Of a DNA stretch of 64,000 bases, positions 1 to 64,000 are shown in pieces. The stretch spans positions 1-64,000 of IMG/VR virus record IMGVR_UViG_3300017605_001488, one strand, 5' to 3'. The notes below the pieces were generated by a model, which saw nothing but the letters and a program-made list of their open reading frames with translations, ran no database searches and was not told the DNA's origin. The first letter of the stretch is position 1. The number at the start of each line of letters is the position of its first letter. The translations under genes were made by a program, and so were the position numbers. Source of the DNA: a virus.

Positions 1-732
1 GTCGAGCGGCAACAACCGCATCGTGAACCCGGGGATGTACACGAACCCCGCCGGCTCGCCGGCACCGTTGCGCAACACCTCGACGTACCCGTTGCCGAGC
101 ACTTCAAGGTCCTGGCGCAGCTTTCGGCGCAACGAAACGAAGCTCGTGTCCTCGGAACAGAATTCGAAGAAGTGCTCGAGCAGCGACTTCTCGACGCGCA
201 TCTCGTCGACGAGCTGGCGCTTCCGCAACGCGACCTCCTCGGGCGTCGGGATGGCGGGCAGGTTCACGACGGATGCCGGCTGCGTCGGGTCACCGCGCAT
301 TGCCATGCGTTCGATCGACATCGCCTGCGCGATCTTCTGGTCGGCATCCGATGCGTCGAGGTCGATGATGGGCTCGAACCGGTGACCGAACCCGTCGATG
401 TTCGTGGCGTACGCGTCGACGTTCTGACGGAGTGCGTTGCTGTGCTCGATGAGCGCCGCCAACGTCGTCGGGTTATACGGGGGTTCGATGGCACCCGCGA
501 GATGAAACCGGCGCTCGGCTTCGTCGACGCCGTGCATCACGTTGCTGGTTTGGGTCGATTCGTCGAGCCCGACGAGCCGCGCCTTGACAATCTCGGTGCG
601 GTCGTGATCGAGACCGCCGACCTGCTTGTCGAGCTCCGACGGCACGTGCACCCAATCCCCGTGACTCGGGGCATCGTTGGGCGGCGGCTCGGGGACGGCC
701 TGCATTACGCGTTCGTGCGATTCGCCGTTCAC
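1..732 (-). CDS. Portal protein, N-terminal part (cut by window edge)
   Basis: The first 244 codons are present; the rest lies beyond base 1. The portal forms the dodecameric ring through which DNA is packaged and to which the tail joins. Residues around 100-125 read PYNPTTLAALIEHSNALRQN, and the last visible part reads LGNGYVEVLRNGAGEPAG then FVYIPGFTMR. Both stretches are typical of HK97/PBSX-type portals. The GTG start overlaps the stop of the gene before it (GTGA). The identification rests on recognised sequence patterns, not on a search. Confidence 0.85.
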   Translation of the reverse strand, partial: MNGESHERVMQAVPEPPPNDAPSHGDWVHVPSELDKQVGGLDHDRTEIVKARLVGLDESTQTSNVMHGVDEAERRFHLAGAIEPPYNPTTLAALIEHSNALRQNVDAYATNIDGFGHRFEPIIDLDASDADQKIAQAMSIERMAMRGDPTQPASVVNLPAIPTPEEVALRKRQLVDEMRVEKSLLEHFFEFCSEDTSFVSLRRKLRQDLEVLGNGYVEVLRNGAGEPAGFVYIPGFTMRLLPLD

Positions 733-944
733 GTGCCCTCCTTCGCGACGACGTACGCCGCCATGTGCCCGTCGGTCGTGAACGACACGCCCCGCACGAC
801 CTTGTATCCGAAGTCGTCGCGGAGACGCTTGAGCACCATCGGCTTCGCGTCGTCGTGCCCCTCGGCATCAATGGCGAACCCGGGCACCTCCCGGACGGTA
901 CCGGTCTCGGTGACCTCGTGTAGCTTCACTTTGAACGTGCGCAT
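729..944 (-). CDS. Small hypothetical protein upstream of portal
   Basis: 71 residues, beginning MRTFKVKLHEVTETG. It is mostly predicted beta structure with no recognised family. An AGGATGG Shine-Dalgarno-like stretch precedes the ATG, and the gene overlaps the portal GTG by four bases, so the two are probably translationally coupled. Confidence 0.65.
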   Translation of the reverse strand: MRTFKVKLHEVTETGTVREVPGFAIDAEGHDDAKPMVLKRLRDDFGYKVVRGVSFTTDGHMAAYVVAKEGT

Positions 945-1001
945 TTCGACACCATCCTATGACGATGTCGTCTTGAGCGCTACGCGGCCAATTCGTACGG
1001 G

Positions 1002-1523
1002 CTACGGATACGTGTGATAACGCAGCGAGATGGTCACGGTCTGCGCACCGCCCGCGGCGGTGGCGAACTTCGCCGAGATGCGCGTGTTCGCCAGCTGTTG
1101 CGGGCATTGGAACAACTGCTCCCACGTTCCGCCCGCCGGAATGCGAATGCGTCCGATCTCGACCTCCGCGCCAAGCAGCCCGGAATACAACACGAGCTCG
1201 GACACGCCGGCACCGCTCAACGCCTCGACGCAAATGCCGTGGATGTCGAACACGGAAGCGATCGTCGCTGCCGGCACGACCTCGACGAACGCGCCGAGCG
1301 CCCATGCGCCCGCGCCACCGGCGATCAACACACCGCCCGCGAGCGTCGGGTAAACCTTCGACGCGCCGTGCAGGTGCTTCTCGATCGTGGTCGCCTTGGC
1401 GAGCGCCGACGTGGCGGTCACGTCGGTGCCACCGGTCGTGGCATCGATGGCCGTGACCGTCGCCGCGATGCCCGCGAGCGTTCCCGTCGCAACGTCGTTC
1501 TGGACTGCCGGAGTGGCGCTCAT
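1002..1523 (-). CDS. Putative virion structural protein
   Basis: 173 residues from MSATPAVQNDVATG. The frame stays open further upstream, but that part has shadow-like composition, so this ATG was chosen. The protein has a hydrophobic Gly/Ala-rich middle (around 65-90, GGVLIAGGAGAWALGAF) and a Val/Ile/Arg-rich beta-like C-terminal half. Its place beside the portal and its composition suggest a minor head, tail or fibre-associated protein. No family is recognised. Confidence 0.6.
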   Translation of the reverse strand: MSATPAVQNDVATGTLAGIAATVTAIDATTGGTDVTATSALAKATTIEKHLHGASKVYPTLAGGVLIAGGAGAWALGAFVEVVPAATIASVFDIHGICVEALSGAGVSELVLYSGLLGAEVEIGRIRIPAGGTWEQLFQCPQQLANTRISAKFATAAGGAQTVTISLRYHTYP

Positions 1524-1525
1524 GT

Positions 1526-1864
1526 TCAGCCGCCGTCCGTGCGCGAGTCGAACCCGGCGAGCATGGCCGCAACGTTGCCAGCACCGATGGCCTTCACGTT
1601 GAGCCGCATCGAAACAACGGCCGAGGTGACGGTCACCAACCCCTTGCCGGCAATCCCGGTAATGAGCGGGTCCCACTGGTTGCCGTCGAGCGTGCCCTCC
1701 AAGTCGGCGTTCAACCCGGCGAGCAATCCGTCGGCGTCGAGGATCTGCACCGTCTTCTCGCGGAATCGATCACAGCGAATCCCGTTCGAGACGGCGGGTG
1801 CATTCGTCTTCAGCGTCGACGGGGACGTGTCGCCAAACGTGAAGGAATTGACCTCGTGACGCAT
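1526..1864 (-). CDS. Putative minor structural protein
   Basis: 112 residues from MRHEVNSFTFGDTSPS. It contains the internal stretch LLAGLNADLEGTLDGNQW, then a beta-rich Val/Thr tail. It lies two bases from the next gene and looks co-transcribed with the portal-side structural genes. The start has no clear Shine-Dalgarno, so it is tentative. Family unknown. Confidence 0.55.
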   Translation of the reverse strand: MRHEVNSFTFGDTSPSTLKTNAPAVSNGIRCDRFREKTVQILDADGLLAGLNADLEGTLDGNQWDPLITGIAGKGLVTVTSAVVSMRLNVKAIGAGNVAAMLAGFDSRTDGG

Positions 1865-1887
1865 GCCGAGGAGCTTAGCCCCTGCGG

Positions 1888-2643
1888 CTAGTCCTTGTCG
1901 AGTCGTCCGTCCATGTGGATGATGGCGGCGGTGTAGAGCTCTTTTCCGTTGCGATCGACGTACCGCACGTCGAGACGCCCATCGCGAATCAACCGACGGC
2001 GCACGAACCGTTCCTGGTTTTCCTGCAACCGACGCCACTTGTGGTTCTCGATCTCCGATTCGAGCCGCACCACGTCGACAGGCACACGGTCGCGCGCGAG
2101 CGGGGCGAGGTCGCGCAGCCACCCCGTCCCGATCGAGGCGAGCGCCGGCGGTGCCCCCGCGACGAGCTCCATCATCCGCCGATGCACGAGCATCGACCGC
2201 GTGTCACCCGGTGCGCCCAACCGATCCATCGCGCCCAACGCATCGACGATGTCAGCGTCCCCGTTCACATGCATCCACGCGGCGGCGGCCTTCTCGAGCG
2301 GGCACATCGTCGACGTGTCGAGCAGTTCGCACAACCACACCGGCAGCACCACCGCGATCGGTTCGCGTTCGTACATGCGCTGACACACGAACAACCGCGG
2401 CACCGACACATCGCGATCGAGCCGTTCGAGGATGCCCCACACGGTGCTTTTCGTTGACGTGGACTCGCGCGAGTCCGACACCTTCACCCACGAGCAGAAC
2501 GGCACGATGTTCCGATGCACGGTGCACGGCGTCCACAACGGCTTCCCGAAGTGCGTAACGAATTCGCACGTGTCGGTTTGCGCTGGCCCGGGATGCGGCC
2601 ACGTACATCGGAACTCCGCACGGATGGCACCCAACCACGTCAT
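1888..2643 (-). CDS. Hypothetical protein, Cys/Trp-rich, PxW-type
   Basis: 251 residues from MTWLGAIRAEF, chosen because that ATG overlaps the previous stop as ATGA; an in-frame ATG two codons upstream is possible. The N-terminal 40 residues hold several Cys and His (TDTCEFVTHFGKPLWTPC), possibly a metal site. The middle carries LPVWLCELLD followed by PLEKAAAAWMHVNGD, resembling the pattern shared by other small proteins here. The C-terminal third is charged and helical. Function unknown. Confidence 0.65.
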   Translation of the reverse strand: MTWLGAIRAEFRCTWPHPGPAQTDTCEFVTHFGKPLWTPCTVHRNIVPFCSWVKVSDSRESTSTKSTVWGILERLDRDVSVPRLFVCQRMYEREPIAVVLPVWLCELLDTSTMCPLEKAAAAWMHVNGDADIVDALGAMDRLGAPGDTRSMLVHRRMMELVAGAPPALASIGTGWLRDLAPLARDRVPVDVVRLESEIENHKWRRLQENQERFVRRRLIRDGRLDVRYVDRNGKELYTAAIIHMDGRLDKD

Positions 2644-3050
2644 GGGCACGCCCGCTCGAGGAATTCGACCAGCACGCCGACCTTCGGACTAAGCAGGAAC
2701 ACCCCCCACAGCGCCTCCGCGAATTCCTGATCGCGTGCAGCGCGTGCCGCGCCTTTGGAGACGAGATCGTATCGACCACCATGCGGATGCAGGTTCGCCG
2801 TCTCCTTGTTCGCGGTCACGTGGTGCGCCAACGGGAGCAACACCTCGGTCATCCACCGCGGCAGCAGCTTCCCGATGGGCCACGGGCCGTTGATGTCCGT
2901 TGCACGTGAAACTGTCACGCATGCGAGGCGGTCGGCGGCATCGGACTCGACCGGACCGACGACGACCATGTCGTGCGCCGTGCGTCGTTCCCGCGGCACC
3001 GGGTCATCGAGCACGCGCGTCGTCGACAGCATCCGCGCCCTCCCAAACAT
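2640..3050 (-). CDS. Hypothetical protein, PxW-type family member
   Basis: 136 residues from MFGRARMLSTTRVL. The ATG shares a base with the preceding TGA (TGATG). It contains LLPRWMTEVLLPLAHHV and, about 45 residues later, ARAARDQEFAEALWGVFLL, matching the PxW...RAxxDxxF signature of other small proteins in this genome. No known domain. It is translationally coupled on both sides. Confidence 0.65.
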   Translation of the reverse strand: MFGRARMLSTTRVLDDPVPRERRTAHDMVVVGPVESDAADRLACVTVSRATDINGPWPIGKLLPRWMTEVLLPLAHHVTANKETANLHPHGGRYDLVSKGAARAARDQEFAEALWGVFLLSPKVGVLVEFLERACP

Positions 3051-3442
3051 CACGCACCCGCACGGTACGACCGCTCGCGGCGCTTCCAATCCCGGAACGG
3101 CTTGTCCTCGTTACGAGTCTCCTCGAACATGCACGTGATGGCCATGGACGCAGCCTCGATGTTTTCAGCAAGCCGGTACGCACCCATCGACGAGTTGGCG
3201 CGGTCCATCATCTTCATGGCGTTCGGCGCGCACGCGCACCACCGCAGCACCATCTCGGCGAACTTGTCCTTGCGTTGGTCGCGCCCATGCCGCCCAGCCT
3301 TCTCGCGCCCAACGATCGACGACACGACCGTGTACGCCCACCCGGGGACGAGCTCCATCACGGTCGCGTCTATCTTGTACGGACGCAGCACGACCTTCCA
3401 ACCCGGCGGCCATCCATCGTCCCACGGCACCGCACCATCCAT
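3050..3442 (-). CDS. Hypothetical protein, PxW-type family member
   Basis: 130 residues from MDGAVPWDDGWPPGWK. A GAGGGG Shine-Dalgarno lies just before the ATG. It carries VPGWAYTVVSS, the same VPGWAY string found in the zinc-finger protein at 11216-11689, and later RKDKFAEMVLRW. Family unknown; probably paralogous to several neighbours. Confidence 0.65.
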   Translation of the reverse strand: MDGAVPWDDGWPPGWKVVLRPYKIDATVMELVPGWAYTVVSSIVGREKAGRHGRDQRKDKFAEMVLRWCACAPNAMKMMDRANSSMGAYRLAENIEAASMAITCMFEETRNEDKPFRDWKRRERSYRAGA

Positions 3443-3444
3443 CG

Positions 3445-4008
3445 TCAACCCCTCAATCGTTTGATTCGACCCTCGACGAACGCGAGCTGCAACACGAGCT
3501 GCTGCACGCGACTGTATGGCAACGACCACGCGGTGCGCACCGTGGCCAGCATCTCGTCGCGTTCCGCAACGGCTGCGTCGAGACGTACCTTGCGCGCCTC
3601 ACGTCGTTTCGCGCGCGCACGTTCGTTACGCGCGGAGTCCCGATCGCGCTTGTCGTTGTACTTGCGGCGCGGCTTCTTCACCGGCGGCGGATCGGGGACG
3701 GGGTCCGGCACGTCGGGAACATCCGGCGGCGGTTCCAACGTCGCCACGAACGCATCGACCGCGTCGACGGGTTCGGGCGTCGCCGGTGGATCGATCATCC
3801 GTTGGCGGCGTGTCCTGACGGGCGTGGGCGTGGGTTCGGCAGCCGCCCGACGCGCCGCCATCGCTGCACACGCACGACACGTGCGCCGGGTCGCGCGCGC
3901 GGAACATCGACCGCAGTACCACCCCTGCGTGTCGCACTCCGCGCACGCAGCGGCCGTTGCCGGTTCCCCGACATCGATCCCGCGATTGCACCCGGCGCAT
4001 CGTCGCAT
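3445..4008 (-). CDS. Zinc-ribbon protein with charged C-terminal helix
   Basis: 187 residues. The first 50 residues hold six CxxC-type half-sites (CAGC, CAEC, CGRC, CRAC), consistent with two or three zinc-binding treble-clef or B-box-like knuckles. A Pro/Asp-rich linker follows (around 85-112), then a highly basic helix (RDRDSARNERARAKRREAR). A nucleic-acid or protein-binding adaptor is plausible, but this is inferred from composition only. Confidence 0.65.
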   Translation of the reverse strand: MRRCAGCNRGIDVGEPATAAACAECDTQGWYCGRCSARATRRTCRACAAMAARRAAAEPTPTPVRTRRQRMIDPPATPEPVDAVDAFVATLEPPPDVPDVPDPVPDPPPVKKPRRKYNDKRDRDSARNERARAKRREARKVRLDAAVAERDEMLATVRTAWSLPYSRVQQLVLQLAFVEGRIKRLRG

Positions 4009-4011
4009 CGG

Positions 4012-4224
4012 TTAGTACCTCGGGAACGGTCCGCCGCGCATCATGCCGATCGGCGCACTCATGAATCGATGCCACGCATTGACCATGTCGTCCTTGGCCG
4101 ACTCCGCCTCCGAGAGCTTGCGCTTGAGCGTCTTGTTCTCCTCCTGCACCTTGTCAAGCTCCTTGATCGTACGCAACGCACCGCGCGCCTCAGCTAGCGC
4201 CGACGCGACCTCGAACCGTCCCAT
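4012..4224 (-). CDS. Small coiled-coil protein
   Basis: 70 residues. Positions 15-50 form a heptad-like coiled coil (LDKVQEENKTLKRKLSEAES). Its start lies 35 bases inside the end of the gene before it, a larger overlap than usual in this window. Function unknown. Confidence 0.6.
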   Translation of the reverse strand: MGRFEVASALAEARGALRTIKELDKVQEENKTLKRKLSEAESAKDDMVNAWHRFMSAPIGMMRGGPFPRY

Positions 4225-4540
4225 GGCCTTCGTTGAACTTGTCGATCTGCTGCTGGTCCTTGCACGCCCCCTCGAACCACTCGTCGGTCCACACGGCGAA
4301 CACGATCGAGCACTCCTGCGCGTAGCCGATCGTCACCCCGACGGCGGTGGGCAGGTACCGATCGATGGCACGCGCGGCAGCGATGGCCGATTCCTCCGAC
4401 ACACGCCCGACGAACTTGCTGTGCAGCGCCTTACGCGCCGTTTCGAGGAATGCGTACGCCTTCAGCTTCGAGGTGTTCAACTTCTCGATCGCCTCGACAC
4501 GTTCGATTTCCCTGATCTCCGCCTGTGTTTTCCTGGTCAT
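4190..4540 (-). CDS. Hypothetical protein
   Basis: 116 residues beginning MTRKTQAEIREIERVEAIEK. The N-terminal helix is charged. The middle is hydrophobic (AVGVTIGYAQECSIVFAVW). The ATG overlaps the previous stop as ATGA. No family recognised. Confidence 0.6.
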   Translation of the reverse strand: MTRKTQAEIREIERVEAIEKLNTSKLKAYAFLETARKALHSKFVGRVSEESAIAAARAIDRYLPTAVGVTIGYAQECSIVFAVWTDEWFEGACKDQQQIDKFNEGHGTVRGRVGAS

Positions 4541-4869
4541 GTTTTCCTGCCCTTCGTGATTGCGCTGGCCATCATCGCGCCGAGTGGTGCTTCACCCGCC
4601 GCGATGGTGGCGTCGTCGACCTTCCGTGCACGTTTCCGGTTCTTCCTCATCGCGCCCATCTCGGGCGGCCCGCCCATCGAATCCGTCAACTCCGACACAA
4701 GGGTCTCGGTGGCCGTCACGCGCGCGAGCAACGCCCGCATGCGTTCGCGCAGCCGCTCGCGTTCGTCCTCGAGCTCGATGAGCCGCGCGAACAGCTCGTC
4801 GGCAATGGGCGCACCGACCGCCGCGAGCAGCCGCCTCGTGTTGGCGCGGTCGATCGGTACGTACGCCAT
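4537..4869 (-). CDS. Small helical protein
   Basis: 110 residues from MAYVPIDRANTRRLL; the ATG shares a base with the previous TGA (TGATG). A Glu/Arg-rich helix at about 25-60 (LIELEDERERLRERMRALLA) looks like a coiled coil. The C terminus is basic. No function assigned. Confidence 0.6.
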   Translation of the reverse strand: MAYVPIDRANTRRLLAAVGAPIADELFARLIELEDERERLRERMRALLARVTATETLVSELTDSMGGPPEMGAMRKNRKRARKVDDATIAAGEAPLGAMMASAITKGRKT

Positions 4870-5156
4870 CACCGCACCAACCGTTCGAGGCGCGCACGCG
4901 TCGTCGTCGACATCCCCGACGGGTTGGTGCGCAACCACTCGCGCGTTGCAACCGCGCGCGCCTCGGTCATGTCCTTGCCGAGCCCGGAACACATCACGCG
5001 CTTCGCGCCGTCCGGGTGCGGATACCGCGTGATCGACGTGTAGTACTGATTCCGCGCATCGAGCCACGAGCTCACGAGCCCGGGTGCGCGCTTGTCGCCG
5101 GGGTACGTTTCCGTCAGCGCTTGGAGCAACGTGTGCTCGAGATCCAACTCGTCCAT
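4869..5156 (-). CDS. Small hypothetical protein
   Basis: 95 residues from MDELDLEHTLLQALTETY. A GGAGGTGACCCG Shine-Dalgarno lies immediately upstream. The long open frame above this ATG is an Arg/Ser-rich shadow. No recognised domain. Confidence 0.6.
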   Translation of the reverse strand: MDELDLEHTLLQALTETYPGDKRAPGLVSSWLDARNQYYTSITRYPHPDGAKRVMCSGLGKDMTEARAVATREWLRTNPSGMSTTTRARLERLVR

Positions 5157-5160
5157 CGGG

Positions 5161-5718
5161 TCACCTCCGCGCTTTTTCTTGCGCGGTCGATGGGGCGTTC
5201 GCGAACAGCTTGCACGCGGGACAGTCCACGCCGTGGCGCGGGTGCGGGCACGGCACTGCCGTCGGCTTCGGCATGTGATGCTTCCACGGCGGGGGCGCGA
5301 ACGGGTTGCCGATGATGCGCATCTCGTCGCCAGCGAATTGGTGCGGGAACACCAGGTCGGAATCGAACTTGTGGCGCGTGAGCGCGTACGCCGTCGACAT
5401 CGCCGCATGCACATCGGGCGTGTTCGGGTGACCCACGAACGACATGAGCGTGTCGAACACGCGTTGGCTGCCCGCGTTCCAAACGGGCGGGGTGTGCGCC
5501 TCAACGATCTGGGAATCGTGGACGCGGGTGAGCTTCACCGCCTCGCGCCAACGTCCAGTCACTCGCATGATGCGCTCGATGTCCTTCGGGCGAACGAACC
5601 CGCGGTCACGCATTGTGACCGACGTGGCGCCGAACATCACCACCGTCGACCCTTGAGGCAAACCGAGGAGGTGGCAGAACGTGCGGCGCGTTCGGGCGGC
5701 GATCTTCCGTGTCGACAT
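5161..5718 (-). CDS. Hypothetical protein with C-terminal CxxC
   Basis: 185 residues from MSTRKIAARTRRTF, with a TGATG overlap with the gene before. The N terminus is basic. A Cys/His-rich segment near residues 160-172 (PCPHPRHGVDCPACKLF) could bind zinc. Not recognised otherwise. Confidence 0.6.
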   Translation of the reverse strand: MSTRKIAARTRRTFCHLLGLPQGSTVVMFGATSVTMRDRGFVRPKDIERIMRVTGRWREAVKLTRVHDSQIVEAHTPPVWNAGSQRVFDTLMSFVGHPNTPDVHAAMSTAYALTRHKFDSDLVFPHQFAGDEMRIIGNPFAPPPWKHHMPKPTAVPCPHPRHGVDCPACKLFANAPSTAQEKARR

Positions 5719-6134
5719 CAGAACTTGCCCTCGTTGCGGAATCGCATGATGTACGGGTGCACGCACGCGAGCACCGACACGCACACCGACCCGGCGTTCG
5801 CGTGGTGGTTCCGTTCAATCAACGCACGCACGAACCCGAGCAGCGGCAACCACTTGTCAGGGTCCGCGTGCGCGACCGCGGCGTCGAAGTCGTTGTGGCT
5901 CGCGCGCAACATGGCAGACCCGTCGGAGTTCGACACGTCCGACACATCGGACACGGTGCGGTGCTCGAGCTCGGCGATCCACTGGTACACGTACTCCCAC
6001 GCCTTCGTTCGCGCATCGAACAACGGCGGGATGCACCCGGGACCGTTCGCGAGAATCCCCGCCGGCGGTGCCGCCGCCAAGTCGTTCAACATCGCCAGAA
6101 TCGCCGCCGTATCTTCCGCCCAGCTCATGCCCAT
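5718..6134 (-). CDS. Hypothetical protein directly behind element P1
   Basis: 138 residues from MGMSWAEDTAAILAML. The ATG lies about 16 bases from the TATGAT end of the promoter-like element at 6151-6190, so the leader would be about ten bases, just enough for the GAGGTGA Shine-Dalgarno. The protein is acidic in its middle (VSDVSDVSNSDG) and helical elsewhere. Its role is unknown. It heads the operon running left to about base 1888. Confidence 0.7.
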   Translation of the reverse strand: MGMSWAEDTAAILAMLNDLAAAPPAGILANGPGCIPPLFDARTKAWEYVYQWIAELEHRTVSDVSDVSNSDGSAMLRASHNDFDAAVAHADPDKWLPLLGFVRALIERNHHANAGSVCVSVLACVHPYIMRFRNEGKF

Positions 6135-6150
6135 GGGTCACCTCGCGACC

Positions 6151-6190
6151 ATCATACGCATGATTGCAGTGATTGCAAGTATTGCAATCA
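6151..6190 (-). promoter_or_regulatory. Iterated TTGCAAT promoter-like element P1
   Basis: Read on the minus strand it holds three 9-bp-spaced TGCAAT units, then CATGCGTATGAT. TTGCAA and TATGAT are 16 bp apart, as in a sigma-70 promoter. It overlaps the last codon of the terminase gene and lies next to the start at 6134. Four more copies occur in the window. Confidence 0.75.
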
Positions 6191-7753
6191 TCCCACGACG
6201 CGCATGCCGACCCCGCCGCTCTGACGACGCTGGTTATCGAACACGCGGCACCCTTCACGCGCGAACCACGACGCCATCAACCGGTCGCCGGTGTGGTCCT
6301 TCGGGTTGTAGGTCAGCATCTCCCGAATCCACGCATCGATTTCCTTGTGCACGCGCAGGCCGCCCTTGACGAGCGAGCCGCCCTCGTTCGGGATGATCCA
6401 CTTCCCGGATGCAATCTCGGCGGCGACGCCCTGCACGCCCCATTCGGGGTGAGCCTTGTTTCGACCGGTGGTGAACGGTCGACACGTCGCCATCGTCAGC
6501 TTCTCGGCGAATTGCAGGATGTACTGCTGCGCGGCGTTGTTCTCGACGATGAAGATGCCACCGAACCGGTCGTACACGTTCTCGATGGCGTCGACGATCT
6601 CCGGACCGGCCATCTTGGCGGTCTCGATGTTCAACACCTGACGGAGCCCATCCGGCCACAACAGCACCGTGAAGATGCACGTGAGGTCGGCGGCCTCGGT
6701 CTTTCGTGACGCGAGGTCGACGCCGTGGAAGATGGCGAACCCTTCGTGCAACCGGGACAGCGCCTCGATCGCGTTCCCGAGCTCGTCGCGGTCGGTGATA
6801 CCGGACTCGAGCTCACGGATTAGGTCGTAGTCCCGTCCGAGCTCGATGCCGCGTTCGATCCATTCCTTCTTGAATCGCGCATCCTCCTCGTCGCGCGACA
6901 TGCACAGAAGCTGACGCGCGAACTCGAGCGGACCGAGCTCGATGCGCTTCTCCTCGATGCGGTCCTTGGGCCATTGCCCCGGCCACAGCAGATCGCCCGA
7001 GACCTCATCAACGATGGGGAACCGGAAGCTCTTGTATCGCTTGTTCGCGGCGAGCCGATGCAGCGCGTCCTCGGGGTGCCACGCGTTGCCCGGTGCCCAC
7101 ACGCGGGCGTTCGCCGTCAATCGACCGACCAGCGTGGACTGGATCCACTGCCATAGGTCGCGCCGCCCCGAATCGCGATCGACGTTTTCGTAGTCGAGGA
7201 TGTCGTCGAGGATGAGCAGGTCGATACGTGCGCCGAGGATGTTGCCGTGCACGCCGCACGCCTGCACGGATGGGTCCTTCGCGAGGATGGTGCGCTCGAC
7301 GGTGATGGCGTTCGCCGTCCACGGCAACGATTGGTCGCGCGCCGGCTTGAGGTCGGGAAAGATGGCGTGCAGCTCCGCCGACTTCTCGATGTACTGCGCG
7401 ATGAGCCGAACGATCTTCTTCGCCTGCTCGTTGGTGTTCGACACCACCGCCACGCGGAGGTTCGGGTTTTTCCCGAGCTCGTACAACACCCGCCCGACGC
7501 TGATCTGCGTCGTCTTCCCCGACTCGATCGATGCCCACAACACGACGCGGTCGTGGTCGTTGAGGATGTCGTGCCACTGATTGTGGAATGGCGCCTGCTG
7601 GACCGGCCGCCCGGCCTCGTCGCGCAGCACCATCTGATTGAAGAAGCTCGGGTCGTTGCGCGCGACCGCGAGGTTGATGTGGTGCGCCCGGCTATACGCG
7701 GTTTGCGCGTTGACCTTGCAAGCGACGGCGGGATCGGCGAGTGCGACGGACAT
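6188..7753 (-). CDS. terL: Terminase large subunit
   Basis: 521 residues, a usual length for TerL, the ATP-driven packaging motor and headful or site-specific nuclease. A Walker A-like loop lies at about 73-82 (WASIESGKTT) and Walker B at 179-184 (LLILDD). The RNase H-like nuclease domain has its first acidic residue at D346 (HGVDLAS), a second at E404 (VENNAAQ) and a third near the C terminus (DRLMASWF). The stop overlaps element P1, which drives the next genes. The ATG start has a plausible upstream gap. Confidence 0.95.
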   Translation of the reverse strand: MSVALADPAVACKVNAQTAYSRAHHINLAVARNDPSFFNQMVLRDEAGRPVQQAPFHNQWHDILNDHDRVVLWASIESGKTTQISVGRVLYELGKNPNLRVAVVSNTNEQAKKIVRLIAQYIEKSAELHAIFPDLKPARDQSLPWTANAITVERTILAKDPSVQACGVHGNILGARIDLLILDDILDYENVDRDSGRRDLWQWIQSTLVGRLTANARVWAPGNAWHPEDALHRLAANKRYKSFRFPIVDEVSGDLLWPGQWPKDRIEEKRIELGPLEFARQLLCMSRDEEDARFKKEWIERGIELGRDYDLIRELESGITDRDELGNAIEALSRLHEGFAIFHGVDLASRKTEAADLTCIFTVLLWPDGLRQVLNIETAKMAGPEIVDAIENVYDRFGGIFIVENNAAQQYILQFAEKLTMATCRPFTTGRNKAHPEWGVQGVAAEIASGKWIIPNEGGSLVKGGLRVHKEIDAWIREMLTYNPKDHTGDRLMASWFAREGCRVFDNQRRQSGGVGMRVVG

Positions 7754-7792
7754 GGCGTGGTGCGTGCGGCGGCCGGCGTGACCCGGTCCGGA

Positions 7793-8161
7793 CTACTCTA
7801 CCACGCCCGCATCGCGGAGGTATTTGGCCACCGCGTGCCGCGTCGGTGCCACCCCGTTCGTCCCGAGCAACCGATCGATCGACAACAGCGCCGCCATCTT
7901 TTCCGCGTCCGTGACGAGCTTGACCAACGCGCGCCCGCGTGCATCGTCGCTGAACCCCGCCTGCTCGATGAGCCACGATGCCTTGCGTACGTCGCCACGC
8001 TTGTCCGGGTCGATGGGGGTTGCATCGAAACGCGTGACGAGTGCGAGGATGCACGTGATACCACGACGGTGTTGGGGGATGGCCGATGCACCGAACATCC
8101 GTTCGCCACAACACGGGCACGTGACCATCATCTCGCGAAGGGTTTTCTTTGCTGTGGTCAT
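7793..8161 (-). CDS. Small zinc-finger protein
   Basis: 122 residues from MTTAKKTLREMMVTCP, with a TGATG overlap. CPCCGERM near residue 15, followed by H and C (QHRRGITC), forms a C2HC-type zinc finger like those at 11216-11689 and 51644-52471. The rest is helical. Probably another member of the zinc-finger small-protein group. Function unknown. Confidence 0.65.
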   Translation of the reverse strand: MTTAKKTLREMMVTCPCCGERMFGASAIPQHRRGITCILALVTRFDATPIDPDKRGDVRKASWLIEQAGFSDDARGRALVKLVTDAEKMAALLSIDRLLGTNGVAPTRHAVAKYLRDAGVVE

Positions 8162-8625
8162 CAATCGAGCTCGCAATGCTTCGCGGTGGCGGGATCGAGG
8201 ATGGTGAGGTACGCATCGAGCTCGTCACCGACGTGCACGACATCGGCATCGGTGTCGACGGCCCAAAGCAGTCGCCACGTCGCCGACACAGCCGCCGCGA
8301 TCTCGACGGGGTCGGGTTGCATCCCCACGAACTCGAGCACCGACCCGAGATGATGGGGGCTCATCCCCTGCGTCGCATCCGTGTCCTGGTACAACGTGTT
8401 CGCGAGCGCGTACGCCCACACGGGCACGCCGCGCGTGCGCGCATCGGAGAATTCCTCGTGCGGCGGATGCGGCGGATCGAACCCCATGCCGTCACACATC
8501 CGCCGCTGCGACTCCCACCGCTTCCGGTTCTTCGCCTCGATGCCCATCGCGTAGTCGAACGCCTCGCGCATCGCGCTCGACATCGTGTGCCACGGAATGC
8601 GGTCCTCGGTGCGGGTGCGGGTCAT
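8161..8625 (-). CDS. Hypothetical protein
   Basis: 154 residues, helical and acidic. It contains GVPVWAYALANTLYQD, reminiscent of the PxW segment of neighbouring small proteins. Coupled by four-base or shorter overlaps on both sides. No known family. Confidence 0.6.
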   Translation of the reverse strand: MTRTRTEDRIPWHTMSSAMREAFDYAMGIEAKNRKRWESQRRMCDGMGFDPPHPPHEEFSDARTRGVPVWAYALANTLYQDTDATQGMSPHHLGSVLEFVGMQPDPVEIAAAVSATWRLLWAVDTDADVVHVGDELDAYLTILDPATAKHCELD

Positions 8626-8966
8626 TGGTCGACGAGCTCCACTTGTAACCGTGCGATGAGTGCATCACGTCCGCCATCGAGCCGACGCAACGCCTCAAGG
8701 TACGCGCCCTTCGCGGCTGGGTCGGGATCGTCCTTGCACGCGAGCAGCGCCAACCGCACCCACGTGAGTCCCATCTCCTCGGTGGCGCGTGCCGAGCCTT
8801 CGAGGACGGGTTGTCCCTTCGGTCCGTAGTACACGAGCGTGGCCAACATCGCCGCCCACCGCGGCGTCACGCGGTCGCCGTCCTCGTCCTCGACGACGAG
8901 GTCGCATTCGACCAACGCCGACACGACCTTCGCGCCGAGGTGTTGCACGGGCCACCACTTCGCCAT
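8622..8966 (-). CDS. Hypothetical protein
   Basis: 114 residues from MAKWWPVQHLGAKVV; TGATG overlap with the gene before. The first 45 residues (SALVECDLVVEDEDGDRV) could form a small winged-helix-like unit. The C-terminal part is helical. Not recognised. Confidence 0.6.
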   Translation of the reverse strand: MAKWWPVQHLGAKVVSALVECDLVVEDEDGDRVTPRWAAMLATLVYYGPKGQPVLEGSARATEEMGLTWVRLALLACKDDPDPAAKGAYLEALRRLDGGRDALIARLQVELVDQ

Positions 8967-9280
8967 CACGACCCCAATGCGTGCGTCGGGTCGTCGATCG
9001 GGATCTGCGCGATGAACTCGTCGGCGTGGTCCGGGTCCTCGGCACGCATGAACGCGATGCACGCCATCGGGTCGTCCTTCAGCTTCACGATCGTACGCAA
9101 CGCGTCGAGCGTGCGTTGCGGGTCCGGGCGCGTGTCACACCACCTGCACAGGATGTCCGCCATCGTGTCACCGCGTTCGTGCGACAACTCGCGCCACCCT
9201 TCGGAATGCCAGGCCGACGAGGAGTTGGTGCGCCACGCGCACCCCCAATACTGCTGCCCCGTCGGCCCGTGATAGCTCAC
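8966..9280 (-). CDS. Hypothetical protein
   Basis: 104 residues, GTG start overlapping the previous stop (GTGA). The N terminus is aromatic (SYHGPTGQQYWGCAW), followed by a CRWCDTRP knuckle and an acidic helical tail. No family known. Confidence 0.55.
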   Translation of the reverse strand: MSYHGPTGQQYWGCAWRTNSSSAWHSEGWRELSHERGDTMADILCRWCDTRPDPQRTLDALRTIVKLKDDPMACIAFMRAEDPDHADEFIAQIPIDDPTHALGS

Positions 9281-9708
9281 CGCACGGCCTTGCTGTAACC
9301 GTCCGATGCACCGCCGTGGTCCGTTCGACGCGACACGTGCGCGTCGGCCACGAACAACTCGAACGCACGATACGTCCGGCCGGACGGGCTCGACATGCGG
9401 TCACCGAGGTACACGATGCGCACGATGGTCCCTTCGTCGATGCCCGCGGCGTCGAACAACGAATTGACCACGGTACCCGACACGGTCGTCGTCGCCTTGT
9501 CGGTTTGGATGAGCACGATCGAGTACGGCCCATACACGCCGGCGCGCATCCGTCGCCCGACGAACCGGCCTACGAGTGTTTCGCCCTCGCGCATCGGCCG
9601 CCAAATGTGCGGCGCTTCGACGCGGCGCCATTGCACGCCGTCGGCGATGAGCGGGATCTCACGCCCCACCTTCTCGGTCGGTTGCCTTCGTTTCGGTTTG
9701 GTCGCCAT
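9277..9708 (-). CDS. Hypothetical beta-rich protein
   Basis: 143 residues from MATKPKRRQPTEKVG. A strong GGGAGAA Shine-Dalgarno supports this ATG even though the gene then overlaps its upstream neighbour by 50 bases. After a basic tail the sequence alternates beta strands (ETLVGRFVGRRMRAG, SIVLIQTDKATTTVSG), resembling a small OB-like single-strand-binding fold. That is a guess from the pattern. Confidence 0.6.
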   Translation of the reverse strand: MATKPKRRQPTEKVGREIPLIADGVQWRRVEAPHIWRPMREGETLVGRFVGRRMRAGVYGPYSIVLIQTDKATTTVSGTVVNSLFDAAGIDEGTIVRIVYLGDRMSSPSGRTYRAFELFVADAHVSRRTDHGGASDGYSKAVR

Positions 9709-10144
9709 GTTGATTCTCCCACCCGACGAGGCGTTCGATAGCCTTGGCCGCGTCGTGGCTGTTTTCTGCGAGCGCGTCGACCGCGTGCACAGCGCGCACC
9801 CGCTGCCAACGCTCCCTGCGGTCCTTCGCCTTGCGCGCCCATTCACAAGCTAGCAACACCCACTCGACTCGGACGATGTCGATCGTCGGGTGCTCGTCGT
9901 CGATGAACAGCCGCCGCCCATCTGTCGGCCACAACAACCCACGCACCAAGGTCCTGGCCCAACGCGCACGACCGTAGTACCGCGTGAGGTCTTCGAGGAT
10001 GGTGCGGTCGTGGCGCACGCCCCTCACAATGTCGTTGGCGATGTCACGTCCGGGTTGCCACGCGTGCACCCACAGCGCGCGCGGCAACGACAACCGGACG
10101 CGCTCGGCCCACGCACCGCGCTCGGGTAACCACGGTTCGCTCAT
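9659..10144 (-). CDS. Hypothetical Trp-rich helical protein
   Basis: 161 residues from MSEPWLPERGAWAERV, ATGA overlap with its upstream gene. It contains LPRALWVHAWQPG and many Arg/Trp residues. The broad pattern resembles the PxW-type small proteins. Function unknown. Confidence 0.6.
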   Translation of the reverse strand: MSEPWLPERGAWAERVRLSLPRALWVHAWQPGRDIANDIVRGVRHDRTILEDLTRYYGRARWARTLVRGLLWPTDGRRLFIDDEHPTIDIVRVEWVLLACEWARKAKDRRERWQRVRAVHAVDALAENSHDAAKAIERLVGWENQHGDQTETKATDREGGA

Positions 10145-10683
10145 AGACCCATTGTGAGCCGGTCGGCGGTGGTGATTCCAACCATCCGCACCGCGGCGCC
10201 GTATGCGTCGATGCGACGCAGCAACTCCGGACCGTCGCCGGCCTTCGCCACCCACGCGCATGCGCGCGCGAAGCACAGCACGCTCATGTCGTCGGTGACA
10301 CACAACGGTCGACGCACCTGGGCAATCTCGCCGCTGAGGATGTCGACGCCGTCGGTGACATCGGCCACCATCACGAACAACCGGTTGTAGAACATCACCA
10401 CCCAATCGGGTGCCCGCGCGCGCAACGTGTCCGCGGTGAGCCCGTGGGGGCTCACACCGGCAGCGACCGCACCACGGATGACAGCCAACGTGCCGAGCGG
10501 TTCCTGGTTCCAACCGCGCCCGTTGCATACGGTGCAGAACAACGAATCCTCGCGCGGCCTGCACTCGGTGCCGAGGACGCCAGTCGCGTTGCACTTGTCG
10601 CACGGCTTGCGTTCCCAATCGGGAACGCCACCCTGGTTGAGCAATTCCGTACGCCCGTGTCGATCGGATCGTCGTCGGGTCAT
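10141..10683 (-). CDS. DnaJ-type zinc-knuckle protein, PxW-type
   Basis: 180 residues from MTRRRSDRHGRTELL. Residues about 25-55 hold CDKCNATGVLG and CTVCNGRGW, the CxxCxGxG knuckles of DnaJ zinc domains, but no J domain is present. The C-terminal half has APDWVVMFYNRLFVMV, then VTDDMSVLCFARACAWVA. Coupled by ATGA overlaps on both sides; RNase HI is the gene upstream. Confidence 0.65.
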   Translation of the reverse strand: MTRRRSDRHGRTELLNQGGVPDWERKPCDKCNATGVLGTECRPREDSLFCTVCNGRGWNQEPLGTLAVIRGAVAAGVSPHGLTADTLRARAPDWVVMFYNRLFVMVADVTDGVDILSGEIAQVRRPLCVTDDMSVLCFARACAWVAKAGDGPELLRRIDAYGAAVRMVGITTADRLTMGL

Positions 10684-11216
10684 GCTGGCACCGGCAACGG
10701 CGGCAATATCATCCCGACCGGTCGCGACCGAAACGGCGGCATGGCCCACGGTCGCCCAACTGCGAACCCGACGGACTTGCGCAGCTCGATGACGCGGTGG
10801 CGTGCGATGCCCGCGAGCCAATCGGCGAGCTCATTGCCTGGATTGCCGTTGTGCCCCTTCACGTGCTCGAGGCGCACCGTGTCCTTGTGCATCTCGTACA
10901 CGCCCTGGATCTCTCGCACGAGGTCGACATTCTTCTTGATGTTGTACTCGCCGCGCGCGCACCCGATGGCGTACGCGCTGTCGCTGTACAGGACCGCCGG
11001 CGTGTCGCACCCGGCCGCGTGTTCGTGCGCGACCCATCGAATCAGGTACAACGCGCGACGGATGGCCCACAGCTCCGCCACGTTGTTCGTGCCCGGGCAA
11101 ATGTACGCGCTCGACTCGCACAGGATGCGCCCAGACGCGTCGGCCACGACCACGCCGATGCACGCCGGCGAATCCGCGTGATGCGTCCCCGACCCGTCCG
11201 CGAACGCCTGCAACAT
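10680..11216 (-). CDS. rnhA: Ribonuclease HI
   Basis: 178 residues from MLQAFADGSG (TGATG overlap). It degrades RNA in RNA-DNA hybrids, typically removing primers during replication. All four catalytic acids are visible: D7 (FADGSG), E48 (NNVAELWAI), D79 (LYSDSAYAI) and D132 (NELADWLA). The VKGHNGNPGNELAD loop is canonical. About 35 extra residues follow the usual C terminus. It probably works with the polymerase I-like enzyme at 40595-43282. Confidence 0.93.
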   Translation of the reverse strand: MLQAFADGSGTHHADSPACIGVVVADASGRILCESSAYICPGTNNVAELWAIRRALYLIRWVAHEHAAGCDTPAVLYSDSAYAIGCARGEYNIKKNVDLVREIQGVYEMHKDTVRLEHVKGHNGNPGNELADWLAGIARHRVIELRKSVGFAVGRPWAMPPFRSRPVGMILPPLPVPA

Positions 11217-11689
11217 CACACACCCATCCTTTCAAGCATCACGACCACCGCCGCACCCACCCGATCAGGGTCCCGATCGCACAGCGGCAGAATGGCAAGC
11301 ATCGCCGCACGAAACTCCTCGTCATTGACGGCGCGACGTAGCAGGTCGGGGACGCGGTACTTCGTGTCGATGACAGCACCTTCGACGATGAAGTGGAATT
11401 CGTACGCCCAACCAGGAACCCAGATCCCTTTATCGACGCGACTCGAGCCCCACGCCGGCCCCTTGTATCGGAGCGAGCCGTACTCGATCGGCACGCCCGC
11501 CTCCCTCATGTCGTATTCGTAGTGCCGCGCCATCGGAAGCAACCCACGATCGCGTTGCTTCTTGACGTACGATTCGACGGCGCACTTGTTCGTCTTCTGG
11601 TGCTTGGTCAACGATCGCTTTGACACGACCTCGCCGCACCGCGGGCATGCACGCCCATCGTCCTCGAACGTCTCATGCACTTCGGACAT
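11216..11689 (-). CDS. C2HC zinc-finger protein, PxW-type family reference member
   Basis: 157 residues from MSEVHETFEDDGRACP. A finger CPRCGEVVSKRSLTKHQKT..C spans about 15-37. Then come KGIWVPGWAYEFHFIVEG and VPDLLRRAVNDEEFRAAM. The protein at 51644-52471 has the same order: CPHC...H...C, WAPTSWIYLL, then IRRAANDADFRNTV. This is the clearest evidence of paralogy in the window. TGATG starts couple it to both neighbours. Role unknown. Confidence 0.7.
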   Translation of the reverse strand: MSEVHETFEDDGRACPRCGEVVSKRSLTKHQKTNKCAVESYVKKQRDRGLLPMARHYEYDMREAGVPIEYGSLRYKGPAWGSSRVDKGIWVPGWAYEFHFIVEGAVIDTKYRVPDLLRRAVNDEEFRAAMLAILPLCDRDPDRVGAAVVVMLERMGV

Positions 11690-12003
11690 CACGGCTCCTC
11701 GATCAGCTTGACGATGGCGGCGCGGATGACCGTCATGCCCGGCCCGCGTTCGTTGACGATGCGGACCGTCGTGCGCATCGCGTCTAGCCGCGCCTGCATC
11801 CCCGCCACCGTGCGCCCGCACCGCACCCAACCTTCGACCTTGTCGGCCATGTCCTTCGCGCCCCACCACTGCGCGAATGCCCGCGCCGCCATGACGATGC
11901 GATCCATCTCCGTGCCGACACGCGGTTGCGGCTCGCCGCCGTGGTCCGTGTTCGGCCAAATGTCAGTCCACCGGCTCACGGCTCTACGAATTGCGCGCCA
12001 CAT
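11689..12003 (-). CDS. Hypothetical protein
   Basis: 104 residues, beginning MWRAIRRAVSRWTDIW. Amphipathic and helical, with many Ala and Arg. Overlaps the upstream gene by 20 bases. No family known. Confidence 0.55.
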   Translation of the reverse strand: MWRAIRRAVSRWTDIWPNTDHGGEPQPRVGTEMDRIVMAARAFAQWWGAKDMADKVEGWVRCGRTVAGMQARLDAMRTTVRIVNERGPGMTVIRAAIVKLIEEP

Positions 12004-12373
12004 GATCGAGTACCGCCCGTGCTCCGCGGATGTGCGTCCTCGACAGCTGCGCCAACGACATCAACGCGCCCGCACGCTCGACGGGGTCGCCCTGTCGACA
12101 CCATCGTAGGATCTGCTCGATGCTTCGCTCGAGCTCGTCTTTCCCCTCACGCCCGTCGAACGTTCTGGACTCCACGGGCAACACGAGCGCGAGGTGCCGC
12201 ACGAGCGGATGTAACCAATCCGGCGCGTTGTGCTCCGATGCGGCCTGCGCCACCGGCGTCGTCGGGCGGTCCGAACAGAACGCGCGCCCCTCGGCGGCAC
12301 AACGACACGGCGTGCGAAACCGCATGATGATGTGTCGGGCGACATCCTCGCGTATGCTTTTCGCCAGGGGCAT
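11984..12373 (-). CDS. Hypothetical Cys-containing protein behind element P2
   Basis: 129 residues from MPLAKSIREDVARHII. The ATG lies only about seven bases from the -10-like hexamer of the element at 12380-12419, so its transcript may be leaderless; an in-frame GTG two codons upstream is also possible. CRCAAEGRAFC near residue 25 could bind metal. It is the first gene of an operon running left. Confidence 0.6.
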   Translation of the reverse strand: MPLAKSIREDVARHIIMRFRTPCRCAAEGRAFCSDRPTTPVAQAASEHNAPDWLHPLVRHLALVLPVESRTFDGREGKDELERSIEQILRWCRQGDPVERAGALMSLAQLSRTHIRGARAVLDHVARNS

Positions 12374-12379
12374 CGACAC

Positions 12380-12419
12380 ACCCTACGCATGATTGCGTTG
12401 ATTGCAACTATTGCGGCTA
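12380..12419 (-). promoter_or_regulatory. Iterated TTGCAAT promoter-like element P2
   Basis: On the minus strand: CGCAATAG, TTGCAATC, CGCAATCATGCGTAGGGT. It has the same 9-bp-spaced units and CATGCGTA core as P1, with a weaker -10 (TAGGGT). It overlaps the stop of the gene at 12417-12965 and abuts the start at 12373. Confidence 0.7.
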
Positions 12420-12965
12420 GTGAATCGAGTGCCGCCCGGCGACGAAGTGCTTGACGGTGTTGTCGAGCACCTGCTGCCACGTGCTCGCGAAGTCGCTGTC
12501 GGGCGGCATGCCGACACGCATCATGTGCGTGATGGCGAGGTCGAGGATGTGCGCCGCGGTCGTGTCGTCGATGCCGGTGACCTGGTGCGCGAGGTCCAAC
12601 GGCGTGAGGAACTTGTGCGTGGCGTCGGGCGACAGCGACGGCGGCCCGTCGGTCGGGTCGACGGCCGCGAACATGAATTCGTGCGACGCATTGGGGAACC
12701 GGAGGAACGGCGCCTTGGTGTTCGGGATCGTCCGCAGGTGGTACACGCCGCAGGACCACCACTCCCAGAACGCGTGAGCCCCCGGACAGCACACCATCCA
12801 CGCGCCGAGCCCGGCATCGTGTTCGGGGTACCGCCGTTTGCCGACCGGCGCGAGCGGGATGCGGTGCGCACACCACATGCGCGTCGTGCCGTCGGTCATC
12901 CGCACCGCCGGGCCAATCATCGACGCATCGGGCGTGTGCCCGCACTTCGTGGGACTAGGTGCCAT
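12417..12965 (-). CDS. Hypothetical Cys/Trp-rich protein
   Basis: 182 residues from MAPSPTKCGHTPDASM. An AAGGAGG Shine-Dalgarno nine bases upstream supports this ATG. The centre is rich in Trp and Cys (AWMVCCPGAHAFWEWWSCG), and the rest is helical. Overlaps the deaminase gene by 11 bases. No known domain. Confidence 0.6.
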   Translation of the reverse strand: MAPSPTKCGHTPDASMIGPAVRMTDGTTRMWCAHRIPLAPVGKRRYPEHDAGLGAWMVCCPGAHAFWEWWSCGVYHLRTIPNTKAPFLRFPNASHEFMFAAVDPTDGPPSLSPDATHKFLTPLDLAHQVTGIDDTTAAHILDLAITHMMRVGMPPDSDFASTWQQVLDNTVKHFVAGRHSIH

Positions 12966-13410
12966 AGTTCGGTCCTCCTTCGATACGATGCGATGGAATG
13001 CCGACCGCGGCGAGCACGTCGAGCCCCTTCGTGATTCGATACGGTTGGTCGTAGTACACGGCCTCAACGCCGCCGAGTTGGATGATGCGCTTGGCGCACG
13101 CGACGCACGGGAGGTGCGTGGCGAAGAACACCTTGGGGGTCGCGCGTGCTTCACGGCACGCGATGACGGCGTTCTCCTCCGCGTGGATGCACCCGCACGC
13201 ACCGGGCTCGGTGGTGTCGCATCCGTTCGGCAGCCCGGCCGCATTGCCATTGTACCCGACGGCGAGGACCTGCCGGAAGTCCGCCGACACGACCGCGGCA
13301 CCACACCGCATGATGAGCCCGACCGAGTTGGTGCGGGCACACGTCGCGCGCGTCGACATGAGCCACGCGAGCTGCATGTAGATCGTTTGGAAGCTCGGGC
13401 GGTCACTCAT
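12955..13410 (-). CDS. dCMP/cytidine deaminase family enzyme
   Basis: 151 residues. It should convert dCMP to dUMP, supplying thymidylate synthesis. The zinc site is intact: H76-A-E78 (HAEENA) and C102-x2-C105 (PCVACA). The extra N-terminal Cys and NGCD loop match ComE/T4 gp cd-type deaminases. A substrate other than dCMP cannot be excluded from sequence alone. It lies in a nucleotide-metabolism stretch with the MazG-like gene at 14012. Confidence 0.9.
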   Translation of the reverse strand: MSDRPSFQTIYMQLAWLMSTRATCARTNSVGLIMRCGAAVVSADFRQVLAVGYNGNAAGLPNGCDTTEPGACGCIHAEENAVIACREARATPKVFFATHLPCVACAKRIIQLGGVEAVYYDQPYRITKGLDVLAAVGIPSHRIEGGPNYGT

Positions 13411-13984
13411 CGGTTCCCCCTACGGTCAACAGCGGTCGTTTCATCATCCCGGCGAGCAACGCCGGTAGGTTCTTCTTCCCGAGGATGACATTGACCTTCT
13501 CGCGTGCGTCGCGAAACGCTTGCTCGATGGCCAACAACGCGTTCCACGCCTCGTCCGTGTACGGGATGATGTGATCGCCGCGCTCCCACACGTGGCGAAT
13601 GTCGGTGTTCTCCGCACGTGCTTTCTTCTGGTGCACGCCCTTCAAGTCCTCCGCGAAGCTGCGCTCGACGTGCGCCGGCCCACCGGGGTCGTCGAGCTTC
13701 GGCGCGCGTTCCATTCGACGCACGATGAGCGTGACCTCGACCCGGTGCAACTCGTGCTCGACGGCGCTGCTGTGCGAACAATCGCCCTCGCCGGCCATCT
13801 GCACCTCGATGTATCGCGCCCACTTGTACCCGGAACCGAGCCGCTTGAGCATGGCCAACGCCGCGACGTGGCATGCATCGGCGGTCGGCGCACGCACCTC
13901 GTTGTCGAAGTCGTATCGCGCGAAGAAGTCCTTGTTCTCGCGATGCATCGGCGGTCGGCGCATAGCGCCCGCGACGGGCTCCAC
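13403..13984 (-). CDS. Hypothetical protein; true start uncertain
   Basis: Up to 193 residues from the GTG at 13984; internal ATGs at 13963 and 13948 are alternatives. Genuine-looking sequence begins near HRENKDFFARYDFDNEV, followed by VRAPTADACHVAALAML and a Cys/His patch (GEGDCSHSS). A different frame opens at ATG 14022 with the plausible N terminus MGRKLKPFKVETVWSPSRA and then degrades. A 20-bp direct repeat (13873-13892, 13943-13962) lies in the conflict zone. Function unknown. Confidence 0.55.
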   Translation of the reverse strand: MEPVAGAMRRPPMHRENKDFFARYDFDNEVRAPTADACHVAALAMLKRLGSGYKWARYIEVQMAGEGDCSHSSAVEHELHRVEVTLIVRRMERAPKLDDPGGPAHVERSFAEDLKGVHQKKARAENTDIRHVWERGDHIIPYTDEAWNALLAIEQAFRDAREKVNVILGKKNLPALLAGMMKRPLLTVGGTDE

Positions 13985-14011
13985 ACGGTCTCGACCTTGA
14001 ACGGCTTGAGT

Positions 14012-14581
14012 TTACGTCCCATCGTCCCACCCTTGCGCGCGCAACACCGAGGCGATGTCGGGCGGCAACCACCCCGCCGGCTTCACGGGCTTGGCCCACC
14101 CCTCCGTCGGCGAAGGACCTTTCGCCATGTTCGCACGATACACCGCCGCGTACACCGGGCCGGCGTCGACGCCGAACGTGATGAAGCACCCCTGGTTCAC
14201 GAACCCGATGTCGGCCATCGCGTCGATCGCCGCGGGCATGTCTACGTCGACGGGCGTGCGCTGGCACATGTCGACCACATCGCGCTCGACGGTCTTGAGC
14301 ACTTCGAGCTGTCCGTCGGCCCACCCGAACAACGCCGCAACGAGCTCGAATGCTTCCTCGATGGTGAGCTTCGCACGCAACCGCACCCATGCATCGGTCG
14401 GCACGCGCGGCGTCGCGCCGATGGGTTGCTCGAACCGGTCGTGGAACGCTTGCACCATTCCGTCGAGCTCCGATTGCCCGCGACGGGCGGCGCGTAGCTC
14501 CACGAGCTGCTTCGTGCACAACGATTGCAACGCGGTCACTTGGGCGCGCAGCCGCGCCACCTCATCGATGATTGCGTCCAT
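14012..14581 (-). CDS. MazG/PRA-PH-like nucleotide pyrophosphohydrolase
   Basis: 189 residues. The C-terminal 130 match the all-alpha NTP-pyrophosphatase pattern seen in phage Cof-like/PRA-PH proteins (PF01503 group): F-x-Q-P, LRAKLTIEEAFEL, DVDMPAAIDAMADIGFV, GVDAGPVYAAVYRANMAKG. The EExxE and D residues coordinate magnesium. The N-terminal 45 residues form a coiled coil. It probably hydrolyses noncanonical or signalling nucleotides; the substrate is unknown. Confidence 0.8.
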   Translation of the reverse strand: MDAIIDEVARLRAQVTALQSLCTKQLVELRAARRGQSELDGMVQAFHDRFEQPIGATPRVPTDAWVRLRAKLTIEEAFELVAALFGWADGQLEVLKTVERDVVDMCQRTPVDVDMPAAIDAMADIGFVNQGCFITFGVDAGPVYAAVYRANMAKGPSPTEGWAKPVKPAGWLPPDIASVLRAQGWDDGT

Positions 14582-14765
14582 GGATCCTCGCTTGCCGCCG
14601 CCGCGTCACGAGCGGATCGGCCTTGTACTTCTTCGACAAGGGCTCGTCCGCCCCCACCCGGTTGTGAATGATGGCGTCCTCGTCCAACGCCTCGCGCACC
14701 GATTCGTAGAACGCCTCGTCACGCTTGATCGGCCTGTCCGCCTTCGCCCGCGCCCGTGCCGCCAT
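14562..14765 (-). CDS. Small basic protein
   Basis: 67 residues, beginning MAARARAKADRPIKRDEAFY, rich in Arg and Lys at both ends. It overlaps the MazG-like gene by 20 bases and its upstream neighbour by 47. No function can be assigned. Confidence 0.5.
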   Translation of the reverse strand: MAARARAKADRPIKRDEAFYESVREALDEDAIIHNRVGADEPLSKKYKADPLVTRRRQARIHGRNHR

Positions 14766-15006
14766 TCGGTTCCTCCGTAGGTGTCCGTATTGCGCGGAGG
14801 ACGACGACTTCGGTCTCCCGGTACAGCTTCAACCATTTGCCGGTCTTGTTGTCCTTGGTGATCTTGTTGTCGGCGCCGACGTGCACGAACGTCACGCCGT
14901 CCATCACCACAACCGGCGCATGCATGGTGCGGTCGTCGACGGCGAGGGCGTCGTCGATGCGCCCATCGCGGTACAGCAACCGCAGCGTGACCACGGTGGT
15001 GCTCAT
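14719..15006 (-). CDS. Small hypothetical protein
   Basis: 95 residues from MSTTVVTLRLLYRDGR (ATGA overlap). The first 70 residues are strand-rich (APVVVMDGVTFVHVGADN). The tail is Gly/Ala/Asp-rich and runs inside the next gene for 47 bases. Unknown. Confidence 0.55.
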   Translation of the reverse strand: MSTTVVTLRLLYRDGRIDDALAVDDRTMHAPVVVMDGVTFVHVGADNKITKDNKTGKWLKLYRETEVVVLRAIRTPTEEPNGGTGAGEGGQADQA

Positions 15007-15893
15007 TGACACGCTCGACATCCGGCACACACCGCCGCGAGCTCGGTGCCCTTGCCATCGGGAGCCGACGGGTCGTACGCGTGCAGGCCGTCACCGCAAC
15101 AATTCCCGACGGGCTGCACGAGGACGATTCCGGGCGCGTCGTCGACGGGCGGCGTCGGTTGCATGAACTGCCCAAGGACCTTCTGCCCATCGAGCAACGC
15201 CTCCAACCGCTTTCTGAATCCGGCCTTCTGCTGTGTGAGCTGTCGCGTCGCATGCAGGTGGCATCCGCGCACGCGCTTCCGCAACGCGACGACCATGTCG
15301 AGCAAGCAATCCTTGTCGGCGGTCTGGAACAAGTACGCGCGCTCGCGTGCGTCCATCACCGTCGGCACGCCATCGGCGTCGACCGGCACCTCGAACGAGA
15401 TGGGCTTGGACGGGTCGGATTCGTCCAACGCCGCCGCGACCTCCTCGCGCATCTTCTCGACCCACGTCTTGCTTGGCATCGGCAGCACCGTTGCGCAGAT
15501 CGTTTCGCGCGTGGCGTGGTCGACCTTGAGCACGAGCAACACCGATTCGCCGTTGACCTCGATGATGGCCTGCCGTTGTCCGTGGATGGTGAGCTCCTTG
15601 AGCACGACCGCACTTTCGGCGGCGGCCTCGAGTGCGGCACGCGCGGCGTCGACATCCATCGCGCGTTCGTATCGTTGGATGTACCGCTCGATGGCGTGCT
15701 GATGAAAAACGATTCTCACGGGGTGCCTCCTCAATCGCGGCGGTCGGCGGCCCACGCCCATCCGATGCGCCGACGTGAATGCTACGCCCCCACATCGGGG
15801 GCAAGACGGAGCCTTGCGCGCGAACGCCCACCTTTCCGCGGCGTGTTTGCACCCCGAACACGTGAGCCACAACACCCGCACGTACCGCGTCAC
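15003..15893 (-). CDS. Zinc-ribbon protein fused to a DUF4258/RelE-like domain; possible internal start
   Basis: 296 residues from the ATG at 15893 (ATGA overlap). The N-terminal zinc ribbon has CSGC...CPRC (about 12-34). From residue about 60, VRIVFHQHAIERYIQRY and AIIEVNGESVLLVLKV resemble small DUF4258/colicin-D/RelE-like folds. A GTG at 15719 preceded by GAGGAGG could start a separate 238-residue product without the ribbon. The C terminus ends with CCGDG and CAGCRAC, possibly a second metal site. Domain similarity is tentative. Confidence 0.65.
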   Translation of the reverse strand: MTRYVRVLWLTCSGCKHAAERWAFARKAPSCPRCGGVAFTSAHRMGVGRRPPRLRRHPVRIVFHQHAIERYIQRYERAMDVDAARAALEAAAESAVVLKELTIHGQRQAIIEVNGESVLLVLKVDHATRETICATVLPMPSKTWVEKMREEVAAALDESDPSKPISFEVPVDADGVPTVMDARERAYLFQTADKDCLLDMVVALRKRVRGCHLHATRQLTQQKAGFRKRLEALLDGQKVLGQFMQPTPPVDDAPGIVLVQPVGNCCGDGLHAYDPSAPDGKGTELAAVCAGCRACQ

Positions 15894-16474
15894 GGCACGC
15901 CGATGGGGCGGCGCTTCTCGACGAACAGCATCGGCTTGAGCGCTGCCGACAAGTACAGCGGATGCGCCGGCACCGCGAGCTTCACCTGGAACCCGCGGCG
16001 CATGTTGGGCGACGTGCGCCCGTTGAGGGAGACCGCATGCAGCGCCGTGTACGGCTCGAGCAGCGACACCACGTACCCATCACGACCAGCGAGCGGGCCG
16101 TTGCTGCCCCACGCGCACACGACGAGGTCGGACGAGTTCGCTGCCGCCACGATCCACCCGTCGTTCGACGGCCCCTTCGGGTCGTCGTGCAATCGCAGCA
16201 CCGCGGGGTTCGTCGCACGCAACGCAAACAGGTTGACCACGACGAGCTCGGCGTAGCCCCAATCCCGGGTATACCCGATGCACCGGCGCACCGTTGCGTC
16301 GTCGATGTTCGCGTCGGCGGTCGATGGGTTCAGCATCACCCAACACACGCGCCCTTGCCCCGAACGCCAATCACCCCGCGTGAGGAAGTACCGGTACACG
16401 CCGTCGGGCGTGATGTATGCGCCGCGTGGAAACGACGCCTCGATGCGCGCGATGTCGGTCAACACACCGTTCAC
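15890..16474 (-). CDS. DUF1643 family protein
   Basis: 194 residues from a GTG that overlaps the previous stop. The family signature is strong: RVCWVMLNPSTADANIDDAT, VRRCIGYTRDWGY, VVVNLFALRATNPAVL, DLVVCAWGSNG and PLYLS near the end. DUF1643 proteins are frequent in phages and bacteria. Their biochemical role is not established. Confidence 0.9.
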   Translation of the reverse strand: MNGVLTDIARIEASFPRGAYITPDGVYRYFLTRGDWRSGQGRVCWVMLNPSTADANIDDATVRRCIGYTRDWGYAELVVVNLFALRATNPAVLRLHDDPKGPSNDGWIVAAANSSDLVVCAWGSNGPLAGRDGYVVSLLEPYTALHAVSLNGRTSPNMRRGFQVKLAVPAHPLYLSAALKPMLFVEKRRPIGVP

Positions 16475-16668
16475 GTCCCCTTTGAGACCGTCGGCGCGAT
16501 GCCGGTTCCCCCACACTTGGGGCACACGACGAGCCGCGCATCATTCGACGCACCCGCACGGCGTCGACCGGACCGGCGTTCGGGGAGGAACAACACCTCC
16601 CCGTCGCCGGAACACGTCGAGCACTTGCGGCGCTTGTGCTGAAAGTCGACGTAGATGACGCGACCCAT
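16471..16668 (-). CDS. DnaJ-type zinc-knuckle small protein
   Basis: 65 residues. Two knuckles, CSTCSGDG (about 16-23) and CPKCGGTG (about 49-56), would jointly bind one zinc ion as in the DnaJ cysteine-rich domain, but no other domain is present. Coupled by GTGA to the DUF1643 gene. Confidence 0.7.
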   Translation of the reverse strand: MGRVIYVDFQHKRRKCSTCSGDGEVLFLPERRSGRRRAGASNDARLVVCPKCGGTGIAPTVSKGT

Positions 16669-16686
16669 GGCGTTCAGCGTACCCCC

Positions 16687-17445
16687 TCACCAGGGCTTGC
16701 GCGATGCCGTGTGCTCGTTGAAGTGCGCCGTGACGACGCGCCCCATCCCCTCGAACTCCTCGGTGAACGCGTAGATACCCTCGCTCGTCAGGATGGGGAT
16801 GGACACCTTCGACTCGATGTCGCGCCGAGCACACGGCGGCGGCAAGTAGATCAGCACCGATGCATGCGGCGGCGAGCTCCCCTCCTCGAACCCGTCGCCC
16901 ACATCGCGGTAGTATGCGATGCGCGACGCGGGAACACAGAACGGGAAATCGATGGGCGTGCGCCCGGTGCATTCGTTCTGCGCGACTTGCAGGATCTCCA
17001 GGCTGAACCCGACGAAGAACGCCGACGGCACCCGCAACGACTCCCACTCCGCGAGCAACTTCTGCCACCACCGTTTCTGCGACGACATCACGTCCTCGTG
17101 CACATGCCGGCACGGGACCCAATCGCCGCCCGGAGATTGCACGCACGACCACTCGCCCTTCGACGGCAGCGTGCGGTGCTCCTTTTTCACCGGACCGACG
17201 GTGATGCCTTGGTTGTCGCACTTGCCGCCGGGCGGGTTGAGGAACGTCCGCCCCGACCACGGCGTGAGGTACCCGTTGGTGGCCGCGGTGTGGAACGCCT
17301 CCGCGCGAACGATGTGCGCGTTGGCGCGTTCCGTCGTTGCCGGGTCGAGGTCGAAACCCCCGAGCACCGACCGCGCACGGTTGACCACGTCGGGCGGCGT
17401 GAAGTGCTCGGCGGACTCGCTGGAGTGGCGCACGTTGTCGGTCAT
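16687..17445 (-). CDS. Phage-type DNA N6-adenine methyltransferase (Dam, PF05869-like)
   Basis: 252 residues. It transfers methyl groups from S-adenosylmethionine to adenine in DNA. Visible features are FDLDPATTERANAH, typical of phage T1-like Dam enzymes, and the catalytic NPPG motif at 70-73 (FLNPPGG). A Cys/His-rich insert at 74-115 is longer than I expect for the family. Its likely role is protecting phage DNA from host restriction; the target site is unknown. Confidence 0.88.
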   Translation of the reverse strand: MTDNVRHSSESAEHFTPPDVVNRARSVLGGFDLDPATTERANAHIVRAEAFHTAATNGYLTPWSGRTFLNPPGGKCDNQGITVGPVKKEHRTLPSKGEWSCVQSPGGDWVPCRHVHEDVMSSQKRWWQKLLAEWESLRVPSAFFVGFSLEILQVAQNECTGRTPIDFPFCVPASRIAYYRDVGDGFEEGSSPPHASVLIYLPPPCARRDIESKVSIPILTSEGIYAFTEEFEGMGRVVTAHFNEHTASRKPW

Positions 17446-18035
17446 TGGTTCCCTCGTGTCAGGCCATGCTTCGACGGTTCCAACACCGCCGGCCGTGGTC
17501 GGGTATCGACCGGGGGGAACCCTTGCGCCGCGCGAGACTCATTCACGGTGATGGGCAATCGCCGATCGTCCACCAACTCAGCCGGGATACGTTGCACGTC
17601 CGGATGCCCCCACAAGTACTCCTGCCGGATGTGGTCGATGACGTGGCGCGCGTCGGTCAACGCCGACCCCACATCGATCGATACGGCCTGCACGATCGAT
17701 CGGGTGTGGTTCCGATGTCGCAAGCAATCCGCGTGGTCCTCGATGCGCCGCGAGCGGTCCAGCTGCTCGAACACCGTGTCGATGAATGCGTCGCCCGAGT
17801 TGCCGCCGCGCGCGTGCCGGATGCCCGTGCTACGCAACGTCGGACAATCCTCCCGACCGCAATCGATGCATCGAATCACGACCGGAGGCACCACGGCGGT
17901 GCGGTACGTCTCGAGGACGGGCGCGGGTCGGCGTCGTCGCGCGAGCCACCGGCGCACCCGTCGGATGCCCCACCGTCCGAGCTCGAGCACGAACGCCGCG
18001 ATCGGAATCGCCCACAGCAGGGAGTAGATGCTCAT
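17442..18035 (-). CDS. Membrane-anchored hypothetical protein
   Basis: 197 residues. Residues 4-20 (YSLLWAIPIAAFVLEL) form a single N-terminal transmembrane helix, followed by a basic stretch (RRVRRWLARRRRP) that would keep the rest in the cytoplasm. CIDCGREDC near 56-64 may bind metal. ATGA overlaps on both sides, with the sigma-like gene directly upstream; an anti-sigma or anchor role is conceivable but unsupported. Confidence 0.6.
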   Translation of the reverse strand: MSIYSLLWAIPIAAFVLELGRWGIRRVRRWLARRRRPAPVLETYRTAVVPPVVIRCIDCGREDCPTLRSTGIRHARGGNSGDAFIDTVFEQLDRSRRIEDHADCLRHRNHTRSIVQAVSIDVGSALTDARHVIDHIRQEYLWGHPDVQRIPAELVDDRRLPITVNESRAAQGFPPVDTRPRPAVLEPSKHGLTRGNQ

Positions 18036-18559
18036 CCGACCTCCGCAAGCACCGCCCGTGCGCGTGCACGCGTGCGCGAGATGCGGGACTTGAGCGTGCC
18101 CACCTGCACGCCCATCGACGCGCTCATCTCCTCGAGCGACTGCGTCGCCGCCGCGACGAGCAGCGCGTGCTGCGCATCGCCCAACACCTTGAGCGCGCGC
18201 ACGCGACGGGAGCGCTCGACGCCGTCGACTAGGACGCGTTCGGCGTTCGGGCGGTCATCACCGACCCGCGTGCCGTCCGCACCGCGATCGATGATGCGTT
18301 CGTGCCGGACGCCGCTGCGGAACTCCATGCGCACCGCGTTGAGCACCACCCGGTACAACCACGTGTCGAGCTTGGACCGCCCCTCGAACGCGACCCCGCC
18401 GTTGCGACGGGCATGGCGGACCACGGCCAACATCACATCCTGCGTCACGTCGTCGACGCTGTGGGCACCGAACTGCCCCGCGAGCGTGCGCACCCGGGGG
18501 TACATCGCCTGCGTCAACTTCGCGATCGATGCCCCGGCCAACGGATCCATGTTCGTCAT
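18032..18559 (-). CDS. ECF-like RNA polymerase sigma factor
   Basis: 175 residues from MTNMDPLAGASIAKLT. Region 2 is recognisable: HSVDDVTQDVMLAVVRHARR, then GRSKLDTWLYRVVLNAVRME. Region 4 near the C terminus reads SLEEMSASMGVQVGTLKSRI followed by SRTRARAR, a helix-turn-helix that would read a -35 element. Length and two-domain layout fit group 4 (ECF) sigma factors. It could redirect host polymerase to phage promoters, perhaps the repeated TTGCAAT elements. Confidence 0.85.
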   Translation of the reverse strand: MTNMDPLAGASIAKLTQAMYPRVRTLAGQFGAHSVDDVTQDVMLAVVRHARRNGGVAFEGRSKLDTWLYRVVLNAVRMEFRSGVRHERIIDRGADGTRVGDDRPNAERVLVDGVERSRRVRALKVLGDAQHALLVAAATQSLEEMSASMGVQVGTLKSRISRTRARARAVLAEVG

Positions 18560-18560
18560 T

Positions 18561-19190
18561 CTATCCCAGCGCCTCCATGTGGGCACCCTTGCGCGGGTTG
18601 GGTTCGTACTCGAGCTCGATGTTGCGGAACGTTTCGTCCAGCCACCGCGCCATCCGCGACGCGGTCGCCTGCAAGCCCGACCGCTGGGATAGACCGTTCC
18701 AATGTGCGCCGTCGATCTTCCACGTGTGTGCGAGCGTGTACGGCATCGCAGCAAGCTCGTGGACGTGCATGCCGGACAGCTCCGGCAGCATCAACCGGAA
18801 CATCGCCGTGAGCGCTTCGCGCCACTCGACACGGCGGCGGTCGCGCGCGAACAACGGCCACAGCTTCCGCTGCCGCGCGGTGCGAATGGTCGGCAGCATG
18901 TGCGTGCCGTGTTCCAACGCGACCCACAACGCGAACACCCACGCCTCGGCATACCACTCCCATCCGCCCTGCTCCACGTGCAGGCTATTCGACCGACGGG
19001 CGAACACGGCCTTGTACACGTACGGCTTCCCGAACGCGCGCATGTCCCGCGCCGCGTTCCCCGACACCAACAACACGTCGTCGCGCCCGGTGCGTGCATG
19101 CGCGTAGGTGCCGGCCGCCATCTCCACATCCTCCCGCATCGCGCGTGCGATGCCCTTGTGCTCGAGTTGCCAGGCGCGACTTCGCGTCAC
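18561..19190 (-). CDS. Hypothetical Trp-rich helical protein
   Basis: 209 residues from a GTG overlapping the upstream stop (GTGA); MREDVEMAAGTYAHA is an internal alternative. It has the aromatic segment GGWEWYAEAWVFALWVALEHG, then WREALTAMFRLML, loosely like the PxW-type group. It ends one base before the sigma-like gene. Unknown. Confidence 0.6.
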   Translation of the reverse strand: MTRSRAWQLEHKGIARAMREDVEMAAGTYAHARTGRDDVLLVSGNAARDMRAFGKPYVYKAVFARRSNSLHVEQGGWEWYAEAWVFALWVALEHGTHMLPTIRTARQRKLWPLFARDRRRVEWREALTAMFRLMLPELSGMHVHELAAMPYTLAHTWKIDGAHWNGLSQRSGLQATASRMARWLDETFRNIELEYEPNPRKGAHMEALG

Positions 19191-19843
19191 GGCTTGCCGG
19201 CTTCCTCGCCTTCGCCGGCGGCAACCTTGCGCGTGTACGATTCGAACTCCGCGACGGTGACGATCTCCGACGGATGAGCGTGCTCGCTGGTCACCGCGAC
19301 ATCGGTGCATTCGTCGCACAGCGGGATGCCCCCGAACACGTACGTGGACGGCACGTCGACGGCGTGGTCGCGCTCGCACCACTTGATGCGCTCCCGCTCG
19401 CGAGCGGCATCGTACGCGTCGCGGTCCACGTTGAAGATGCGCTGCATGCCGACCCACGGCACGAACCGCAGGCCGATGAGGTTCTGCACATCGAACCCGT
19501 ACTGCGGTCGCCCGTCGCGGTTGGTCAACATCGCCCACGGCGGGCGGTGCGCGCGCTTGCTGTTCAACGTGCACCCCGTCACCGTGCATAGGCCCATGAT
19601 GCCGCCAAACCGGCGCGTGGCCACGAACCGATCGAACGGTGGGAGGATGATCTCCTCGTCGATGTTGTCCTGCATCCACGCCTCGGCCCAATCGTATTCC
19701 GATCGGGTGAGCCCGACCGCCCGATGCAAGTACAACTCCCCGCGATGGGTCGTCGACCACACGCGGTTCTCGATGTCCTTGCCGAGCTCCCACATCGCGT
19801 AGAGCCACGGTTCGCGCAGCGACAGCACCTTGATGATGCCCAT
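19187..19843 (-). CDS. ASCH-domain protein
   Basis: 218 residues. The N-terminal third matches the ASCH/PUA-like pattern: VLSLREPWLYAMWELGKDIE, NRVWSTTHRGELYLHRA, then FGGIMGLCTVTGC and FVPWVG. ASCH domains bind RNA or modified nucleosides, and some are RNases or demodifying enzymes. A later Cys/His segment (WCERDHA, PLCDECTD) could hold zinc, which is unusual for the family. Coupled to the next gene by GTGA. Confidence 0.8.
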   Translation of the reverse strand: MGIIKVLSLREPWLYAMWELGKDIENRVWSTTHRGELYLHRAVGLTRSEYDWAEAWMQDNIDEEIILPPFDRFVATRRFGGIMGLCTVTGCTLNSKRAHRPPWAMLTNRDGRPQYGFDVQNLIGLRFVPWVGMQRIFNVDRDAYDAARERERIKWCERDHAVDVPSTYVFGGIPLCDECTDVAVTSEHAHPSEIVTVAEFESYTRKVAAGEGEEAGKP

Positions 19844-19854
19844 GCCGACCGTAC

Positions 19855-20229
19855 TTACGCGGTGCCGCGGTCAATCACGTCGACGCGATAGCCCGGGATC
19901 GCTACGCCGGGCGGGATGCGCAAGAGCTCTCCGAGCACCTTGATGGCGCGTGCCGGGTCGCACACGTCGCCGCACGTGAACACGTCCACGAACATCACGC
20001 CCGCTTCGGGGTACGTGTGAATGGACGCGTGCGACTCCGACAGCTCGACGAGGACGGTGAGCCCTTGCGGCTCGAACTCGCGCACGTGCGACGCGAGCAC
20101 CGTGGCACCGGCATGCCGACACGCCGCGACGAGCGACAGCTCGAGCGTCACCCGACTGTTCAACGTCTCGAACGGGACGCCGTGGAACTCGGCGAGGGCG
20201 TGTTTGCCGCGCGGGGGATGGTCGCTCAT
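19855..20229 (-). CDS. speD: S-adenosylmethionine decarboxylase proenzyme
   Basis: 124 residues, the normal length of the prokaryotic class-1b enzyme. It decarboxylates S-adenosylmethionine for spermidine synthesis. Self-cleavage should occur at E65|S66 (LSESHASIHTYPE), leaving a pyruvoyl on S66. H71 and C86 (VFTCGD) are the other processing/catalytic residues. All are intact, so the enzyme is probably active. The ATG overlaps the stop of the methyltransferase gene (ATGA), an unusual partnership. No spermidine synthase is visible. Confidence 0.93.
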   Translation of the reverse strand: MSDHPPRGKHALAEFHGVPFETLNSRVTLELSLVAACRHAGATVLASHVREFEPQGLTVLVELSESHASIHTYPEAGVMFVDVFTCGDVCDPARAIKVLGELLRIPPGVAIPGYRVDVIDRGTA

Positions 20230-21152
20230 GCCGGCCGCCGAAACACGATTGCGTACTCGTGCACCTTGGGTGCGATGCGGTGGCGGTTCTTGTCCGCGGC
20301 GAAGATGCGCGGCAACCCCGCGATGAGCCCGTCGACGATCCACGTGTCGTGCAGCTTCCAACCGGCACGCACCATCAGGGCGATGGTGTCGGCGTGGTAC
20401 GCGTAGAAGTCCCCGCCCCGTCGAAAGTCGTTCACGTTCGACACGAAGTACGCGCCCGGCTTGAACTTGGGCAACCACTCGCGCGCGACCGTTTCCATCC
20501 CCGCGAGGAAGTCCTGGTACGTGCCCAGCTTGCCCAACTGCTCGGGCTCGTCACCGTAGTACTCGATGTCGTAGTACGGCGGCGACGTGAACCCGAAGTC
20601 TCCACGCCCGTCGGCGATCCACGACGGGTCCCGCGAGTCCCCGTGCACGATGTCGATGCGGGTCTTGCCGTCGTCGATCTTGGCCTTCACCGCCGCGATG
20701 TACCGGAAGAACTCCGTCGACAAGTCCATGCCGACGTAGTGCAACCCGCGCAGCTTCGCGACCTGCATTTGCACGCCCTGCCCCATGAACGGATCGAGGT
20801 ACGTGTCCCCGGGCTTGGCGTAGTACTTGATGAAGAAGTCGACGAGCTCGGCGGGCATGATGGACGCGTTGACGCGTTGGCCGCCCTTCTGCTTCGTCAT
20901 CACACCGCCCACGATGCCCATGCGCTTCCGTTCTTTGGCGGTGGCCTTGCCCTCGGTGGTCTTGGTGTTCGCGACGAGCGTGTCACCGTCGGCGGAGATG
21001 GACCGGCCGCGCTCCTCCTGCTGGTACATGAACATCGACTTGGACAACGCGCCGCGCGACAACTTCAGCACCGACATCGGCATGAACCCGAACTTGGCGG
21101 TGAGGTCGTCGCGGTTCGTGGCCGACGCGCGCACGCGGTCCGCGAGCGTCAC
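20226..21152 (-). CDS. DNA methyltransferase (TSPPYYD type)
   Basis: 308 residues from a GTG overlapping the ParB-like gene. The AdoMet-binding motif is YLDPFMGQG (about 118-126) and the catalytic motif is TSPPYYD (189-195), as in N4-cytosine/N6-adenine amino-methyltransferases. The 100-residue N-terminal part contains a Lys/Thr-rich segment and may help DNA recognition. No restriction partner is visible, so this is probably an orphan or anti-restriction enzyme. Confidence 0.88.
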   Translation of the reverse strand: MTLADRVRASATNRDDLTAKFGFMPMSVLKLSRGALSKSMFMYQQEERGRSISADGDTLVANTKTTEGKATAKERKRMGIVGGVMTKQKGGQRVNASIMPAELVDFFIKYYAKPGDTYLDPFMGQGVQMQVAKLRGLHYVGMDLSTEFFRYIAAVKAKIDDGKTRIDIVHGDSRDPSWIADGRGDFGFTSPPYYDIEYYGDEPEQLGKLGTYQDFLAGMETVAREWLPKFKPGAYFVSNVNDFRRGGDFYAYHADTIALMVRAGWKLHDTWIVDGLIAGLPRIFAADKNRHRIAPKVHEYAIVFRRPA

Positions 21153-21856
21153 GGCGTCACCACCTTCGCGGCGGTTTCCTGACGCAACCACGCACGCAAC
21201 ACGTCGTCGAGCATCGGTGTCGTGCCCGCTTGTTGCGTCGCGCGGTACCGGGTCACGAACTCGTCGTACACGGCCTTGGTGACGCGACCGGCGTAGTCGC
21301 CGAACCGGAACGCGACGAACCCGTCGTCGGTGTCGTCCGCCGCACCGAAGTCCGCCGGACCATCCCCCGGGGTGGCGTCGCTGGCCGCGGCGAGAATGGC
21401 GTCGACCTCCTCCTGCGGGATGCCCGTGCCCGTGACCACGTCGACGTTGTGGTCGAGCAGCTTCGCCACCTCGACCGCGAACGCGGCGTCGTCCCATTCG
21501 GCGATCTCGCCGAGCTTGTTGTCCGCGAGTGCGAGCGCGTGCGCCTCGTCTTCGGTGATGTCGAGGAACCGCACCGGCACCATCCCGGGCGACGGCTGCC
21601 CGGGGAACACCCCGTTGAGCAGCAACACCGCCTTGCGGCGGGTGTGGCCCTTGATGATCTCGCGGTTCGCGAGCCGCGCCACGATCGGCGCACCGAACCC
21701 AAACCGCCCGATGGACGCGGCGATCTCGGGCACGGCCTTGTCGTTCACGCGCGGGTTGTCGGCCCACGGGACGAGCGAGTCGAGCGCCACCCATTCGGCG
21801 GCGGGCGGAACAACAACGGGCGCGGGTGCGCCTTCCTTCGAACGTTTCGGTGGCAT
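21149..21856 (-). CDS. ParB-like N-terminal domain protein
   Basis: 235 residues from MPPKRSKEGAPAPVVV, with a GGGAG ribosome site. The ParB/Srx-fold core spans about 25-110: ADNPRVNDKAVPEIAASI, FGFGAPIVARLANREIIKGH, TRRKAVLLL, then ALALADNKLGE. In phages this domain often sits beside a DNA methyltransferase, as here. ParB-like folds bind CTP or act as nucleases; which applies is unknown. Confidence 0.88.
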   Translation of the reverse strand: MPPKRSKEGAPAPVVVPPAAEWVALDSLVPWADNPRVNDKAVPEIAASIGRFGFGAPIVARLANREIIKGHTRRKAVLLLNGVFPGQPSPGMVPVRFLDITEDEAHALALADNKLGEIAEWDDAAFAVEVAKLLDHNVDVVTGTGIPQEEVDAILAAASDATPGDGPADFGAADDTDDGFVAFRFGDYAGRVTKAVYDEFVTRYRATQQAGTTPMLDDVLRAWLRQETAAKVVTP

Positions 21857-21927
21857 GTGGTGCGTGCTCCCGGCGTGACGGGGTTGAGCCCCCACCGTAG
21901 CGCACGCACCCGGGTCGTGTCGACCGT

Positions 21928-22257
21928 TCAGACGGGACGCGTGACGATGGAATCGGCGACAAGCGAATCGGTCTCCATGAGCTTCGCCACGAACCGTTCG
22001 ACCTTCGAGGTCAAGATCGTCTTGCGGCACTCGCGTTGCTCCGCGTGGCGACCGCCGCGACCGGGGAACGGCGGCCACGTCTTCCACGCGATCTCCGTCT
22101 TCGCGACCTTGCGGGCGATGTGTTCCGCGACGAGCTCGGTGCGCACCGCAACGCGCGACCGGTCCAGCCCACGCGGCGACTGCGAATCAAGCACCCACAC
22201 GTACCCGGGCATGTTGTGCTCGAGGACGACGAAGCGGCCAGTGGTGTCGGTGGTCAT
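21928..22257 (-). CDS. Small hypothetical protein
   Basis: 109 residues from MTTDTTGRFVVLEHN, with a GGCGGGC ribosome-site-like run. Strand-rich N terminus and basic C-terminal half. The upstream gap at 22258-22321 is short, and the TTGCTAG and TTGCAC strings in it are only weak promoter-like matches. Unknown. Confidence 0.55.
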   Translation of the reverse strand: MTTDTTGRFVVLEHNMPGYVWVLDSQSPRGLDRSRVAVRTELVAEHIARKVAKTEIAWKTWPPFPGRGGRHAEQRECRKTILTSKVERFVAKLMETDSLVADSIVTRPV

Positions 22258-22321
22258 GCCCGCCGATGTTGCAGCCTCTTTGCCACGTGCAAGCTCGCGA
22301 AGCTCTTGAACCGCGTGCGAA

Positions 22322-22636
22322 CTAGCAACCCTTTGGACACTGCCGGATGTGGTGAAGGACCGCCGCGCGACATCGCCATTGGTTGATCGAGTCCTTGCGT
22401 ACGCCGAGCTCGATCGGACTGTCCGGCAACGTATCCGCCGTCGACGGGGATGCCTCAACCAACTGGTTGATGGAGTCGATCGTCTTCAACCGCGAGAACC
22501 CTTCGCCGAGCGGTGCTGCGAGTATCCAATCCATGACCTCGATGGTCTCGGCATCGTTGGCGTTCAGCTTGTCGATGCACACCGCGTGCACGAGCTCGCC
22601 GAAGTTCAGCTGACGACCGGTGGCGTCGGTGGTCAC
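22322..22636 (-). CDS. Small hypothetical protein
   Basis: 104 residues from a GTG overlapping the upstream TGA (GTGA): VTTDATGRQLNFGELV. Helical and acidic. Its opening VTTDATGR resembles the MTTDTTGR opening of the next gene, so the two may be distant duplicates. Unknown. Confidence 0.55.
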   Translation of the reverse strand: MTTDATGRQLNFGELVHAVCIDKLNANDAETIEVMDWILAAPLGEGFSRLKTIDSINQLVEASPSTADTLPDSPIELGVRKDSINQWRCRAAVLHHIRQCPKGC

Positions 22637-22971
22637 GACGCGCGTACCATCTCGATGAGTCGCCCCGCGACGTGCGTGTGTACCCCGGCGAGCGACCCCG
22701 CCAGCGACTTTGGCACGGCCTTCACCGCCAACGTCGCACACGCAATCAACGCCTCGAGCCGTTCCTCAGCCGCACGTTGTTCCCTCTTCATCTCCGACAA
22801 CCGCTTCGCCGAACGTGCCGCCCGCAACGCGCCGAGGTCACCACCAATCGGATGCATCAACCACAACCGAATCTCGATCTCGTACTCGTAGCAGGGCCAC
22901 TGCTCTAAGAACTGCCGGACGGCATCGCGGAACCGGTCCACCCACGTCGGCAATCGATCCACAACCGCCAT
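22633..22971 (-). CDS. Hypothetical helical protein
   Basis: 112 residues from MAVVDRLPTWVDRFRD; an AGGAG lies about eleven bases upstream. A GTG at 22989 overlapping the previous stop is an alternative. Contains LPTWVDRF and EQWPCYEYEIEIRLWL, again Trp-rich, and a coiled-coil-like segment (KREQRAAEERLEAL). Unknown. Confidence 0.55.
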   Translation of the reverse strand: MAVVDRLPTWVDRFRDAVRQFLEQWPCYEYEIEIRLWLMHPIGGDLGALRAARSAKRLSEMKREQRAAEERLEALIACATLAVKAVPKSLAGSLAGVHTHVAGRLIEMVRAS

Positions 22972-22985
22972 GGACGCGCTGCTCC

Positions 22986-23330
22986 TCACGGTCGAAGGCC
23001 CGTGCCCGGACACGTCGGACATGCGATCGTCGCGCCGTCCCGACATCGCGTACCCGACCCACCACACGACGGGCACGCGCGCTCACCGAGACAACGCGTG
23101 CACACCTTCGACGGGTTGTGCGTGCGTCGGATGTTGCACTCCACGCACATCGGCCCCTCGAGCGCGTCGGTGATCTGCGCCTTGGTCAACACGCGCTGCT
23201 TCGGTGCGGTTTGCTTCGATTCGATGCGATTCGCATCACTTCGCTTCGATGTGCTTCGCTTTGCATCGCGGTCGCGTGCCAGCTCCTCGCGACGAGCACG
23301 GATGTCGTCGGTGCGCTTGCTCGCGGCCAT
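22986..23330 (-). CDS. Zinc-knuckle protein with basic N terminus
   Basis: 114 residues from MAASKRTDDIRARREE (TGATG). The first half is Lys/Arg/Ser-rich and encoded by a locally repetitive, AT-richer stretch. The second half has CVEC, CTRC, CPSCGGSG and CPTCPGTG, a full DnaJ-like cysteine-rich unit without a J domain. Possibly nucleic-acid binding. Confidence 0.65.
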   Translation of the reverse strand: MAASKRTDDIRARREELARDRDAKRSTSKRSDANRIESKQTAPKQRVLTKAQITDALEGPMCVECNIRRTHNPSKVCTRCLGERACPSCGGSGTRCRDGATIACPTCPGTGLRP

Positions 23331-23554
23331 CACTTACCCTTTCGGGCGGCACGTCGCCCCCGGACCCACGCCCACGTCGCCGACAACGTGAAGTCGAGGA
23401 CGATGCCGACCACGATGCCTGCGATGAGCAGCGGCCAACTAAACCGCATGGGCTCACCGTTGCGCGCACCCGCCCACAACGTCACGAGCAACAACACGAA
23501 CAGCAGGGCTTGCACCCACCGTCGCCACGGATGCGCGGGCGTCATCATCATCAT
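23330..23554 (-). CDS. Small two-helix membrane protein
   Basis: 74 residues. Two transmembrane helices are evident: about 13-28 (VQALLFVLLLVTLWAG) and 42-60 (LIAGIVVGIVLDFTL). The C terminus is basic (RGRRAARKGK). Four consecutive ATGs overlap the previous stop. It could be a holin or another inner-membrane effector, but it is far from the lysis genes. Confidence 0.6.
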   Translation of the reverse strand: MMMMTPAHPWRRWVQALLFVLLLVTLWAGARNGEPMRFSWPLLIAGIVVGIVLDFTLSATWAWVRGRRAARKGK

Positions 23555-23742
23555 CCCTTCGTCCTTCCCAGCCGCAACGCCAACATGTCGACGACCTTCC
23601 TCGTCTCCTCCAACCTTGCGCGCGTGCCCGCGGTATCACGCGCGTCGTGCTCGAACATCGCCTCGCCGTACGCACGCAACGCGTCGAGCGCTTCGACGAT
23701 GACCGGACGCGGGTTCAATGGAGGTGTGGACTTGGTGCTCAT
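23551..23742 (-). CDS. Small hypothetical protein
   Basis: 63 residues from MSTKSTPPLNPRPVIV (ATGA overlap). One long amphipathic helix (ALDALRAYGEAMFEHD) follows a Pro-rich start. Unknown. Confidence 0.5.
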   Translation of the reverse strand: MSTKSTPPLNPRPVIVEALDALRAYGEAMFEHDARDTAGTRARLEETRKVVDMLALRLGRTKG

Positions 23743-24155
23743 ACGCCACATCGAAGCAGATCGTGTTCCGCGTTGTCGACCGTCCGCCGTTCGCGGCGGA
23801 TCCACTTGACTCCGTTGATGCGCAGCTTCTGAATCGCCTGCACGGGCGTGGACCCGTCGGCGAACAACAACGACGAGAACGCCCCGCCGTGTCCGCGCTC
23901 ACCAAGGTGCGCCGAGTACCGCCATCCGTTGATGGTCGAGTGCAACGACACGTACAGACCACCGAAGAAGACCTCCGCGTGCCATCCTAAGTTCTCCCAC
24001 ACGCGCGCCTTCCAGCCCTTGCCGAGCTGCCGCGCCACTGCCTGCGCGCGCTTCCTGTATCGTTCGTGGTCCACCCATCGACAACGACACCCGCACGCCG
24101 AGCTACAGAAGATCGGCCCACGCCTACGCGGCACCCACGTCAGCTTCGTGGCCAT
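23739..24155 (-). CDS. Hypothetical protein with Cys-rich N terminus
   Basis: 138 residues from MATKLTWVPRRRGPIF. CSSACGCRCRWVDHERY at about 17-33 is a plausible metal site followed by a basic helix. The rest reads like a small alpha/beta domain (HAEVFFGGLYVSLHSTING). A GGGGTGACC ribosome site precedes the ATG. Unknown. Confidence 0.6.
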   Translation of the reverse strand: MATKLTWVPRRRGPIFCSSACGCRCRWVDHERYRKRAQAVARQLGKGWKARVWENLGWHAEVFFGGLYVSLHSTINGWRYSAHLGERGHGGAFSSLLFADGSTPVQAIQKLRINGVKWIRRERRTVDNAEHDLLRCGV

Positions 24156-24157
24156 GG

Positions 24158-24448
24158 TCACCCCGCCCCGAACGGCTTGTCGAGCTCGACCAACAACGCC
24201 TCGGCGGCACGACGTGCAACCGACGGGTCGGGTGGCGCGGCACCGACCGCACGACCCATGCACATGTGCCCGTAGATGACCGACGCGAGCATCGCCCGGT
24301 GTCCATCGCACTTGTCGCATAGCCCGTTCTTGTGTGCACCCTCACCGGCGTACACGTGCCGCGTGCAGTGCGGGTTCCCGCACCGCGGTGGTTCACGCAT
24401 CTCCGCGGCCCGCGACGGACCGCCGGACAGGTTCTCGTCGGTGCTCAT
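24158..24448 (-). CDS. Small zinc-binding protein
   Basis: 96 residues from MSTDENLSGGPSRAAEM (ATGA). CGNPHCTRHVYAGEG...CDKC at about 27-52 is a single zinc-ribbon-like site; the rest is helical. Unknown. Confidence 0.55.
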   Translation of the reverse strand: MSTDENLSGGPSRAAEMREPPRCGNPHCTRHVYAGEGAHKNGLCDKCDGHRAMLASVIYGHMCMGRAVGAAPPDPSVARRAAEALLVELDKPFGAG

Positions 24449-25059
24449 CCTCGCGATCCTCCGTTCCCGATCTCGTCCCACGCCTTGGTGCTGTCGTCGC
24501 TTGGCATCGGTGCGGGCGCATCGTGCTGCTCGATGCCCGGGCGCGCGTCCTCGACGTGCATGGCCGGGTTGCCCGTCGTGTCGATGTGGTTGTCCACGCG
24601 CGACGGCATCGTTGCCGGCGGGTCCGTCTTCCCAACGCCGAACGCGGCGGCGGCCTGCCCCGGTGGCACTGGCACGATGCCGTCGACGTGCTCGCGCTTC
24701 CACGCCTCGAGCGTGTGGTGCGCCTGGACGAGCGCGCCGGCCACCAACACGATGCGCTCGGCGGGGATGGCGAACGTCGATTCGGGATCGTCCTTCGGAT
24801 CGAACCACTCCGACCATTCGGCGCCGTCGTTGAACACGACGACCTCGGCGTCGTTCTCGTAGCTGTCCACCGCCGTGCGATGAATGCGCATCTCCCACGT
24901 CACCTGCACGGTGCCGCGGAACTGCACCTGCAACGCGTTCGGGTCGACCACCGGTTGGATGGTCAACCGCGCTTGATCGGTCAACGTCTCCCACAGCGCG
25001 ACATGGATGGGGTCGCCAAGCTTCGTGTCAAACGACGTGATGGGGACGGGGCAGGGCAT
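24445..25059 (-). CDS. Hypothetical protein
   Basis: 204 residues from MPCPVPITSFDTKLGD, with GGAGG seven bases upstream. The N-terminal half is strand-rich (ALQVQFRGTVQVTWEM). An acidic segment follows (GAEWSEWFDPKDDPES), and the C-terminal third looks disordered and Pro/Asp-rich. No family recognised. Confidence 0.6.
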   Translation of the reverse strand: MPCPVPITSFDTKLGDPIHVALWETLTDQARLTIQPVVDPNALQVQFRGTVQVTWEMRIHRTAVDSYENDAEVVVFNDGAEWSEWFDPKDDPESTFAIPAERIVLVAGALVQAHHTLEAWKREHVDGIVPVPPGQAAAAFGVGKTDPPATMPSRVDNHIDTTGNPAMHVEDARPGIEQHDAPAPMPSDDSTKAWDEIGNGGSRG

Positions 25060-25085
25060 CGTGGCCTCCATTCGTGTAAACGGTT

Positions 25086-25113
25086 GGGCGGGGAGGGTAC
25101 CAACTCCCCGCCC
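25086..25113 (-). terminator. Strong GC hairpin between genes
   Basis: A 10-bp perfect stem (GGGCGGGGAG pairing with CTCCCCGCCC) closes an 8-base loop. It lies between the genes at 25174-25380 and 24445-25059. There is no U-tract on the minus strand, so it may be a weak or Rho-assisted terminator or an mRNA-stability structure. Confidence 0.45.
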
Positions 25114-25173
25114 CGCGAACCGCGGCGCGATCCCGGGACTAGGGCCGTGACAGGCCACCACCCGGAGACACCA

Positions 25174-25380
25174 TCACCCCTTACGCACGGGGTCGAGGAA
25201 TCCACGCGGCAACATCGACAGGCACATGTGCCCGATAGCGCTCTCCGGGAAGTCGCCGACGCTCGCGAACACGTGCGAGCCATCTACCGTCTGCACGAAC
25301 GTCTCGGTGACAGTGTCGAGGAACGCGCACCGCGGGGGTTCGGACGGCGTTGGTCCGGTGAGCTCGACGAAGCGGATCAT
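25174..25380 (-). CDS. Small hypothetical protein
   Basis: 68 residues from MIRFVELTGPTPSEPP (ATGA overlap). Contains HVFASVGDFPESAIGH. No family known. Followed by a strong hairpin. Confidence 0.5.
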   Translation of the reverse strand: MIRFVELTGPTPSEPPRCAFLDTVTETFVQTVDGSHVFASVGDFPESAIGHMCLSMLPRGFLDPVRKG

Positions 25381-25559
25381 GGGGTGCGGTCCTTGTAACG
25401 CTCGCGCCAATACTCCGGTCGATGCGCCCGGCGGCGTTCGCGGTCGACGCGGAAGTTGAGCGTGAGCCGCGCAACCGTGACCGAATGCCCGACCCATAGC
25501 AAGTCCACATCGCCGGCCTCGAGCAACGACTGCTCCCACCAATCGGTCGGGAGCAGCAC
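25377..25559 (-). CDS. Small hypothetical protein
   Basis: 60 residues from the GTG at 25559 (VLLPTDWWEQSLL), preceded by GGGGTG. A GTG at 25586 would add nine residues and overlap the upstream gene. Trp-rich start, basic tail (ERRRAHRPEYWRERYK). Unknown. Confidence 0.45.
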   Translation of the reverse strand: MLLPTDWWEQSLLEAGDVDLLWVGHSVTVARLTLNFRVDRERRRAHRPEYWRERYKDRTP

Positions 25560-25560
25560 G

Positions 25561-25788
25561 TCACACCCCGCGATGCGTGTGCACACGAAGGTCGACGACG
25601 AGTCGGCGTTCGACGCGGTTGCGGTCTACGACGGTGCACGTCGTGCCGCTCTCGATGGGAAAGGGAGACTCGACTTGCCGGTCGAGCGCCCGTTGCGCGA
25701 GGAACGCACCGATGCTCGCGAGCGCCGGGTACAACGGCACCCGCACCAAGTTCCCGTTCGCGTCGCGCAGCTCGATGTCGTCACCCAC
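25561..25788 (-). CDS. Small hypothetical protein
   Basis: 75 residues from a GTG (VGDDIELRDANGNLVRV) with GGGGGTG just before it. A short helix (LYPALASIGAFLAQRALD) is followed by strands. Unknown. Confidence 0.5.
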   Translation of the reverse strand: MGDDIELRDANGNLVRVPLYPALASIGAFLAQRALDRQVESPFPIESGTTCTVVDRNRVERRLVVDLRVHTHRGV

Positions 25789-26056
25789 GGCGCACCCCCT
25801 TCGGTAACTCCTTGATGAACTGCTCGAGGCGCTTGGTCCGCGTGCGGTCGAACGCCGCGTGCGCCACACGTTGGATGCCCTCGTCGATGAGCCGCCGCAC
25901 CACGTCCGCCCGGTCAAGCCCGTACGTACCCGTGCGCAGCATCATGTCGATGACGGCGTCCTCCTGCTCGGTCAGGTCGACCGTCACCCGCGTGCGCCGC
26001 TTAGCCGGCACGGTGCACATCCTCGTCGTCATCGTCGAACAACGGTTCGTCGTCAT
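25781..26056 (-). CDS. Ribbon-helix-helix-type DNA-binding protein (putative)
   Basis: 91 residues from MTTNRCSTMTTRMCTV (ATGA overlap). The segment RRTRVTVDLTEQEDAVIDMM, then LDRADVVRRLIDEGI, has the strand-helix-helix order and spacing of MetJ/Arc or CopG-like repressors. It may regulate nearby phage genes. This is a pattern-based assignment. Confidence 0.6.
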   Translation of the reverse strand: MTTNRCSTMTTRMCTVPAKRRTRVTVDLTEQEDAVIDMMLRTGTYGLDRADVVRRLIDEGIQRVAHAAFDRTRTKRLEQFIKELPKGVRRG

Positions 26057-26778
26057 CCTCCACCGGACACCTCCTTTGATGCGCCGCCCGCCAGGACGGT
26101 CAGACCAAGGTGCCTTGCGCGTTGTAGCGCCGTTCCGACGAGCTCGACCTCGCGGGCGGCATCTTCGAGCGAGATGGGGCCTTGGTGCTCGAGCGCGATG
26201 ATGGCCGTCGGCATGTTGGCCTTGATGCGCTCGATCGCCACGAGGGCGTTCGCCGCCTCCGTCAACGCCCGGGTCGCCTGCGAGAACCGCACGAGCACCC
26301 GCAACGTCTCCCCCAACGGTACGTCGATCGGGTTCCCCTTCGAATCCGTCCCGCGGACCAGCTGCTCGTTGACCCGCTTGGCCAACGCGTCGAGCCCGGT
26401 CGTCATGTTCGCCAGCGTGCCGAGCCCCTTCATCACGTCGTTGCGCGCGAGCCGCAGGATGTTCTCGTCCCACTGCTTGGCTTGGATGGCGTGGGCTTTC
26501 GCCTGCTCGGCCTCCTCCACAATCTTCGCACGGGCCTGGGCGTCGATCTCCGCTTGGGCCTGCAACCGTGCAGCCTCCTCGGCGGCGAACACCTCCTGAA
26601 TCGGACGCCGCACATCCTCCGGAGCGTTGCGGCGCGGGGGTCCGCGCCACGCACGGGCGGCCGTGCGCCAATCACACCCCACCACGCGAGCCGCCCCATG
26701 GATGTCCCCGGGGTGCGCACGGAAGTGGGTAACCATCTGATCGTACTGCTCTTTGGTGAACGGCTTCTTATTCGCCAT
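26053..26778 (-). CDS. Probable terminase small subunit
   Basis: 241 residues from MANKKPFTKEQYDQMV. The N terminus has a helix-turn-helix-like segment (GDIHGAARVVGCDWRTAARA). A long coiled coil follows (about 70-120, Ala/Glu-rich), then further helices, the usual TerS layout of DNA-binding domain plus oligomerisation region. It is the first minus-strand gene beside a strand switch. It lies 18 kb from terL, so another DNA-binding role remains possible. Confidence 0.55.
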   Translation of the reverse strand: MANKKPFTKEQYDQMVTHFRAHPGDIHGAARVVGCDWRTAARAWRGPPRRNAPEDVRRPIQEVFAAEEAARLQAQAEIDAQARAKIVEEAEQAKAHAIQAKQWDENILRLARNDVMKGLGTLANMTTGLDALAKRVNEQLVRGTDSKGNPIDVPLGETLRVLVRFSQATRALTEAANALVAIERIKANMPTAIIALEHQGPISLEDAAREVELVGTALQRARHLGLTVLAGGASKEVSGGG

Positions 26779-26951
26779 GCGGGCGTGCCTCCATGGGGAC
26801 GGTGTCGGGTGCGAGCAACGCATTCCACGCCATCAACACCACCATCGATACCTATCGCATCATCGCGACCTGTGCTAGTGTGTACCGCATGACGTATTGA
26901 ACCCGGGGGATGCGCGAGCCTCCTCCCTCGATGGGTGGACCGGAGGAAGCC
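26779..26951. promoter_or_regulatory. Divergent intergenic region
   Basis: Separates the minus-strand block ending with the TerS-like gene from the plus-strand island and must carry outward promoters for both. No convincing -35/-10 pair is visible. Near the plus-strand gene, TCCTCC at about 26926-26933 can pair with GGAGGA (26942-26947), which would hide that gene's ribosome-binding site. A weak, gapped match to the CATGCGTA core occurs near 26885-26892. Confidence 0.4.
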
Positions 26952-27284
26952 ATGGGTAACGCAGCAGCCGTGATTGTGACGATCGAGCCCGACGGGATGC
27001 GCCAGGTGCACGCCGACCACGGTGGCCGCCCGGTGGCCGACGCCGAGCTCGAGGTGATGTTGGTGGGCCACGCCGAGGCCACCGCCGAACCTCCCATGCG
27101 CCCGACTACCGGATGGCGTGCGTGGGCGCGGCGTGGGTTCACCAGCGCGTTGGTCGAAACCATCCACGCGCTCCACGACGAGGGCATCCCCACGTCGTGC
27201 GCCATCAAGGCCCTGACTCCGCTCATCGAATGGGGGAAGCGCTCCTTCGGATCTCGCGAGGACCGCGCAAGACCTCGGGCATGA
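26952..27284 (+). CDS. Hypothetical protein, first gene of plus-strand island
   Basis: 110 residues from MGNAAAVIVTIEPDGM; GGAGGAAGCC precedes the ATG. An ATG 14 codons upstream is possible but lacks such a site. Residues up to about 40 look like a short beta hairpin (VIVTIEPDGMRQVHADH). The C-terminal half is helical and basic. Unknown. Confidence 0.6.
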   Translation: MGNAAAVIVTIEPDGMRQVHADHGGRPVADAELEVMLVGHAEATAEPPMRPTTGWRAWARRGFTSALVETIHALHDEGIPTSCAIKALTPLIEWGKRSFGSREDRARPRA

Positions 27285-27754
27285 GCAACCCCGACCACGT
27301 ACACACGTTCGAGAACGGACGGTGCCGCAGCTGCAACGCCCCCGACCCCATGGGTGACCTCGGGGGCGCGTTCGGCGCACTACCCCCCGGCATCACACCC
27401 GTCCGCGAAATCCAACCCGTCGCCATCGTCGGGGGTGCCCGCGCCACGGTCGTGACCTCCCACGCCCGATCGGCCGCACGGGGCAGGTACTACGTCGTCA
27501 CCAAGAACCCCGGCGATTGGCCCGGACACATCGTCGCCCGCGGATGGACCATCACCGACGCCGCGCCCATCCCCGACCGCGACCCCCTCGCCGCCATCCG
27601 GTACGCCATCAACGGCAAACCGGGACCGGACGAGCGCTCCGAGGCAGCCGCCCTCAACGCCGTGCGTGCCCACATCCACTCCCGTGCACCGGGGCTGATG
27701 CACATCCCCCGGCTCGAGAACGACGACCCGGTCATCGTCGAAACCTGGCTGTAG
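27281..27754 (+). CDS. Hypothetical protein with N-terminal zinc knuckle
   Basis: 157 residues, ATGA overlap with the gene before. HVHTFENGRCRSCNAP at about 6-21 resembles a half zinc ribbon. The rest is mixed alpha/beta with no known family. Followed closely by two paralogous genes. Confidence 0.6.
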   Translation: MSNPDHVHTFENGRCRSCNAPDPMGDLGGAFGALPPGITPVREIQPVAIVGGARATVVTSHARSAARGRYYVVTKNPGDWPGHIVARGWTITDAAPIPDRDPLAAIRYAINGKPGPDERSEAAALNAVRAHIHSRAPGLMHIPRLENDDPVIVETWL

Positions 27755-27757
27755 CCC

Positions 27758-28093
27758 GTGGGCGCCATCCGCGGCTCGGCCATGCGCGACACGTACGACG
27801 TGTCGTTCGAGCGTTCCATCGTTCGACAGATACGGCTGAGCGGCGACCTGCGGAACACGCCCGGACGATTCCACATCCCGGTTCCGCCGCTCAAGCACCT
27901 CGACGACATCCGTGGGTTCGCGGAGAGCTTCCTCGCCGCCGGAAAGCACCCCCGCGATTTCCTCGCACCTGGCTCCTCGTACATCACCCCCCTCGAATCG
28001 TTCGTCGGCATGGACATCACCCGCGAGAACATGATGGCCGTTCGTGCCATCATCGACCTCGTCACCGACGCCGCGATGAGCACCGAACCATGA
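27758..28093 (+). CDS. Hypothetical protein, paralogue of the next gene
   Basis: 111 residues from a GTG; an ATG eight codons in (MRDTYDVSFERSIVRQ) is equally plausible. Its segment ESFLAAGKHPRDFLAP, then FVGMDITRENMMAVRAII, aligns with AYLAAGLEPAGFVPV and YVGMDNTPENVAAVRATI in the following protein. Tandem duplication is the simplest explanation. Function unknown. Confidence 0.6.
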   Translation: MGAIRGSAMRDTYDVSFERSIVRQIRLSGDLRNTPGRFHIPVPPLKHLDDIRGFAESFLAAGKHPRDFLAPGSSYITPLESFVGMDITRENMMAVRAIIDLVTDAAMSTEP

Positions 28094-28572
28094 GCACCCA
28101 CCCCGGACCCAAGGACTACACCCCGATCGACTTCGCCGGGATCGAACAACGCCTGGTCGCCACCATCCGGAAGTTCGGCGACGGGCATGGGTTGCGCACG
28201 CTGCACACGCTCGACGACTTCCTCGAGCACGCCCCGGCCTACCTCGCCGCCGGACTCGAACCCGCCGGATTCGTACCGGTGCACATGGTCGAGTTCCACA
28301 TCGCGCTCGCCCCGTACGTGGGCATGGACAACACCCCCGAGAACGTCGCCGCCGTGCGCGCCACCATTCACCTGGTGCACGCCGATCTGCAAGCCAACAT
28401 CGGATTCAAGCAGCTCGGCACGGTCACCGGACGCACATCGTCGTCCAAGCCCAACATCGCGCAGGTGATGCGCGGCCGTGATGCGCTGTTCACCAAGGAC
28501 GAGGCGCAACGGTTCGTCGAGGACTTCGAAGACTTCGTCGAGGGGCGCACACAGCGCGTGCTCAAACGTTGA
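28090..28572 (+). CDS. Hypothetical protein, paralogue of the previous gene
   Basis: 160 residues from MSTHPGPKDYTPIDFAG, ATGA overlap. It shares the AAG-x2-P-x2-F and VGMD-x-T-x-EN-x2-AVRA pattern with its neighbour and adds a charged C-terminal region (RFVEDFEDFVEGRTQRV). Ends at a convergent terminator. Unknown function. Confidence 0.65.
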   Translation: MSTHPGPKDYTPIDFAGIEQRLVATIRKFGDGHGLRTLHTLDDFLEHAPAYLAAGLEPAGFVPVHMVEFHIALAPYVGMDNTPENVAAVRATIHLVHADLQANIGFKQLGTVTGRTSSSKPNIAQVMRGRDALFTKDEAQRFVEDFEDFVEGRTQRVLKR

Positions 28573-28601
28573 CGGCCGGCAACCCGAAAGGGTCCCGGCC
28601 G
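28573..28601. terminator. Bidirectional hairpin terminator between convergent genes
   Basis: CGGCCG pairs with CGGCCG and ACCC with GGGT around a GAAA tetraloop. It lies between the stop of the plus-strand gene (28572) and the stop of the minus-strand gene (28621), where a shared terminator is expected. No U-run follows. Confidence 0.6.
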
Positions 28602-28620
28602 CCATGGCGTTGCTCGAGGT

Positions 28621-28872
28621 TCAGAATGTGAACGTGTACGAGACGAGGTCCATCGCCTCGCACGCGAGCATCGACGGTTCGACCGCCCGGCACACGTCGG
28701 TCGACGGCGTCGTCGTCGACGCGGCCGGCAGGGTCCACGGCGGCTTCCCGCCACCAGTGCACGCGCCGCCGGCGTTGCCGGTGCGCACGCTACCGTGCCG
28801 ACGCAGGGTGCCGTCCTTCTTGAGCATGATGTGGTCGCCGCAGTCGGGGCAGATTCCGTACATGGCGATCAC
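28621..28872 (-). CDS. Small zinc-finger protein
   Basis: 83 residues from a GTG overlapping the upstream stop (GTGA); ATG three codons later is the alternative. ICPDCGDHIMLKKDGTLRRH is a CPxC...H finger like those of other small proteins here. A Gly/Pro/Thr-rich tail follows. Unknown. Confidence 0.55.
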   Translation of the reverse strand: MIAMYGICPDCGDHIMLKKDGTLRRHGSVRTGNAGGACTGGGKPPWTLPAASTTTPSTDVCRAVEPSMLACEAMDLVSYTFTF

Positions 28873-29186
28873 GCGTTCCCGCCGATGCAACGGTCCGCAT
28901 GCGTGCGCACACGGTAGTCACAACGGTTGAGCAGCATCCGCGGGCGGCGAGCCGGACGGACCGGGTACATCGGGGCGAAGATGCGCGCGAGGCCGTCGAC
29001 GTTGGACACGTCGCCGAGGAGGCGCGTGACGATGTCGACGGTGCCCGAGCGGTACGACGACATGCAGTCCGTTTCGCCCATCATCGACGTGCGTACGTGC
29101 GCGGCGGGGCGGCAGACGTTCGAGAGCTCGGCGACGAGCGAGGCGTGCATGCGGGCGAAGTCGGTAGCGGGGTTGCGGTTGGTCAT
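28869..29186 (-). CDS. Hypothetical protein
   Basis: 105 residues from MTNRNPATDFARMHAS. A GTG at 29219 would add VFGLLAAMVGC, which looks like a poor lipoprotein signal without basic residues. Contains three scattered Cys. The gap before the next gene (29220-29269) holds the palindrome CTCGCGCGAG but no clear promoter. Confidence 0.5.
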   Translation of the reverse strand: MTNRNPATDFARMHASLVAELSNVCRPAAHVRTSMMGETDCMSSYRSGTVDIVTRLLGDVSNVDGLARIFAPMYPVRPARRPRMLLNRCDYRVRTHADRCIGGNA

Positions 29187-29269
29187 GCACCCCACCATTG
29201 CAGCCAGGAGGCCAAACACGAAGCCTACGTAAGTCTTGAATACCGCTCGCGCGAGTAACCCTTGGGATG

Positions 29270-29671
29270 CTACGAGCTCGGGATCCTTTGGCCACTACCG
29301 GCCGCGTATTCGATGGCCAGGTCCCGCAACGCCTCGAGCGAGGACATGACGCCAGCAATGCCGGTGCTCACGTTGTCGACGACCGCGGCGGTGAACCGCG
29401 CGAACCGGTGCTCGGCACCGCTAGCCATGAGCAGACGTGCGTGCGCAACCAGGGCCTCCTCATGCTCGCGGGTCCACCGCTTGCCGTCCCACACCGCCAG
29501 CAGTTCGAAGGAAACCCACCGCACAATCCATTCGTCCTGCGGTCGGGCATACCCCCCGTGACGGCTGCGATCGTGGTCGCGCCTCCTCGCAAAGCGCGGG
29601 TCCACCAACGCCCGGCGGGTGACGATGCCGGCGATGACCTCGAACGTGAACCGGACCTTACGACGACGCAT
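29270..29671 (-). CDS. Hypothetical Trp-containing protein
   Basis: 133 residues. Very basic start (MRRRKVRFTFEV, RRRDHDRSRH), then DEWIVRWVSFELLAVWDGKR and HEEALVAHARLLM, loosely like the PxW-type group. Overlaps the next gene by 14 bases. Unknown. Confidence 0.55.
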   Translation of the reverse strand: MRRRKVRFTFEVIAGIVTRRALVDPRFARRRDHDRSRHGGYARPQDEWIVRWVSFELLAVWDGKRWTREHEEALVAHARLLMASGAEHRFARFTAAVVDNVSTGIAGVMSSLEALRDLAIEYAAGSGQRIPSS

Positions 29672-30251
29672 CGCCGCGCCATTCGATGCGTTGGGTGACG
29701 GGGTCGACCACGAGCTCGGGGTGCTCGTTGCCGAACATCATCGACACGGCCGATGCCCACCCACCCAACCGCATCGCGGCAATGAGCGCCACGGCGAGCT
29801 CGGCGCGCTTCTCCCCGGGCGCGGTCATCACGAACGCGATGGCTTGCCGGGCGCGCTTCCGGAGTAGGTCGGCGTCGGTGTTGTTCGCACGACCAGCGCG
29901 ACCGTACAGCCACACGCACTCCCACAGGTGCATCACCCACCGCTGAATCGACCGCCCGCGCAGCTCGCGCGACGCCGACCGCAACGCGTCGGGCACGCCG
30001 TTGTCGGGCCAGTACTTCCAACGCTTCCGCACGGTACGCAACGCCACCCACTCGTCGGGCCGCCCGAACCCCATCTCCCACGGCTGCTTCTTCAGCGACA
30101 TCCGACCCGTCCATCTCGCCGACAACGTCATGTTCACCGTCACCGGAATCACGTGCGTATGCATCACCGACACCGGCGATCCCGCACGCCCCACCGTGAC
30201 CACGGGCTCGCCGTCGATGAACACCTCGCACGGGGTCGGGTGTGCGTTCAT
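29658..30251 (-). CDS. Hypothetical protein
   Basis: 197 residues from MNAHPTPCEVFIDGEP (ATGA overlap). The first 55 residues are strand-rich (HTHVIPVTVNMTLSARW). The remainder is helical, Trp- and Arg-rich (KKQPWEMGFGRPDEW, IQRWVMHLWECVWLYG). Possibly a distant member of the small-protein family. Unknown. Confidence 0.6.
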   Translation of the reverse strand: MNAHPTPCEVFIDGEPVVTVGRAGSPVSVMHTHVIPVTVNMTLSARWTGRMSLKKQPWEMGFGRPDEWVALRTVRKRWKYWPDNGVPDALRSASRELRGRSIQRWVMHLWECVWLYGRAGRANNTDADLLRKRARQAIAFVMTAPGEKRAELAVALIAAMRLGGWASAVSMMFGNEHPELVVDPVTQRIEWRGDASS

Positions 30252-30454
30252 CCGAGCCCTTCTCGGGTCGCCCACCACTTCTGCACGACGACCGTGCCTT
30301 CGCCCGGCATCTCGTACACCTCGCTGTCGTCGTGCACCACAGACTTCGGGATCCACCGCTCGTCATCCTCGTCGTCGATCTGGACGAGGATGGCCTTTTC
30401 TGTCTCGCGCACGCACCGCCCACGACCGATCGTCACCGCGTCATTGCTTGCCAT
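30248..30454 (-). CDS. Small hypothetical protein
   Basis: 68 residues from MASNDAVTIGRGRCVR. It reads as a short all-beta protein (AILVQIDDEDDERWIPKSVV), the layout seen in small phage proteins with SH3-like barrels. Overlaps its upstream gene by 14 bases. Unknown. Confidence 0.55.
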   Translation of the reverse strand: MASNDAVTIGRGRCVRETEKAILVQIDDEDDERWIPKSVVHDDSEVYEMPGEGTVVVQKWWATREGLG

Positions 30455-31214
30455 CGTCCGCCTCCTGCATTGCCGCCGTCCGCTCCCACCGGTTCGTGCC
30501 CACGAGCTCGGGGTACGTCTCGAGCAAGTACGCCCGCACCGGCATCCCAATCAACCGGATGGCGTCGGGGCGGTCCGGCCAGTGATCGACCGGCGGCATC
30601 CCCGCAAACGAGCTGTCGACGACACGGCGCAGGTGCTTGTCGTGCAACAACCACATGACGGCGCTGAGCGCGTCGCGGAACGGTTCATCGTCGATCGCCC
30701 GTTGGGTGACCGCGGGCCACACCAACCGAGGTTCGGTCGACTTCACGGCTTTGCCCGTGTGCGTGGTCGCCTTGGGCGGGCGCACAATCACCCCCACGTC
30801 GAGCATCGCCTGCATCCACCACGGCACGAAGAACGTCTGAAACACCTTCTCGTCGTCGTGCTTCGCCCCGCTGTGAATGCTCGGCGCGTTGACCGGGTAC
30901 GAGTTGCGCACGCGCCACGGGACGCCGTCGACCGGTTCGTCGGCACCCGTCTCCCGCCATCGCACCGCTACGAACGTGTAGCCGGTGGTCTTCTCGATGA
31001 GGTACTTGCACAACGACCCGGTGGTCAGCACCCAATTGCGCGCCGCGAAGTGCGCGAGGATGGCACCACCGGCATGCTGCCCGGAACCGGCGCACGCTCG
31101 GCACGGCGTGAACACGCGTGCGTACGTGGTGCGGCGACCGCTCGTGCATCGCCCGCACCCGAGCCCTTCAAGCACCTTGTCGGCCTCCATCGACCGATGA
31201 GCGATGACGGTCAC
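30441..31214 (-). CDS. DnaJ-type zinc-knuckle protein, PxW-type family
   Basis: 257 residues from a GTG (GTGA overlap). CGRC (about 18) and CRACAGSG (about 36) form a DnaJ-like zinc site. The C-terminal half has FVPWWMQAMLDVGVIV, then WPAVTQRAIDDEPFRDAL, the PxW...RAxxDxxF signature, and PVDHWPDRPDAIRLIG near the end. Longest clear member of the group. Function unknown. Confidence 0.65.
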   Translation of the reverse strand: MTVIAHRSMEADKVLEGLGCGRCTSGRRTTYARVFTPCRACAGSGQHAGGAILAHFAARNWVLTTGSLCKYLIEKTTGYTFVAVRWRETGADEPVDGVPWRVRNSYPVNAPSIHSGAKHDDEKVFQTFFVPWWMQAMLDVGVIVRPPKATTHTGKAVKSTEPRLVWPAVTQRAIDDEPFRDALSAVMWLLHDKHLRRVVDSSFAGMPPVDHWPDRPDAIRLIGMPVRAYLLETYPELVGTNRWERTAAMQEADDGKQ

Positions 31215-31546
31215 GGCTCCCTCATGCGCCGGCGAACCTCGCGACGTTGCGCCTCGACCGCGCGCTTGAACTCCCACCGCCGGTAGGCTTCGACCACACG
31301 ATCGACCGCGCGATACACCAATCCGTGCTCGACGACGTACACGGCCGGATGCCCCAACAAGACCCGGTTGCGCGCCCCGTGGATGCGCCGCGTGTAGTAC
31401 CACGACAACGGCCACGGCATGTCCGCTGCTTGCGCGAGCAGCCGCTCGAACTCCGCCGCCAAGCTACCCGGCATCGGGATGGACGAATCGGTGCACATGC
31501 GCGCCGCCGAATCCTGCGCCAGCCATTCATCGACGTGCTTACCCAT
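31211..31546 (-). CDS. Hypothetical protein
   Basis: 111 residues. MPWPLSWYYTRRIHGARN in the middle and a basic helical tail (EAYRRWEFKRAVEAQRR). Overlaps both neighbours by a few bases. Unknown. Confidence 0.55.
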   Translation of the reverse strand: MGKHVDEWLAQDSAARMCTDSSIPMPGSLAAEFERLLAQAADMPWPLSWYYTRRIHGARNRVLLGHPAVYVVEHGLVYRAVDRVVEAYRRWEFKRAVEAQRREVRRRMREP

Positions 31547-31994
31547 CGGCGACCTCCTTACGCACGCGCGCGAGCTCCGCCTGCACCTCGGGCAACCGCT
31601 CGAGCTCGAACGTCGACGGCGTCGACGACCACGTGCAGCTCCCGCAAACCATCACCGTGAGCCCGTCCTCACCGCTGGCAAGCGGCCCATCCACGAACTC
31701 CACCCGCCATCCCGGGCACCCCGGCACGGGCGGATCGATCTCGAGCATGGTGCACGGCTCCGTCCGCTTCGCGCGCGTCTTCGCGTTGGCGCGCTCGACC
31801 TTCTCCTGTTCGCGTTGCTCCGCCACCGCACGAGCGGCGTGCCGCTGTTGCAGCTTCTCCTCGCTACGCACGGCACGCGTCACCTCGTGCAACGCATGCA
31901 CGCTCAGCGCGCGCTTGGCTGCACGGTTCTTCGGCAGCTTGTTCCCGTCGTAGTCGGGGTCGTATCCCTTGAGGTTGAACCGAGGTCCGGCCAT
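31539..31994 (-). CDS. Coiled-coil protein with CxxC
   Basis: 151 residues from MAGPRFNLKGYDPDYDG. A charged Ala/Glu/Arg helix spans about 40-78 (RHAARAVAEQREQEKVE). A VMVCGSCTWSS knuckle lies near 117. Its ATG lies 30 bases downstream of the endolysin stop. Unknown. Confidence 0.55.
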   Translation of the reverse strand: MAGPRFNLKGYDPDYDGNKLPKNRAAKRALSVHALHEVTRAVRSEEKLQQRHAARAVAEQREQEKVERANAKTRAKRTEPCTMLEIDPPVPGCPGWRVEFVDGPLASGEDGLTVMVCGSCTWSSTPSTFELERLPEVQAELARVRKEVADG

Positions 31995-32024
31995 GGCCGA
32001 CTACCTTGCGCGCATCGGGAGTGA

Positions 32025-33047
32025 TTAGGACGTGGGTGGCCCGTGCACCGGGCACGACGCCCGTGCTGCAATCGCTTCGATCGACATCGTGTCATCGATG
32101 CACGTGCACATCGGCGCGTTGACGGCGGCGAGCTTCTGTGAGCTGCGCGCGGTCGGCGTCTCCTTGTCGGTGTCGGGCGGCTTGGAGTCGAGCTCGGCAC
32201 GGTCGACGTAGTACGGATCGTTCGGTGCGGTCTCCGGTTGCGTCGGTGCGGGTTCGTGCGGCACGGGGATGACCAGGCTGTCGACCCACGCGTACACGGC
32301 CTCGCGCGGACCGTTGAACACGTCGTGGTCGACGTTCACGCGCCCACCATCGATGCCCGGCACGTGCAGCGGCTTCTCGTTACCCGGTGCTTGGTCACCC
32401 GACCGTTGGTGCCATGCCCACGTCTTCCACGGGTGCGGGACATAGATGGTCGGGTTCGCCACGTACGCCGCGAGACACAACGGGCGACGTGCGAGCTCGA
32501 TGGCCTTCTCGATCGGGATGTTGCCCGCGTGCTCGTTGAAGAACGGGCCACCGGTGTACTGCACGGTGAGCCTGCCGGTGCGTGCTTCACACGCGGCATA
32601 GAACGCGAGGTGCCAATCCACGAACGGGCCACCGTTCGCGATGCGCCGCGCCTCCTCCGAATCGAGCATGTAGAACGCGAACGGCCCACCGACCGCATCG
32701 CACACGTCGATGAAGTGGTTAGCCTCCGCGACGGCGTCGTCCTTCGACGGGTCCGGGTGGTCGAAGTGGTACGCACACACGAGCAACGGACGAAGGCCGT
32801 GCGCGATGCGCAACGCATCGGTCGATCGGATGCCACGCACGTGCGGTGCGAAGTCCGGGTCGGCACCACCGTTGCCGTCGGTGGCCTTGACGATGACGCC
32901 GAGGATGGGTTCCCCGTCGTCCATCTTCGCCAACGCCACGGCGTTCCACTCGATGCGCGTGTCGGGCTGGCACGAGCTGATGTCGATCATGTGCGACACG
33001 ACCTTGCGGTCGGTCGGTGTCGGTTCCGTGGTGCGGTACGGGTTCAC
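32025..33047 (-). CDS. GH25 family lysozyme (endolysin)
   Basis: 340 residues from a GTG (GTGA overlap). GH25 muramidases cut the glycan strand of peptidoglycan. Visible landmarks: MIDISSCQ (D22), VIVKATDG, CAYHFDHPDP, YMLDSEE (catalytic D129/E131), VDWHLAFY, WAWHQRSGDQ and VNVDHDVFNG. After the catalytic domain (about 20-255) comes a Pro/Thr-rich linker and a short C-terminal tail with CTC and CPVHG, a possible metal knuckle instead of a known cell-wall-binding domain. No signal peptide, so a holin is needed. Confidence 0.9.
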   Translation of the reverse strand: MNPYRTTEPTPTDRKVVSHMIDISSCQPDTRIEWNAVALAKMDDGEPILGVIVKATDGNGGADPDFAPHVRGIRSTDALRIAHGLRPLLVCAYHFDHPDPSKDDAVAEANHFIDVCDAVGGPFAFYMLDSEEARRIANGGPFVDWHLAFYAACEARTGRLTVQYTGGPFFNEHAGNIPIEKAIELARRPLCLAAYVANPTIYVPHPWKTWAWHQRSGDQAPGNEKPLHVPGIDGGRVNVDHDVFNGPREAVYAWVDSLVIPVPHEPAPTQPETAPNDPYYVDRAELDSKPPDTDKETPTARSSQKLAAVNAPMCTCIDDTMSIEAIAARASCPVHGPPTS

Positions 33048-33421
33048 GACGCGACCGCCTCAGCCTCACGACGTTTCGCCTCGAGCTCCTTGCGCTTGCG
33101 CTCGACACACGGCGGGCAGCCCTTCCCGGTGACGCACGTGGCGCATCCGAATGCGTTGCAGAAGATGCACCGCCCCACCTCGGTCACCAGCTGCCGGCAC
33201 ATCGCGCACTCGTACGGCCAGTGATGCAAACCCACGAACACGCGCGGGTTCGCTGCCTTGAGCGCTTCCGCCACACGCGTCGCCCACAAGCTCGCCGGAC
33301 GACCGAGGCCCGCGGACACGAGCTCGTCGACCGTGATGCTGGCCGCCGCCGCCGACTCGATCAGCAGCGTTCGCGTTTCGTACGACCGGGTGCGCAGGAT
33401 CTCGTGCTTGGTCTCGTGCAT
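33044..33421 (-). CDS. Cysteine-rich zinc-binding protein
   Basis: 125 residues from MHETKHEILRTRSYETR. The C-terminal third has CAMC, CIFC, CATC and CPPC half-sites (about 70-105), enough for two zinc ions in a RING/B-box or double-ribbon arrangement, followed by a basic tail. The N terminus is helical. Function unknown. Confidence 0.6.
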   Translation of the reverse strand: MHETKHEILRTRSYETRTLLIESAAAASITVDELVSAGLGRPASLWATRVAEALKAANPRVFVGLHHWPYECAMCRQLVTEVGRCIFCNAFGCATCVTGKGCPPCVERKRKELEAKRREAEAVAS

Positions 33422-33440
33422 GCCCACGAGGCTAGCAGCA

Positions 33441-34223
33441 TCACGGGAGCCCGACCAGCTTGCCCATCTGCGCGGACAACGACCAATCGGGGTGCGCGAG
33501 CACGAACCCGATGCACCGCTCGAGGTAGTGGTTGTAGAGCGTCCCACCAATCATCCGCGTCTCGTCGTCGACGGCGTCGCCCGCACCAAGCCGTAGGTGC
33601 GTGAGCTGCACACTGTTGGGGTCGAGCAACGGGTCCTGCGGTGTGACGAACAACCGATCGTACTTGCCCGCACGCGCCAGCGCGACGAGCTCGTCGTCGG
33701 TCCATCCGTCGGTCGGGCGGTCCGGCGATGCCCCCGGCAACACCACGCGGAGCTCGTGCGCGGTCGCGATGACGAGCTTGGCACCGCGCTTCGGACTGAC
33801 GACGACGTGGTCGAATACGTGGTACGCACCACCGCCGGCCCACGTCGTCGGGGTGCACCCGTTGGTCTCGACGGCGATGCGCCACCCATCCAACCGCAAG
33901 TCGTTGATGAGGTATCGATCGACCTGCAACAGCGGTTCGCCGCCGGTGAACAAGCACCACCGCGGGCGGTTGTCGCCGATTTCGGTGGACGCCGCCCACG
34001 CACCATTCATCACCGCGATGAGGTCGTCGTGCTCAACGATGGTGCCACGCTGGAAGTCGGCATCACACCACTGCGAGCACGGGCTCGGCCCATCATCACG
34101 ATGCAATGGGTGCCCGTCCCACAGGTTGCACCCGGCGAAGTGCACCGACACCACACGCGAGCCGGCGCGGGCGCCCTCGCTCACGAGCGTGTTGTTGACC
34201 GCTTTGATTGCATACGACGACAT
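33441..34223 (-). CDS. queE: QueE-like radical SAM enzyme (7-carboxy-7-deazaguanine synthase)
   Basis: 260 residues; TAAGGAGGG precedes the ATG. QueE makes CDG, the first deazaguanine in preQ0/queuosine synthesis and in 7-deazaguanine modification of phage DNA. Landmarks are FAGCNLWDG, a cluster loop with C32, C49 and C53, FTGGEPLLQVDRY and VETNG. The Cys spacing (X16, X3) is longer than the CX14CX2C I expect for QueE, so it may be a divergent subfamily. No queC, queD, folE or dpdA is visible in this window. Confidence 0.82.
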   Translation of the reverse strand: MSSYAIKAVNNTLVSEGARAGSRVVSVHFAGCNLWDGHPLHRDDGPSPCSQWCDADFQRGTIVEHDDLIAVMNGAWAASTEIGDNRPRWCLFTGGEPLLQVDRYLINDLRLDGWRIAVETNGCTPTTWAGGGAYHVFDHVVVSPKRGAKLVIATAHELRVVLPGASPDRPTDGWTDDELVALARAGKYDRLFVTPQDPLLDPNSVQLTHLRLGAGDAVDDETRMIGGTLYNHYLERCIGFVLAHPDWSLSAQMGKLVGLP

Positions 34224-34233
34224 CGATCCCTCC

Positions 34234-34779
34234 TTAGAACGCTGGTGCGTCCTGCAAGCGTCCGGCGGCCTCCTCGGCACGTCGCCGCGCGCACGTGTCG
34301 CACACACCGGCGAGCTCCACGCGGTGCGCCGTGTGTCGCATCGGTCCGATGGGCTTGCCCCACTTGGCGCCGAGTGCGTCGGGGGCAAGCGTGAAGTACT
34401 CGACGGGTCGGACCTCGTCGCACTCCGGGCACCACCGCGCGCCGCGGTGCATGCACAACGGTTCGTCGGCGTAGTCGCAATCGTCACACCGCCACACGAT
34501 GGGGTCGCCGAACTTGTCCTTACCCGACCACCGCACGTTCGACCACGTGAGCTCAACGACCGCCGCATCCACCGTGTTCGACAAGAACATGTCGGTGCGG
34601 AACCGCCCGAACTCGACAAGGTGATCGGCTTCCTCGCGCGTCGTGAAGACGTACGGCTCCTGCCAACGATAGGTACCACCGAACCGTGTGGATCGATTCG
34701 CCCGGAAGAACGTGCCATCGCTCAACGCGATCACGAACCCTGGATGTTCAACCTCCTCACGGCTTCGCGCAGTAGACAT
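34234..34779 (-). CDS. Zinc-binding hypothetical protein
   Basis: 181 residues. [21 protein letters not shown] at about 97-119 and CDTCARRR near 160 provide two or more CxxC sites. The N-terminal 85 residues form a mixed domain ([18 protein letters not shown]). It ends ten bases before queE. Function unknown; a partner of QueE is possible but unsupported. Confidence 0.6.
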
Positions 34780-35347
34780 GTGCTCGCACCTGCAACATCG
34801 ATCCGCTCACGTTCTTGAGCGTGCACCGCCAATCGATTTTCTTCGACGTGTCGGCGACGTTCTCGGCAAAGCTCTCGACGAGGATGCCCGGTGCGGAATT
34901 GCTGCCGAGCGTCTGATCGCAACTGCCCGCGACGAGCAGGTCGACCGCCGCATCGCACGACGCCGCCACAGAGATGACCAACCCCGCGTCGACCGTGGCG
35001 AGCGCCACACGTTCGTACACGCGCGCACGATCGAGCCCAACGCCCGGGTCACCCTTCGCGCCGGGCGCACCAGGAGACCCCGACAGTCCCGGCGCACCGG
35101 GGGTTCCGGGGTCTCCCTTCGGTCCCGACGGTCCGGTGCCGCCAGTGAGACCGTCCGCACCCGCGGGTCCGGGATCGCCTTTCGGTCCCGCTGGTCCCAT
35201 CGGGCCGATGTCGCCCTTGGGTCCCTGCGCACCGACCGGTCCCGCCGGTCCACGATCGCCGGCCGCACCCACGGTACCTTCGCCCGGCACCGCTGCCTGC
35301 CCACCGCACCCGACCACGAACATCAACGCAACGAGCAACTTCCGCAT
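34757..35347 (-). CDS. Collagen-like lipoprotein
   Basis: 196 residues from [17 protein letters not shown], a lipoprotein signal with lipobox VVGC (Cys at 15). Residues about 28-103 are Gly-X-Y triplets rich in Pro, Asp and Lys ([19 protein letters not shown]), a collagen-like stalk. The C-terminal 90 residues form a Cys-containing beta-type head. After lipidation it would sit in an outer or inner membrane leaflet and reach outward. GGAGGTG precedes the start. Confidence 0.8.
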
Positions 35348-35378
35348 GACGGCACCTCCGCGCACCTCGATTGCAGTC

Positions 35379-35414
35379 CTTGAACCATCACCACCTTCCG
35401 CACAATGGTTCAAG
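35379..35414. repeat. Inverted repeat upstream of collagen-like lipoprotein
   Basis: CTTGAACCAT (35379-35388) and ATGGTTCAAG (35405-35414) are perfect inverted copies separated by 16 bases. The pair lies in the 96-base gap between the SbcC-like gene and the lipoprotein gene. It could be an operator for a dimeric repressor or the stem of an mRNA hairpin. Confidence 0.55.
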
Positions 35415-35443
35415 ATGCAAACGCCTAGCGTCCGCACGGATAC

Positions 35444-37090
35444 TCACCGAGTGTGAACCTTCCCACCCTCGACGTGCCAGTGCGCATTCGCCCGCAACAG
35501 CCCGACCAAGTCCTCGCGGTGCGAGATGACCATCACCGTGCGGTTCGCGGCGAGCTCGTGCAACGCATCAACGGCGCGCATGGTGCCGTCCCCGTCCAAC
35601 GCATCGAACACCTCGTCGGCGAACATCGTACCGGGCACATGCCCGTGCGCCGCCGCCGACACCTCGCCGAGCGCCCACACCAACGCCACGTCGATCCGCC
35701 GCCGCTCACCGCCGGACGATGCGCGGTATCCGTACCCCGCACCCGCACCGTTGACGGTCAACGCGATGGCGTCGCTTGTGCCGCCGGTCTTCTTCTCGGT
35801 GTACGGGGACAACCCCAACGCGAGCTCCTTGCCCGCGATGCGCGACAACCACGCGTTCGCGACGGCCTCGAGCCCGGTGAGCGCGCGCCCGAGGATGTGC
35901 GCTCGTATCCCCTTCGTGCCGAGCACTTGCTCGACCACCTCGAGCAACGCCACCTCGCCCTCGGAGTGCTCGAGGTCGCGCGCGTTCTCCTGCACGGTGC
36001 GTTCGTACGTCGCGATAGCATCGGTCGCCGACGCAATGACGCGTTCGAGCTGTTCCCGCATGTCGGCGGACCGGCGCGCAGCGGCAACGGCATTCTCGAG
36101 GTCGCGCACACGCGCCGCCAACGTGTTGCGCTCCTCGGTCAGCTCCTCGAGCTCGACATCGATGCTCGACACGGATGCGCGGGCCTTCGTCGCCTCGGCC
36201 TCGAGCTCCTTCTCCTCGACGACGATGCGCCCCTGCAAGTCATCGCGGAGCGTTTGCGGGATCGGTTGGGAGCACGTCGGGCACGTCTCCGCACGCAACC
36301 GCGCGAGCATCTGCCGCATCGACGCCAACGTCCCGTCGTTGCGTGAACCGACCGCGGATGCCGCGCGCGACTTCAAGGTGAGCGCACGCATGTCGTTGTC
36401 GACCCCGGTGAGCATCGCCCGCAACCGCGTCGCCTGCGCCGCCTGGTCCGCATCGACGGGCACGACCTCGTGCATCGACAGCGTCGCCCGCGTCTCCTCC
36501 AACCGGCGCGCTTCGGCGGTCAACGCCTGCATCGCATAGTCGTGCGCGGCGCGATGGTTGACCACCGCCGCGCGAGCCTTCTGCAAGTCACCACGACACC
36601 GATCGAGCGCCACATCGAACCGCCCGTCACCGATGACGATGGACTCGAGCAACCGTTTGCGCTCGGCATCGGTGGACATCGTGAAGTGCGCCGCGTCCGA
36701 CGACGAGAACACCGACGACCGCCGCCACACATCCCAATCACCCACGACCTCGCCGAGCGCTTCCTGTGCCTTGGTGGCGTTCTCGTACGTGGGCGATGCC
36801 CCACCCGTGTCCCATTGCAGGACCGTTTTCCCCTTCGTGTTCTCGCGGAGGATGTCCAACCCATCGTACGTCTCGACGTGCACGCTGCTGTACCCACCCG
36901 GACGCCACACGGGCGTACCGCGCAACGTCTTCCCCCACGCGGCCACGGACAACGCCTCGACCAACGACGACTTCCCCACGCCGTTCTCGCCGGTGACGAC
37001 GACCAACCCGCGCTCGGGGAACACGAGATCGAGCTCGTCGTACGACATGAAGTTGACGGCCTGCACACGCTTGAGGTTCAAGGCAATCAT
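35444..37090 (-). CDS. sbcC: SbcC/gp46-like recombination ATPase
   Basis: 548 residues from MIALNLKRVQAVNFMSY (ATGA overlap). With SbcD it forms the Mre11/Rad50-type nuclease that processes DNA ends and hairpins. Walker A lies at 34-42 (GENGVGKSS). Coiled coils flank a CPTC zinc hook near 280. The signature motif reads YRASSGGERRRIDVALVWAL and Walker B TMFADEVFDALDGDG. It is short for SbcC but normal for phage gp46 proteins. Confidence 0.92.
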   Translation of the reverse strand: MIALNLKRVQAVNFMSYDELDLVFPERGLVVVTGENGVGKSSLVEALSVAAWGKTLRGTPVWRPGGYSSVHVETYDGLDILRENTKGKTVLQWDTGGASPTYENATKAQEALGEVVGDWDVWRRSSVFSSSDAAHFTMSTDAERKRLLESIVIGDGRFDVALDRCRGDLQKARAAVVNHRAAHDYAMQALTAEARRLEETRATLSMHEVVPVDADQAAQATRLRAMLTGVDNDMRALTLKSRAASAVGSRNDGTLASMRQMLARLRAETCPTCSQPIPQTLRDDLQGRIVVEEKELEAEATKARASVSSIDVELEELTEERNTLAARVRDLENAVAAARRSADMREQLERVIASATDAIATYERTVQENARDLEHSEGEVALLEVVEQVLGTKGIRAHILGRALTGLEAVANAWLSRIAGKELALGLSPYTEKKTGGTSDAIALTVNGAGAGYGYRASSGGERRRIDVALVWALGEVSAAAHGHVPGTMFADEVFDALDGDGTMRAVDALHELAANRTVMVISHREDLVGLLRANAHWHVEGGKVHTR

Positions 37091-37362
37091 TCGAAGTGTC
37101 CTCTCAGGTAAACGGGTAGCTTGCCGACGTTCGCGACGATGCACCGGTGCAACCGCGCACACGTGCCCAGCGCCGCACGCATGCGCATCTGCAACGCGAT
37201 CTCCTCACGACACTCGAGCGCTTGAGCGACGGGGTCGAGCTCCGCGTACCGGGCCTTCGATCGATCGAGGATGCCGCGATACCACAGCGCTGTGTCCTTG
37301 ATGGCCGCACGCGCGCGGTCGCGGTCGTCCCGGTCACGAACGATGTGCGTGCGGCTCGCCAC
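37087..37362 (-). CDS. Small helical protein between sbcC and sbcD
   Basis: 91 residues from a GTG that shares a base with the previous TAG. Highly charged helices (RDRDDRDRARAAIKDTALWY), then ALECREEIALQMRMRAALG. Inserted between the two subunit genes with overlaps on both sides, so it may modulate the complex; this is inferred from position. Confidence 0.55.
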   Translation of the reverse strand: MASRTHIVRDRDDRDRARAAIKDTALWYRGILDRSKARYAELDPVAQALECREEIALQMRMRAALGTCARLHRCIVANVGKLPVYLRGHFE

Positions 37363-38501
37363 TACTTCCCCATGAACGCACACACGCGTGCGGCGACCGC
37401 GACGCGCTCGATCTTTTCGGGGATGGGCATCGTACGCAGGAACGCATCCAACGCCTCGGTGAACGTCTCCGCGGACCGCGCGACGTGGGCGGCCGTCTTC
37501 GCCATCGCGGTCGCCGCGGTGTGGTCGATGTCGATGTCGTACGCGGCGATCTTCTTCTTCTCGACCATGTCCCGCAACACGGCCTCGTGCGCAGGCACGT
37601 GCTCGTGCGGCACCTCGACGCGCACGTACATCGCCGGCTGCGGTCGCGGATCGCTCGGCAGCGGCTCGTGCGCCTTGAGCTTGAGGAATCGCGGGCCGGG
37701 CACCTCGTGCTTGTGCCACGTGAGGTCTCGCGTGTTGTAGATCAGCACGCCGCCGTACCCCGCGAGCCCGGGGTTGTCCCACCCGGTCGGCACCAACGCG
37801 CCGAGCTGGAATATCTCCGGCTCCTCGGCCCACGTACACCCGTCGTGCCAATTGCCCGCCATCGCCGCCGCGATGCCGTGGGTGTCCATGATGCGCGCGA
37901 GGTCATCCACCACGATCGAGTCGGGCGCGTTGGCCAACCATGTGGGCGTATCGGCGTCGGCGATGCCCATGTGAACAGCGAGCAGCCGCTTCGACGCCGT
38001 GGCGTCACCTGCGGCCTGCTCGGTGTTCTCGGCAATCATACGCGCGACGGTGTCGGGTAGCCAATCCTTCGCCGGTTCGCCCGGGCGGAACGGTACACAC
38101 AGCAGGTCCGTCTCGGGATCGATCGACACGACGGTCGGTGCGGTGATGACCAATGCGTGGTCGGTCAAGCACCCGAGCGCGTGGTCACCCGGCGTCGTCG
38201 AGTGCATGTCGTGGTTGCCGAGAAGGATGATGACGTGCGTGCTGTGGTACGCACCCGAATCGGTGTTACTGCGCAGGATGTCGAGCACCGCCGCGAGCAA
38301 CTGCGGCTCGGGTTTCGACGTGTCGAACAGGTCGCCGCACACCACGAACCATTCGCACTTCTCGGATTGCGCCAACCGCAACGCGGCGGCGAACGCGCCG
38401 AGCGCCTGCCCGCACCGCGTGTTCATCCCCGCGACGGTCGGGCCTCCGAACCGCTTGTGGTTGCCGATGTGGATGTCCGCGCAGAAAGCCAACCGCGTCA
38501 T
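37362..38501 (-). CDS. sbcD: SbcD/gp47-like exonuclease (Mre11 family)
   Basis: 379 residues from MTRLAFCADIHIGNHK (ATGA overlap). The calcineurin-like phosphoesterase motifs are present in order: DIH (9-11), VVCGDLFDTSK, LLGNHDMHST, LLAVHMG and a GNWHDG motif. These bind two Mn ions for nuclease activity. Works with the SbcC-like ATPase downstream. Confidence 0.92.
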   Translation of the reverse strand: MTRLAFCADIHIGNHKRFGGPTVAGMNTRCGQALGAFAAALRLAQSEKCEWFVVCGDLFDTSKPEPQLLAAVLDILRSNTDSGAYHSTHVIILLGNHDMHSTTPGDHALGCLTDHALVITAPTVVSIDPETDLLCVPFRPGEPAKDWLPDTVARMIAENTEQAAGDATASKRLLAVHMGIADADTPTWLANAPDSIVVDDLARIMDTHGIAAAMAGNWHDGCTWAEEPEIFQLGALVPTGWDNPGLAGYGGVLIYNTRDLTWHKHEVPGPRFLKLKAHEPLPSDPRPQPAMYVRVEVPHEHVPAHEAVLRDMVEKKKIAAYDIDIDHTAATAMAKTAAHVARSAETFTEALDAFLRTMPIPEKIERVAVAARVCAFMGK

Positions 38502-38923
38502 GGTGTCTCCTCGGGCGTGTTCGCCGCCAAGCGTTCCGCCGAATCCTTTGCCTTCATCAGCTCCACGCACCGCGGGCACCGCGTCGACTCCCCGAACACC
38601 GGCATGTCACGCACGATCGGCGGTTGCCCAACGTCGACGCCCGCTGCGTCCGAGTAGTACCCGTGATCGGGGCACACCTTGCGCTCGTCGTGCATCGGTG
38701 GCCCGCGACGGATGATCGCGACGGCGGTGGCAACACGCTCGAGGACGGCCACGGGAATCTCGACCTCGTCATACGTGTGGTGATCGGGATGGCCAAGCCA
38801 CGATCGAATCGTCGCGCTCGTTAGCTCACCGCCGCCGTACGCAAGCACCACCTCGATGCGCGCCCCACGTTCCTCGTGACCACCGAGCACCAACTCGACG
38901 TGATGCTCCTCGCGCACGTCCAT
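38498..38923 (-). CDS. Hypothetical protein with zinc-ribbon C terminus
   Basis: 141 residues from MDVREEHHVELVLGGHE. The N-terminal 80 residues are mixed alpha/beta. CPDHGYYSDAAG...CPRC (about 84-118) is a CxxH/CxxC ribbon. Coupled by ATGA to sbcD. Function unknown. Confidence 0.6.
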   Translation of the reverse strand: MDVREEHHVELVLGGHEERGARIEVVLAYGGGELTSATIRSWLGHPDHHTYDEVEIPVAVLERVATAVAIIRRGPPMHDERKVCPDHGYYSDAAGVDVGQPPIVRDMPVFGESTRCPRCVELMKAKDSAERLAANTPEETP

Positions 38924-39185
38924 GCGTTCACCCCGTGAAAAATAGGTGCGGTCTCTCCCGCCGTCACGCCCTCACCACGGTGGCCGCGGGGCATGCCCCG
39001 CAACCGTTGTGGATCTGCCCGGTATCCCGAGCTCCGTCTTTCTCGCGCAGCGTTCGCACGGTCTACGTCTGACGGCTTGACGTGGTTTCCTAGCCGGTGG
39101 CACTTCAGAAACCAGAGAACCTAACGTGCGGTGAACCTGCTCGCTTGCGCGAGCCCCGCACGGTCCCGGCGGTTCGAGTCTTGAA
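38924..39185. other. Intergenic region with two structured elements
   Basis: 262 bases with no convincing gene. Palindrome GCGGGGCATGCCCCGC lies at 38986-39001. At 39125-39162, CGTGCGG pairs with CCGCACG enclosing GCTCGC/GCGAGC; on the minus-strand transcript the inner hairpin is capped by a GCAA tetraloop. The second lies just after the ssDNA-binding-protein stop and could terminate or stabilise that mRNA. I looked for a tRNA cloverleaf and found none. Confidence 0.5.
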
Positions 39186-39986
39186 TTACTCCTTCTTCGG
39201 GTCCTTGCTCATGTCGGCGGCGGCCGTGCGCGTGCGGGGCGAACCCTCGACGCGCGTGGAACCGGGCGCCTGGTACGGCGCGCGTGCCGCGGCCTGCGGT
39301 CGTGCGAGACCCATTCCCGCCTCGGCCAGCTTCTGGAGGATGTCCTCGTACGAATCGACACGCGCGTACGACAGCAGGTTCCCCTGCATCTCGATCCACG
39401 CCATGTCACCGAGCGGTGACGACGCACGGGCCGCCGACACTTGGTACACCGTCTTGAGGCCCTGTCCCGTGCGGTTGACGACGATGTCGAACCCGTCTTC
39501 GGTCGGGTCGGTGAAGTCACCACCGGCAACCTTGTCGGCCCGAATGGTGTTCAGCTGCTCGAGCACCTTCTTGCCGAACGCGTACTTCTGCGGACCGAGC
39601 TCGGGTGCGTCCCGGTCGATCACGAACGCGTACACGCGCAACGACGGGAACAGCTTGCCGGCCACGTCGTAGTCGGCCTTGTTCCCGGTGCCGCGCAGCT
39701 GCTCCATCTTCTGACAGGCGGGGCACGGCTGTTGCGACATGACGCGCGGGCAATTGAACGACACCGCGTTCTTCATCCCGGGTAGCTCGATGTAGTGCTG
39801 ATGGGCCAGGACGAACGGGCTGCGCATCGCACCGATGGGGGGAAGGAACCGATAGACGTTCTGGCCCTCCTTGACCTTGATGAACTCGCCGCCGGTTTTC
39901 GTGGCCTCCTCGCGCTCTTGATCGACCGCCTCGAGATCGTAGGAGTTGTACTTGACCATGTTGGTCTGGGGCTTGTCGTTGGACAT
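39186..39986 (-). CDS. Single-stranded DNA-binding protein (gp32-like)
   Basis: 266 residues from MSNDKPQTNMVKYNSYD. Typical of phage gp32-like SSBs: GQNVYRFLPPIG, IELPGMKNAVSFNCPRV, the zinc motif C-x8-CPAC (about 80-92) and VYAFVIDRDAPE. The acidic helical C terminus expected for protein contacts is modest, ending in MSKDPKKE. It coats single strands at the fork, beside the polymerase and recombination genes. Confidence 0.85.
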   Translation of the reverse strand: MSNDKPQTNMVKYNSYDLEAVDQEREEATKTGGEFIKVKEGQNVYRFLPPIGAMRSPFVLAHQHYIELPGMKNAVSFNCPRVMSQQPCPACQKMEQLRGTGNKADYDVAGKLFPSLRVYAFVIDRDAPELGPQKYAFGKKVLEQLNTIRADKVAGGDFTDPTEDGFDIVVNRTGQGLKTVYQVSAARASSPLGDMAWIEMQGNLLSYARVDSYEDILQKLAEAGMGLARPQAAARAPYQAPGSTRVEGSPRTRTAAADMSKDPKKE

Positions 39987-40037
39987 CGGGAATTCTCTTT
40001 TCTGGACTGGACTGTTAGTAAGCAAGCGGACCGTGAC

Positions 40038-40583
40038 CTAAGCCTTCTTGTGGTAGCTCGCGCCTTGGTGCTGTGCACGGATGGCGGGATCGCCCTGCAT
40101 CTCCGCGCGGATGTGCGCGCCGATGGACACCACCGCATCGCGTTTGCTGCGCACGGCATCGAGCACACCGGCGAGGTGGTTCTTCTCGGCCTCGGCGGCG
40201 ATGTATGCCACTCGCGCAGCGTACACCGCATCGTCGAGCAGCAACCGCGCGGCCACCGCCGCCTCGGTCAACCCGCCCCCACGCGCGCGACCCTTCGCCG
40301 GTTTCGGCTTCGCATCGTCGGGTGTGGTCTCCGCCTCGACGGCCATCGCGTCCTCGTTGACGGCGCGGATGCGCAACTCGGCGGTCGCCTTCGTGCGCTC
40401 CCATTCGTGCTTCGCGGTCAACAACCGCTCGTACGCGTCCGAATAGCGCTGATTCCAGTACGCGAGGTCGCGCGGCACGCGCACGAACTCCTCCTGAATC
40501 ATCAACGGTTCGATCGTGACGCAGTCGAGCAGGTACGGTTCGACCTCGATGCCCTCGATGTTGGTGTTGCCGGTGTTGTCCAC
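40038..40583 (-). CDS. Helical protein next to SSB; possible recombination mediator
   Basis: 181 residues from a GTG with AAGGAGC six bases upstream (VDNTGNTNIEGIEVEPYL). EEFVRVPRDLAYWNQRYSDA and a long charged helix follow; the C terminus is basic (AQHQGASYHKKA). Its position between SSB and polymerase and its helical nature recall UvsY-type mediators, but I cannot confirm homology. Confidence 0.6.
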   Translation of the reverse strand: MDNTGNTNIEGIEVEPYLLDCVTIEPLMIQEEFVRVPRDLAYWNQRYSDAYERLLTAKHEWERTKATAELRIRAVNEDAMAVEAETTPDDAKPKPAKGRARGGGLTEAAVAARLLLDDAVYAARVAYIAAEAEKNHLAGVLDAVRSKRDAVVSIGAHIRAEMQGDPAIRAQHQGASYHKKA

Positions 40584-40594
40584 GTGAATGCTCC

Positions 40595-43282
40595 TTACGC
40601 GGCTTCCTTGTATTTTTCGAGCGAGCCCCACGCACGCCCGACCTCAATGTCGACCTTGAGCTCCACGTCACCGGACGGGTACGACTCCATGATGCGCTTG
40701 ACCTGATACGCGACCTCGGGCACGGCGTCCTCGCGCACCTCGAGCAGCAGCGAGTCGTGCACCGGCAAGCACAACATCGCCGGCACGGCGTCCTCGCGTA
40801 GCCAATCCACCACGTCGACGATCGACCGCACGCAGTAGTCCGATGCCGTCCCCTGGATCGGGGTGTTCACGGCACCGTTCTCGGCGGTGATGCGCTGCCC
40901 GTCGTCCTCGTCCGCGATGCGATGCAACGACCGGCGGCGCGCACGTTCGCCGTCCCACATCGTCCACGACTCGCCGGTGCGTCGCGATTCGGACAACCGC
41001 TCCTTGCACCACGCGGCCAGCCGCACGAACTTCCCTAGGATGGCGTCCATCACGCGTTGAGCCTCGGCAACGGTGCACCCGAGGTTCGCGGCCAACGTGC
41101 GCGCCGTCATGCCGTACAGCACGCCAAAGTTCACGGCCTTCGCCTGCGCACGGTGCTCCTTACCGACCTGCTCCGCGGTGATGTGCCACAGCATCGGCGC
41201 GACCATCTGCGCGGTGCGCTTGTGAAAGTCGACGCCCGACCTGAAAATCTCCTTCATCACCGGGTCGTTCGACAACATCGCCGCGATGCGCAACTCCAGC
41301 TGCGAATAGTCCGCCGACAGCAGCAAGTACCCCGGACGCGCACAGAAGCAGTCGCGCGCCATCTTGCCCTCGGGTCCCTTGTACGTGGGCGATTCCGGGT
41401 CATCGACGCGGGGGATGTTCTGTAGGTTAGGGTCCTTGCACGACGTGCGACCGGACCGCGCGCCGTCGAGCAGAATCGACGGGTGGATGCGCCCGTCTGG
41501 GCGCACGTGCGGCAACATCCCGATCGCGTACGTCGACCGCATCTTGGTGATTCGCCGGTACTCGAGCAACGCCGGGATGAGCTCGTGCTCGCCCTCCAGC
41601 TCCTCGAGCGTGTCCTTGTCCGTGCTCTCGTTGTCGTTGTCGGTGATTCGGATGACACGCAACCCGAGGTCCTTGAACAGGATCTTGCGCAGCTGCGGTG
41701 CCGAGTTCCAGTTCACGTTCGGGAAGTACGAGTCGAGGCGGCGCTTCGCGTCGAGCTCCTTCCCCTCCAAGTGCTTGTCGAACATGATGATGGCACCGCG
41801 GTCGGTCGGGATTCCCCACCGTTCGACCTGCGCGATGGCCGTGCTCGCACCGGCCACGATGCGATCCCACACCCGCTGCAACGGCGGCACCGCCGCGAGC
41901 GCCGGCTCGAACACCTCGCACAACGCCGTCGTCGCGACCGCGTCGCGCGCGTTGTATCGATACACCACGTCGCGGTTGGTGTGGTCCAGCACCGCGTACA
42001 CCCACGAGTCGGAGTCGTGCGCCCAATTCTTGTTCTTCGACGTGCCGTGCGACTTCTCACGCACGACGGGCTCGAGCTCCGCGTCGATACCCAACGTCGA
42101 CAACGGCGGCGGCGGCACCGGTGGCACGGGCGGCTTGCGCGTCTTGCTGTTGGCCAGCTTCGCCGGGTACTCGGCCAACGCCTTCTCGTACCGCTTCTCG
42201 GCGGCCATGATGCCGCGCACCTTCTTCACGGCCTCGACGGAGTACCGATCCTTTTCTTCCTTCATGCCGCCCATCCCGACGAGCTCGCACATGCGCGCGA
42301 GGTCGGCGGCAGCCTCGGGGTCGAGCAGCTTGCGCCACAAGCGCGTGTCGCCATCGAGACCACGCACGCGGGCATCCCACTCGAAGTCCGCCGAGTTCTC
42401 GTCGTACTTCACGTTCTGCCCACGCTTGCGCGCGCCAACGTCGCGCAGGTACTCCAGCATGATGTCGACGGCTTGCGGGTCGGCAAACGCCTCGCCACCC
42501 CACAGGAATGCATCGCGCTCGCCCTGTGGACAGAACGAGATGCACACGATGCGGAACGACGGATCGTACATGAGCCCGGCGGTTTCCACGTCGAACGACG
42601 ACCACGGGAACGAACGCAGGTACTTGACCGCGAGGCGCGCGTCGTCGGCGTTCTCGACGACGTGCACGACCCCGTCCCATGGTGGCGTCGACACGTTCGC
42701 TTTGAGCGCCCACGCCATGTCATCCTCGAACCACTGGCGCACGAATCGGTTTCGTAGCGCCGCCGACGGATGGATGACCAGGAACACCGGCACCGGTTGG
42801 CGCGTGCGCGCGAGGAATGAATACCCGCGCCGGGTCGAGAACGGCGCCACCGCCCGACCCAACACGGAATACGCCGCCCATCCACCCACGCACACGATGC
42901 GTGTGGGCTCCGCCTCGATGGCGGTCTTGGTCAGGTACCCGCGGCACGCCTCGATGTGCGGATCGTCGGGACCATCACGCCCGGGAAAGCACCGCACCGC
43001 GTTGTCGTACGCAACGGGACCCTTCCAATGCTTCGCGATCGTCTCGCGTAGCAACTTCCCCGACTTGCCGATGAACGGTCGACCGATGGCGTCTTCGTTT
43101 CGGCCGGGCGCTTCCCCCACGACGAGCAAACCACCCGCCTCACCCTCGGCGTTGATGCACACCGTCTTTGGCCGCCCAATCTCCGGGAGGTTGCACCGAC
43201 GGCATGCGTGGTCGACGTTGAGGGGTTCGGCGAGTTCCAACGCCACGGCGGGTGGCGACTCGTACAGGGAAAGGCGGCGCAC
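40595..43282 (-). CDS. Uracil-DNA glycosylase / family A DNA polymerase fusion
   Basis: 895 residues. Residues 1-190 form a family-4-type UDG: four cluster Cys (C27, C30, C98, C113), GEAPGRNEDAIGRPFIG (56-72) and HPSAALRN (171-178). A 3'-5' exonuclease domain follows (SFDVETAG with D231/E233; YNARDA). The polymerase has motif A LLSADYSQLELR (D658), motif B RAQAKAVNFGVLYG (about 711) and motif C LPVHDSLLLEV (H842, D843). All key residues are present, so glycosylase, proofreading and polymerisation should all work. GTG start. Confidence 0.93.
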   Translation of the reverse strand: MRRLSLYESPPAVALELAEPLNVDHACRRCNLPEIGRPKTVCINAEGEAGGLLVVGEAPGRNEDAIGRPFIGKSGKLLRETIAKHWKGPVAYDNAVRCFPGRDGPDDPHIEACRGYLTKTAIEAEPTRIVCVGGWAAYSVLGRAVAPFSTRRGYSFLARTRQPVPVFLVIHPSAALRNRFVRQWFEDDMAWALKANVSTPPWDGVVHVVENADDARLAVKYLRSFPWSSFDVETAGLMYDPSFRIVCISFCPQGERDAFLWGGEAFADPQAVDIMLEYLRDVGARKRGQNVKYDENSADFEWDARVRGLDGDTRLWRKLLDPEAAADLARMCELVGMGGMKEEKDRYSVEAVKKVRGIMAAEKRYEKALAEYPAKLANSKTRKPPVPPVPPPPLSTLGIDAELEPVVREKSHGTSKNKNWAHDSDSWVYAVLDHTNRDVVYRYNARDAVATTALCEVFEPALAAVPPLQRVWDRIVAGASTAIAQVERWGIPTDRGAIIMFDKHLEGKELDAKRRLDSYFPNVNWNSAPQLRKILFKDLGLRVIRITDNDNESTDKDTLEELEGEHELIPALLEYRRITKMRSTYAIGMLPHVRPDGRIHPSILLDGARSGRTSCKDPNLQNIPRVDDPESPTYKGPEGKMARDCFCARPGYLLLSADYSQLELRIAAMLSNDPVMKEIFRSGVDFHKRTAQMVAPMLWHITAEQVGKEHRAQAKAVNFGVLYGMTARTLAANLGCTVAEAQRVMDAILGKFVRLAAWCKERLSESRRTGESWTMWDGERARRRSLHRIADEDDGQRITAENGAVNTPIQGTASDYCVRSIVDVVDWLREDAVPAMLCLPVHDSLLLEVREDAVPEVAYQVKRIMESYPSGDVELKVDIEVGRAWGSLEKYKEAA

Positions 43283-43963
43283 TCATCCACCCATGACTTC
43301 GAGCGTGCGCTCGATGCGTTCGGCGAGGTTCGGGATGCGTGAGATGATGGCGACCTCGCTCTTGAGCGCGGTGCACCGTTCGACCAGCTTGTCGTTCGGC
43401 ACGCCCCGCTGGCGCATGTGCTCGATGATGTCTTTGAGCTTCGTCGTCGACCGGATGTAGTCCATGTCGAGGTCACCCGCGACGGCGGGCGGCGCGGTTT
43501 CGACCTTGGTGGGCAAGATCGGATCGTCGTTGCTCACGCCAGGCGGTGCGAGCTGCAACGGTGCGCCCGGCTTCTCACCGGTCGCCGTGACGGGCGGCGC
43601 CTCGACAACCGGTGTGGCAACCGCGGGCGGCGGCGCAGCGGGGGCGGCGTCGGCCTTCTTCTCCGCGGGCGGCGGCGTGGCGATCGTCTTGTTCGATGCA
43701 CGCGTGCGCGTTGCGGGCGGCGTCGCGGCCGGGGGTGCGGCGGCGGTCGCCGGTGCGGTCGCACCGTTGGTGCCGTTCGGTTTGGGCATCTCGACGACGG
43801 GCGACAGCTGCACGTCGAGCGGCTTCGCGGTCTCGAGCAGCGCCAACACCCAGCTCACCTCACCGAATGCCAACGGCTCCACCGTGAGCTTCGCCCCATC
43901 GAAGCGCACCTTTCGCACCGAACCGTATAGGGTGACATTCGCCTCAAACGCTGTGATCTCCAT
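43283..43963 (-). CDS. Hypothetical protein with Pro/Ala-rich linker
   Basis: 226 residues. A strand-rich domain covers 1-60 (TLYGSVRKVRFDGAKLTVE). A long disordered Pro/Ala/Thr segment spans about 62-150. A helical end of about 60 residues follows (YIRSTTKLKDIIEHMRQRG). It ends immediately before the polymerase GTG, so the two are co-transcribed. A processivity or clamp-loading accessory is conceivable; no family is recognised. Confidence 0.6.
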   Translation of the reverse strand: MEITAFEANVTLYGSVRKVRFDGAKLTVEPLAFGEVSWVLALLETAKPLDVQLSPVVEMPKPNGTNGATAPATAAAPPAATPPATRTRASNKTIATPPPAEKKADAAPAAPPPAVATPVVEAPPVTATGEKPGAPLQLAPPGVSNDDPILPTKVETAPPAVAGDLDMDYIRSTTKLKDIIEHMRQRGVPNDKLVERCTALKSEVAIISRIPNLAERIERTLEVMGG

Positions 43964-44004
43964 GATGGTCCTCCTTGGGCACCGAACCCACTTACGCGAA
44001 CGCC

Positions 44005-44895
44005 CTACGGTTCAATACGTACAGCGTCCCAACAATCCAACGACGCCATGGCTGCCGCACGAACCGCGGCCTGGCTTACTTCATCGGGGTCGACCTTGGG
44101 CGGGAATCGAATCGCTCCGGCTCGATGCCCATCGAGACGCAACCGCAATGCGGCGGCGTACCCTGCCTCCCATTCATCGCCGTCGGGCACGAACACCTTG
44201 GGGCGCGGTGCCTTTGCGACGGCGTCCATCACGCGATCGTCCGTTACTTTGCCGAGCGCTCCGACCGCGTTGGGCAAGTGCGCCATCGCATCGAACCCAC
44301 CCTCCATCACGAGCAGCGGCTCATCGGTCGTGACGGACAACGCGCGACCGTTGAACATCACACCGTGCCGATCGCCGACGGGGTACAGGTACGGCACGTC
44401 GCACTTCTTCACCCACGCGCGCGCGATGAACCACGCCCACTTGTTGGGGTCGTCGTACTCGAAGATTGGAATGATGACGCGACCGGCGAACCGCCCGATG
44501 ACGCACGCGCCGAGGCGATGCTCGATGATCTGCTCGTCTGTGATTCCGCGGGCGTTCAGGAAGTCCCACGCCGGCTGCAACGATTCGGCGTCGTGCGTGC
44601 CGTCCTCGCCGAGGAAGTAGAACCCCTCGGGTTGCTCGATCGGCTTCGGCGGCGGCTTGTCGCCCTGCTCGACGGGGTCGTACTCCTCCGGCGGATGCGC
44701 CAACCGACCACGCGCCTCGCATCGATAGCACTCATAGCGCAACGACAGCACCGAGAACCCGAAGCTGCGTTTGCGATCGGACTTGCCCACACGGTACTCG
44801 CACAACGGGCAGTCGATGCGGATCCACCCGGTATCCGACACGCGCCGCCCAATGACGGCACTGGCAATCAAGTCGTCGAAGAACGCATCACTCAC
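44005..44895 (-). CDS. DNA primase (zinc-ribbon plus Toprim)
   Basis: 296 residues from a GTG (GTGA overlap with the helicase gene). The zinc ribbon has C29/C32 and C56/C59 (DCPLCEYR, ECYRCEAR). The C-terminal half carries a Toprim-like core: LLVMEGGFDAM (catalytic Glu) and VFVPDGDEWEAG (acidic pair). It is shorter than bacterial DnaG, lacking the helicase-binding domain, as is common in phages. It makes primers for the fork with the adjacent DnaB-type helicase. Confidence 0.85.
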   Translation of the reverse strand: MSDAFFDDLIASAVIGRRVSDTGWIRIDCPLCEYRVGKSDRKRSFGFSVLSLRYECYRCEARGRLAHPPEEYDPVEQGDKPPPKPIEQPEGFYFLGEDGTHDAESLQPAWDFLNARGITDEQIIEHRLGACVIGRFAGRVIIPIFEYDDPNKWAWFIARAWVKKCDVPYLYPVGDRHGVMFNGRALSVTTDEPLLVMEGGFDAMAHLPNAVGALGKVTDDRVMDAVAKAPRPKVFVPDGDEWEAGYAAALRLRLDGHRAGAIRFPPKVDPDEVSQAAVRAAAMASLDCWDAVRIEP

Positions 44896-46292
44896 GGCTT
44901 GAGCCCCTTGAGCGCCACAGCACTGTCGTACGCGGTGGCGTACGGGTCGTTGTCGTAGAACCCAAACGGCGCGATGCGCGCACACGCGAAGTCGGTGGGC
45001 AACGGTCCGATGGTTTGCCCGTTGCGACCGAGGCGGTTCTTGAACACGTGCAGCTCGACTTGCTCCTGGTCGCGGAGGTTGATGGACACCCCGTAGTCAG
45101 CGGTGCGCGGCTTGCCCATCGAGTCCGCGGTGTCATCGATGTCGAGCTTCTTCGTCGCCTTGTTCTTCCCGTCGCCGCGTCGGGACTGCGATGCGGTCGC
45201 CGCCCATCGCTTCCCGTCGCGTGCCCACACGAACATGTCCTCGTACACCGACCCGCTGGCCGTGTAGCTGTTGTCCTGCGCGCGTTCGCTGATTCCTTGG
45301 GCGCGCATCTTGTCCGCGTAGTCGACGACCAGGACATCCATCTGCGCGCCCCACGCCTGCTCCGTGTCGCGAATCCATCCGCGCAACGTGCCCATCGTGG
45401 TCGCCTTCGGAGTGAACGACTTGACGGTGATGGCGCCCATCCCCGGCCGCCCGAAGATTTCATCGAGCCGTTCGATGGCACCGCACGCGTAGGGCTCCTC
45501 GATGATGGCGTCGATCGGGATCCCGGTGAGGCATGCCTTGACGCGTGCAAGCCAGATCGGCACCGGGAGCTCGAGCGTCGCCACGCCAACGCGGAACCCT
45601 TGCAGGCACGACGCTGCCGCGTGTTGCGTGAGCGACACGGACTTGCCGCCACCGGACGGCGCGAGATAGTACAGCAACGTCCCGCGCATCCACCCACCGC
45701 CGAGCGAATCATCGAGCTCGAGGATTCCCGACTTCAGACGTTGGATGGTCTTGAGCCGTTCGAGGTGTTCAAAGCTACCCGGCCCGATGGCGACACCGAC
45801 CGTGTCCTCGTACTCGCCGAGGTGCTTGGCCTTCTCCAACCGTTGCATCGCACCGTGCACGTCACCGCGCCGCTGGTATTCCGACAGCCCGGTCTCGATC
45901 GCTTCGCGCTCCATGCGCCGCTTGAGGATGGGCACGACCTCGGCGAGCAGCGCCTCGTCGGATACCATCGCACCGGCATCCTCGGCGGCATCGAAGTAGT
46001 CCGCGACCGCGACGATCTGATCGTGCGTCACCTTCCCTTCGGACATCCACCGCCGCAACCGTTGCATCACCACGACGGTGCTCTCGGGACCGGTGCCGCG
46101 TTCGCGCGCGACGATGGCCGCCGCTTGGATCGCGAGCTTCGCCGACGGTGCTGCCAAGCAATCGGCCTCGACCTCGACACCGATGAGCGACCACGTCCGC
46201 GGGTGGCTGCACAGCACATACACGAGAGCGCGCTCGAACGTCGGGTCGAAGTTGAACGGCTCGCGACTACGTTTGATTGGAGCAACGTTCAT
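44892..46292 (-). CDS. DnaB-type replicative helicase
   Basis: 466 residues from an ATG sharing a base with the previous TGA. The N-terminal helical domain (about 15-110) matches the DnaB primase-interacting region. The RecA-like domain has Walker A at 211-219 (APSGGGKSV), Walker B (VLVVDYAD), ATASQSRRGDG (sensor) and VFKNRLGRNG (arginine finger region). It unwinds DNA at the fork. Confidence 0.9.
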   Translation of the reverse strand: MNVAPIKRSREPFNFDPTFERALVYVLCSHPRTWSLIGVEVEADCLAAPSAKLAIQAAAIVARERGTGPESTVVVMQRLRRWMSEGKVTHDQIVAVADYFDAAEDAGAMVSDEALLAEVVPILKRRMEREAIETGLSEYQRRGDVHGAMQRLEKAKHLGEYEDTVGVAIGPGSFEHLERLKTIQRLKSGILELDDSLGGGWMRGTLLYYLAPSGGGKSVSLTQHAAASCLQGFRVGVATLELPVPIWLARVKACLTGIPIDAIIEEPYACGAIERLDEIFGRPGMGAITVKSFTPKATTMGTLRGWIRDTEQAWGAQMDVLVVDYADKMRAQGISERAQDNSYTASGSVYEDMFVWARDGKRWAATASQSRRGDGKNKATKKLDIDDTADSMGKPRTADYGVSINLRDQEQVELHVFKNRLGRNGQTIGPLPTDFACARIAPFGFYDNDPYATAYDSAVALKGLKP

Positions 46293-47746
46293 CACCAGAC
46301 CCACTCCCCCGCGTACACCTTGTTGGCCAGATCGTCGTTCATCAGCTTGGCGGCTTCCTGCACCGACGCGATGAGTCGCGCCTGGTGCTCGATGGTCAAC
46401 ACCCCGGACACGCACGCACTGATCTGCTCGTCGGTCGCGTCACCCGGCAACGTGCGCAACGCGCGGTCGAGACGCGCCTGTCGTTGCATCAGCTCCCGCC
46501 CCGCGTCCGAATGCAACACACGCCCACCGCTGTAGTCGCTCGACACGGAACGAAACCACCCGCGCCGCTCCTCGATGCGCTTCGGCGAGAACGCCCACGG
46601 GATGGGCATGGCTCCCTTGTTCTCGTGCTCGAGCCACACGTCCATCGAGAACGCACACCACGCCGCCGGCGCGATGTCGTGCGCGATGAACACCTCGGCG
46701 GCCTTCACCAACAACCCGAAGTGCTTGCTTTGGGTGATGTGCCCGGCACGTTCCGACCGGAACGACCAACACCGCTTCTTCGTACGAGCCTCGACGGCAC
46801 CTTCGAACCACCGTTGGAGCAAGTACGCCTTGCGTCCGGGGATGTCGGCGGGGTCGAGCAACGGTGGGTTTGGGATCATCACGGGGGCAAGGTTCAGCAC
46901 GGACACGGGACGCGGCACGAGCGGGTGCCGTTCACCCAACGCGACGGGATGCAACCGAATCGGGGCAACGTTCCCGCCGAGCGAAGCCTCGACGGTGTCG
47001 TCCTTACGCGCGAGCTCGGTAGCTTGCCGGATGACGGCCGCATGGTCGCGACGAGCCGGACGGTCGGGGGGTCGGGGCATCGATGTCGTCCTCTCCCCCG
47101 AAGGGGGAAAACGCGGCGCGCAGTCGCCGCCTTCATTCTCCGAAGGAGAATGAACGAGACCAAGAGACTGAGAATGTAAGAAAGCTGGGGGTGCGTTTGA
47201 TTTCCGGTCGGGGGTGTCTTTGAATTCCCCCGGGGGTGCCTTTGATTTCGACCCCACGGGCCGTCCGGCACCCGCGCGGGCACCGCCGCGCTTCTCCGCG
47301 TTGAGCCACACCAACGTCGTCCGTGGGATGGCACACCGTCCGCTCGCGACGACGTACGGCGGGCACCCGAGCACGCGTCGCACGTACATGAGTTCTTCCC
47401 CGTGCCGCGTCGACACCCGCCGCCATCCAACGGGCACGACCAACCCCGCCCGCACGAGCCGGTCGATGGCGTCCTTCGCCATCGCGTACTTGATGCCGTT
47501 CCGCTCGAGGTCAGACCGTTGCATGAGCAGTACGCCAGTGCGCGGTTCGCGTCGGGCGCACATCAACGTCCACACGAGGTAGGTCGTGTTCCCCAACCGG
47601 CGCATCAACCGCGCCCGATCGACGCTCATGCTGCCGGCGACCACGCGCGCCAACGACGGCGGGATTGCTGCCGATCGCGCGTCGGGGGGCACTCCGCCCT
47701 GCGGCTGCCGAGTCGGCGCCGCTTGTGACTTCGCCGGTGCGTTCAC
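46292..47746 (-). CDS. Putative replication initiator or helicase loader
   Basis: 484 residues from a GTG. Residues about 40-135 form a winged-helix-like unit (YLVWTLMCARREPRTGVLL, MAKDAIDRLVRAGLVVPV). A low-complexity middle follows, with GGARAGAGRPVGSKSKAPPG. The C-terminal 200 residues are helical with WSFRSERAGH. Its position upstream of helicase and primase fits an origin-binding or loader protein. An internal ATG (MSVDRARLMRRLG) is a possible start. Confidence 0.6.
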   Translation of the reverse strand: MNAPAKSQAAPTRQPQGGVPPDARSAAIPPSLARVVAGSMSVDRARLMRRLGNTTYLVWTLMCARREPRTGVLLMQRSDLERNGIKYAMAKDAIDRLVRAGLVVPVGWRRVSTRHGEELMYVRRVLGCPPYVVASGRCAIPRTTLVWLNAEKRGGARAGAGRPVGSKSKAPPGEFKDTPDRKSNAPPAFLHSQSLGLVHSPSENEGGDCAPRFPPSGERTTSMPRPPDRPARRDHAAVIRQATELARKDDTVEASLGGNVAPIRLHPVALGERHPLVPRPVSVLNLAPVMIPNPPLLDPADIPGRKAYLLQRWFEGAVEARTKKRCWSFRSERAGHITQSKHFGLLVKAAEVFIAHDIAPAAWCAFSMDVWLEHENKGAMPIPWAFSPKRIEERRGWFRSVSSDYSGGRVLHSDAGRELMQRQARLDRALRTLPGDATDEQISACVSGVLTIEHQARLIASVQEAAKLMNDDLANKVYAGEWVW

Positions 47747-48067
47747 CGGGGACTCGTGTGCTGAAGAAGCGCTCGCAGGGTGCGCTGGAACGCCGGGTGG
47801 TGAGTTCGACTAACGTGCGGTTCGGACGAACACCGCACCGTCACTCGCCCACGCCGTCCCGGCGAACGCTTCCTCAGTACACGAACATGTCCGGATGATT
47901 GCACGGGGCGGTCCGATCTGCCAAGCGGGCGGTGCGGCGGGTTTCCAGTCCCGTCGCGGTGCTCGACATGGGGCACTATGCATCAGCCTAACCCCGCAGC
48001 GCAACCGTCGCGAAACCAGCGGCTTTTCCCGATGAACGTGCGTGCACGCATGAACACGCGCCCGGTG
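47747..48067. other. 321-base gap upstream of putative initiator
   Basis: The longest stretch without an assured gene. It contains one weak open frame (47810-47983) and a single truncated copy of the TGCAATCAT unit near 47885-47904 without the full CATGCGTA core. A promoter for the replication operon, or an origin, would be expected here. I see no AT-rich unwinding element or iteron array. Confidence 0.35.
47810..47983 (-). CDS. Possible small ORF (doubtful)
   Basis: 57 residues from an ATG with GGGGTTAGG ahead of it: MHSAPCRAPRRDWKPAA, then WQIGPPRAIIRTC. Codon phase looks weakly coding, but composition is also compatible with a non-coding leader. Listed because the gap is otherwise empty. 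Confidence 0.25.
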   Translation of the reverse strand: MHSAPCRAPRRDWKPAAPPAWQIGPPRAIIRTCSCTEEAFAGTAWASDGAVFVRTAR

Positions 48068-49558
48068 TCAAGGCCACTTTTCGATCGTGGTCGTATGCCC
48101 CTCGCCGAGGTAGGCATCGCGCCGCTCCTTCGTGTGGTGCTCGAGCCACTTGCACCCCGGGTGGATTCCGAACCCTTCGTGGCCCATGAGCTTCGCGGCC
48201 TCGCGGCAACCGCACCCGGTGTCGGCGATGTCGAACACCTCGAACGTGTTCTTGATGACGTTCCCCGCGGCGTCCTTCTCGACACGCATGCCGCGACCGA
48301 TTCGCTGCAACGTGGCGATGACGGACTTGCCGCCGCTCGCAACGACCACCGATCGCAGCTCGGGCACGTCCATGCCTTCTTGAAACACGACCGAGCACAC
48401 GATCACATCGAGTCGCCCGGCGACGAGGTCGCGCACCTGGCGCTGCCGCTGCTCGGTGTTGTGCGTGCCCCACACGAACGCCGCGCGCAGCCCGGCATTC
48501 CACAACGCGCGCTCGATGGCCTTGCCGTGCTTGACTTCCTTGACGAACACGAACGCCGGCTTCTCGGCCTTGAGCGCCGCCTGGACCACGACCTTGTTGC
48601 GGTGCGCACTGCCGACGATGGCCTCGCGGTATACCGCGGCCCACGTACGCGCGTCGCTGCGTTGCGGGACTTCGACCATGCGAATGTGTGGCTTCGCGAG
48701 CACACCGCCATCAATGAGCTCCGACGTGCGGGTACGGTGAATGATCGGGCCGAGCGTCGCGATGGCCAACATCGATCGGCGGTCACCGCGCGCGAGCGGC
48801 GTGCCCGACAACCCCACGCGGTAGTACGCCCGCTGAAGGTTGTGCACGACCGACCAGAACGAATCTGCTGGCAATACGTGGCACTCGTCGACGATGACGG
48901 CCTCGACCTCGTTGAGCAGGTTGAACGCGCGCTGGTCACCGCGCTTGAGGGCGGCGGCGATGGTTTGGAACGTTGCGCACGTGAACCGGTCACCGACGGA
49001 CCATTCGCCCTCGCCGATGCGCCCGACCATCTTGCCGGTCAACCGGTGCATCGCCTCCTCGGCCGCGGTGAACATCGACCCGTCGAGCGCGCGCTGCTCG
49101 TAGCGCCGCGCCGCCTGGTCCATCAACGTCGACCGGTGCACAACGAACAACGTCTTGCACCCCCACACGCGCACGCATCCGACGGCGAGCTCCGTTTTCC
49201 CCGCGCCGGTCGGCTCCCACAAGATGCCCACGTCGTGCTTCACCACGGTACGCACGGCGCCGTCCTGGTAGTCGCGCAGCCACGCAAGGTCCGCGTTCGG
49301 ATCGAACCCCGGCGGGCGCACGCGCTTGTCGACGATCTCGACCTGCATGCCCTCCTCGCGTGCGGCATCCACGACCATCGGCACGAACCCCGACGGGAAC
49401 GCGTCCGTCAGGATGTTGTACATTTGGATCTGCTTGCGGGATGACCGCCGGTGGTGCGCGGTCGGATCGGGGAACGCTAGGTACTCGCGCACGAACCGCC
49501 GTTCGTCGTCGGTGCCCCGAATCACGCGGCTGTTGAGGATGTGCCGTTCGATCCACAT
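48068..49558 (-). CDS. SF2 DNA helicase (UvsW/XPB-like)
   Basis: 496 residues from an ATG sharing a base with the previous TGA. Motif I reads WEPTGAGKTEL (about 115-125), motif II VIVDECHVLP, motif III GLSGTPLARGD and motif VI QRIGRGMRVEKD. The N-terminal 90 residues resemble the damage-recognition part of UvsW/XPB. Likely roles are branch migration, fork rescue and recombination-dependent replication. The C terminus holds CGCREAAKLMGHEG, an unusual Cys/His tail. Confidence 0.88.
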   Translation of the reverse strand: MWIERHILNSRVIRGTDDERRFVREYLAFPDPTAHHRRSSRKQIQMYNILTDAFPSGFVPMVVDAAREEGMQVEIVDKRVRPPGFDPNADLAWLRDYQDGAVRTVVKHDVGILWEPTGAGKTELAVGCVRVWGCKTLFVVHRSTLMDQAARRYEQRALDGSMFTAAEEAMHRLTGKMVGRIGEGEWSVGDRFTCATFQTIAAALKRGDQRAFNLLNEVEAVIVDECHVLPADSFWSVVHNLQRAYYRVGLSGTPLARGDRRSMLAIATLGPIIHRTRTSELIDGGVLAKPHIRMVEVPQRSDARTWAAVYREAIVGSAHRNKVVVQAALKAEKPAFVFVKEVKHGKAIERALWNAGLRAAFVWGTHNTEQRQRQVRDLVAGRLDVIVCSVVFQEGMDVPELRSVVVASGGKSVIATLQRIGRGMRVEKDAAGNVIKNTFEVFDIADTGCGCREAAKLMGHEGFGIHPGCKWLEHHTKERRDAYLGEGHTTTIEKWP

Positions 49559-49839
49559 CACCGCCCCGCGGCGCTTTCCTTCATCAGCTTCTTACCTTCG
49601 GCAATGAACGCCTCGCGCTTCTTCTCGCACAGCGCAGCCATGGTCTCGTTCCCGTCGTTGCGGAAGTACGCGGCGGCGGACTTCATGTCGACATACAGTG
49701 CGCGCCCGTCGCGCGTGCCGTCGATGTGCCCGTCGTTGACGAGCCGGTGGATGGTGGACAGGGACTTGATGAGCACCTTCGCCACCTCGGCCGCCGGGCC
49801 AAATCCCTTCTCCAACATCATCGGGTTCCGTGCGTACAT
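49558..49839 (-). CDS. Small helix-turn-helix protein (excisionase/MerR-like)
   Basis: 93 residues from MYARNPMMLEKGFGPA, with AGGAGG upstream. AAEVAKVLIKSLSTIHRLV, then GHIDGTRDGRALYVD, resembles the winged helix of MerR/excisionase-type DNA-binding proteins. A charged helical tail follows. Likely a transcription regulator. Confidence 0.6.
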   Translation of the reverse strand: MYARNPMMLEKGFGPAAEVAKVLIKSLSTIHRLVNDGHIDGTRDGRALYVDMKSAAAYFRNDGNETMAALCEKKREAFIAEGKKLMKESAAGR

Positions 49840-49849
49840 CGCTAACCTC

Positions 49850-50569
49850 CTACGCGCCATCGATCAGCCGCATCAATCCCACGGCGAGGTCGGCCCCTTT
49901 GCCGCCGCCCGCCTTGCGCAACGCCCGCTTCACCCGTGCGAGGTCTGCTCGTGTCCCGAACGTGAGTTCGAGCACGAACGGCTTGATGGGTGCATCGGAG
50001 TCGTCGGGCACCGCGCCCATCTCGGGCGTGATGTCCAACGACGCGTCGACGGTGGTCTTGACGAGGTCGGCGATCTCGCTCGGGGAAAACCCGGTCAAGC
50101 TCAGGTCCTCGATCGACCACCCATCCGCGTGCATGTCCGCCAACGTCGACGCCACCGCCGACAGGTCGAGCTCGCCGCGTAGTCGGTTCATTCCGATTTG
50201 GGCGATGCGTGCCTGTTCGGCATCCATGCCCACGACGACGCACGGCAACTCCGTCATCCCGTTGGCCTCGGCCGCACGCACGCGGTGCCATCCGTCGACG
50301 ATGACGAACTTGCTGGCGAGCCGCATCGTCGCCTCGACGGCGGCACGGAACTCCTCGATGGTGCACGACCCCTGCTCGGGGAGCTCGATCGTCTCCTCGC
50401 CCTCGTCGATGGGTCGGACGAGCACCGGTTGCACGAACCCGATGCGCAACATCGCCGCTTGCAGCGTGTCGCGCTTCTCCTGGTCCATGCGATTCGGGTT
50501 CTCGGGCGGGTCCGCCAGCCGCGAGATCGGAATGCTGATGATTCGGGCGCTTTCGTAGCTATCGAACAT
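49850..50569 (-). CDS. ParB-like partition/nuclease-domain protein
   Basis: 239 residues from MFDSYESARIISIPIS. The ParB N-domain pattern is clear: ISIPISRLADPPENPNRMD, MLRIGFVQPVLVRP, FVIVDGWHRVRAAEANGMTE, LPCVVVGMD and RIAQIGMNRLRGE. A C-terminal helical part follows. This is the second ParB-like gene in the window. It may regulate transcription or bind a phage centromere-like site; none was seen. Confidence 0.8.
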   Translation of the reverse strand: MFDSYESARIISIPISRLADPPENPNRMDQEKRDTLQAAMLRIGFVQPVLVRPIDEGEETIELPEQGSCTIEEFRAAVEATMRLASKFVIVDGWHRVRAAEANGMTELPCVVVGMDAEQARIAQIGMNRLRGELDLSAVASTLADMHADGWSIEDLSLTGFSPSEIADLVKTTVDASLDITPEMGAVPDDSDAPIKPFVLELTFGTRADLARVKRALRKAGGGKGADLAVGLMRLIDGA

Positions 50570-50579
50570 GGCGGTGATA

Positions 50580-51176
50580 CTAGCCCCTTCTCGCCCGGGC
50601 GAGATCCCAAAGCGTCCCGTCCTGCACCACACGTGATCGGAGCCGTGCCGTCATCGCGTGCACCGCCGGCGGTGCGATGCCGAGCAACGTGGCGACCTCG
50701 CGCGGCGTCGTCTCCTCGAGCAGCACCGGCACGACGGGAATCAACCCCTCGACGCGGGCGACATCGATCAACCGTGCGCGCACACGTTCGCGCCATTGCT
50801 TCTCCTCGACCGCCGCGAATTGCCCCGGACCCTGGTCGACGAGGTGCACCGACCGCTGCTCCGTTTCGTCGCACCCGTCATCGCCTGCGATGCCGGTACG
50901 GTGCAACCCTCGGTACGACTTTTCGGGGCGGTGCTTGCCGCCGCTGACGGGCGCGGACATCGACCAGAGGAACCGCCGCACGGCCAACACCACCGCCGTC
51001 CAGAAGTAGCCTTCGGGCTCGTCACCCGCGCCGGCCACGTACGTGTGTCGCGCCTCGGCGCACGCGACGTGTCCGACCTGGCGCAGCTCCGCCGGCTCCG
51101 CCCACCAACACCGTCGGGAGTAGCGGCTCGTGACCTTGCGCACGATCTCGATTTCGGCTTCTACGCTAATCGGCAT
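50580..51176 (-). CDS. Sigma-70-like factor (divergent)
   Basis: 198 residues. An N-terminal region-2-like helical domain reads ELRQVGHVACAEARHTYV, then GYFWTAVVLAVRRFLW, recalling DLxQxGxxALxxAxxxF and the AYxxxxIR helix. The C-terminal segment TPREVATLLGIAPPAVHAMT fits a region-4 helix-turn-helix. The middle is acidic and variable. Assignment is remote and needs a profile search. If correct, the phage encodes two sigma factors. Confidence 0.55.
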   Translation of the reverse strand: MPISVEAEIEIVRKVTSRYSRRCWWAEPAELRQVGHVACAEARHTYVAGAGDEPEGYFWTAVVLAVRRFLWSMSAPVSGGKHRPEKSYRGLHRTGIAGDDGCDETEQRSVHLVDQGPGQFAAVEEKQWRERVRARLIDVARVEGLIPVVPVLLEETTPREVATLLGIAPPAVHAMTARLRSRVVQDGTLWDLARARRG

Positions 51177-51657
51177 GGGATGCTCCCTCGTTTTTCTTCA
51201 ACAACATGGCGCGCTGTGCTTGAGCGACGACGGCGGGCGGTCCGTACAGGACCATGCCATCGGGCCTTCGCAAGATGACGAGCACGCGTTTCGACAGCAT
51301 CTGAATCAGGTGGAACCCGTCGCCGGTCGTGGCGGCACCGGGCCACACCTCGTAGGCAACCGCCGCCTGACGGACGCCCTGCCCATCGGCAACGAACACG
51401 TCGCTTGCTGCGGTCGCCGAGAACATCAACCCACATCGGTCGGGGCGGTGCATCGCATCGATGAGCCCCTGCAACCACAAGCACTCAAAGTCGCGGCACC
51501 CCTTCGGGCGCTCGTCGTAGATGCCGCACAGCCGCTTGTGTCCGACATCGATGAGGTGATCGCACGTGCCCCATCGCTCCTTCCGGACGGGTTCGACCGC
51601 GAGTCCGGTGCCTTGACAGCACGCCGTACACGTTCCGCACTTCCTAGGCTTCGGCAT
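51166..51657 (-). CDS. YkgJ-like cysteine-cluster protein
   Basis: 163 residues; GGAGG lies seven bases before this ATG, while the ATG two codons upstream lacks spacing. The N-terminal CGTCTACCQG, then C-x-L...RLCGIYDERPKGCRDFECLW, matches the Fe-S/zinc cluster family PF03692-like. The rest has no known fold. These proteins are often of unknown function; some bind Fe-S or zinc. Confidence 0.75.
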   Translation of the reverse strand: MPKPRKCGTCTACCQGTGLAVEPVRKERWGTCDHLIDVGHKRLCGIYDERPKGCRDFECLWLQGLIDAMHRPDRCGLMFSATAASDVFVADGQGVRQAAVAYEVWPGAATTGDGFHLIQMLSKRVLVILRRPDGMVLYGPPAVVAQAQRAMLLKKNEGASHAD

Positions 51658-52471
51658 CGTCATCCTCCGCGAGTGGTGACTCCACGCCGCCGGTCCACCA
51701 CGCGAGCGCGCGGTCGAACTCCGATTCGGCTTCTATCTGCTGCTTTTCTACTCGTCGCGGGTTCTCGATGATGCCCGCGGCCTTGATGTCATCGTTGACG
51801 GTCTCGCGGTCGGTGCGGATGCCGTCGGCTTTCTGGGCATCGCGCTCCGGCTTCTTTCCGTCGTAGTACTTCACGCGCGAGCCCAACTTCTTGAGCTCCT
51901 TGTCGAGCGCCTTCTTCTGCTTGAGCAGGTCCCGGTACGCCGTGCGCGCCTCGCGTTCGTCCTTGTCGGCACGTTCGCGCGCCAACCGCTTGCGGCGTTC
52001 GCCGGCGGTCTCGATGAGCAACGCGATGGGGAGTTCCCCGTCACCGAGCCGACCGGTCGCCTCGACGGTGTTGCGGAAGTCGGCATCGTTCGCCGCGCGT
52101 CGGATGGCGTCGTGCATGCGGTACAGCGGCGCGTAGTTCGCGAGCAGGTAGATCCAGCTCGTCGGCGCCCACACACCGCCCGACGGCGCACGCGTGGTGC
52201 GCATGCCGGGGATGGCCACTCCCTGCGCTTCCGCCCAATCGAGCAAGCACGACCGTCCGCGCATGTGTCGGGGCATCGCATGCAACACGATGGACCGCGA
52301 ACAGTGCGGGCACGTCGTGCGGTGAAGCGGTCGCGTCTTGTTACGCTCCTTCAGCGTCTTACTGATCTGCGCGTTGCGCACGTTGAGGCGCGACAACGAC
52401 GACACGACGGTCGGCGTGGGTGCCGGCGCGGGACCCGCGTGGATTTGGATCGGTCCCGTGGTCGATTGCAT
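51644..52471 (-). CDS. C2HC zinc-finger and coiled-coil protein, PxW-type family
   Basis: 275 residues from an ATG sharing a base with the previous TGA. TTCPHCSRSIVLHAMPRHMR..C forms the finger (about 52-75). VWAPTSWIYLLANYAP and IRRAANDADFRNTVEAT follow, matching the protein at 11216-11689. Afterwards comes a long charged coiled coil (LARERADKDEREARTAYRD) and an acidic tail. Function unknown. Confidence 0.65.
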   Translation of the reverse strand: MQSTTGPIQIHAGPAPAPTPTVVSSLSRLNVRNAQISKTLKERNKTRPLHRTTCPHCSRSIVLHAMPRHMRGRSCLLDWAEAQGVAIPGMRTTRAPSGGVWAPTSWIYLLANYAPLYRMHDAIRRAANDADFRNTVEATGRLGDGELPIALLIETAGERRKRLARERADKDEREARTAYRDLLKQKKALDKELKKLGSRVKYYDGKKPERDAQKADGIRTDRETVNDDIKAAGIIENPRRVEKQQIEAESEFDRALAWWTGGVESPLAEDDDAEA

Positions 52472-52689
52472 CACGGGCACGGCGGGACCTCGTCGCGCTC
52501 GATGCCCATGGTGCCGTCACACGTCGGACAGTTGCGCATCTCGACGGTGTCGATGTGACCGAGGATGGGCAACGCGTGCCATTGGGCGAGCGTGAACACA
52601 CGCCCGCAACACGTGCACTTCTTGAATGCACCGCCCGCCCGGGCGAGCTCGAGCTCGCCCGGGATGGAACGAAGGCGGAGTGCAACCAT
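52471..52689 (-). CDS. Small zinc-ribbon protein
   Basis: 72 residues from MVALRLRSIPGELELA (TGATG). KKCTCCGRVF and RNCPTCDGTMG form a four-Cys ribbon of the common CxxC-x(n)-CxxC type. No other domain. Coupled to the DUF6744-like gene. Confidence 0.65.
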   Translation of the reverse strand: MVALRLRSIPGELELARAGGAFKKCTCCGRVFTLAQWHALPILGHIDTVEMRNCPTCDGTMGIERDEVPPCP

Positions 52690-53561
52690 CACAGCACCAA
52701 CCCGGGTGCGGCGGACATGTCGATCGGATTGAGCTTGAGGATCGCGGTGGTGAGCTGGGCGCGCAGGTCGTCGATGCCCGCGTGCAGGGTCTCGAGCTTC
52801 CGTCCCATCAGGTCCTCGTACGCTTCGACCTTCGCCTTGATGTCGTCCATCGTCTCGACGCGGTGTTCGAGCGCGCGTTTGCCGAGCGACGCGTCCGTGA
52901 GCTCTCGTTCGAGCACGTCGGCGGCGCGCTTCGCTTCTTGCGTGATGGCCTCGGTGAGCGCGTCCATCGCTTCGCCCGACCGCATCGCGGGCACACACGA
53001 GATCACGTGCGGTGATGCTTCACGCAACGCCTTGAGCATGCGATCCCACATCGGGACGGCGAACCGCGGCACGAAGTAGATGCCGCCCGTGTCACGCAAC
53101 CCGACCGCCGAGCACTTCGGCATCATCTCGACGAGCCACGCGGACACGTCGGCCTGAATGATGTTCGACAGGTAGTGCGTGAACCGCGCGCGCAGCGTCT
53201 CCGCCTGTTCGTGGTCGTCGGGTTCGATGCCCAACCGACCCACCTCGTTGATGGAGACCTTGATGTCGGTCTCGTACACGAGGTCGTCCCCATCGATCGA
53301 TTCGTGTTCGTTCACGACGAGCCACGTGCCCGTCTTCAACCGACGGGTGAGCCGGTGCGCGCCGCGCTGTTCCGCGACCGCGCGTTGCATCGCGACCGTC
53401 GGGGTCGGGTCGTTCGGCAGCCACTCCTCGTCGAGGTTGTTGTTGGCCCACGCCGTGCGCAGCCGGCCGATGTCCATGCCGCCCACAAGCCTCCACCACA
53501 CAATCACGCCTGCGGTGTCGACGTTTTCCATCACCGCAATCAAACCGTGGTCGTTCGCCAT
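52689..53561 (-). CDS. DUF6744-like phage protein
   Basis: 290 residues from MANDHGLIAVMENVDT; AAGGAGG precedes the ATG. The layout recalls the phage DUF6744 group from memory: WWRLVGGMDIGRLRTAW, LPNDPTPTVAMQRAV, ADVSAWLVEMM, RDTGGIYFVPR, then a coiled-coil C terminus with DVLERELTDASLGKRAL and KVEAYEDLMGR. Family function is unknown. Element P3 lies 60 bases upstream, placing the gene in the same regulon as the MoxR/VWA pair. Confidence 0.65.
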   Translation of the reverse strand: MANDHGLIAVMENVDTAGVIVWWRLVGGMDIGRLRTAWANNNLDEEWLPNDPTPTVAMQRAVAEQRGAHRLTRRLKTGTWLVVNEHESIDGDDLVYETDIKVSINEVGRLGIEPDDHEQAETLRARFTHYLSNIIQADVSAWLVEMMPKCSAVGLRDTGGIYFVPRFAVPMWDRMLKALREASPHVISCVPAMRSGEAMDALTEAITQEAKRAADVLERELTDASLGKRALEHRVETMDDIKAKVEAYEDLMGRKLETLHAGIDDLRAQLTTAILKLNPIDMSAAPGLVL

Positions 53562-53620
53562 GTCGCGCCTCCTTGGCAGTCGACACCACGCGCGCACGAG
53601 CGTCGGGTGTCGACCTGCCC

Positions 53621-53660
53621 ATCATACGCATGATTGCACTGATTGCAAGCATGCCGGTGC
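53621..53660 (-). promoter_or_regulatory. Iterated TTGCAAT promoter-like element P3
   Basis: On the minus strand: CTTGCAATC, GTGCAATCATGCGTATGAT, identical to P1 through the -10 half; the third upstream repeat is degenerate. TTGCAA and TATGAT are 16 bp apart. Expected leader to the gene starting at 53561 is about 50 bases. Confidence 0.75.
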
Positions 53661-53671
53661 TATCGTTCGTA

Positions 53672-55063
53672 TCAGGACGCTTCGCGGTCGGCGCCTTCGT
53701 TCTCGTACACGATGGTCTCGTGCACCCACGACGGCACGCACTCACGGCGCATGTACCGACCAACCAGCAGCACGATGACGCGCATGCCTCGCGGGCACTG
53801 GTCCGGCCACGGGCCGTCTGCGTCGGTGACGAACACGACGACCTCGGGGCGCGGTTTCATCGCCGACAGCGCCGCGAACCCCGGGCGGAAGTCCGTGCCG
53901 CCGCCGCCCTTGAGCATGCGTGCGACCTCGTGAATCGATCGGACCTTCGCCTTTTCCCCGTGCACGGCCGCGTCGGCGGTGACACACGCGATGTCGGCGC
54001 CGATGGCCTTCATCACGCCTTGCGTTTCGTTGAGCGCGTCCTGCAACGCTTCGGGACCCATCGACCCCGACGTGTCGACCATCACCGCGACGTTCGGCAC
54101 CGGTTGACGTAGTCGCGCGAGGATCGGGTGCCCACCGCCGAACCCGATGCCCGCCTGACGACGTGACGGGCCGTCGTATCGGTGCGTGAACGCGCCCGGA
54201 CGAAACGACACCGCCGTGCGGCACGCGTTCGACAACCGTTGACGCCACGGCACCTTCGGGGGTTCGAGGTTCGCTTCGGCCATGCGCGCCCACGCCTCGG
54301 GGATTTTCCCGCGTCCGGGACCGGATGCCGCTGCACGCACCGCTTCGCTCGCGGCACGCACCACGCGTTCGACCTGAGCGTCGCTGCGTCCATCGGGATC
54401 GTCCGCGCCGGGTTCGTCCTTGCCCGGGTTCGATGCGCATCCACCGCACGCACCGTGACACACCGAACCCTTGCCCTTGCCCGGTTCGCCGCCTTCGCCA
54501 TCGGCGTCGCCGTCCGATTGGCCCGGCCTCTTTCCGCCCGCACCCGGTTGGCCCTTCCCCTTCGCGCCGCCCTTCTGCTTCTGCTGCTTCATCGCGGCGC
54601 GGTAGTACTCGTCGGCGGTGAGCCCGTCGGGCATGCCCAAGTCCTTCGGCCACACACCGCCGTCGTCACCGTCGGGGAGCTCGAGCCCCATTTGCAGAAT
54701 GGGCGGGTTGATGGCGCGGTCACCGGCACGGTTCCACTCGCCGGGGTCGCGACCGTTCAGGCGTTTGCCGTGCTTGTTCCACAGGTGCTGCACTTCGTGG
54801 ATGACGAGCCCGGCCATCTTCCGCGGGGTCTGCCGCACGACGAAGTCCGGGTCGTAGATGAAGATCGCGCGCTCGGTGACGCCGACCGTGCCGAGTCCCC
54901 ACACCTCGCGCATCACGAATGCCATGATGATCGGGCGGAAGTACGGGCACGTCTGCTGCGCGATGATGCGCCCCGCCGCGATGAGCTGGTTGGCCTTCTT
55001 CAAGACCTCCGCAGCATCCTTGCGCGGTTTCGCGTTCTGGTCGATGGTGATCGACACGGACAT
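53672..55063 (-). CDS. VWA/metallopeptidase-like protein (DUF2201-type), MoxR partner
   Basis: 463 residues from an ATG sharing a base with the previous TGA. The N-terminal domain (about 1-140) has VIHEVQHLWNKHGKR, a HExxH-like site (HEVQH) as in DUF2201 N-domains. A Gly/Lys/Asp-rich linker with HGACGGCAS follows. The C-terminal VWA-like domain has the MIDAS motif DTSGSM and GGGGTDF. Such proteins act with MoxR ATPases, probably as chaperones or remodelers. The gene overlaps the ATPase gene directly. Confidence 0.85.
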   Translation of the reverse strand: MSVSITIDQNAKPRKDAAEVLKKANQLIAAGRIIAQQTCPYFRPIIMAFVMREVWGLGTVGVTERAIFIYDPDFVVRQTPRKMAGLVIHEVQHLWNKHGKRLNGRDPGEWNRAGDRAINPPILQMGLELPDGDDGGVWPKDLGMPDGLTADEYYRAAMKQQKQKGGAKGKGQPGAGGKRPGQSDGDADGEGGEPGKGKGSVCHGACGGCASNPGKDEPGADDPDGRSDAQVERVVRAASEAVRAAASGPGRGKIPEAWARMAEANLEPPKVPWRQRLSNACRTAVSFRPGAFTHRYDGPSRRQAGIGFGGGHPILARLRQPVPNVAVMVDTSGSMGPEALQDALNETQGVMKAIGADIACVTADAAVHGEKAKVRSIHEVARMLKGGGGTDFRPGFAALSAMKPRPEVVVFVTDADGPWPDQCPRGMRVIVLLVGRYMRRECVPSWVHETIVYENEGADREAS

Positions 55064-56211
55064 CACCGACCCCCACGCGCGGTCACGCCCGCGGCGGCCA
55101 ACACCGGGTTCATGCGTGCGAGCATCGCGGTCGATGCGCCCTTGCCATGCAGGCCGGCGTTCACGAGCGCGGTGGCCGCGGGCACGATGATGTCCATCGC
55201 GTTGTCACCGACACCGGCCAACAGCTTCCACAACGCGTTCGACCGGTCCTCGCGCTTCTCCGCATGTTGGGGCGTGACGAGCGCGACCGCGGAGTTGATG
55301 ACGACGGCCGATCGATCGAGCCGTCGGTTGTCGTGCTTGAATTCCTCCTTGCCGTCGAGCACGTGCGCGACGTTCGGGAGGTCCTGCTCGGCGCAGAACG
55401 TCGCGAACGCGGCATAGGCTTCCTGTCCGATGAACGACGACACGAACTCGTCCCTGTCCGCTTCGCCGAGCCCGTGCACGAACGACGACGCGAGTGCGCG
55501 GGTCGCCATCTCCCACGTGCGATCGGACGGCCACGCGGCGGACTGCTGCACGGCGGACTTCGGAAACTTGTTTTTCCAATCGGCCTGCGCACGGAGGAAC
55601 CCCGTCTCGAGACCGACCGCCTTGGCGTAGGCACCGTCCCATTCCTTGACCACACGCGCTTCTTCGGCATCGCAGTCGACGGCGTTGTCGGTCGTGTCCG
55701 CAGCCATGCCGAGCATGTACGCGATGTGCTCCTCGATGGTCGGCGGGTGCCACCGGAGCCACCCGCCGCGGTTCGCGAGCGGCGGTGCGATCTCGTACCC
55801 GTTCGCGGCCATCTCGGGCGGGTTGCACGCCGCCCACACACGCACGCCGCCGGGGAGTTGATGCGAGCCGATGCGCTTGTCGAGCAACAGGCCCATGCAC
55901 GGGGCTTGGATGATGGGCGGGTTGCTCGTGATCTCGTCGAGGAACACCAGGCCACGCTTGCTAAACGCCGCGGTCCAGTCCGGCGCGGGGTACGTCAGCG
56001 ATCCCTTGACCGGGACCGGGACGACACCGAACGCGCCTTCGCCACGTTCCGCACCCGACAACACCTCGCACGGCACGCCGACGCGTTTGGCGAAGTCGCG
56101 GATGAACGTGGACTTGGCAACACCGGGCTCCCCGATGAAGTACAGCGGCAACCCCCATCCCTGGGCGGTGCGGGTGAAGAATGCGGCGTGGATGATGCGG
56201 GCGAGATGCAT
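55063..56211 (-). CDS. MoxR-type AAA+ ATPase
   Basis: 382 residues from MHLARIIHAAFFTRTA, with AAGGAG eight bases before the ATG. The open frame above reads through the promoter element and was rejected as start. Walker A is GEPGVAKST (about 28-36), Walker B LVFLDEIT, sensor 1 ACNPPEMAANG, and an arginine-finger region LANRGGW is present. MoxR proteins remodel or load metal cofactors with a VWA partner, here the next gene. Element P4 lies about 46 bases upstream. Confidence 0.87.
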   Translation of the reverse strand: MHLARIIHAAFFTRTAQGWGLPLYFIGEPGVAKSTFIRDFAKRVGVPCEVLSGAERGEGAFGVVPVPVKGSLTYPAPDWTAAFSKRGLVFLDEITSNPPIIQAPCMGLLLDKRIGSHQLPGGVRVWAACNPPEMAANGYEIAPPLANRGGWLRWHPPTIEEHIAYMLGMAADTTDNAVDCDAEEARVVKEWDGAYAKAVGLETGFLRAQADWKNKFPKSAVQQSAAWPSDRTWEMATRALASSFVHGLGEADRDEFVSSFIGQEAYAAFATFCAEQDLPNVAHVLDGKEEFKHDNRRLDRSAVVINSAVALVTPQHAEKREDRSNALWKLLAGVGDNAMDIIVPAATALVNAGLHGKGASTAMLARMNPVLAAAGVTARGGR

Positions 56212-56256
56212 GGTGGTTCTCCTTCGGGTCGATGTGGTGGGGGCAACCCCCGACAC

Positions 56257-56296
56257 ATCATACGCATGATTGCGGTGATTGCAAGTATTGCAATGA
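56257..56296 (-). promoter_or_regulatory. Iterated TTGCAAT promoter-like element P4
   Basis: On the minus strand three 9-bp-spaced units (ATTGCAATA, CTTGCAATC, CCGCAATCA) precede TGCGTATGAT. Nearly identical to P1 over 40 bases. Directs transcription toward the MoxR ATPase gene. Confidence 0.78.
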
Positions 56297-56366
56297 TGGC
56301 GATGCAACGAAAACAGGCCGACGAGCGCGAACCCGCCGACCTGCTTGGACTACTTCGATGTGCGAA

Positions 56367-57035
56367 TCACTCCGCGGCGGCGGCAGCGGTCGCCGCCGGC
56401 ACGACGTGGCCGCGCTTGAAGAACAGGATTTCGCCCTTCGCGGTTTTCACCTTCACCTGGCCGTTGGCCATGGCGATGACCTCGAGATTGACGAGGTCGG
56501 CGGCATCGAGCATGCCGTCGTACCCCTTGCGGAGGTTGTCTCGGATCTCGACCTTCGAGCCGACCTTCACCGCGGCGGACGCCGCCGCGACGGCACCGCG
56601 CACGGACGGACGCCACGCGCGGGGCACGGACGTGATGAGGTCCGCCGCCACGCGGAGCTTCGCGCCGGCGACCACGAGCTCGGTGCGCGCCCCGGGGAAC
56701 GGATCGGACGACGCGACGCCTTCGACCGGGGTGGTCGGGGGCTCGAACTTGTACTTGGCGATCGACTTGAGCGTCGCCTCGACGCGGGCGGCCATGCGGC
56801 TGAGCAACACGCCCTTCATGTGGATCGGGCCGAGCTCGCGCGCCTGCTTGTCCCACTCGGTGAGCGGCTTCGGGCCGGTCGCGGCCGTGGTGGCAGTCGT
56901 GCCGGGCGTCGTCACCGTCGCCGGCTTGCCCGAGCGCTCCGCATCCTGACGCGCGATCTCCTCGGGCGTCTTGTCGCTGTGGTCGATGGCGGGCGTGCGG
57001 GGAGCGGTGCGAGTGACGGTGTTCTTCTTTGCCAT
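56367..57035 (-). CDS. Hypothetical protein behind element P5
   Basis: 222 residues. The first 55 are Thr/Ala/Pro-rich and probably disordered. A helical segment around 60-90 (LLSRMAARVEATLKSIAKY) is followed by strands (KVGSKVEIRDNLRKGY, NLEVIAMANGQVKVKT), KGEILFFKRGHVVPA and a poly-Ala end. A small SH3-like barrel at the C terminus is likely. First gene in the block with MoxR, VWA and DUF6744-like proteins, each with its own copy of the promoter element. Confidence 0.65.
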   Translation of the reverse strand: MAKKNTVTRTAPRTPAIDHSDKTPEEIARQDAERSGKPATVTTPGTTATTAATGPKPLTEWDKQARELGPIHMKGVLLSRMAARVEATLKSIAKYKFEPPTTPVEGVASSDPFPGARTELVVAGAKLRVAADLITSVPRAWRPSVRGAVAAASAAVKVGSKVEIRDNLRKGYDGMLDAADLVNLEVIAMANGQVKVKTAKGEILFFKRGHVVPAATAAAAAE

Positions 57036-57087
57036 GGTGATTTCCTCGATTCGGGTTTGGGCTCACGGGCTCGTGAGCGCAGACCCA

Positions 57088-57127
57088 TGTATACGCATGC
57101 TGCCGAAGATTGCAACTATTGCGATTG
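57088..57127 (-). promoter_or_regulatory. Iterated TTGCAAT promoter-like element P5
   Basis: On the minus strand: CGCAATAG, TTGCAATC, then CAGCATGCGTATACA. The unit nearest the -10 is replaced, but the TTGCAATC-N8-CATGCGTA core is kept. It lies in the divergent gap 57036-57199. A leader of about 50 bases would precede the start at 57035. Confidence 0.7.
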
Positions 57128-57199
57128 TTTTCTTGCTAGCGGGATCGCTACCATCCGACATCACGGGAGAATCCGAGGCAACCGCGCAAGTGCGGATCC

Positions 57200-57427
57200 A
57201 TGGCAGACAACCTTGACCGGGCGATCGATGTGGCGGCGGGCATATGCGAGCTCGTCGGCGCACGGTTCGCCCACGCCGCGACCGACAAGGTGTTGGCGCT
57301 GGCGGTGGGCATTGCGGCCGGACGGTTGGCCCGACAGGCGGGTGCCGAACGCGCGAGCATCGTGGCGGCGGTCGCCGCTGGATTCGATGGCACGCGCATC
57401 GAGGATGGTGGACCGTGGGAAAGCTGA
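57200..57427 (+). CDS. Small Ala-rich protein
   Basis: 75 residues, MADNLDRAIDVAAGICEL. Mostly helical and Ala-rich, soluble. Overlaps the start of the nuclease gene by 13 bases. First gene of the right-hand plus-strand island. Unknown. Confidence 0.55.
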   Translation: MADNLDRAIDVAAGICELVGARFAHAATDKVLALAVGIAAGRLARQAGAERASIVAAVAAGFDGTRIEDGGPWES

Positions 57428-57888
57428 GCCGAACCAAAGGTGCGGACTTCGAACGCGACATCGCCGTCGAGCTCCGCGTGTTGTACCCGAGCGCGCGACG
57501 GGGTGCGCAGATGCAGGCGCGGCTCGGACTCAAGGCCGCCGCCGAGGAGAAGTTCGCCGACGTGGAAGGAACGCCGTGGTGGGTCGAATGCAAGCACGGC
57601 AAGTCGATCTCGATTCACGGCGCCCTCGCGCAAGGGACGGCGGCGACCGATGGGCGGGCGGTCATCGCCATCACGCGCATCGACCGCCATGCCGCGGTCG
57701 CATCGATGTACTTGCAGGACTTCATGCACCTGCTGCGCGATGTCGAGGACGCGCGGAAGCTGCGACTTGCGATCGACGAGCTCCGCGAGGCCGCCGCCCG
57801 CGAGCTCGAGGCCGAACGAAAGAAGCACCAAACCGCCCTCGTCGAAGCAGTCGAGGACGCGCTGCGCAACGCCACCGACCGGCATTAG
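57415..57888 (+). CDS. PD-(D/E)XK nuclease (Holliday-junction-resolvase-like)
   Basis: 157 residues from a GTG with GAGGATGG before it. KGADFERDIAVELRVLYP holds the first Glu; ADVEGTPWWVECKHGKS carries the D-x(n)-ExK core, and ALAQGTAATDGRAVIAIT follows the usual strand order. Phage members resolve recombination junctions or cut packaging intermediates. The C-terminal 40 residues form a charged helix. The stop codon's last base begins the strong inverted repeat at 57888. Confidence 0.8.
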   Translation: MGKLSRTKGADFERDIAVELRVLYPSARRGAQMQARLGLKAAAEEKFADVEGTPWWVECKHGKSISIHGALAQGTAATDGRAVIAITRIDRHAAVASMYLQDFMHLLRDVEDARKLRLAIDELREAAARELEAERKKHQTALVEAVEDALRNATDRH

Positions 57889-57972
57889 TGCGGGGGGCGG
57901 TTCCACGGGGTCACGCCTGCCCGGTTCCCGCACCGGCCAACCGGGTCAGCCCTGCGAGGCCGCCCCCCGCAC
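57888..57972 (+). other. Large hairpin element between nuclease and lytic enzyme genes
   Basis: GTGCGGGGGGCGG (57888-57900) is perfectly complementary to CCGCCCCCCGCAC (57960-57972), a 13-bp GC stem. Inside, CCCGGTT (57920-57926) pairs with AACCGGG (57939-57945). There is no U-tract, so it is not a textbook intrinsic terminator. Alternatives are an mRNA stability element or a DNA cruciform/recognition site. Confidence 0.6.
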
Positions 57973-58025
57973 CCGCACCGTAGCTGAGTCGACCCCCCGA
58001 CGAAACCGACCTATGGACCTCAACC

Positions 58026-58577
58026 ATGCGAAACATCCTCCGGCTGCTGGTCCTGGTGGTGACGATGCTGGTCGTGCGACCGGCGAACGCGGCGGATGTG
58101 CCCGACCGCGCCGTCCTGCTGGCGCTGGCGGCGAAGTTCCCGCGAGCCTCGACGTTCGACATCGGCCACGTCGTCGACGACATCCTGGCGGCGAAACCGA
58201 CCGGCACCGAGGCGCGGGTGATGTTGGCGTGGGGGTACTTCGAGTCGCTGTGGGGCACGTACAACTTGGGCGATTGCACGTGCTGGAAGGCCGGCGTGCG
58301 CACGCGATGCCCCAACCTTGCCGACCGCACGGTCGCGAACTGCACGAGCTTCGGCGTGATGCAAACCAAGAAGCCGGGACAATACGTACCCGGTGCTGAC
58401 CCGGCCAAGGTTGCCGCCGATCGACGGCTCGGGTTCCGGGTCGGTCTCGAGGTATTCCGCGCATGGATGAAAGCCAGCGGCGGCAACGTGCGGGGTGCGC
58501 TGCGCGGGTTTTCGTCGGGGCACATCGACCGCGCGTACGAGAAGGTGTCGAGTCGATGCGTGTGGGTCGGCTGTTAG
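58026..58577 (+). CDS. Secreted SLT-like lytic protein (putative)
   Basis: 183 residues. Residues 1-22 are a Sec signal peptide (MRNILRLLVLVVTMLVV, cleavage near ANA-AD). The mature part has MLAWGYFESLWGTYNLGD, where the Glu could be catalytic as in lysozyme-like transglycosylases, then FGVMQTKKPGQYVPG. Two or three disulfide-capable Cys pairs suggest a periplasmic location. It may act in lysis or peptidoglycan entry. Confidence 0.7.
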   Translation: MRNILRLLVLVVTMLVVRPANAADVPDRAVLLALAAKFPRASTFDIGHVVDDILAAKPTGTEARVMLAWGYFESLWGTYNLGDCTCWKAGVRTRCPNLADRTVANCTSFGVMQTKKPGQYVPGADPAKVAADRRLGFRVGLEVFRAWMKASGGNVRGALRGFSSGHIDRAYEKVSSRCVWVGC

Positions 58578-58585
58578 GAGGCAAC

Positions 58586-58765
58586 ATGACCGGATGGCAG
58601 ATCGCGTTCCTGGTTGGCGTAGCTGTGCTCGTGATGCTGTGGGCGGACCGCGTCCACACGCGCCGCAAGCAGCGCGCCCTTATCACCGAGACCGTGAACC
58701 GTCGGTGGTACCCGACGATGCAGCAGATCGCCAAGAACACCCGCGGTCGGTGGGACCTGCACTAG
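58586..58765 (+). CDS. Small single-helix membrane protein (holin-like or spanin-like)
   Basis: 59 residues, AGGAGGCAAC before the ATG. One transmembrane helix at 4-20 (WQIAFLVGVAVLVMLWA) followed by a basic cytoplasmic tail. Directly after the lytic enzyme, so a lysis role is plausible. Its TAG stop is inside the palindrome CTAG shared with the convergent gene's stop. Confidence 0.6.
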   Translation: MTGWQIAFLVGVAVLVMLWADRVHTRRKQRALITETVNRRWYPTMQQIAKNTRGRWDLH

Positions 58766-59094
58766 GGCGTGAGCGTTTCGCACCCCGCGCCGGCGCACGC
58801 GCGCAACGCGGTGAGCGACTTCGCCCCGACGATGCACGTCGTGTCGAGCGGGAATTGATTCTTGGTGATGACCTTGTTGATGGCCTGCTCGCACTTCGGT
58901 CCGCCTTCGAGGCACATGAACCGGCGATACGCCGCACACACATCGGTGACGATCGGGCCGGCGTCGCCGATGACGGGCGGGGTGGCGTCGGTGGGCAACG
59001 GTGCCGCATCGGCATCCGGGGTCGGGGGCACGGGTGCGGGAGTCGGGCATCCGGCGAGAAGCGCGACGACGGAAACGATCAAGCACAGCTTCAC
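58762..59094 (-). CDS. Lipoprotein with Pro/Asp/Ala-rich tether
   Basis: 110 residues from a GTG (GTGA overlap). Signal VKLCLIVSVVALLAGC with lipobox LAGC (Cys about 16), then a disordered Pro/Asp/Ala tether (PTPAPVPPTPDADAAPLP) and a Cys-containing domain (CAAYRRFMCLEGGPKCEQ). It could be a superinfection-exclusion or o-spanin-like protein. The tether style resembles lipoproteins of myxobacteria. Confidence 0.7.
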   Translation of the reverse strand: MKLCLIVSVVALLAGCPTPAPVPPTPDADAAPLPTDATPPVIGDAGPIVTDVCAAYRRFMCLEGGPKCEQAINKVITKNQFPLDTTCIVGAKSLTALRACAGAGCETLTP

Positions 59095-59927
59095 GACATC
59101 CTCCGAACGGCGAGTGCGTACAAGCAATCGCATTGCCGGAGGAATGCCTCCGTGACCCACACGCGGCCGTAGGCACCCCACAACAGACCCCACGAGTTCT
59201 GCAACCGGTACTGATACGAACCATCGGGCATCTTGCGGTACCCGACGATGAGCGTGTCGTGATTGCTGCCCGCGGCGCGGTCGGGGTGTGCATCGAGCAC
59301 GGTGTCGGGTCCGGCGGATTCGTCGGCATCGATCACGCACCACGCGTTCGTCACGAGCACCTTCGAGGCGAGCGCGCGGCGCACCCCGAGACCCGGATCG
59401 GACGGGTCGATCTCGACGATGCCGAGCAGCAGCGTTTCCGCGTTGCGCTCCTCCTCAAGCACGGTGGGGTTGGCGTTCAACCGTGCATCGGGGGAGCAGT
59501 CGCACTTGCGCTGCTTCTCGTCCTCGGTGCGGCAATCGATCGCGCACACGCCCCACACCGAAACGGCGGTCACCACGTCGGCGGGGTCGCCACCGGTGTC
59601 GGTGAGCGGGTCGTTGATGTTCAGGCTACCCCACGCGGCGCGCTCGATGCACCGCACCTGCTTCGACAGGTCGAGCATCGAGATCGGCCACGGCAACGGC
59701 GTCCCGGCAAGGTGCAACGTCTCGGCGATGCCGACCGCGGGGGCGCACGCGAAACACGTGCTCGTTTGCGCCTGGTCGACGACCTCGGGTTCGTACGACA
59801 CGGCATCGGGCAACGCGTCGGCGCCGACGAGATGCGGATGCAATCGCGCGAACGGCAGCGGGACGGCGGAGCCGGCGCGCTTCTTGTGCCCGCGACCGAA
59901 TCGCTGGACGGGTGCGGCGTCGGTCAC
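59091..59927 (-). CDS. Papain-like (C1-type) cysteine peptidase
   Basis: 278 residues from a GTG (GTGA overlap). Catalytic Cys in QAQTSTCFACAPA (C58), His in GSNHDTLIVGYR, and the Asn loop in RLQNSWGLLWG followed by GRVWVTEAFL. These are the C1 triad in order. Several extra Cys in a central insert (IDCRTEDEKQRKCDCS) suggest disulfides or metal binding. No signal peptide. It may cleave virion, host or cell-wall proteins. Confidence 0.82.
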   Translation of the reverse strand: MTDAAPVQRFGRGHKKRAGSAVPLPFARLHPHLVGADALPDAVSYEPEVVDQAQTSTCFACAPAVGIAETLHLAGTPLPWPISMLDLSKQVRCIERAAWGSLNINDPLTDTGGDPADVVTAVSVWGVCAIDCRTEDEKQRKCDCSPDARLNANPTVLEEERNAETLLLGIVEIDPSDPGLGVRRALASKVLVTNAWCVIDADESAGPDTVLDAHPDRAAGSNHDTLIVGYRKMPDGSYQYRLQNSWGLLWGAYGRVWVTEAFLRQCDCLYALAVRRMS

Positions 59928-60502
59928 TTGCTCGAGCTCCCACACGGCGGCGGTGCCGCGAGCGTCTTGCCCTTCTTGTGGGCGACGATGACCTTGAGCC
60001 CGTCCTCGACGACGATGCCGACGCATTCGACAGCGAGCTGTTCCGGGGTGATGGCTGGGTTCTTCTCGTACGCGTTGATGGCGCACACGGCAGTGTCCAC
60101 GCCCATCTTCTCGGCGGCGGCGGTGCGCGCGGGCGTGCACGACATCACGCCGAACCACGCCACGACGAGCACGAGGCTCGCACCCATGATGAATGCCGGC
60201 AACGTGGGCGTTTTCGGCTTCGGCTTGAGGCCGTATTTCGCGAGGTACGCCGCGGGCGGGTTACCCGTGATGACCACGACGAGCCACACGATTCCGGTGA
60301 CCGGGTCGAGCCCGAACGCTTTGAGGACCTTGAATACCGCGGCCACGCGGGGGTACTTCGCGAGCAGGGCGTCCCATCCCCCGGTCGTCATCCACTTGAT
60401 GAGCGGGTTGGCCACGATCGTCACCAACGGGACGATGACGAACAACCAAATGGAGGGGTGCGCAGCAGCGAAGGCTTTCAGCCAGGCGGTGATCTGGTCC
60501 AT
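59924..60502 (-). CDS. Membrane protein
   Basis: 192 residues. Three hydrophobic segments: about 17-35 (IWLFVIVPLVTIVANPL), 65-80 (GIVWLVVVITGN) and 103-120 (AFIMGASLVLVVAWFG), so probably a three-helix membrane protein with a soluble C terminus. Located among lysis-related genes; a holin-like role is possible. Not recognised. Confidence 0.6.
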   Translation of the reverse strand: MDQITAWLKAFAAAHPSIWLFVIVPLVTIVANPLIKWMTTGGWDALLAKYPRVAAVFKVLKAFGLDPVTGIVWLVVVITGNPPAAYLAKYGLKPKPKTPTLPAFIMGASLVLVVAWFGVMSCTPARTAAAEKMGVDTAVCAINAYEKNPAITPEQLAVECVGIVVEDGLKVIVAHKKGKTLAAPPPCGSSSK

Positions 60503-60533
60503 CCGCGCAGCCTAGGCCCGGACCGCCGCACGG

Positions 60534-60800
60534 TCAACGCTTGATGACGGGGTGGGGTCCGGTGTTCCCCGTCGCCACCCGATCCAACGCCTCGCGGGCA
60601 CCGGCCTCACGCTCCCGAGCGAGCATCAACGTCTTGACCTCGCCCTCGGCAGCGGACACGCGCGCTTCCAGGTCCTCGACCTGTTTGGCGAGCGCCTTGT
60701 GGTTAGCCGAGCCGGTCGTGATTCGACCCACGAGGTAGGCTGTCGCGGACACCGCGGCGACCACTACCCCGGTTCCGATCTTCACGAGGCTGTCGTCCAT
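60534..60800 (-). CDS. Small membrane-anchored coiled-coil protein
   Basis: 88 residues from MDDSLVKIGTGVVVAA, GGAGGAGC upstream. One N-terminal transmembrane helix (KIGTGVVVAAVSATAYLVG), then a coiled coil (ALAKQVEDLEARVSAAEGE). The layout is like an inner-membrane spanin or holin accessory. Tentative. Confidence 0.6.
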   Translation of the reverse strand: MDDSLVKIGTGVVVAAVSATAYLVGRITTGSANHKALAKQVEDLEARVSAAEGEVKTLMLAREREAGAREALDRVATGNTGPHPVIKR

Positions 60801-60963
60801 CGTCGCTGCTCCTCCCGGGCGGGTGATCCGACCGTCGCGCAGCGGCAACCTGTAGGCGTTGCACGGATACGACGGCTTGGTGGTTGTTGATGTAGGGCCG
60901 AATCAGCCCGGCCGCGCATGCGACCAGGACGATGATGCACGTCACGATTGCTGCCTCGACCAT
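60703..60963 (-). CDS. Possible small membrane protein
   Basis: 86 residues, MVEAAIVTCIIVLVACAAG is a clear transmembrane helix; GGGTGAC precedes the ATG. The C-terminal 45 residues overlap the next gene by 98 bases in another frame and have shadow-like Arg/Ser composition. A pair of nested membrane proteins would resemble embedded spanin genes. Confidence 0.45.
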   Translation of the reverse strand: MVEAAIVTCIIVLVACAAGLIRPYINNHQAVVSVQRLQVAAARRSDHPPGRSSDDGRQPREDRNRGSGRRGVRDSLPRGSNHDRLG

Positions 60964-61020
60964 GGTGTCACCCTTTCCCCCTAAGAGCTAGCAACACGAA
61001 AAGCGCAAGAATCGTAACCG

Positions 61021-62289
61021 CTATGCCTTGACCCAAACGACCACGAGCTGGATGGGTCCGATCGACTGCGGATTGCCGGCACCGGCGCTGCGGAAGAACT
61101 GGAGACGGACGTGGTGCGTGCCGGCAGCGACGGCGGTGTAGATGCCGACCGGCGTGGCGTGGAATTCGAGCGCACCCGTCACGACCTCCTCGGTGTTGCC
61201 GAGGTCGTGTTCTGACGCGTCGGGGTGCACGACACACACGCGGCCCTTGAGCGTGTCGCCGCCGGCGGCGAACCAATGCGTGTTCGCCATCACGATCAGC
61301 TTGTCGCCGTTGGCCACGCTGGCGATCGAAATGTCCATCGTGCCGACGGTCTCGTACGCGGCGGCCGTGGTCACGTGCGACCCCGCATCCGTCACGGTGT
61401 AGACGTTCACCACCTTCAGCGTGCCGATGAACGGCGCCACCTGATTGATGAAGTCGCTGACGAATCCGCCCGCGAAGTTGCCGTCGGCGTTCGCGTGAAT
61501 CTTGGCTGCACCGGCACCCGCGCCGAGGTCGCTGATGATCTTATCGAGCTGCGCCTCGACGGTCGCCGCGGGGTTGGTCGTGCCGTCGGCCCACGCCGGA
61601 CCACCCGCATAGTTGATGTCGGCGGCCGGGTGCTTGTCGGCGGCACCGGTCACGTGGTTGTTGTAGTAGGACAGCAGGTTCGACAGCGCGGTGTTCACCT
61701 GCCCTTGCGTGATGGCGCGCGGTGACCCGGAGATCACGATCGAGCTCTCGCGACGGGTCGTGCTGATGTCGGCGTTGAAGATTTGCGTGGTGCCGAAGAC
61801 GAGCTTGGCGTCGGCCAACAGCACGTTCGTGCCATCGAGCGCCGGACGCACGCCGAGGCCCGCACCCGCTTCCGCACCGGCCACGACTTTGAATTTGAAC
61901 GACTCCGCGCGTTGGAAGTACACGGTGAGCCCGTTGCCGTCGGTGCGCGGGTCGGTGAGCACCCGATCCGTCTGTGCGAAGATGGACAACCACCGCTCGT
62001 TCCCGGGGGCGGCCACCGCGGTCGATACGAGGTTGTAGTCCTTCGAGCAATCGACGTTCTGTGTGCTCGGGATGTTGATGCGTTGTCCGGACTTGTCGTA
62101 GACGACGCCGCCCGCCACCTGCACGGTGAGGTCGGGCACGCCCTGCTCGGCAACGGTCGACCCGGTGATGATGCCGATGCGCCCGTGGTCCGTGACCAAC
62201 GCCTTGTCGGCGGTCTCGCAATACGTGAATCCCTGATCGAGCTCGGCCTCGGTGACCTTCTGCCGGAAGTAGTAGTCCAATCGGTTCAT
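61021..62289 (-). CDS. Tail fibre / baseplate-associated protein
   Basis: 422 residues. The opening NRLDYYFRQKVTEAELDQGF is typical of phage tail proteins carrying an N-terminal attachment domain, with QVAGGVVYDKSGQRINIPST next. The middle includes a helical region with AITQGQVNTALSNLLSYYNN. The C-terminal 130 residues are beta-rich, probably a receptor-binding or carbohydrate-binding jelly roll. Downstream of the baseplate gene. Confidence 0.75.
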   Translation of the reverse strand: MNRLDYYFRQKVTEAELDQGFTYCETADKALVTDHGRIGIITGSTVAEQGVPDLTVQVAGGVVYDKSGQRINIPSTQNVDCSKDYNLVSTAVAAPGNERWLSIFAQTDRVLTDPRTDGNGLTVYFQRAESFKFKVVAGAEAGAGLGVRPALDGTNVLLADAKLVFGTTQIFNADISTTRRESSIVISGSPRAITQGQVNTALSNLLSYYNNHVTGAADKHPAADINYAGGPAWADGTTNPAATVEAQLDKIISDLGAGAGAAKIHANADGNFAGGFVSDFINQVAPFIGTLKVVNVYTVTDAGSHVTTAAAYETVGTMDISIASVANGDKLIVMANTHWFAAGGDTLKGRVCVVHPDASEHDLGNTEEVVTGALEFHATPVGIYTAVAAGTHHVRLQFFRSAGAGNPQSIGPIQLVVVWVKA

Positions 62290-62315
62290 GGGTCGAGCTC
62301 CTTCGCGAGACTACC

Positions 62316-63725
62316 TTAGTGCAGGTCCCACGTCACGCCGAGTTCAGACAGGCCGAGCTCGATGTGGTCGATGACGGTCGGCGGCGTCGGCTCGATGAGG
62401 AACACGAAGTGCGTGTGCGCCGGCTTCATGTAGACGACAATCCCGCGGATTTTCGCCCGTTGGTCATCCGTCAGAAGCACCCCCACGGTCACGTTGAACG
62501 CGTACTTGGCGAACGACCCCGACGGGCCGAGCTCCCACGTCCCGGAGTCGAATAGCCCGATGTCACCGAGCTCGCTCTCCCCGAGGATCATCCCGCCGAG
62601 CACGTACGGTACGATCGTGATCTCGATGCCGGTGAAGAACCGCACCGCATTGACGATGCCGATGTTGGTGCCCTTCGACTTGTAGATAGGCACGAGCAAC
62701 GGGACGAGTCGACGCTTATCCGCAAGCGTGAGCTCGAACGCGAACGGGTTGCCGAGGTCGGCGAGCATCGCGTCGACGAATTGCTCGGGGGCGGTATCCG
62801 GGTCGAGAATGTCCGTCCACGAATCGATCTCGCACAGCTGGAGATCGGTCACGTCCTGCAAACACGCGATGAACTTCTCGAGGTCCTTCGTGCCGGCTTG
62901 GTCCTCGCGGCGGTTCATCGCGGGGAGCATCTTGTACAGGTCGAAGTCCCGATCCGCTGGCGACGGGCACGCGAACGCCGTGAACAACGCCGTGTTGAAC
63001 GGTGCGACGACGGCGTTGCCGGTCACGTCCGATGCACCGGTGACGGTGACGCGGTAGGTGATTCGCTGTGATAGGTCGATGTCGACGGTGAGTTCGACGA
63101 GCGTGGTCGTGATGGCGCGCACGCTCACGACGTTGGGCGTGACCGCGGGGAACACCTGCGGCACGATCGTCCAGTTGCCCGGCGTGAGCGCGTCCGCCGT
63201 TGCACCGTCGCCGAGCTCGCGCATCGGCTCGTTGAACGCGACGGTGATGGTGCGATGCGCGGTCGACTGTGCGCCGGTCACCTGCGGTGCGGTCGAATCG
63301 ACGATCGTGAACGAGTACGTCTCGTCGATGACGCCCATGGCGGCGGCGATGGCATCGGTCGCCGACACGACACGCACGGTGACCAGCTGCTCGGACGCGA
63401 ACGGGGACACGACATCGAGCACGATCGACAGCTGATTGCCGACCACGGTGGCGGCGCTGGACGGGCCATCGAACCCCACCGCGAAGGTGCCCGTCGATCC
63501 GTTGTACACCAACACGCCGTTCACATAGACGCGCGTGGCCGCGACGGTGACCGTGCCGCCGACGGCGGTGTCGACCAACCACAACACGATGTCGGTGTCG
63601 GCGGGCACGTCCGTCTCGTTCGGTTCGGGAACGCGGTTCACCAAGCGCAACCGCGCCCCCGACGTGTCGAGGATGACGGGGTCAACCCAGACGGCGGGGA
63701 GTTCGGCGGGTGCGACTTTGGCCAT
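62316..63725 (-). CDS. Baseplate/tail protein with Ig-like N-terminal part (tail protein I-like)
   Basis: 469 residues from MAKVAPAELPAVWVDP. Residues about 20-255 form two Ig-like beta domains (MGVIDETYSFTIVDSTAPQ, ITVAFNEPMRELG). The C-terminal 200 match a P2 gpI-like baseplate core: MLPAMNRREDQAGTKDLEKF, LADKRRLVPLLVPIYKSKGT, NIGIVNAVRFFTGIEITIVP. Baseplate wedge function is likely. The start overlaps the previous stop (TGATG). Confidence 0.8.
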   Translation of the reverse strand: MAKVAPAELPAVWVDPVILDTSGARLRLVNRVPEPNETDVPADTDIVLWLVDTAVGGTVTVAATRVYVNGVLVYNGSTGTFAVGFDGPSSAATVVGNQLSIVLDVVSPFASEQLVTVRVVSATDAIAAAMGVIDETYSFTIVDSTAPQVTGAQSTAHRTITVAFNEPMRELGDGATADALTPGNWTIVPQVFPAVTPNVVSVRAITTTLVELTVDIDLSQRITYRVTVTGASDVTGNAVVAPFNTALFTAFACPSPADRDFDLYKMLPAMNRREDQAGTKDLEKFIACLQDVTDLQLCEIDSWTDILDPDTAPEQFVDAMLADLGNPFAFELTLADKRRLVPLLVPIYKSKGTNIGIVNAVRFFTGIEITIVPYVLGGMILGESELGDIGLFDSGTWELGPSGSFAKYAFNVTVGVLLTDDQRAKIRGIVVYMKPAHTHFVFLIEPTPPTVIDHIELGLSELGVTWDLH

Positions 63726-64000
63726 CACACCACCGCCGTTTCGAGTCGATACTTGATCGTCTGGTTGCCTACGAGCTGCGACACATCGACCGCGCCGTCA
63801 CGGATGATGAGCGTGCGCCCCGGGTACAACGTGCGCCGGTATCGAACCGCGTTGATGGCCCACGAAAACACCCAATAGACGACGCCCGACACCATGTTGC
63901 CGTCGGCGGTGTCGCGACACGCGCGCACGATTCCACCGTCGGGTTGGACCGTGTCGCCCGTGAGCAGCGCCGGCGGACGCACGTGCGCCGTGAACCGCAC
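63725..64000 (-). CDS. Tail protein, C-terminal part (cut by window edge)
   Basis: The last 91 codons of a gene that continues beyond base 64000. Reads TGDTVQPDGGIVRACRDTAD, then VYWVFSWAINAVRYRRTLYP. Immediately upstream of the baseplate gene, so probably another baseplate or tail-initiator protein. A GTG at 64000 is not trusted as the start. Confidence 0.55.
   Translation of the reverse strand: MRFTAHVRPPALLTGDTVQPDGGIVRACRDTADGNMVSGVVYWVFSWAINAVRYRRTLYPGRTLIIRDGAVDVSQLVGNQTIKYRLETAVV

Follow-up and report, generated by a model that had tools for sequence, protein, structure and literature searches.

The gene at 18032–18559 of the window (the whole 64,000-nt stretch analysed, itself part of a 96,875-base IMG/VR record of a tailed phage) encodes a 175-aa protein that profile and sequence comparisons confirm as a genuine sigma factor of the ECF type, divergent in sequence and encoded by the phage. 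On balance, we consider it probable that this factor would act in mid-infection, moving host core RNA polymerase to promoters that most likely serve the packaging and structural genes of the phage.

The reading frame has an ATG start and runs from 18559 to 18032 on the minus strand, and its codon usage matches that of the other genes of the phage (log-odds 64). The first-pass annotation had assigned sigma regions 2 and 4, in that order, to the product, and comparison with ECF profiles bears this out. The NCBIfam model TIGR02937 (sigma70-ECF) scored 46.8 bits (E 2.4e-12) against a curated cut-off of 42.9, and Pfam Sigma70_r2 scored 32.3 bits over residues 17–83, above its cut-off of 24. Pfam Sigma70_r4_2 stayed below its cut-off (15.7 bits against 25.7, residues 141–166); region 4 is spanned by the full-length TIGR02937 match and contains a GTLKSRISR motif. 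In addition, phrog_1740, "RNA polymerase sigma factor", matches residues 15–171 (E 2.7e-14), and all 13 matches from a PDB sequence search were sigma factors, with mycobacterial SigE at the top (4e-8). Because family matches over curated cut-offs are joined by phrog_1740 and by the PDB sequence matches, the sigma identity stands well above chance.

The protein is built of region 2 followed by region 4, with no recognisable domain between them. Regions 1.1 and 3 appear to be absent, given a length of 175 aa and no match to region 3 among the Pfam and NCBIfam matches listed. The core-binding signature of region 2 reads DDVTQDV, the region 2.3/2.4 signature reads WLYRVVLN, and the helix-turn-helix of region 4 is GTLKSRISRTRA; the protein thus retains the signature residues of the helix-turn-helix as well as those for core binding and promoter melting. 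Six residues (D37, Q40, W67, L126, E144 and R159) were invariant in an alignment with five other sigma factors. There are also departures from the usual form: region 4.1 is about two residues shorter, and, because the protein starts late, region 2 lacks the greater part of its first helix. An AF2 model from single-sequence input was all helical (pLDDT 70), and its three top PDB matches were AlgU and RpoE, with weak E values of 0.015–0.06. The protein fell under the cut-off of every NCBIfam subgroup listed. It is the sole match to sigma region 2 in the 96.9-kb record, where no second sigma factor was found, and neither the gene nor its neighbours matched a defence system.

The setting of the gene is consistent with a role between replication and late expression. 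Since the final 141 bases of the record repeat its first 141 (window 1–141 and L003 14735–14875), the record probably represents a genome that is complete and circularly permuted, ~96.7 kb in size; its class in IMG/VR is linear. Almost all genes are oriented leftward, and a tail sheath gene points to a contractile tail. On the circular map the sigma gene lies between the replication genes and the terminase gene, after which portal, head and tail genes follow across the circle, and this would be the place of a middle gene. Coordinates are collected in the table.

Table. Features of the window and record discussed in the text (positions in window numbering, continued along the record beyond 64 kb)
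Feature	Position	Strand	Remarks
P1, TTGCAA-16-TATGAT	6150..6187	-	16 nt before gene 5718-6134, directly after terminase gene
Terminase large subunit	6188..7753	-	packaging/late genes begin; downstream of sigma gene
P2, TTGCAA-16-TAGGGT	12379..12416	-	6 nt before ATG of gene 11984-12373
197-aa protein	17442..18035	-	membrane helix at N-terminus; CxxC (residue 56); 4-base overlap with sigma stop
ECF-type sigma factor gene, 175 aa	18032..18559	-	region 2 at ~residues 12-83; region 4 at ~residues 120-172
209-aa protein of unknown function	18561..19190	-	just upstream of sigma gene, same gene string
Methyltransferase/ParB-like/AdoMet decarboxylase group	19.8-21.8 kb		
Endolysin	32 kb		
Replication genes	35-56 kb		ATPase, nuclease, helicases, DNA polymerase, SbcCD
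P3, TTGCAA-16-TATGAT	53620..53657	-	before gene 52689-53561
P4, TTGCAA-16-TATGAT	56256..56293	-	before ATPase gene 55063-56211, head of replication genes
P5, TTGCAA-16-TATACA	57087..57124	-	before gene 56367-57035
Portal, head, tail sheath, tape measure	75-97 kb		

Other features of the window were observed in passing. Three genes upstream of the sigma gene, an S-adenosylmethionine decarboxylase gene (19855–20229, minus strand; Pfam AdoMet_dc, 98 bits) adjoins DNA methyltransferase and ParB-like genes. No gene was called in almost 1 kb at ~47080–48068; close to the downstream end of this stretch, before gene 46292–47080, lie three similar AAxTCAAAxxCACCCCC repeats and the hairpins CATTCTCCTTCGGAGAATG and CCCCCTTCGGGGG, and the region gave no Rfam match and a fold z-score of -1.7. 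Gene direction is doubtful at 26793–28605, where plus-strand genes were called in the same stretch as a 371-aa minus-strand ORF (27490–28605) that has no family match.

In the mechanism we favour, the sigma gene would be expressed in mid-infection by leftward transcription that passes from the replication genes across the accessory region. The protein would then replace the host sigma factor on host core RNA polymerase, and the resulting holoenzyme would be guided to a group of promoters, most probably in the phage genome. Likely targets would lie in the packaging and structural part that follows the sigma gene on the circular map, as with gp36 of phiEco32 and gp47 of phage 7-11. Precedent has in fact been demonstrated in both phages (PMC8948821; PMC4281155), whose sigma factors bring host polymerase to late promoters (PMC8948821). 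A search for a phage single-subunit RNA polymerase gave no match in the record, nor did it give any in the control genomes, and it therefore does not establish that such an enzyme is missing. Against the proposed role stand the sub-threshold Pfam score for region 4, the shortened region 4.1, the truncated start of region 2 and the existence of relatives without a recognisable sigma factor.

At 185 aa, Salmonella phage 7-11 gp47 (SaPh711_gp47) is likewise a small sigma factor that contains regions 2 and 4, but it has no detectable pairwise similarity to the 175-aa protein (blastp E 5.7). phiEco32 gp36 is coded among middle genes, as the sigma gene appears to be here, and it belongs with other Kuravirus sigma factors to phrog_1740, the same PHROG as the 175-aa protein. 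Unlike that protein, however, gp36 shows no homology to region 4 and recognises a promoter with a single element, tAATGTAtA, and the pairwise match between the two covers only 16 residues. Sequence kinship to the late sigma factors of phiEco32 and 7-11 does not appear to extend beyond the general sigma fold.

A five-copy element (P1–P5) had been proposed in the first-pass annotation as the target of the sigma factor, within a possible switch of host polymerase to phage promoters. Precedent from phiEco32 and 7-11 upholds the idea of a switch; the tie to the element fares poorly, since the best copies rank among the strongest sigma-70-type promoters of the phage and copies also stand before replication genes. 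The element itself is almost certainly functional. All five copies are noncoding and on the minus strand, each no more than ~60 bp upstream of a minus-strand start (placement p ~3e-8), and 21 of the 38 columns are invariant, including TTGCAATC, a distance of 8 nt, and CATGCGTA. A transcript from P2 would be leaderless, given the 6 nt to the ATG. Scored with an E. coli-like sigma-70 matrix, written from general knowledge and possibly not that of the host, P1, P3 and P4 reach 14.9 bits each, which places all three among the top four sigma-70-type sites of the window, while P5 and P2 score 10.3 and 8.4. The rest of the record holds no such site of at least 13 bits, and shuffled windows average 0.43. 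P3–P5 precede replication genes or neighbours of these genes. To judge from its sequence, then, the element is more likely the main host-type (sigma-70) promoter of the phage than the target of the 175-aa protein.

The opposite reading, that TTGCAATC-N8-CATGCGTA is a -35/extended -10 promoter of this very sigma factor and drives both replication and late genes, is a tentative possibility. Both boxes and their 8-nt distance are kept in five of five copies, more strictly than the -10 hexamer, which varies (TATGAT, TAGGGT, TATACA). Nine-base direct repeats inside the element (TTGCAATAC TTGCAATCA CTGCAATCA) look operator-like, as for a putative DNA-binding protein. These repeats of TTGCAAT, together with boxes that are stricter than the hexamer, point to either an additional DNA-binding factor or an atypical sigma factor at the element. 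Searching IMG/VR for exact occurrences of both boxes returned seven single matches, as chance predicts, no copies were seen in relatives that lack the sigma factor, and a 16-nt spacer also occurs in the sigma promoters of phage 7-11. The 7-11 promoters, however, read GTAAtg-(16)-aCTA and differ from the element, whose hexamers and spacer come closer to the housekeeping sigma pattern than nearly everything else in the phage. An ECF-type AAC motif at -35 is absent. From 17 to 35 kb, no element copy lies upstream of the sigma gene, and a sigma factor required for the replication genes would first need another promoter itself. Scoring for sigma-70-type sites found none at 15–35 kb either, so the sigma gene has no promoter candidate there.

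Another way to understand the gene is as an auxiliary gene taken from a bacterium, one that reprograms the host rather than phage genes, in the manner of the sporulation-type sigma factors of Bacillus phages (PMC9429907). The distribution of the gene gives this some footing. A terminase search retrieved seven relatives of the phage, and two of these, G003 (64.7 kb) and G006 (88.1 kb, probably complete because its first bases recur near its end), have replication genes in common with this phage and in the same order. Neither gave a sigma match at E 1 or below. The accessory region that holds the sigma gene, from terminase to the homologue of gene 33441–34223, is ~26 kb in this phage against ~8 kb in G003. 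Absence from two large relatives and location in an expanded region indicate a lineage-specific gene, probably acquired by this lineage. Relatives that share the replication genes and have no recognisable sigma factor imply that late transcription in the group needs none. The protein also keeps ordinary bacterial ECF signatures, and its nearest matches are both bacterial and phage. Recent transfer from a host is not indicated, however. Close relatives of the protein were sought in IMG/VR, phages and bacterial genomes, and only two matches came back, both bacterial and at 26–27% identity, in a bacterial-genome scan that detects close relatives only. Both neighbours of the gene, upstream and downstream, are likewise without relatives in IMG/VR. 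We regard the auxiliary-gene reading as unlikely and continue to favour redirection of host polymerase to phage genes.

The statement that ECF sigma factors are rare in phages holds. E. coli RpoE was matched by 105 of 50,697 phage records (tblastn), many of them from crAss-like phages and one a 1.9-kb record with 99.5% identity to RpoE that is likely host DNA, and phiEco32 gp36 was matched by 100. Sigma homologues of any kind occur in fewer than 15% of more than 4,000 phage genomes (PMC9429907). ECF-like sigma factors in phages are uncommon, then, yet already known. An ECF-like architecture is shared with SigE of Microcystis phage MaAM05, RpoE of Sinorhizobium phage phiM9, Tunturi_5 and the crAss-like phages, all of them tailed phages, as here, but identity to the 175-aa protein is at most ~25% over long stretches. 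Bacterial SigE, RpoE and AlgU likewise have regions 2 and 4 and the same signatures; the 175-aa protein differs from the bacterial ECF sigma factors in scoring under the NCBIfam subgroup cut-offs and in having no recognised anti-sigma partner.

Linked anti-sigma factors are common, though not universal, among ECF sigma factors, and the membrane-anchored protein of the next gene downstream had been put forward for such a role, in which the two genes would form a sigma/anti-sigma pair. Adjacency, a 4-base overlap, a single N-terminal hydrophobic helix and a tail bearing CxxC speak for the pairing. The overlap carries little weight, since it is commonplace in this phage, where 25 of the 94 adjacent gene pairs share it. 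The 197-aa protein matched no anti-sigma domain or other family in the Pfam, PHROG and NCBIfam profiles, and it lacks the HxxxCxxC zinc anti-sigma motif. Its layout also speaks against the part: the membrane helix comes first, followed by arginines and then the tail, and does not sit behind an N-terminal anti-sigma domain. A predicted structure (pLDDT 46) gave nothing usable beyond the membrane helix. With these results the anti-sigma proposal is unsupported, and a pair of this kind is quite unlikely.

A degenerate or inactive sigma-like protein, for example a decoy that occupies core polymerase but initiates no transcription, would explain the weak region 4 and shortened N-terminus. This is very unlikely, given that the frame is intact, the codon usage resembles that of coding sequence and the signatures of regions 2 and 4 are both conserved. 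Least credible of all, and highly improbable, is a compound reading in which a lineage-specific ECF sigma factor, unlike the phiEco32/7-11 type in sequence, reads TTGCAATC-N8-CATGCGTA as a new two-box promoter before late as well as replication genes, while a novel type of anti-sigma factor, encoded by the next gene, keeps the sigma factor at the membrane.

What is new here is a very divergent sigma factor; the phage ECF-type kind to which it belongs is already known. Phage sigma factors are clean tools for studying the viral takeover of host RNA polymerase, and the well-marked set of five promoters offers a small, testable transcription circuit. The finding of a divergent sigma factor in an uncultivated, high-GC phage extends the range of phages in which ECF-like sigma factors are known.

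Follow-up and report, generated by a model that had tools for sequence, protein, structure and literature searches.

A recurrent phage gene module pairing S-adenosylmethionine decarboxylase with a ParB-associated DNA methyltransferase homologue: a candidate pathway for aminopropylation of DNA

The analyzed window, a stretch of 64,000 nucleotides, is part of a 96,875-base virus record (IMGVR_UViG_3300017605_001488) in which nearly all genes (79 of the 82 obtained with a simple codon model) lie on the minus strand. Transcribed in this direction are, in order, a gene for a ParB-like protein (21149..21856), a gene for a 308-aa homologue of DNA amino-methyltransferases (20226..21152), and speD (19855..20229), which encodes the 124-aa proenzyme of a class 1b S-adenosylmethionine (AdoMet) decarboxylase. 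The stop of the ParB-like gene and the start of the methyltransferase gene share a GTGA (21149..21152), and the methyltransferase stop and the speD start share an ATGA (20226..20229), so that the overlaps by which the original prediction had joined the three genes are indeed present on the minus strand. The same prediction had remarked that no spermidine synthase was visible, and that a complete polyamine pathway elsewhere in the genome would speak against a special coupling. This observation holds for the entire 96,875-base record, in which neither the spermidine synthase (SpeE) profile PF01564 nor the ornithine/arginine decarboxylase profile PF02784 found a match.

Only 11 nt separate speD from the gene behind it (19187-19843, minus strand; phrog_3193), which appears ASCH-like by eye and had no match in a Pfam search; in Croceibacter phage P2559S, an ASCH gene is located directly before the methyltransferase gene. 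The minus strand of the window also encodes a second, Dam-like DNA methyltransferase (16687-17445; phrog_111), a DNA polymerase A whose N-terminal part contains a domain of the uracil-DNA glycosylase superfamily (40595-43282), and a second ParB-like protein (49850-50632), for which a weak profile match was obtained, along with a ParB_N match in a batch scan including this protein.

The ParB-like protein encoded upstream of the methyltransferase matches phage ParB families in the PHROGs collection (7e-32; phrog_620, 6.7e-32). Its match to the Pfam ParB_N profile is weak (E 0.044, 14.3 bits) and lies under the 26.3-bit cut-off, that is, below the score expected of plasmid-type ParB partition proteins. 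Both this protein and the methyltransferase homologue match phrog_498, a family in which a single protein contains both parts, and the ParB-like part is likewise fused to the methyltransferase in relatives, for example, those of Pseudomonas phage ZRG1 and of the viral locus L002. The association of ParB with a methyltransferase is a known phage combination, which in the window phage is split into two genes.

The methyltransferase homologue belongs to PF01555 (63 bits versus a cut-off of 26.7) and keeps motif IV as TSPPYY, in agreement with the (D/N/S)PP(Y/F) pattern. The predicted model of the enzyme (mean pLDDT 75) adopts the class I Rossmann methyltransferase fold, and its best fold matches are class I methyltransferase structures. 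Assignment to the beta class was considered and rejected, given that the motif order in the window enzyme is X-I-IV and the PDB matches are permuted. The TSPPY motif hints at cytosine N4 rather than adenine N6 as the predicted target.

SpeD was recognized with the PF02675 profile (98 bits versus a cut-off of 25). In the alignment with the Thermotoga maritima AdoMet decarboxylase (1tlu/1vr7), the catalytic residues S63, H68 and C83 are kept as S66, H71 and C86, respectively, and Ser66 (codon 20032..20034, minus strand) is the predicted pyruvoyl-forming serine. Inactivity of SpeD, envisaged earlier as a way in which the coupling argument could fail, is not borne out at the level of these residues, and the same Ser/His/Cys set was found in 48 of 48 methyltransferase-linked SpeDs. 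The prolines P54 and P74, either of which may be the one that separates AdoMet decarboxylases from the arginine decarboxylases (SpeDA), are both present in the window protein; in 47 of the 48 linked SpeDs, the exception being L254, there is a proline within an HT[WFY]PE motif. The P2559S SpeD, whose gene overlaps a methyltransferase gene of the module type, restores spermidine in an Escherichia coli delta-speD strain and hence is a true AdoMet decarboxylase (PMC9992855). With this member of the same module characterized, an identity of the window SpeD as SpeDA or ornithine decarboxylase (SpeDC) is not favoured; by family and catalytic residues, it is a class 1b AdoMet decarboxylase, and its predicted reaction is the decarboxylation of AdoMet. 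Unusual SpeD homologues were also seen, one containing the catalytic motif TTSHLSIH three times in tandem (L174, 4411-4926), which is either real or an assembly artefact, and one in Bacillus phage vB_BcoS-136 (L169, 2752-3825) annotated at 357 aa, approximately 3 times the usual length.

Profile scans uncovered dozens of diverse phages in which such a methyltransferase gene is followed by speD, among them the cultured phages ZRG1 and P2559S. A single-sequence scan of 2.9 million viral contigs yielded only one close relative of the window SpeD (53% identity), from L002, where speD is located directly behind the fused ParB-methyltransferase gene. The closest relative of the window methyltransferase (66%), from L003, is followed by a second methyltransferase gene and then by a divergent speD with an ATGA overlap. 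Across 47 non-redundant pairs, the methyltransferase and speD genes overlap in 35 and are at most 20 nt apart in 7 more. Scans with the methyltransferase profile alone, which returned 78 and then 80 loci, identified speD behind the methyltransferase in 6 of 9 non-redundant loci of the window-type clade, and directly 3' in 71 of the best 80 loci of a second ParB-methyltransferase clade, a proportion that describes this clade and not ParB-methyltransferases at large, the profile having been built from linked enzymes. Records with ordinary ParB-methyltransferases carried any speD in only 1 of about 40 cases, and there it was non-adjacent. Because the same gene order recurs in many divergent phages, the pairing exceeds chance, and the special coupling between SpeD and a DNA methyltransferase that had been proposed from a single phage is real and extends far beyond it. 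The module is often located just before the terminase genes.

The surroundings of these loci contain additional genes and speD groups. Between the two diverged methyltransferase copies of L003 lies an ORF (6922-7453) resembling, by eye, a LAGLIDADG endonuclease, and in ZRG1, a gene for the 'nucleotide modification associated' protein Nmad5 (32587-33186; L167, 7978-8234) is found a few genes behind the module and TerL. In L163, L166 and L174, a large HTH-methyltransferase gene is followed by a gene for a different SpeD (TTSHxSIHTWPLR), which lies before a structural gene common to the lineage. We considered counting this arrangement as a third kind of module and dropped it: the motif I arginine discussed below is kept in these enzymes, and L173, a sister, encodes the same TTSH-type SpeD next to that structural gene but lacks the HTH-methyltransferase. 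The group counts against the rule described next and looks like a single lineage. Another group of speD genes (L029 and L280-L329, about 40 loci) lies behind a gene for the same protein of approximately 880 aa, possibly a primase-helicase, and a methyltransferase of the module kind is absent from these loci.

Comparison of the methyltransferases with and without an adjacent speD revealed a difference in motif I, at the position occupied in the window enzyme by Gln128 (hereinafter kappa; codon 20769..20771, minus strand; DPFMGQGVQ). Unlinked enzymes have Lys or Arg at this position (DPFGGEQTKG, DPFAGGSVRG, DPFAGHNSRM and, in members of the window clade without speD, DPFMGQGVRM), whereas Gln, Phe, Tyr or Ser is found in speD-linked enzymes (DPFMGQGVQM, FAGDTVFG, AGESVYG, GGEPVSA). 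At 75% non-redundancy, a basic residue occupies kappa in 0 of 49 linked versus 66 of 72 unlinked enzymes (Fisher p 1e-27, a statistic that ignores relatedness, which inflates plain counts). In a blind scan of every alignment column, kappa, although noticed beforehand in the same alignments, ranks first (MCC 0.90). The columns ranked 2-4, which correspond to Met99, Tyr118 and Gln130 of the window enzyme, all lie in motifs X and I, that is, in the AdoMet site and not in the target-base motif IV; the second best, Met99 in motif X (codon 20856..20858, minus strand), is Phe in most unlinked and Leu or Met in most linked enzymes.

In a tree built without the motif I columns, kappa changes together with speD on separate branches: R to Q in the window clade, R to Y in L254, K to S in L002, and a change to F in the FAGDTVFG clade. 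Nested within the latter clade, L429 and L431 have Lys again and no speD, which amounts to a reversal. A test on independent pairs gave 3-5 concordant and 0 opposite cases on well-supported branches (p 0.06-0.25), too few for significance. The six exceptions are all of one kind, with the pocket changed and no phage speD, and none of the 49 non-redundant linked enzymes combines speD with a basic kappa. If the changed enzymes use decarboxylated AdoMet (dcAdoMet), these exceptions are allowed, because many hosts could supply this compound.

What the kappa residue might do is suggested by its location. In the predicted model of the window enzyme, it occupies position 2 of the helix that follows the loop of motif I, and by analogy with class I structures, this site would adjoin the methionine moiety of the cofactor. 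In the unlinked relatives, the basic residue that is lost from the linked enzymes probably holds the carboxylate of AdoMet. For METTL16, a salt bridge between an arginine and the carboxylate of AdoMet has been proposed (PMC12467241). Furthermore, the use of dcSAM and SAM is switched between spermidine synthase and putrescine N-methyltransferase by a small number of substitutions in the pocket, of which two (D103I and V106T) fall in motif I, and the threonine of V106T was modelled as binding the carboxyl group of SAM (PMC3725402). As a counterpoint, the linked enzymes have not jointly gained an acidic residue equivalent to Asp103 of spermidine synthase. Losing the basic residue while gaining an AdoMet decarboxylase is the pattern expected of a switch from AdoMet to dcAdoMet, and such a switch, though inferred, is well supported.

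We therefore consider it probable that the module is a DNA modification system, in which SpeD makes dcAdoMet and the methyltransferase homologue uses it on DNA. In polyamine synthesis, dcAdoMet is the donor of aminopropyl groups. In the proposed scheme, SpeD would convert AdoMet to dcAdoMet, which the ParB-guided methyltransferase homologue, freed of its basic carboxylate-holding residue, would accept as cofactor, transferring the 3-aminopropyl group to the exocyclic amine of a DNA base. An aminopropyl product is the most likely because decarboxylation sets up the 3-aminopropyl group for transfer, as in spermidine synthase. The resulting base would be N-linked and positively charged, and aminopropyl groups might protect the DNA from nucleases and partly neutralize its charge for packaging. 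We lean, with slightly less confidence than for a modification module as such, toward the specific reading that the enzyme is a phage DNA aminopropyltransferase which takes dcAdoMet from the product of the next gene and places cationic 3-aminopropyl groups on cytosine N4, the more likely target, or on adenine N6. Among the three explanations offered originally, a polyamine-type DNA modification comes closest, although the aminopropyl group would come straight from the dcAdoMet that SpeD makes, without prior synthesis of a polyamine.

In cyanophages, speD is often found next to unrelated genes, spermidine can be restored by phage SpeDs (PMC9992855), and SpeE is present in many hosts, all of which would suit an ordinary auxiliary polyamine gene. 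Such a gene would work together with the SpeE of the host to raise spermidine, be it for replication or for packaging, and the methyltransferase next to it would be incidental. This reading predicts neither fixed adjacency to one methyltransferase type nor a change in the AdoMet pocket, and we regard it as unlikely. No spermidine synthase (PF01564) was detected in any of 39 phage records, namely, that of the window phage, 14 more, of which 11 carry the methyltransferase-speD pair, and a further 24; the genomes of ZRG1 and P2559S, both complete, are among the 39. Moreover, two isolates that carry the module in a prophage, Dysgonomonas sp. PF1-14 and Spirosoma spitsbergense, have no SpeD besides the prophage SpeD encoded behind the methyltransferase. 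In these hosts, a spermidine synthase is either missing or under the PF01564 cut-off, and NspC is present. NspC is the decarboxylase of an alternative spermidine route. With SpeE missing or below the cut-off and the NspC route in place, the phage SpeD cannot serve ordinary spermidine synthesis in these two hosts, where phage-made dcAdoMet would have no ordinary acceptor enzyme. Polyamine supply for DNA packing, as suggested initially, is thus disfavoured.

Depletion of AdoMet, by which SpeD would starve AdoMet-dependent host defences once the phage DNA is methylated, was also among the initial suggestions; SpeD would then act like the T3 SAMase. SpeD does consume AdoMet, and AdoMet-degrading phage enzymes exist (PMC7877911). 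However, the co-translated methyltransferase would be starved too, and depletion explains neither the pairing with the phage's own methyltransferase nor the loss of the basic residue and the restriction of speD to enzymes that lack it, which makes this possibility very unlikely. Comparably low is the probability that the linked SpeDs are SpeDC or SpeDA enzymes whose products, putrescine or agmatine, feed polyamine synthesis or a DNA modification of the putrescinyl type. Activities of this kind have been demonstrated for several SpeD homologues of phages, unaccompanied by SpeE (PMC9992855, PMC10407285). However, the SpeD that P2559S encodes in this module is a true AdoMet decarboxylase, and the change in the methyltransferase pocket would be left unexplained. 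The least probable of these routes leads to the same aminopropyl base and needs both genes as well, with the methyltransferase placing the 3-amino-3-carboxypropyl group of AdoMet on DNA and the SpeD homologue decarboxylating this group on the base. Transfers of 3-amino-3-carboxypropyl by methyltransferase folds are known, e.g., TYW2. Nevertheless, the loss of the basic residue better fits a cofactor devoid of the carboxylate, and in E. coli the P2559S enzyme takes free AdoMet as its substrate (PMC9992855).

Transfer of aminopropyl groups from dcAdoMet to DNA, if confirmed, would be a novel base modification that adds a novel chemical class to the bases of DNA, and this polyamine cofactor would be employed on DNA for the first time. 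It would imply that a common methyltransferase can become an alkyl-amine transferase through a simple pocket change and acquisition of a cofactor-making partner, and would explain the many speD-bearing phages without spermidine synthase. A non-basic residue in motif I together with an adjacent speD would then be the sequence signature of such phages, and the enzyme could possibly be used for amine labelling of DNA. In the open-access literature, we found no prior report of DNA aminopropylation, of this gene pair, or of SpeD in connection with ParB, DNA modification or hypermodification; the proposed modification may be new.

The module resembles several known systems and differs from each. ParB-methyltransferase fusions of the PHROG 498 type, such as gp36 of Enterococcus phage phiFL3A and gp77 of Listeria phage B054, similarly combine a ParB-like part with a class I DNA amino-methyltransferase carrying an S/CPPY motif, and are often encoded near terminase genes; unlike the window module, they have Lys or Arg in motif I and no speD adjacent or elsewhere in the record. 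The linked SpeDs share family and catalytic residues with phage class 1b SpeDs, including those of cyanophages and those of a 2023 PNAS survey (PMC9992855), the text of which does not mention methyltransferases, but they are tied to a DNA methyltransferase gene and not to polyamine or cyanophage core genes. With spermidine synthase and putrescine N-methyltransferase, the window enzyme shares the class I fold, and in those enzymes the choice between dcSAM and SAM depends on residues lining the coenzyme pocket, some of them in motif I (PMC3725402). The proposed acceptor is, however, a DNA base, and the window methyltransferase is not matched by PF01564. Cationic hypermodifications of phage DNA include the putrescinylthymine of phiW-14 and aminoethoxymethyl-uracil. 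Like these, the proposed module would place a positively charged group on phage DNA by means of phage enzymes; but whereas both known modifications start from hydroxymethyluracil, the present one would arise through a cofactor swap in an amino-methyltransferase.
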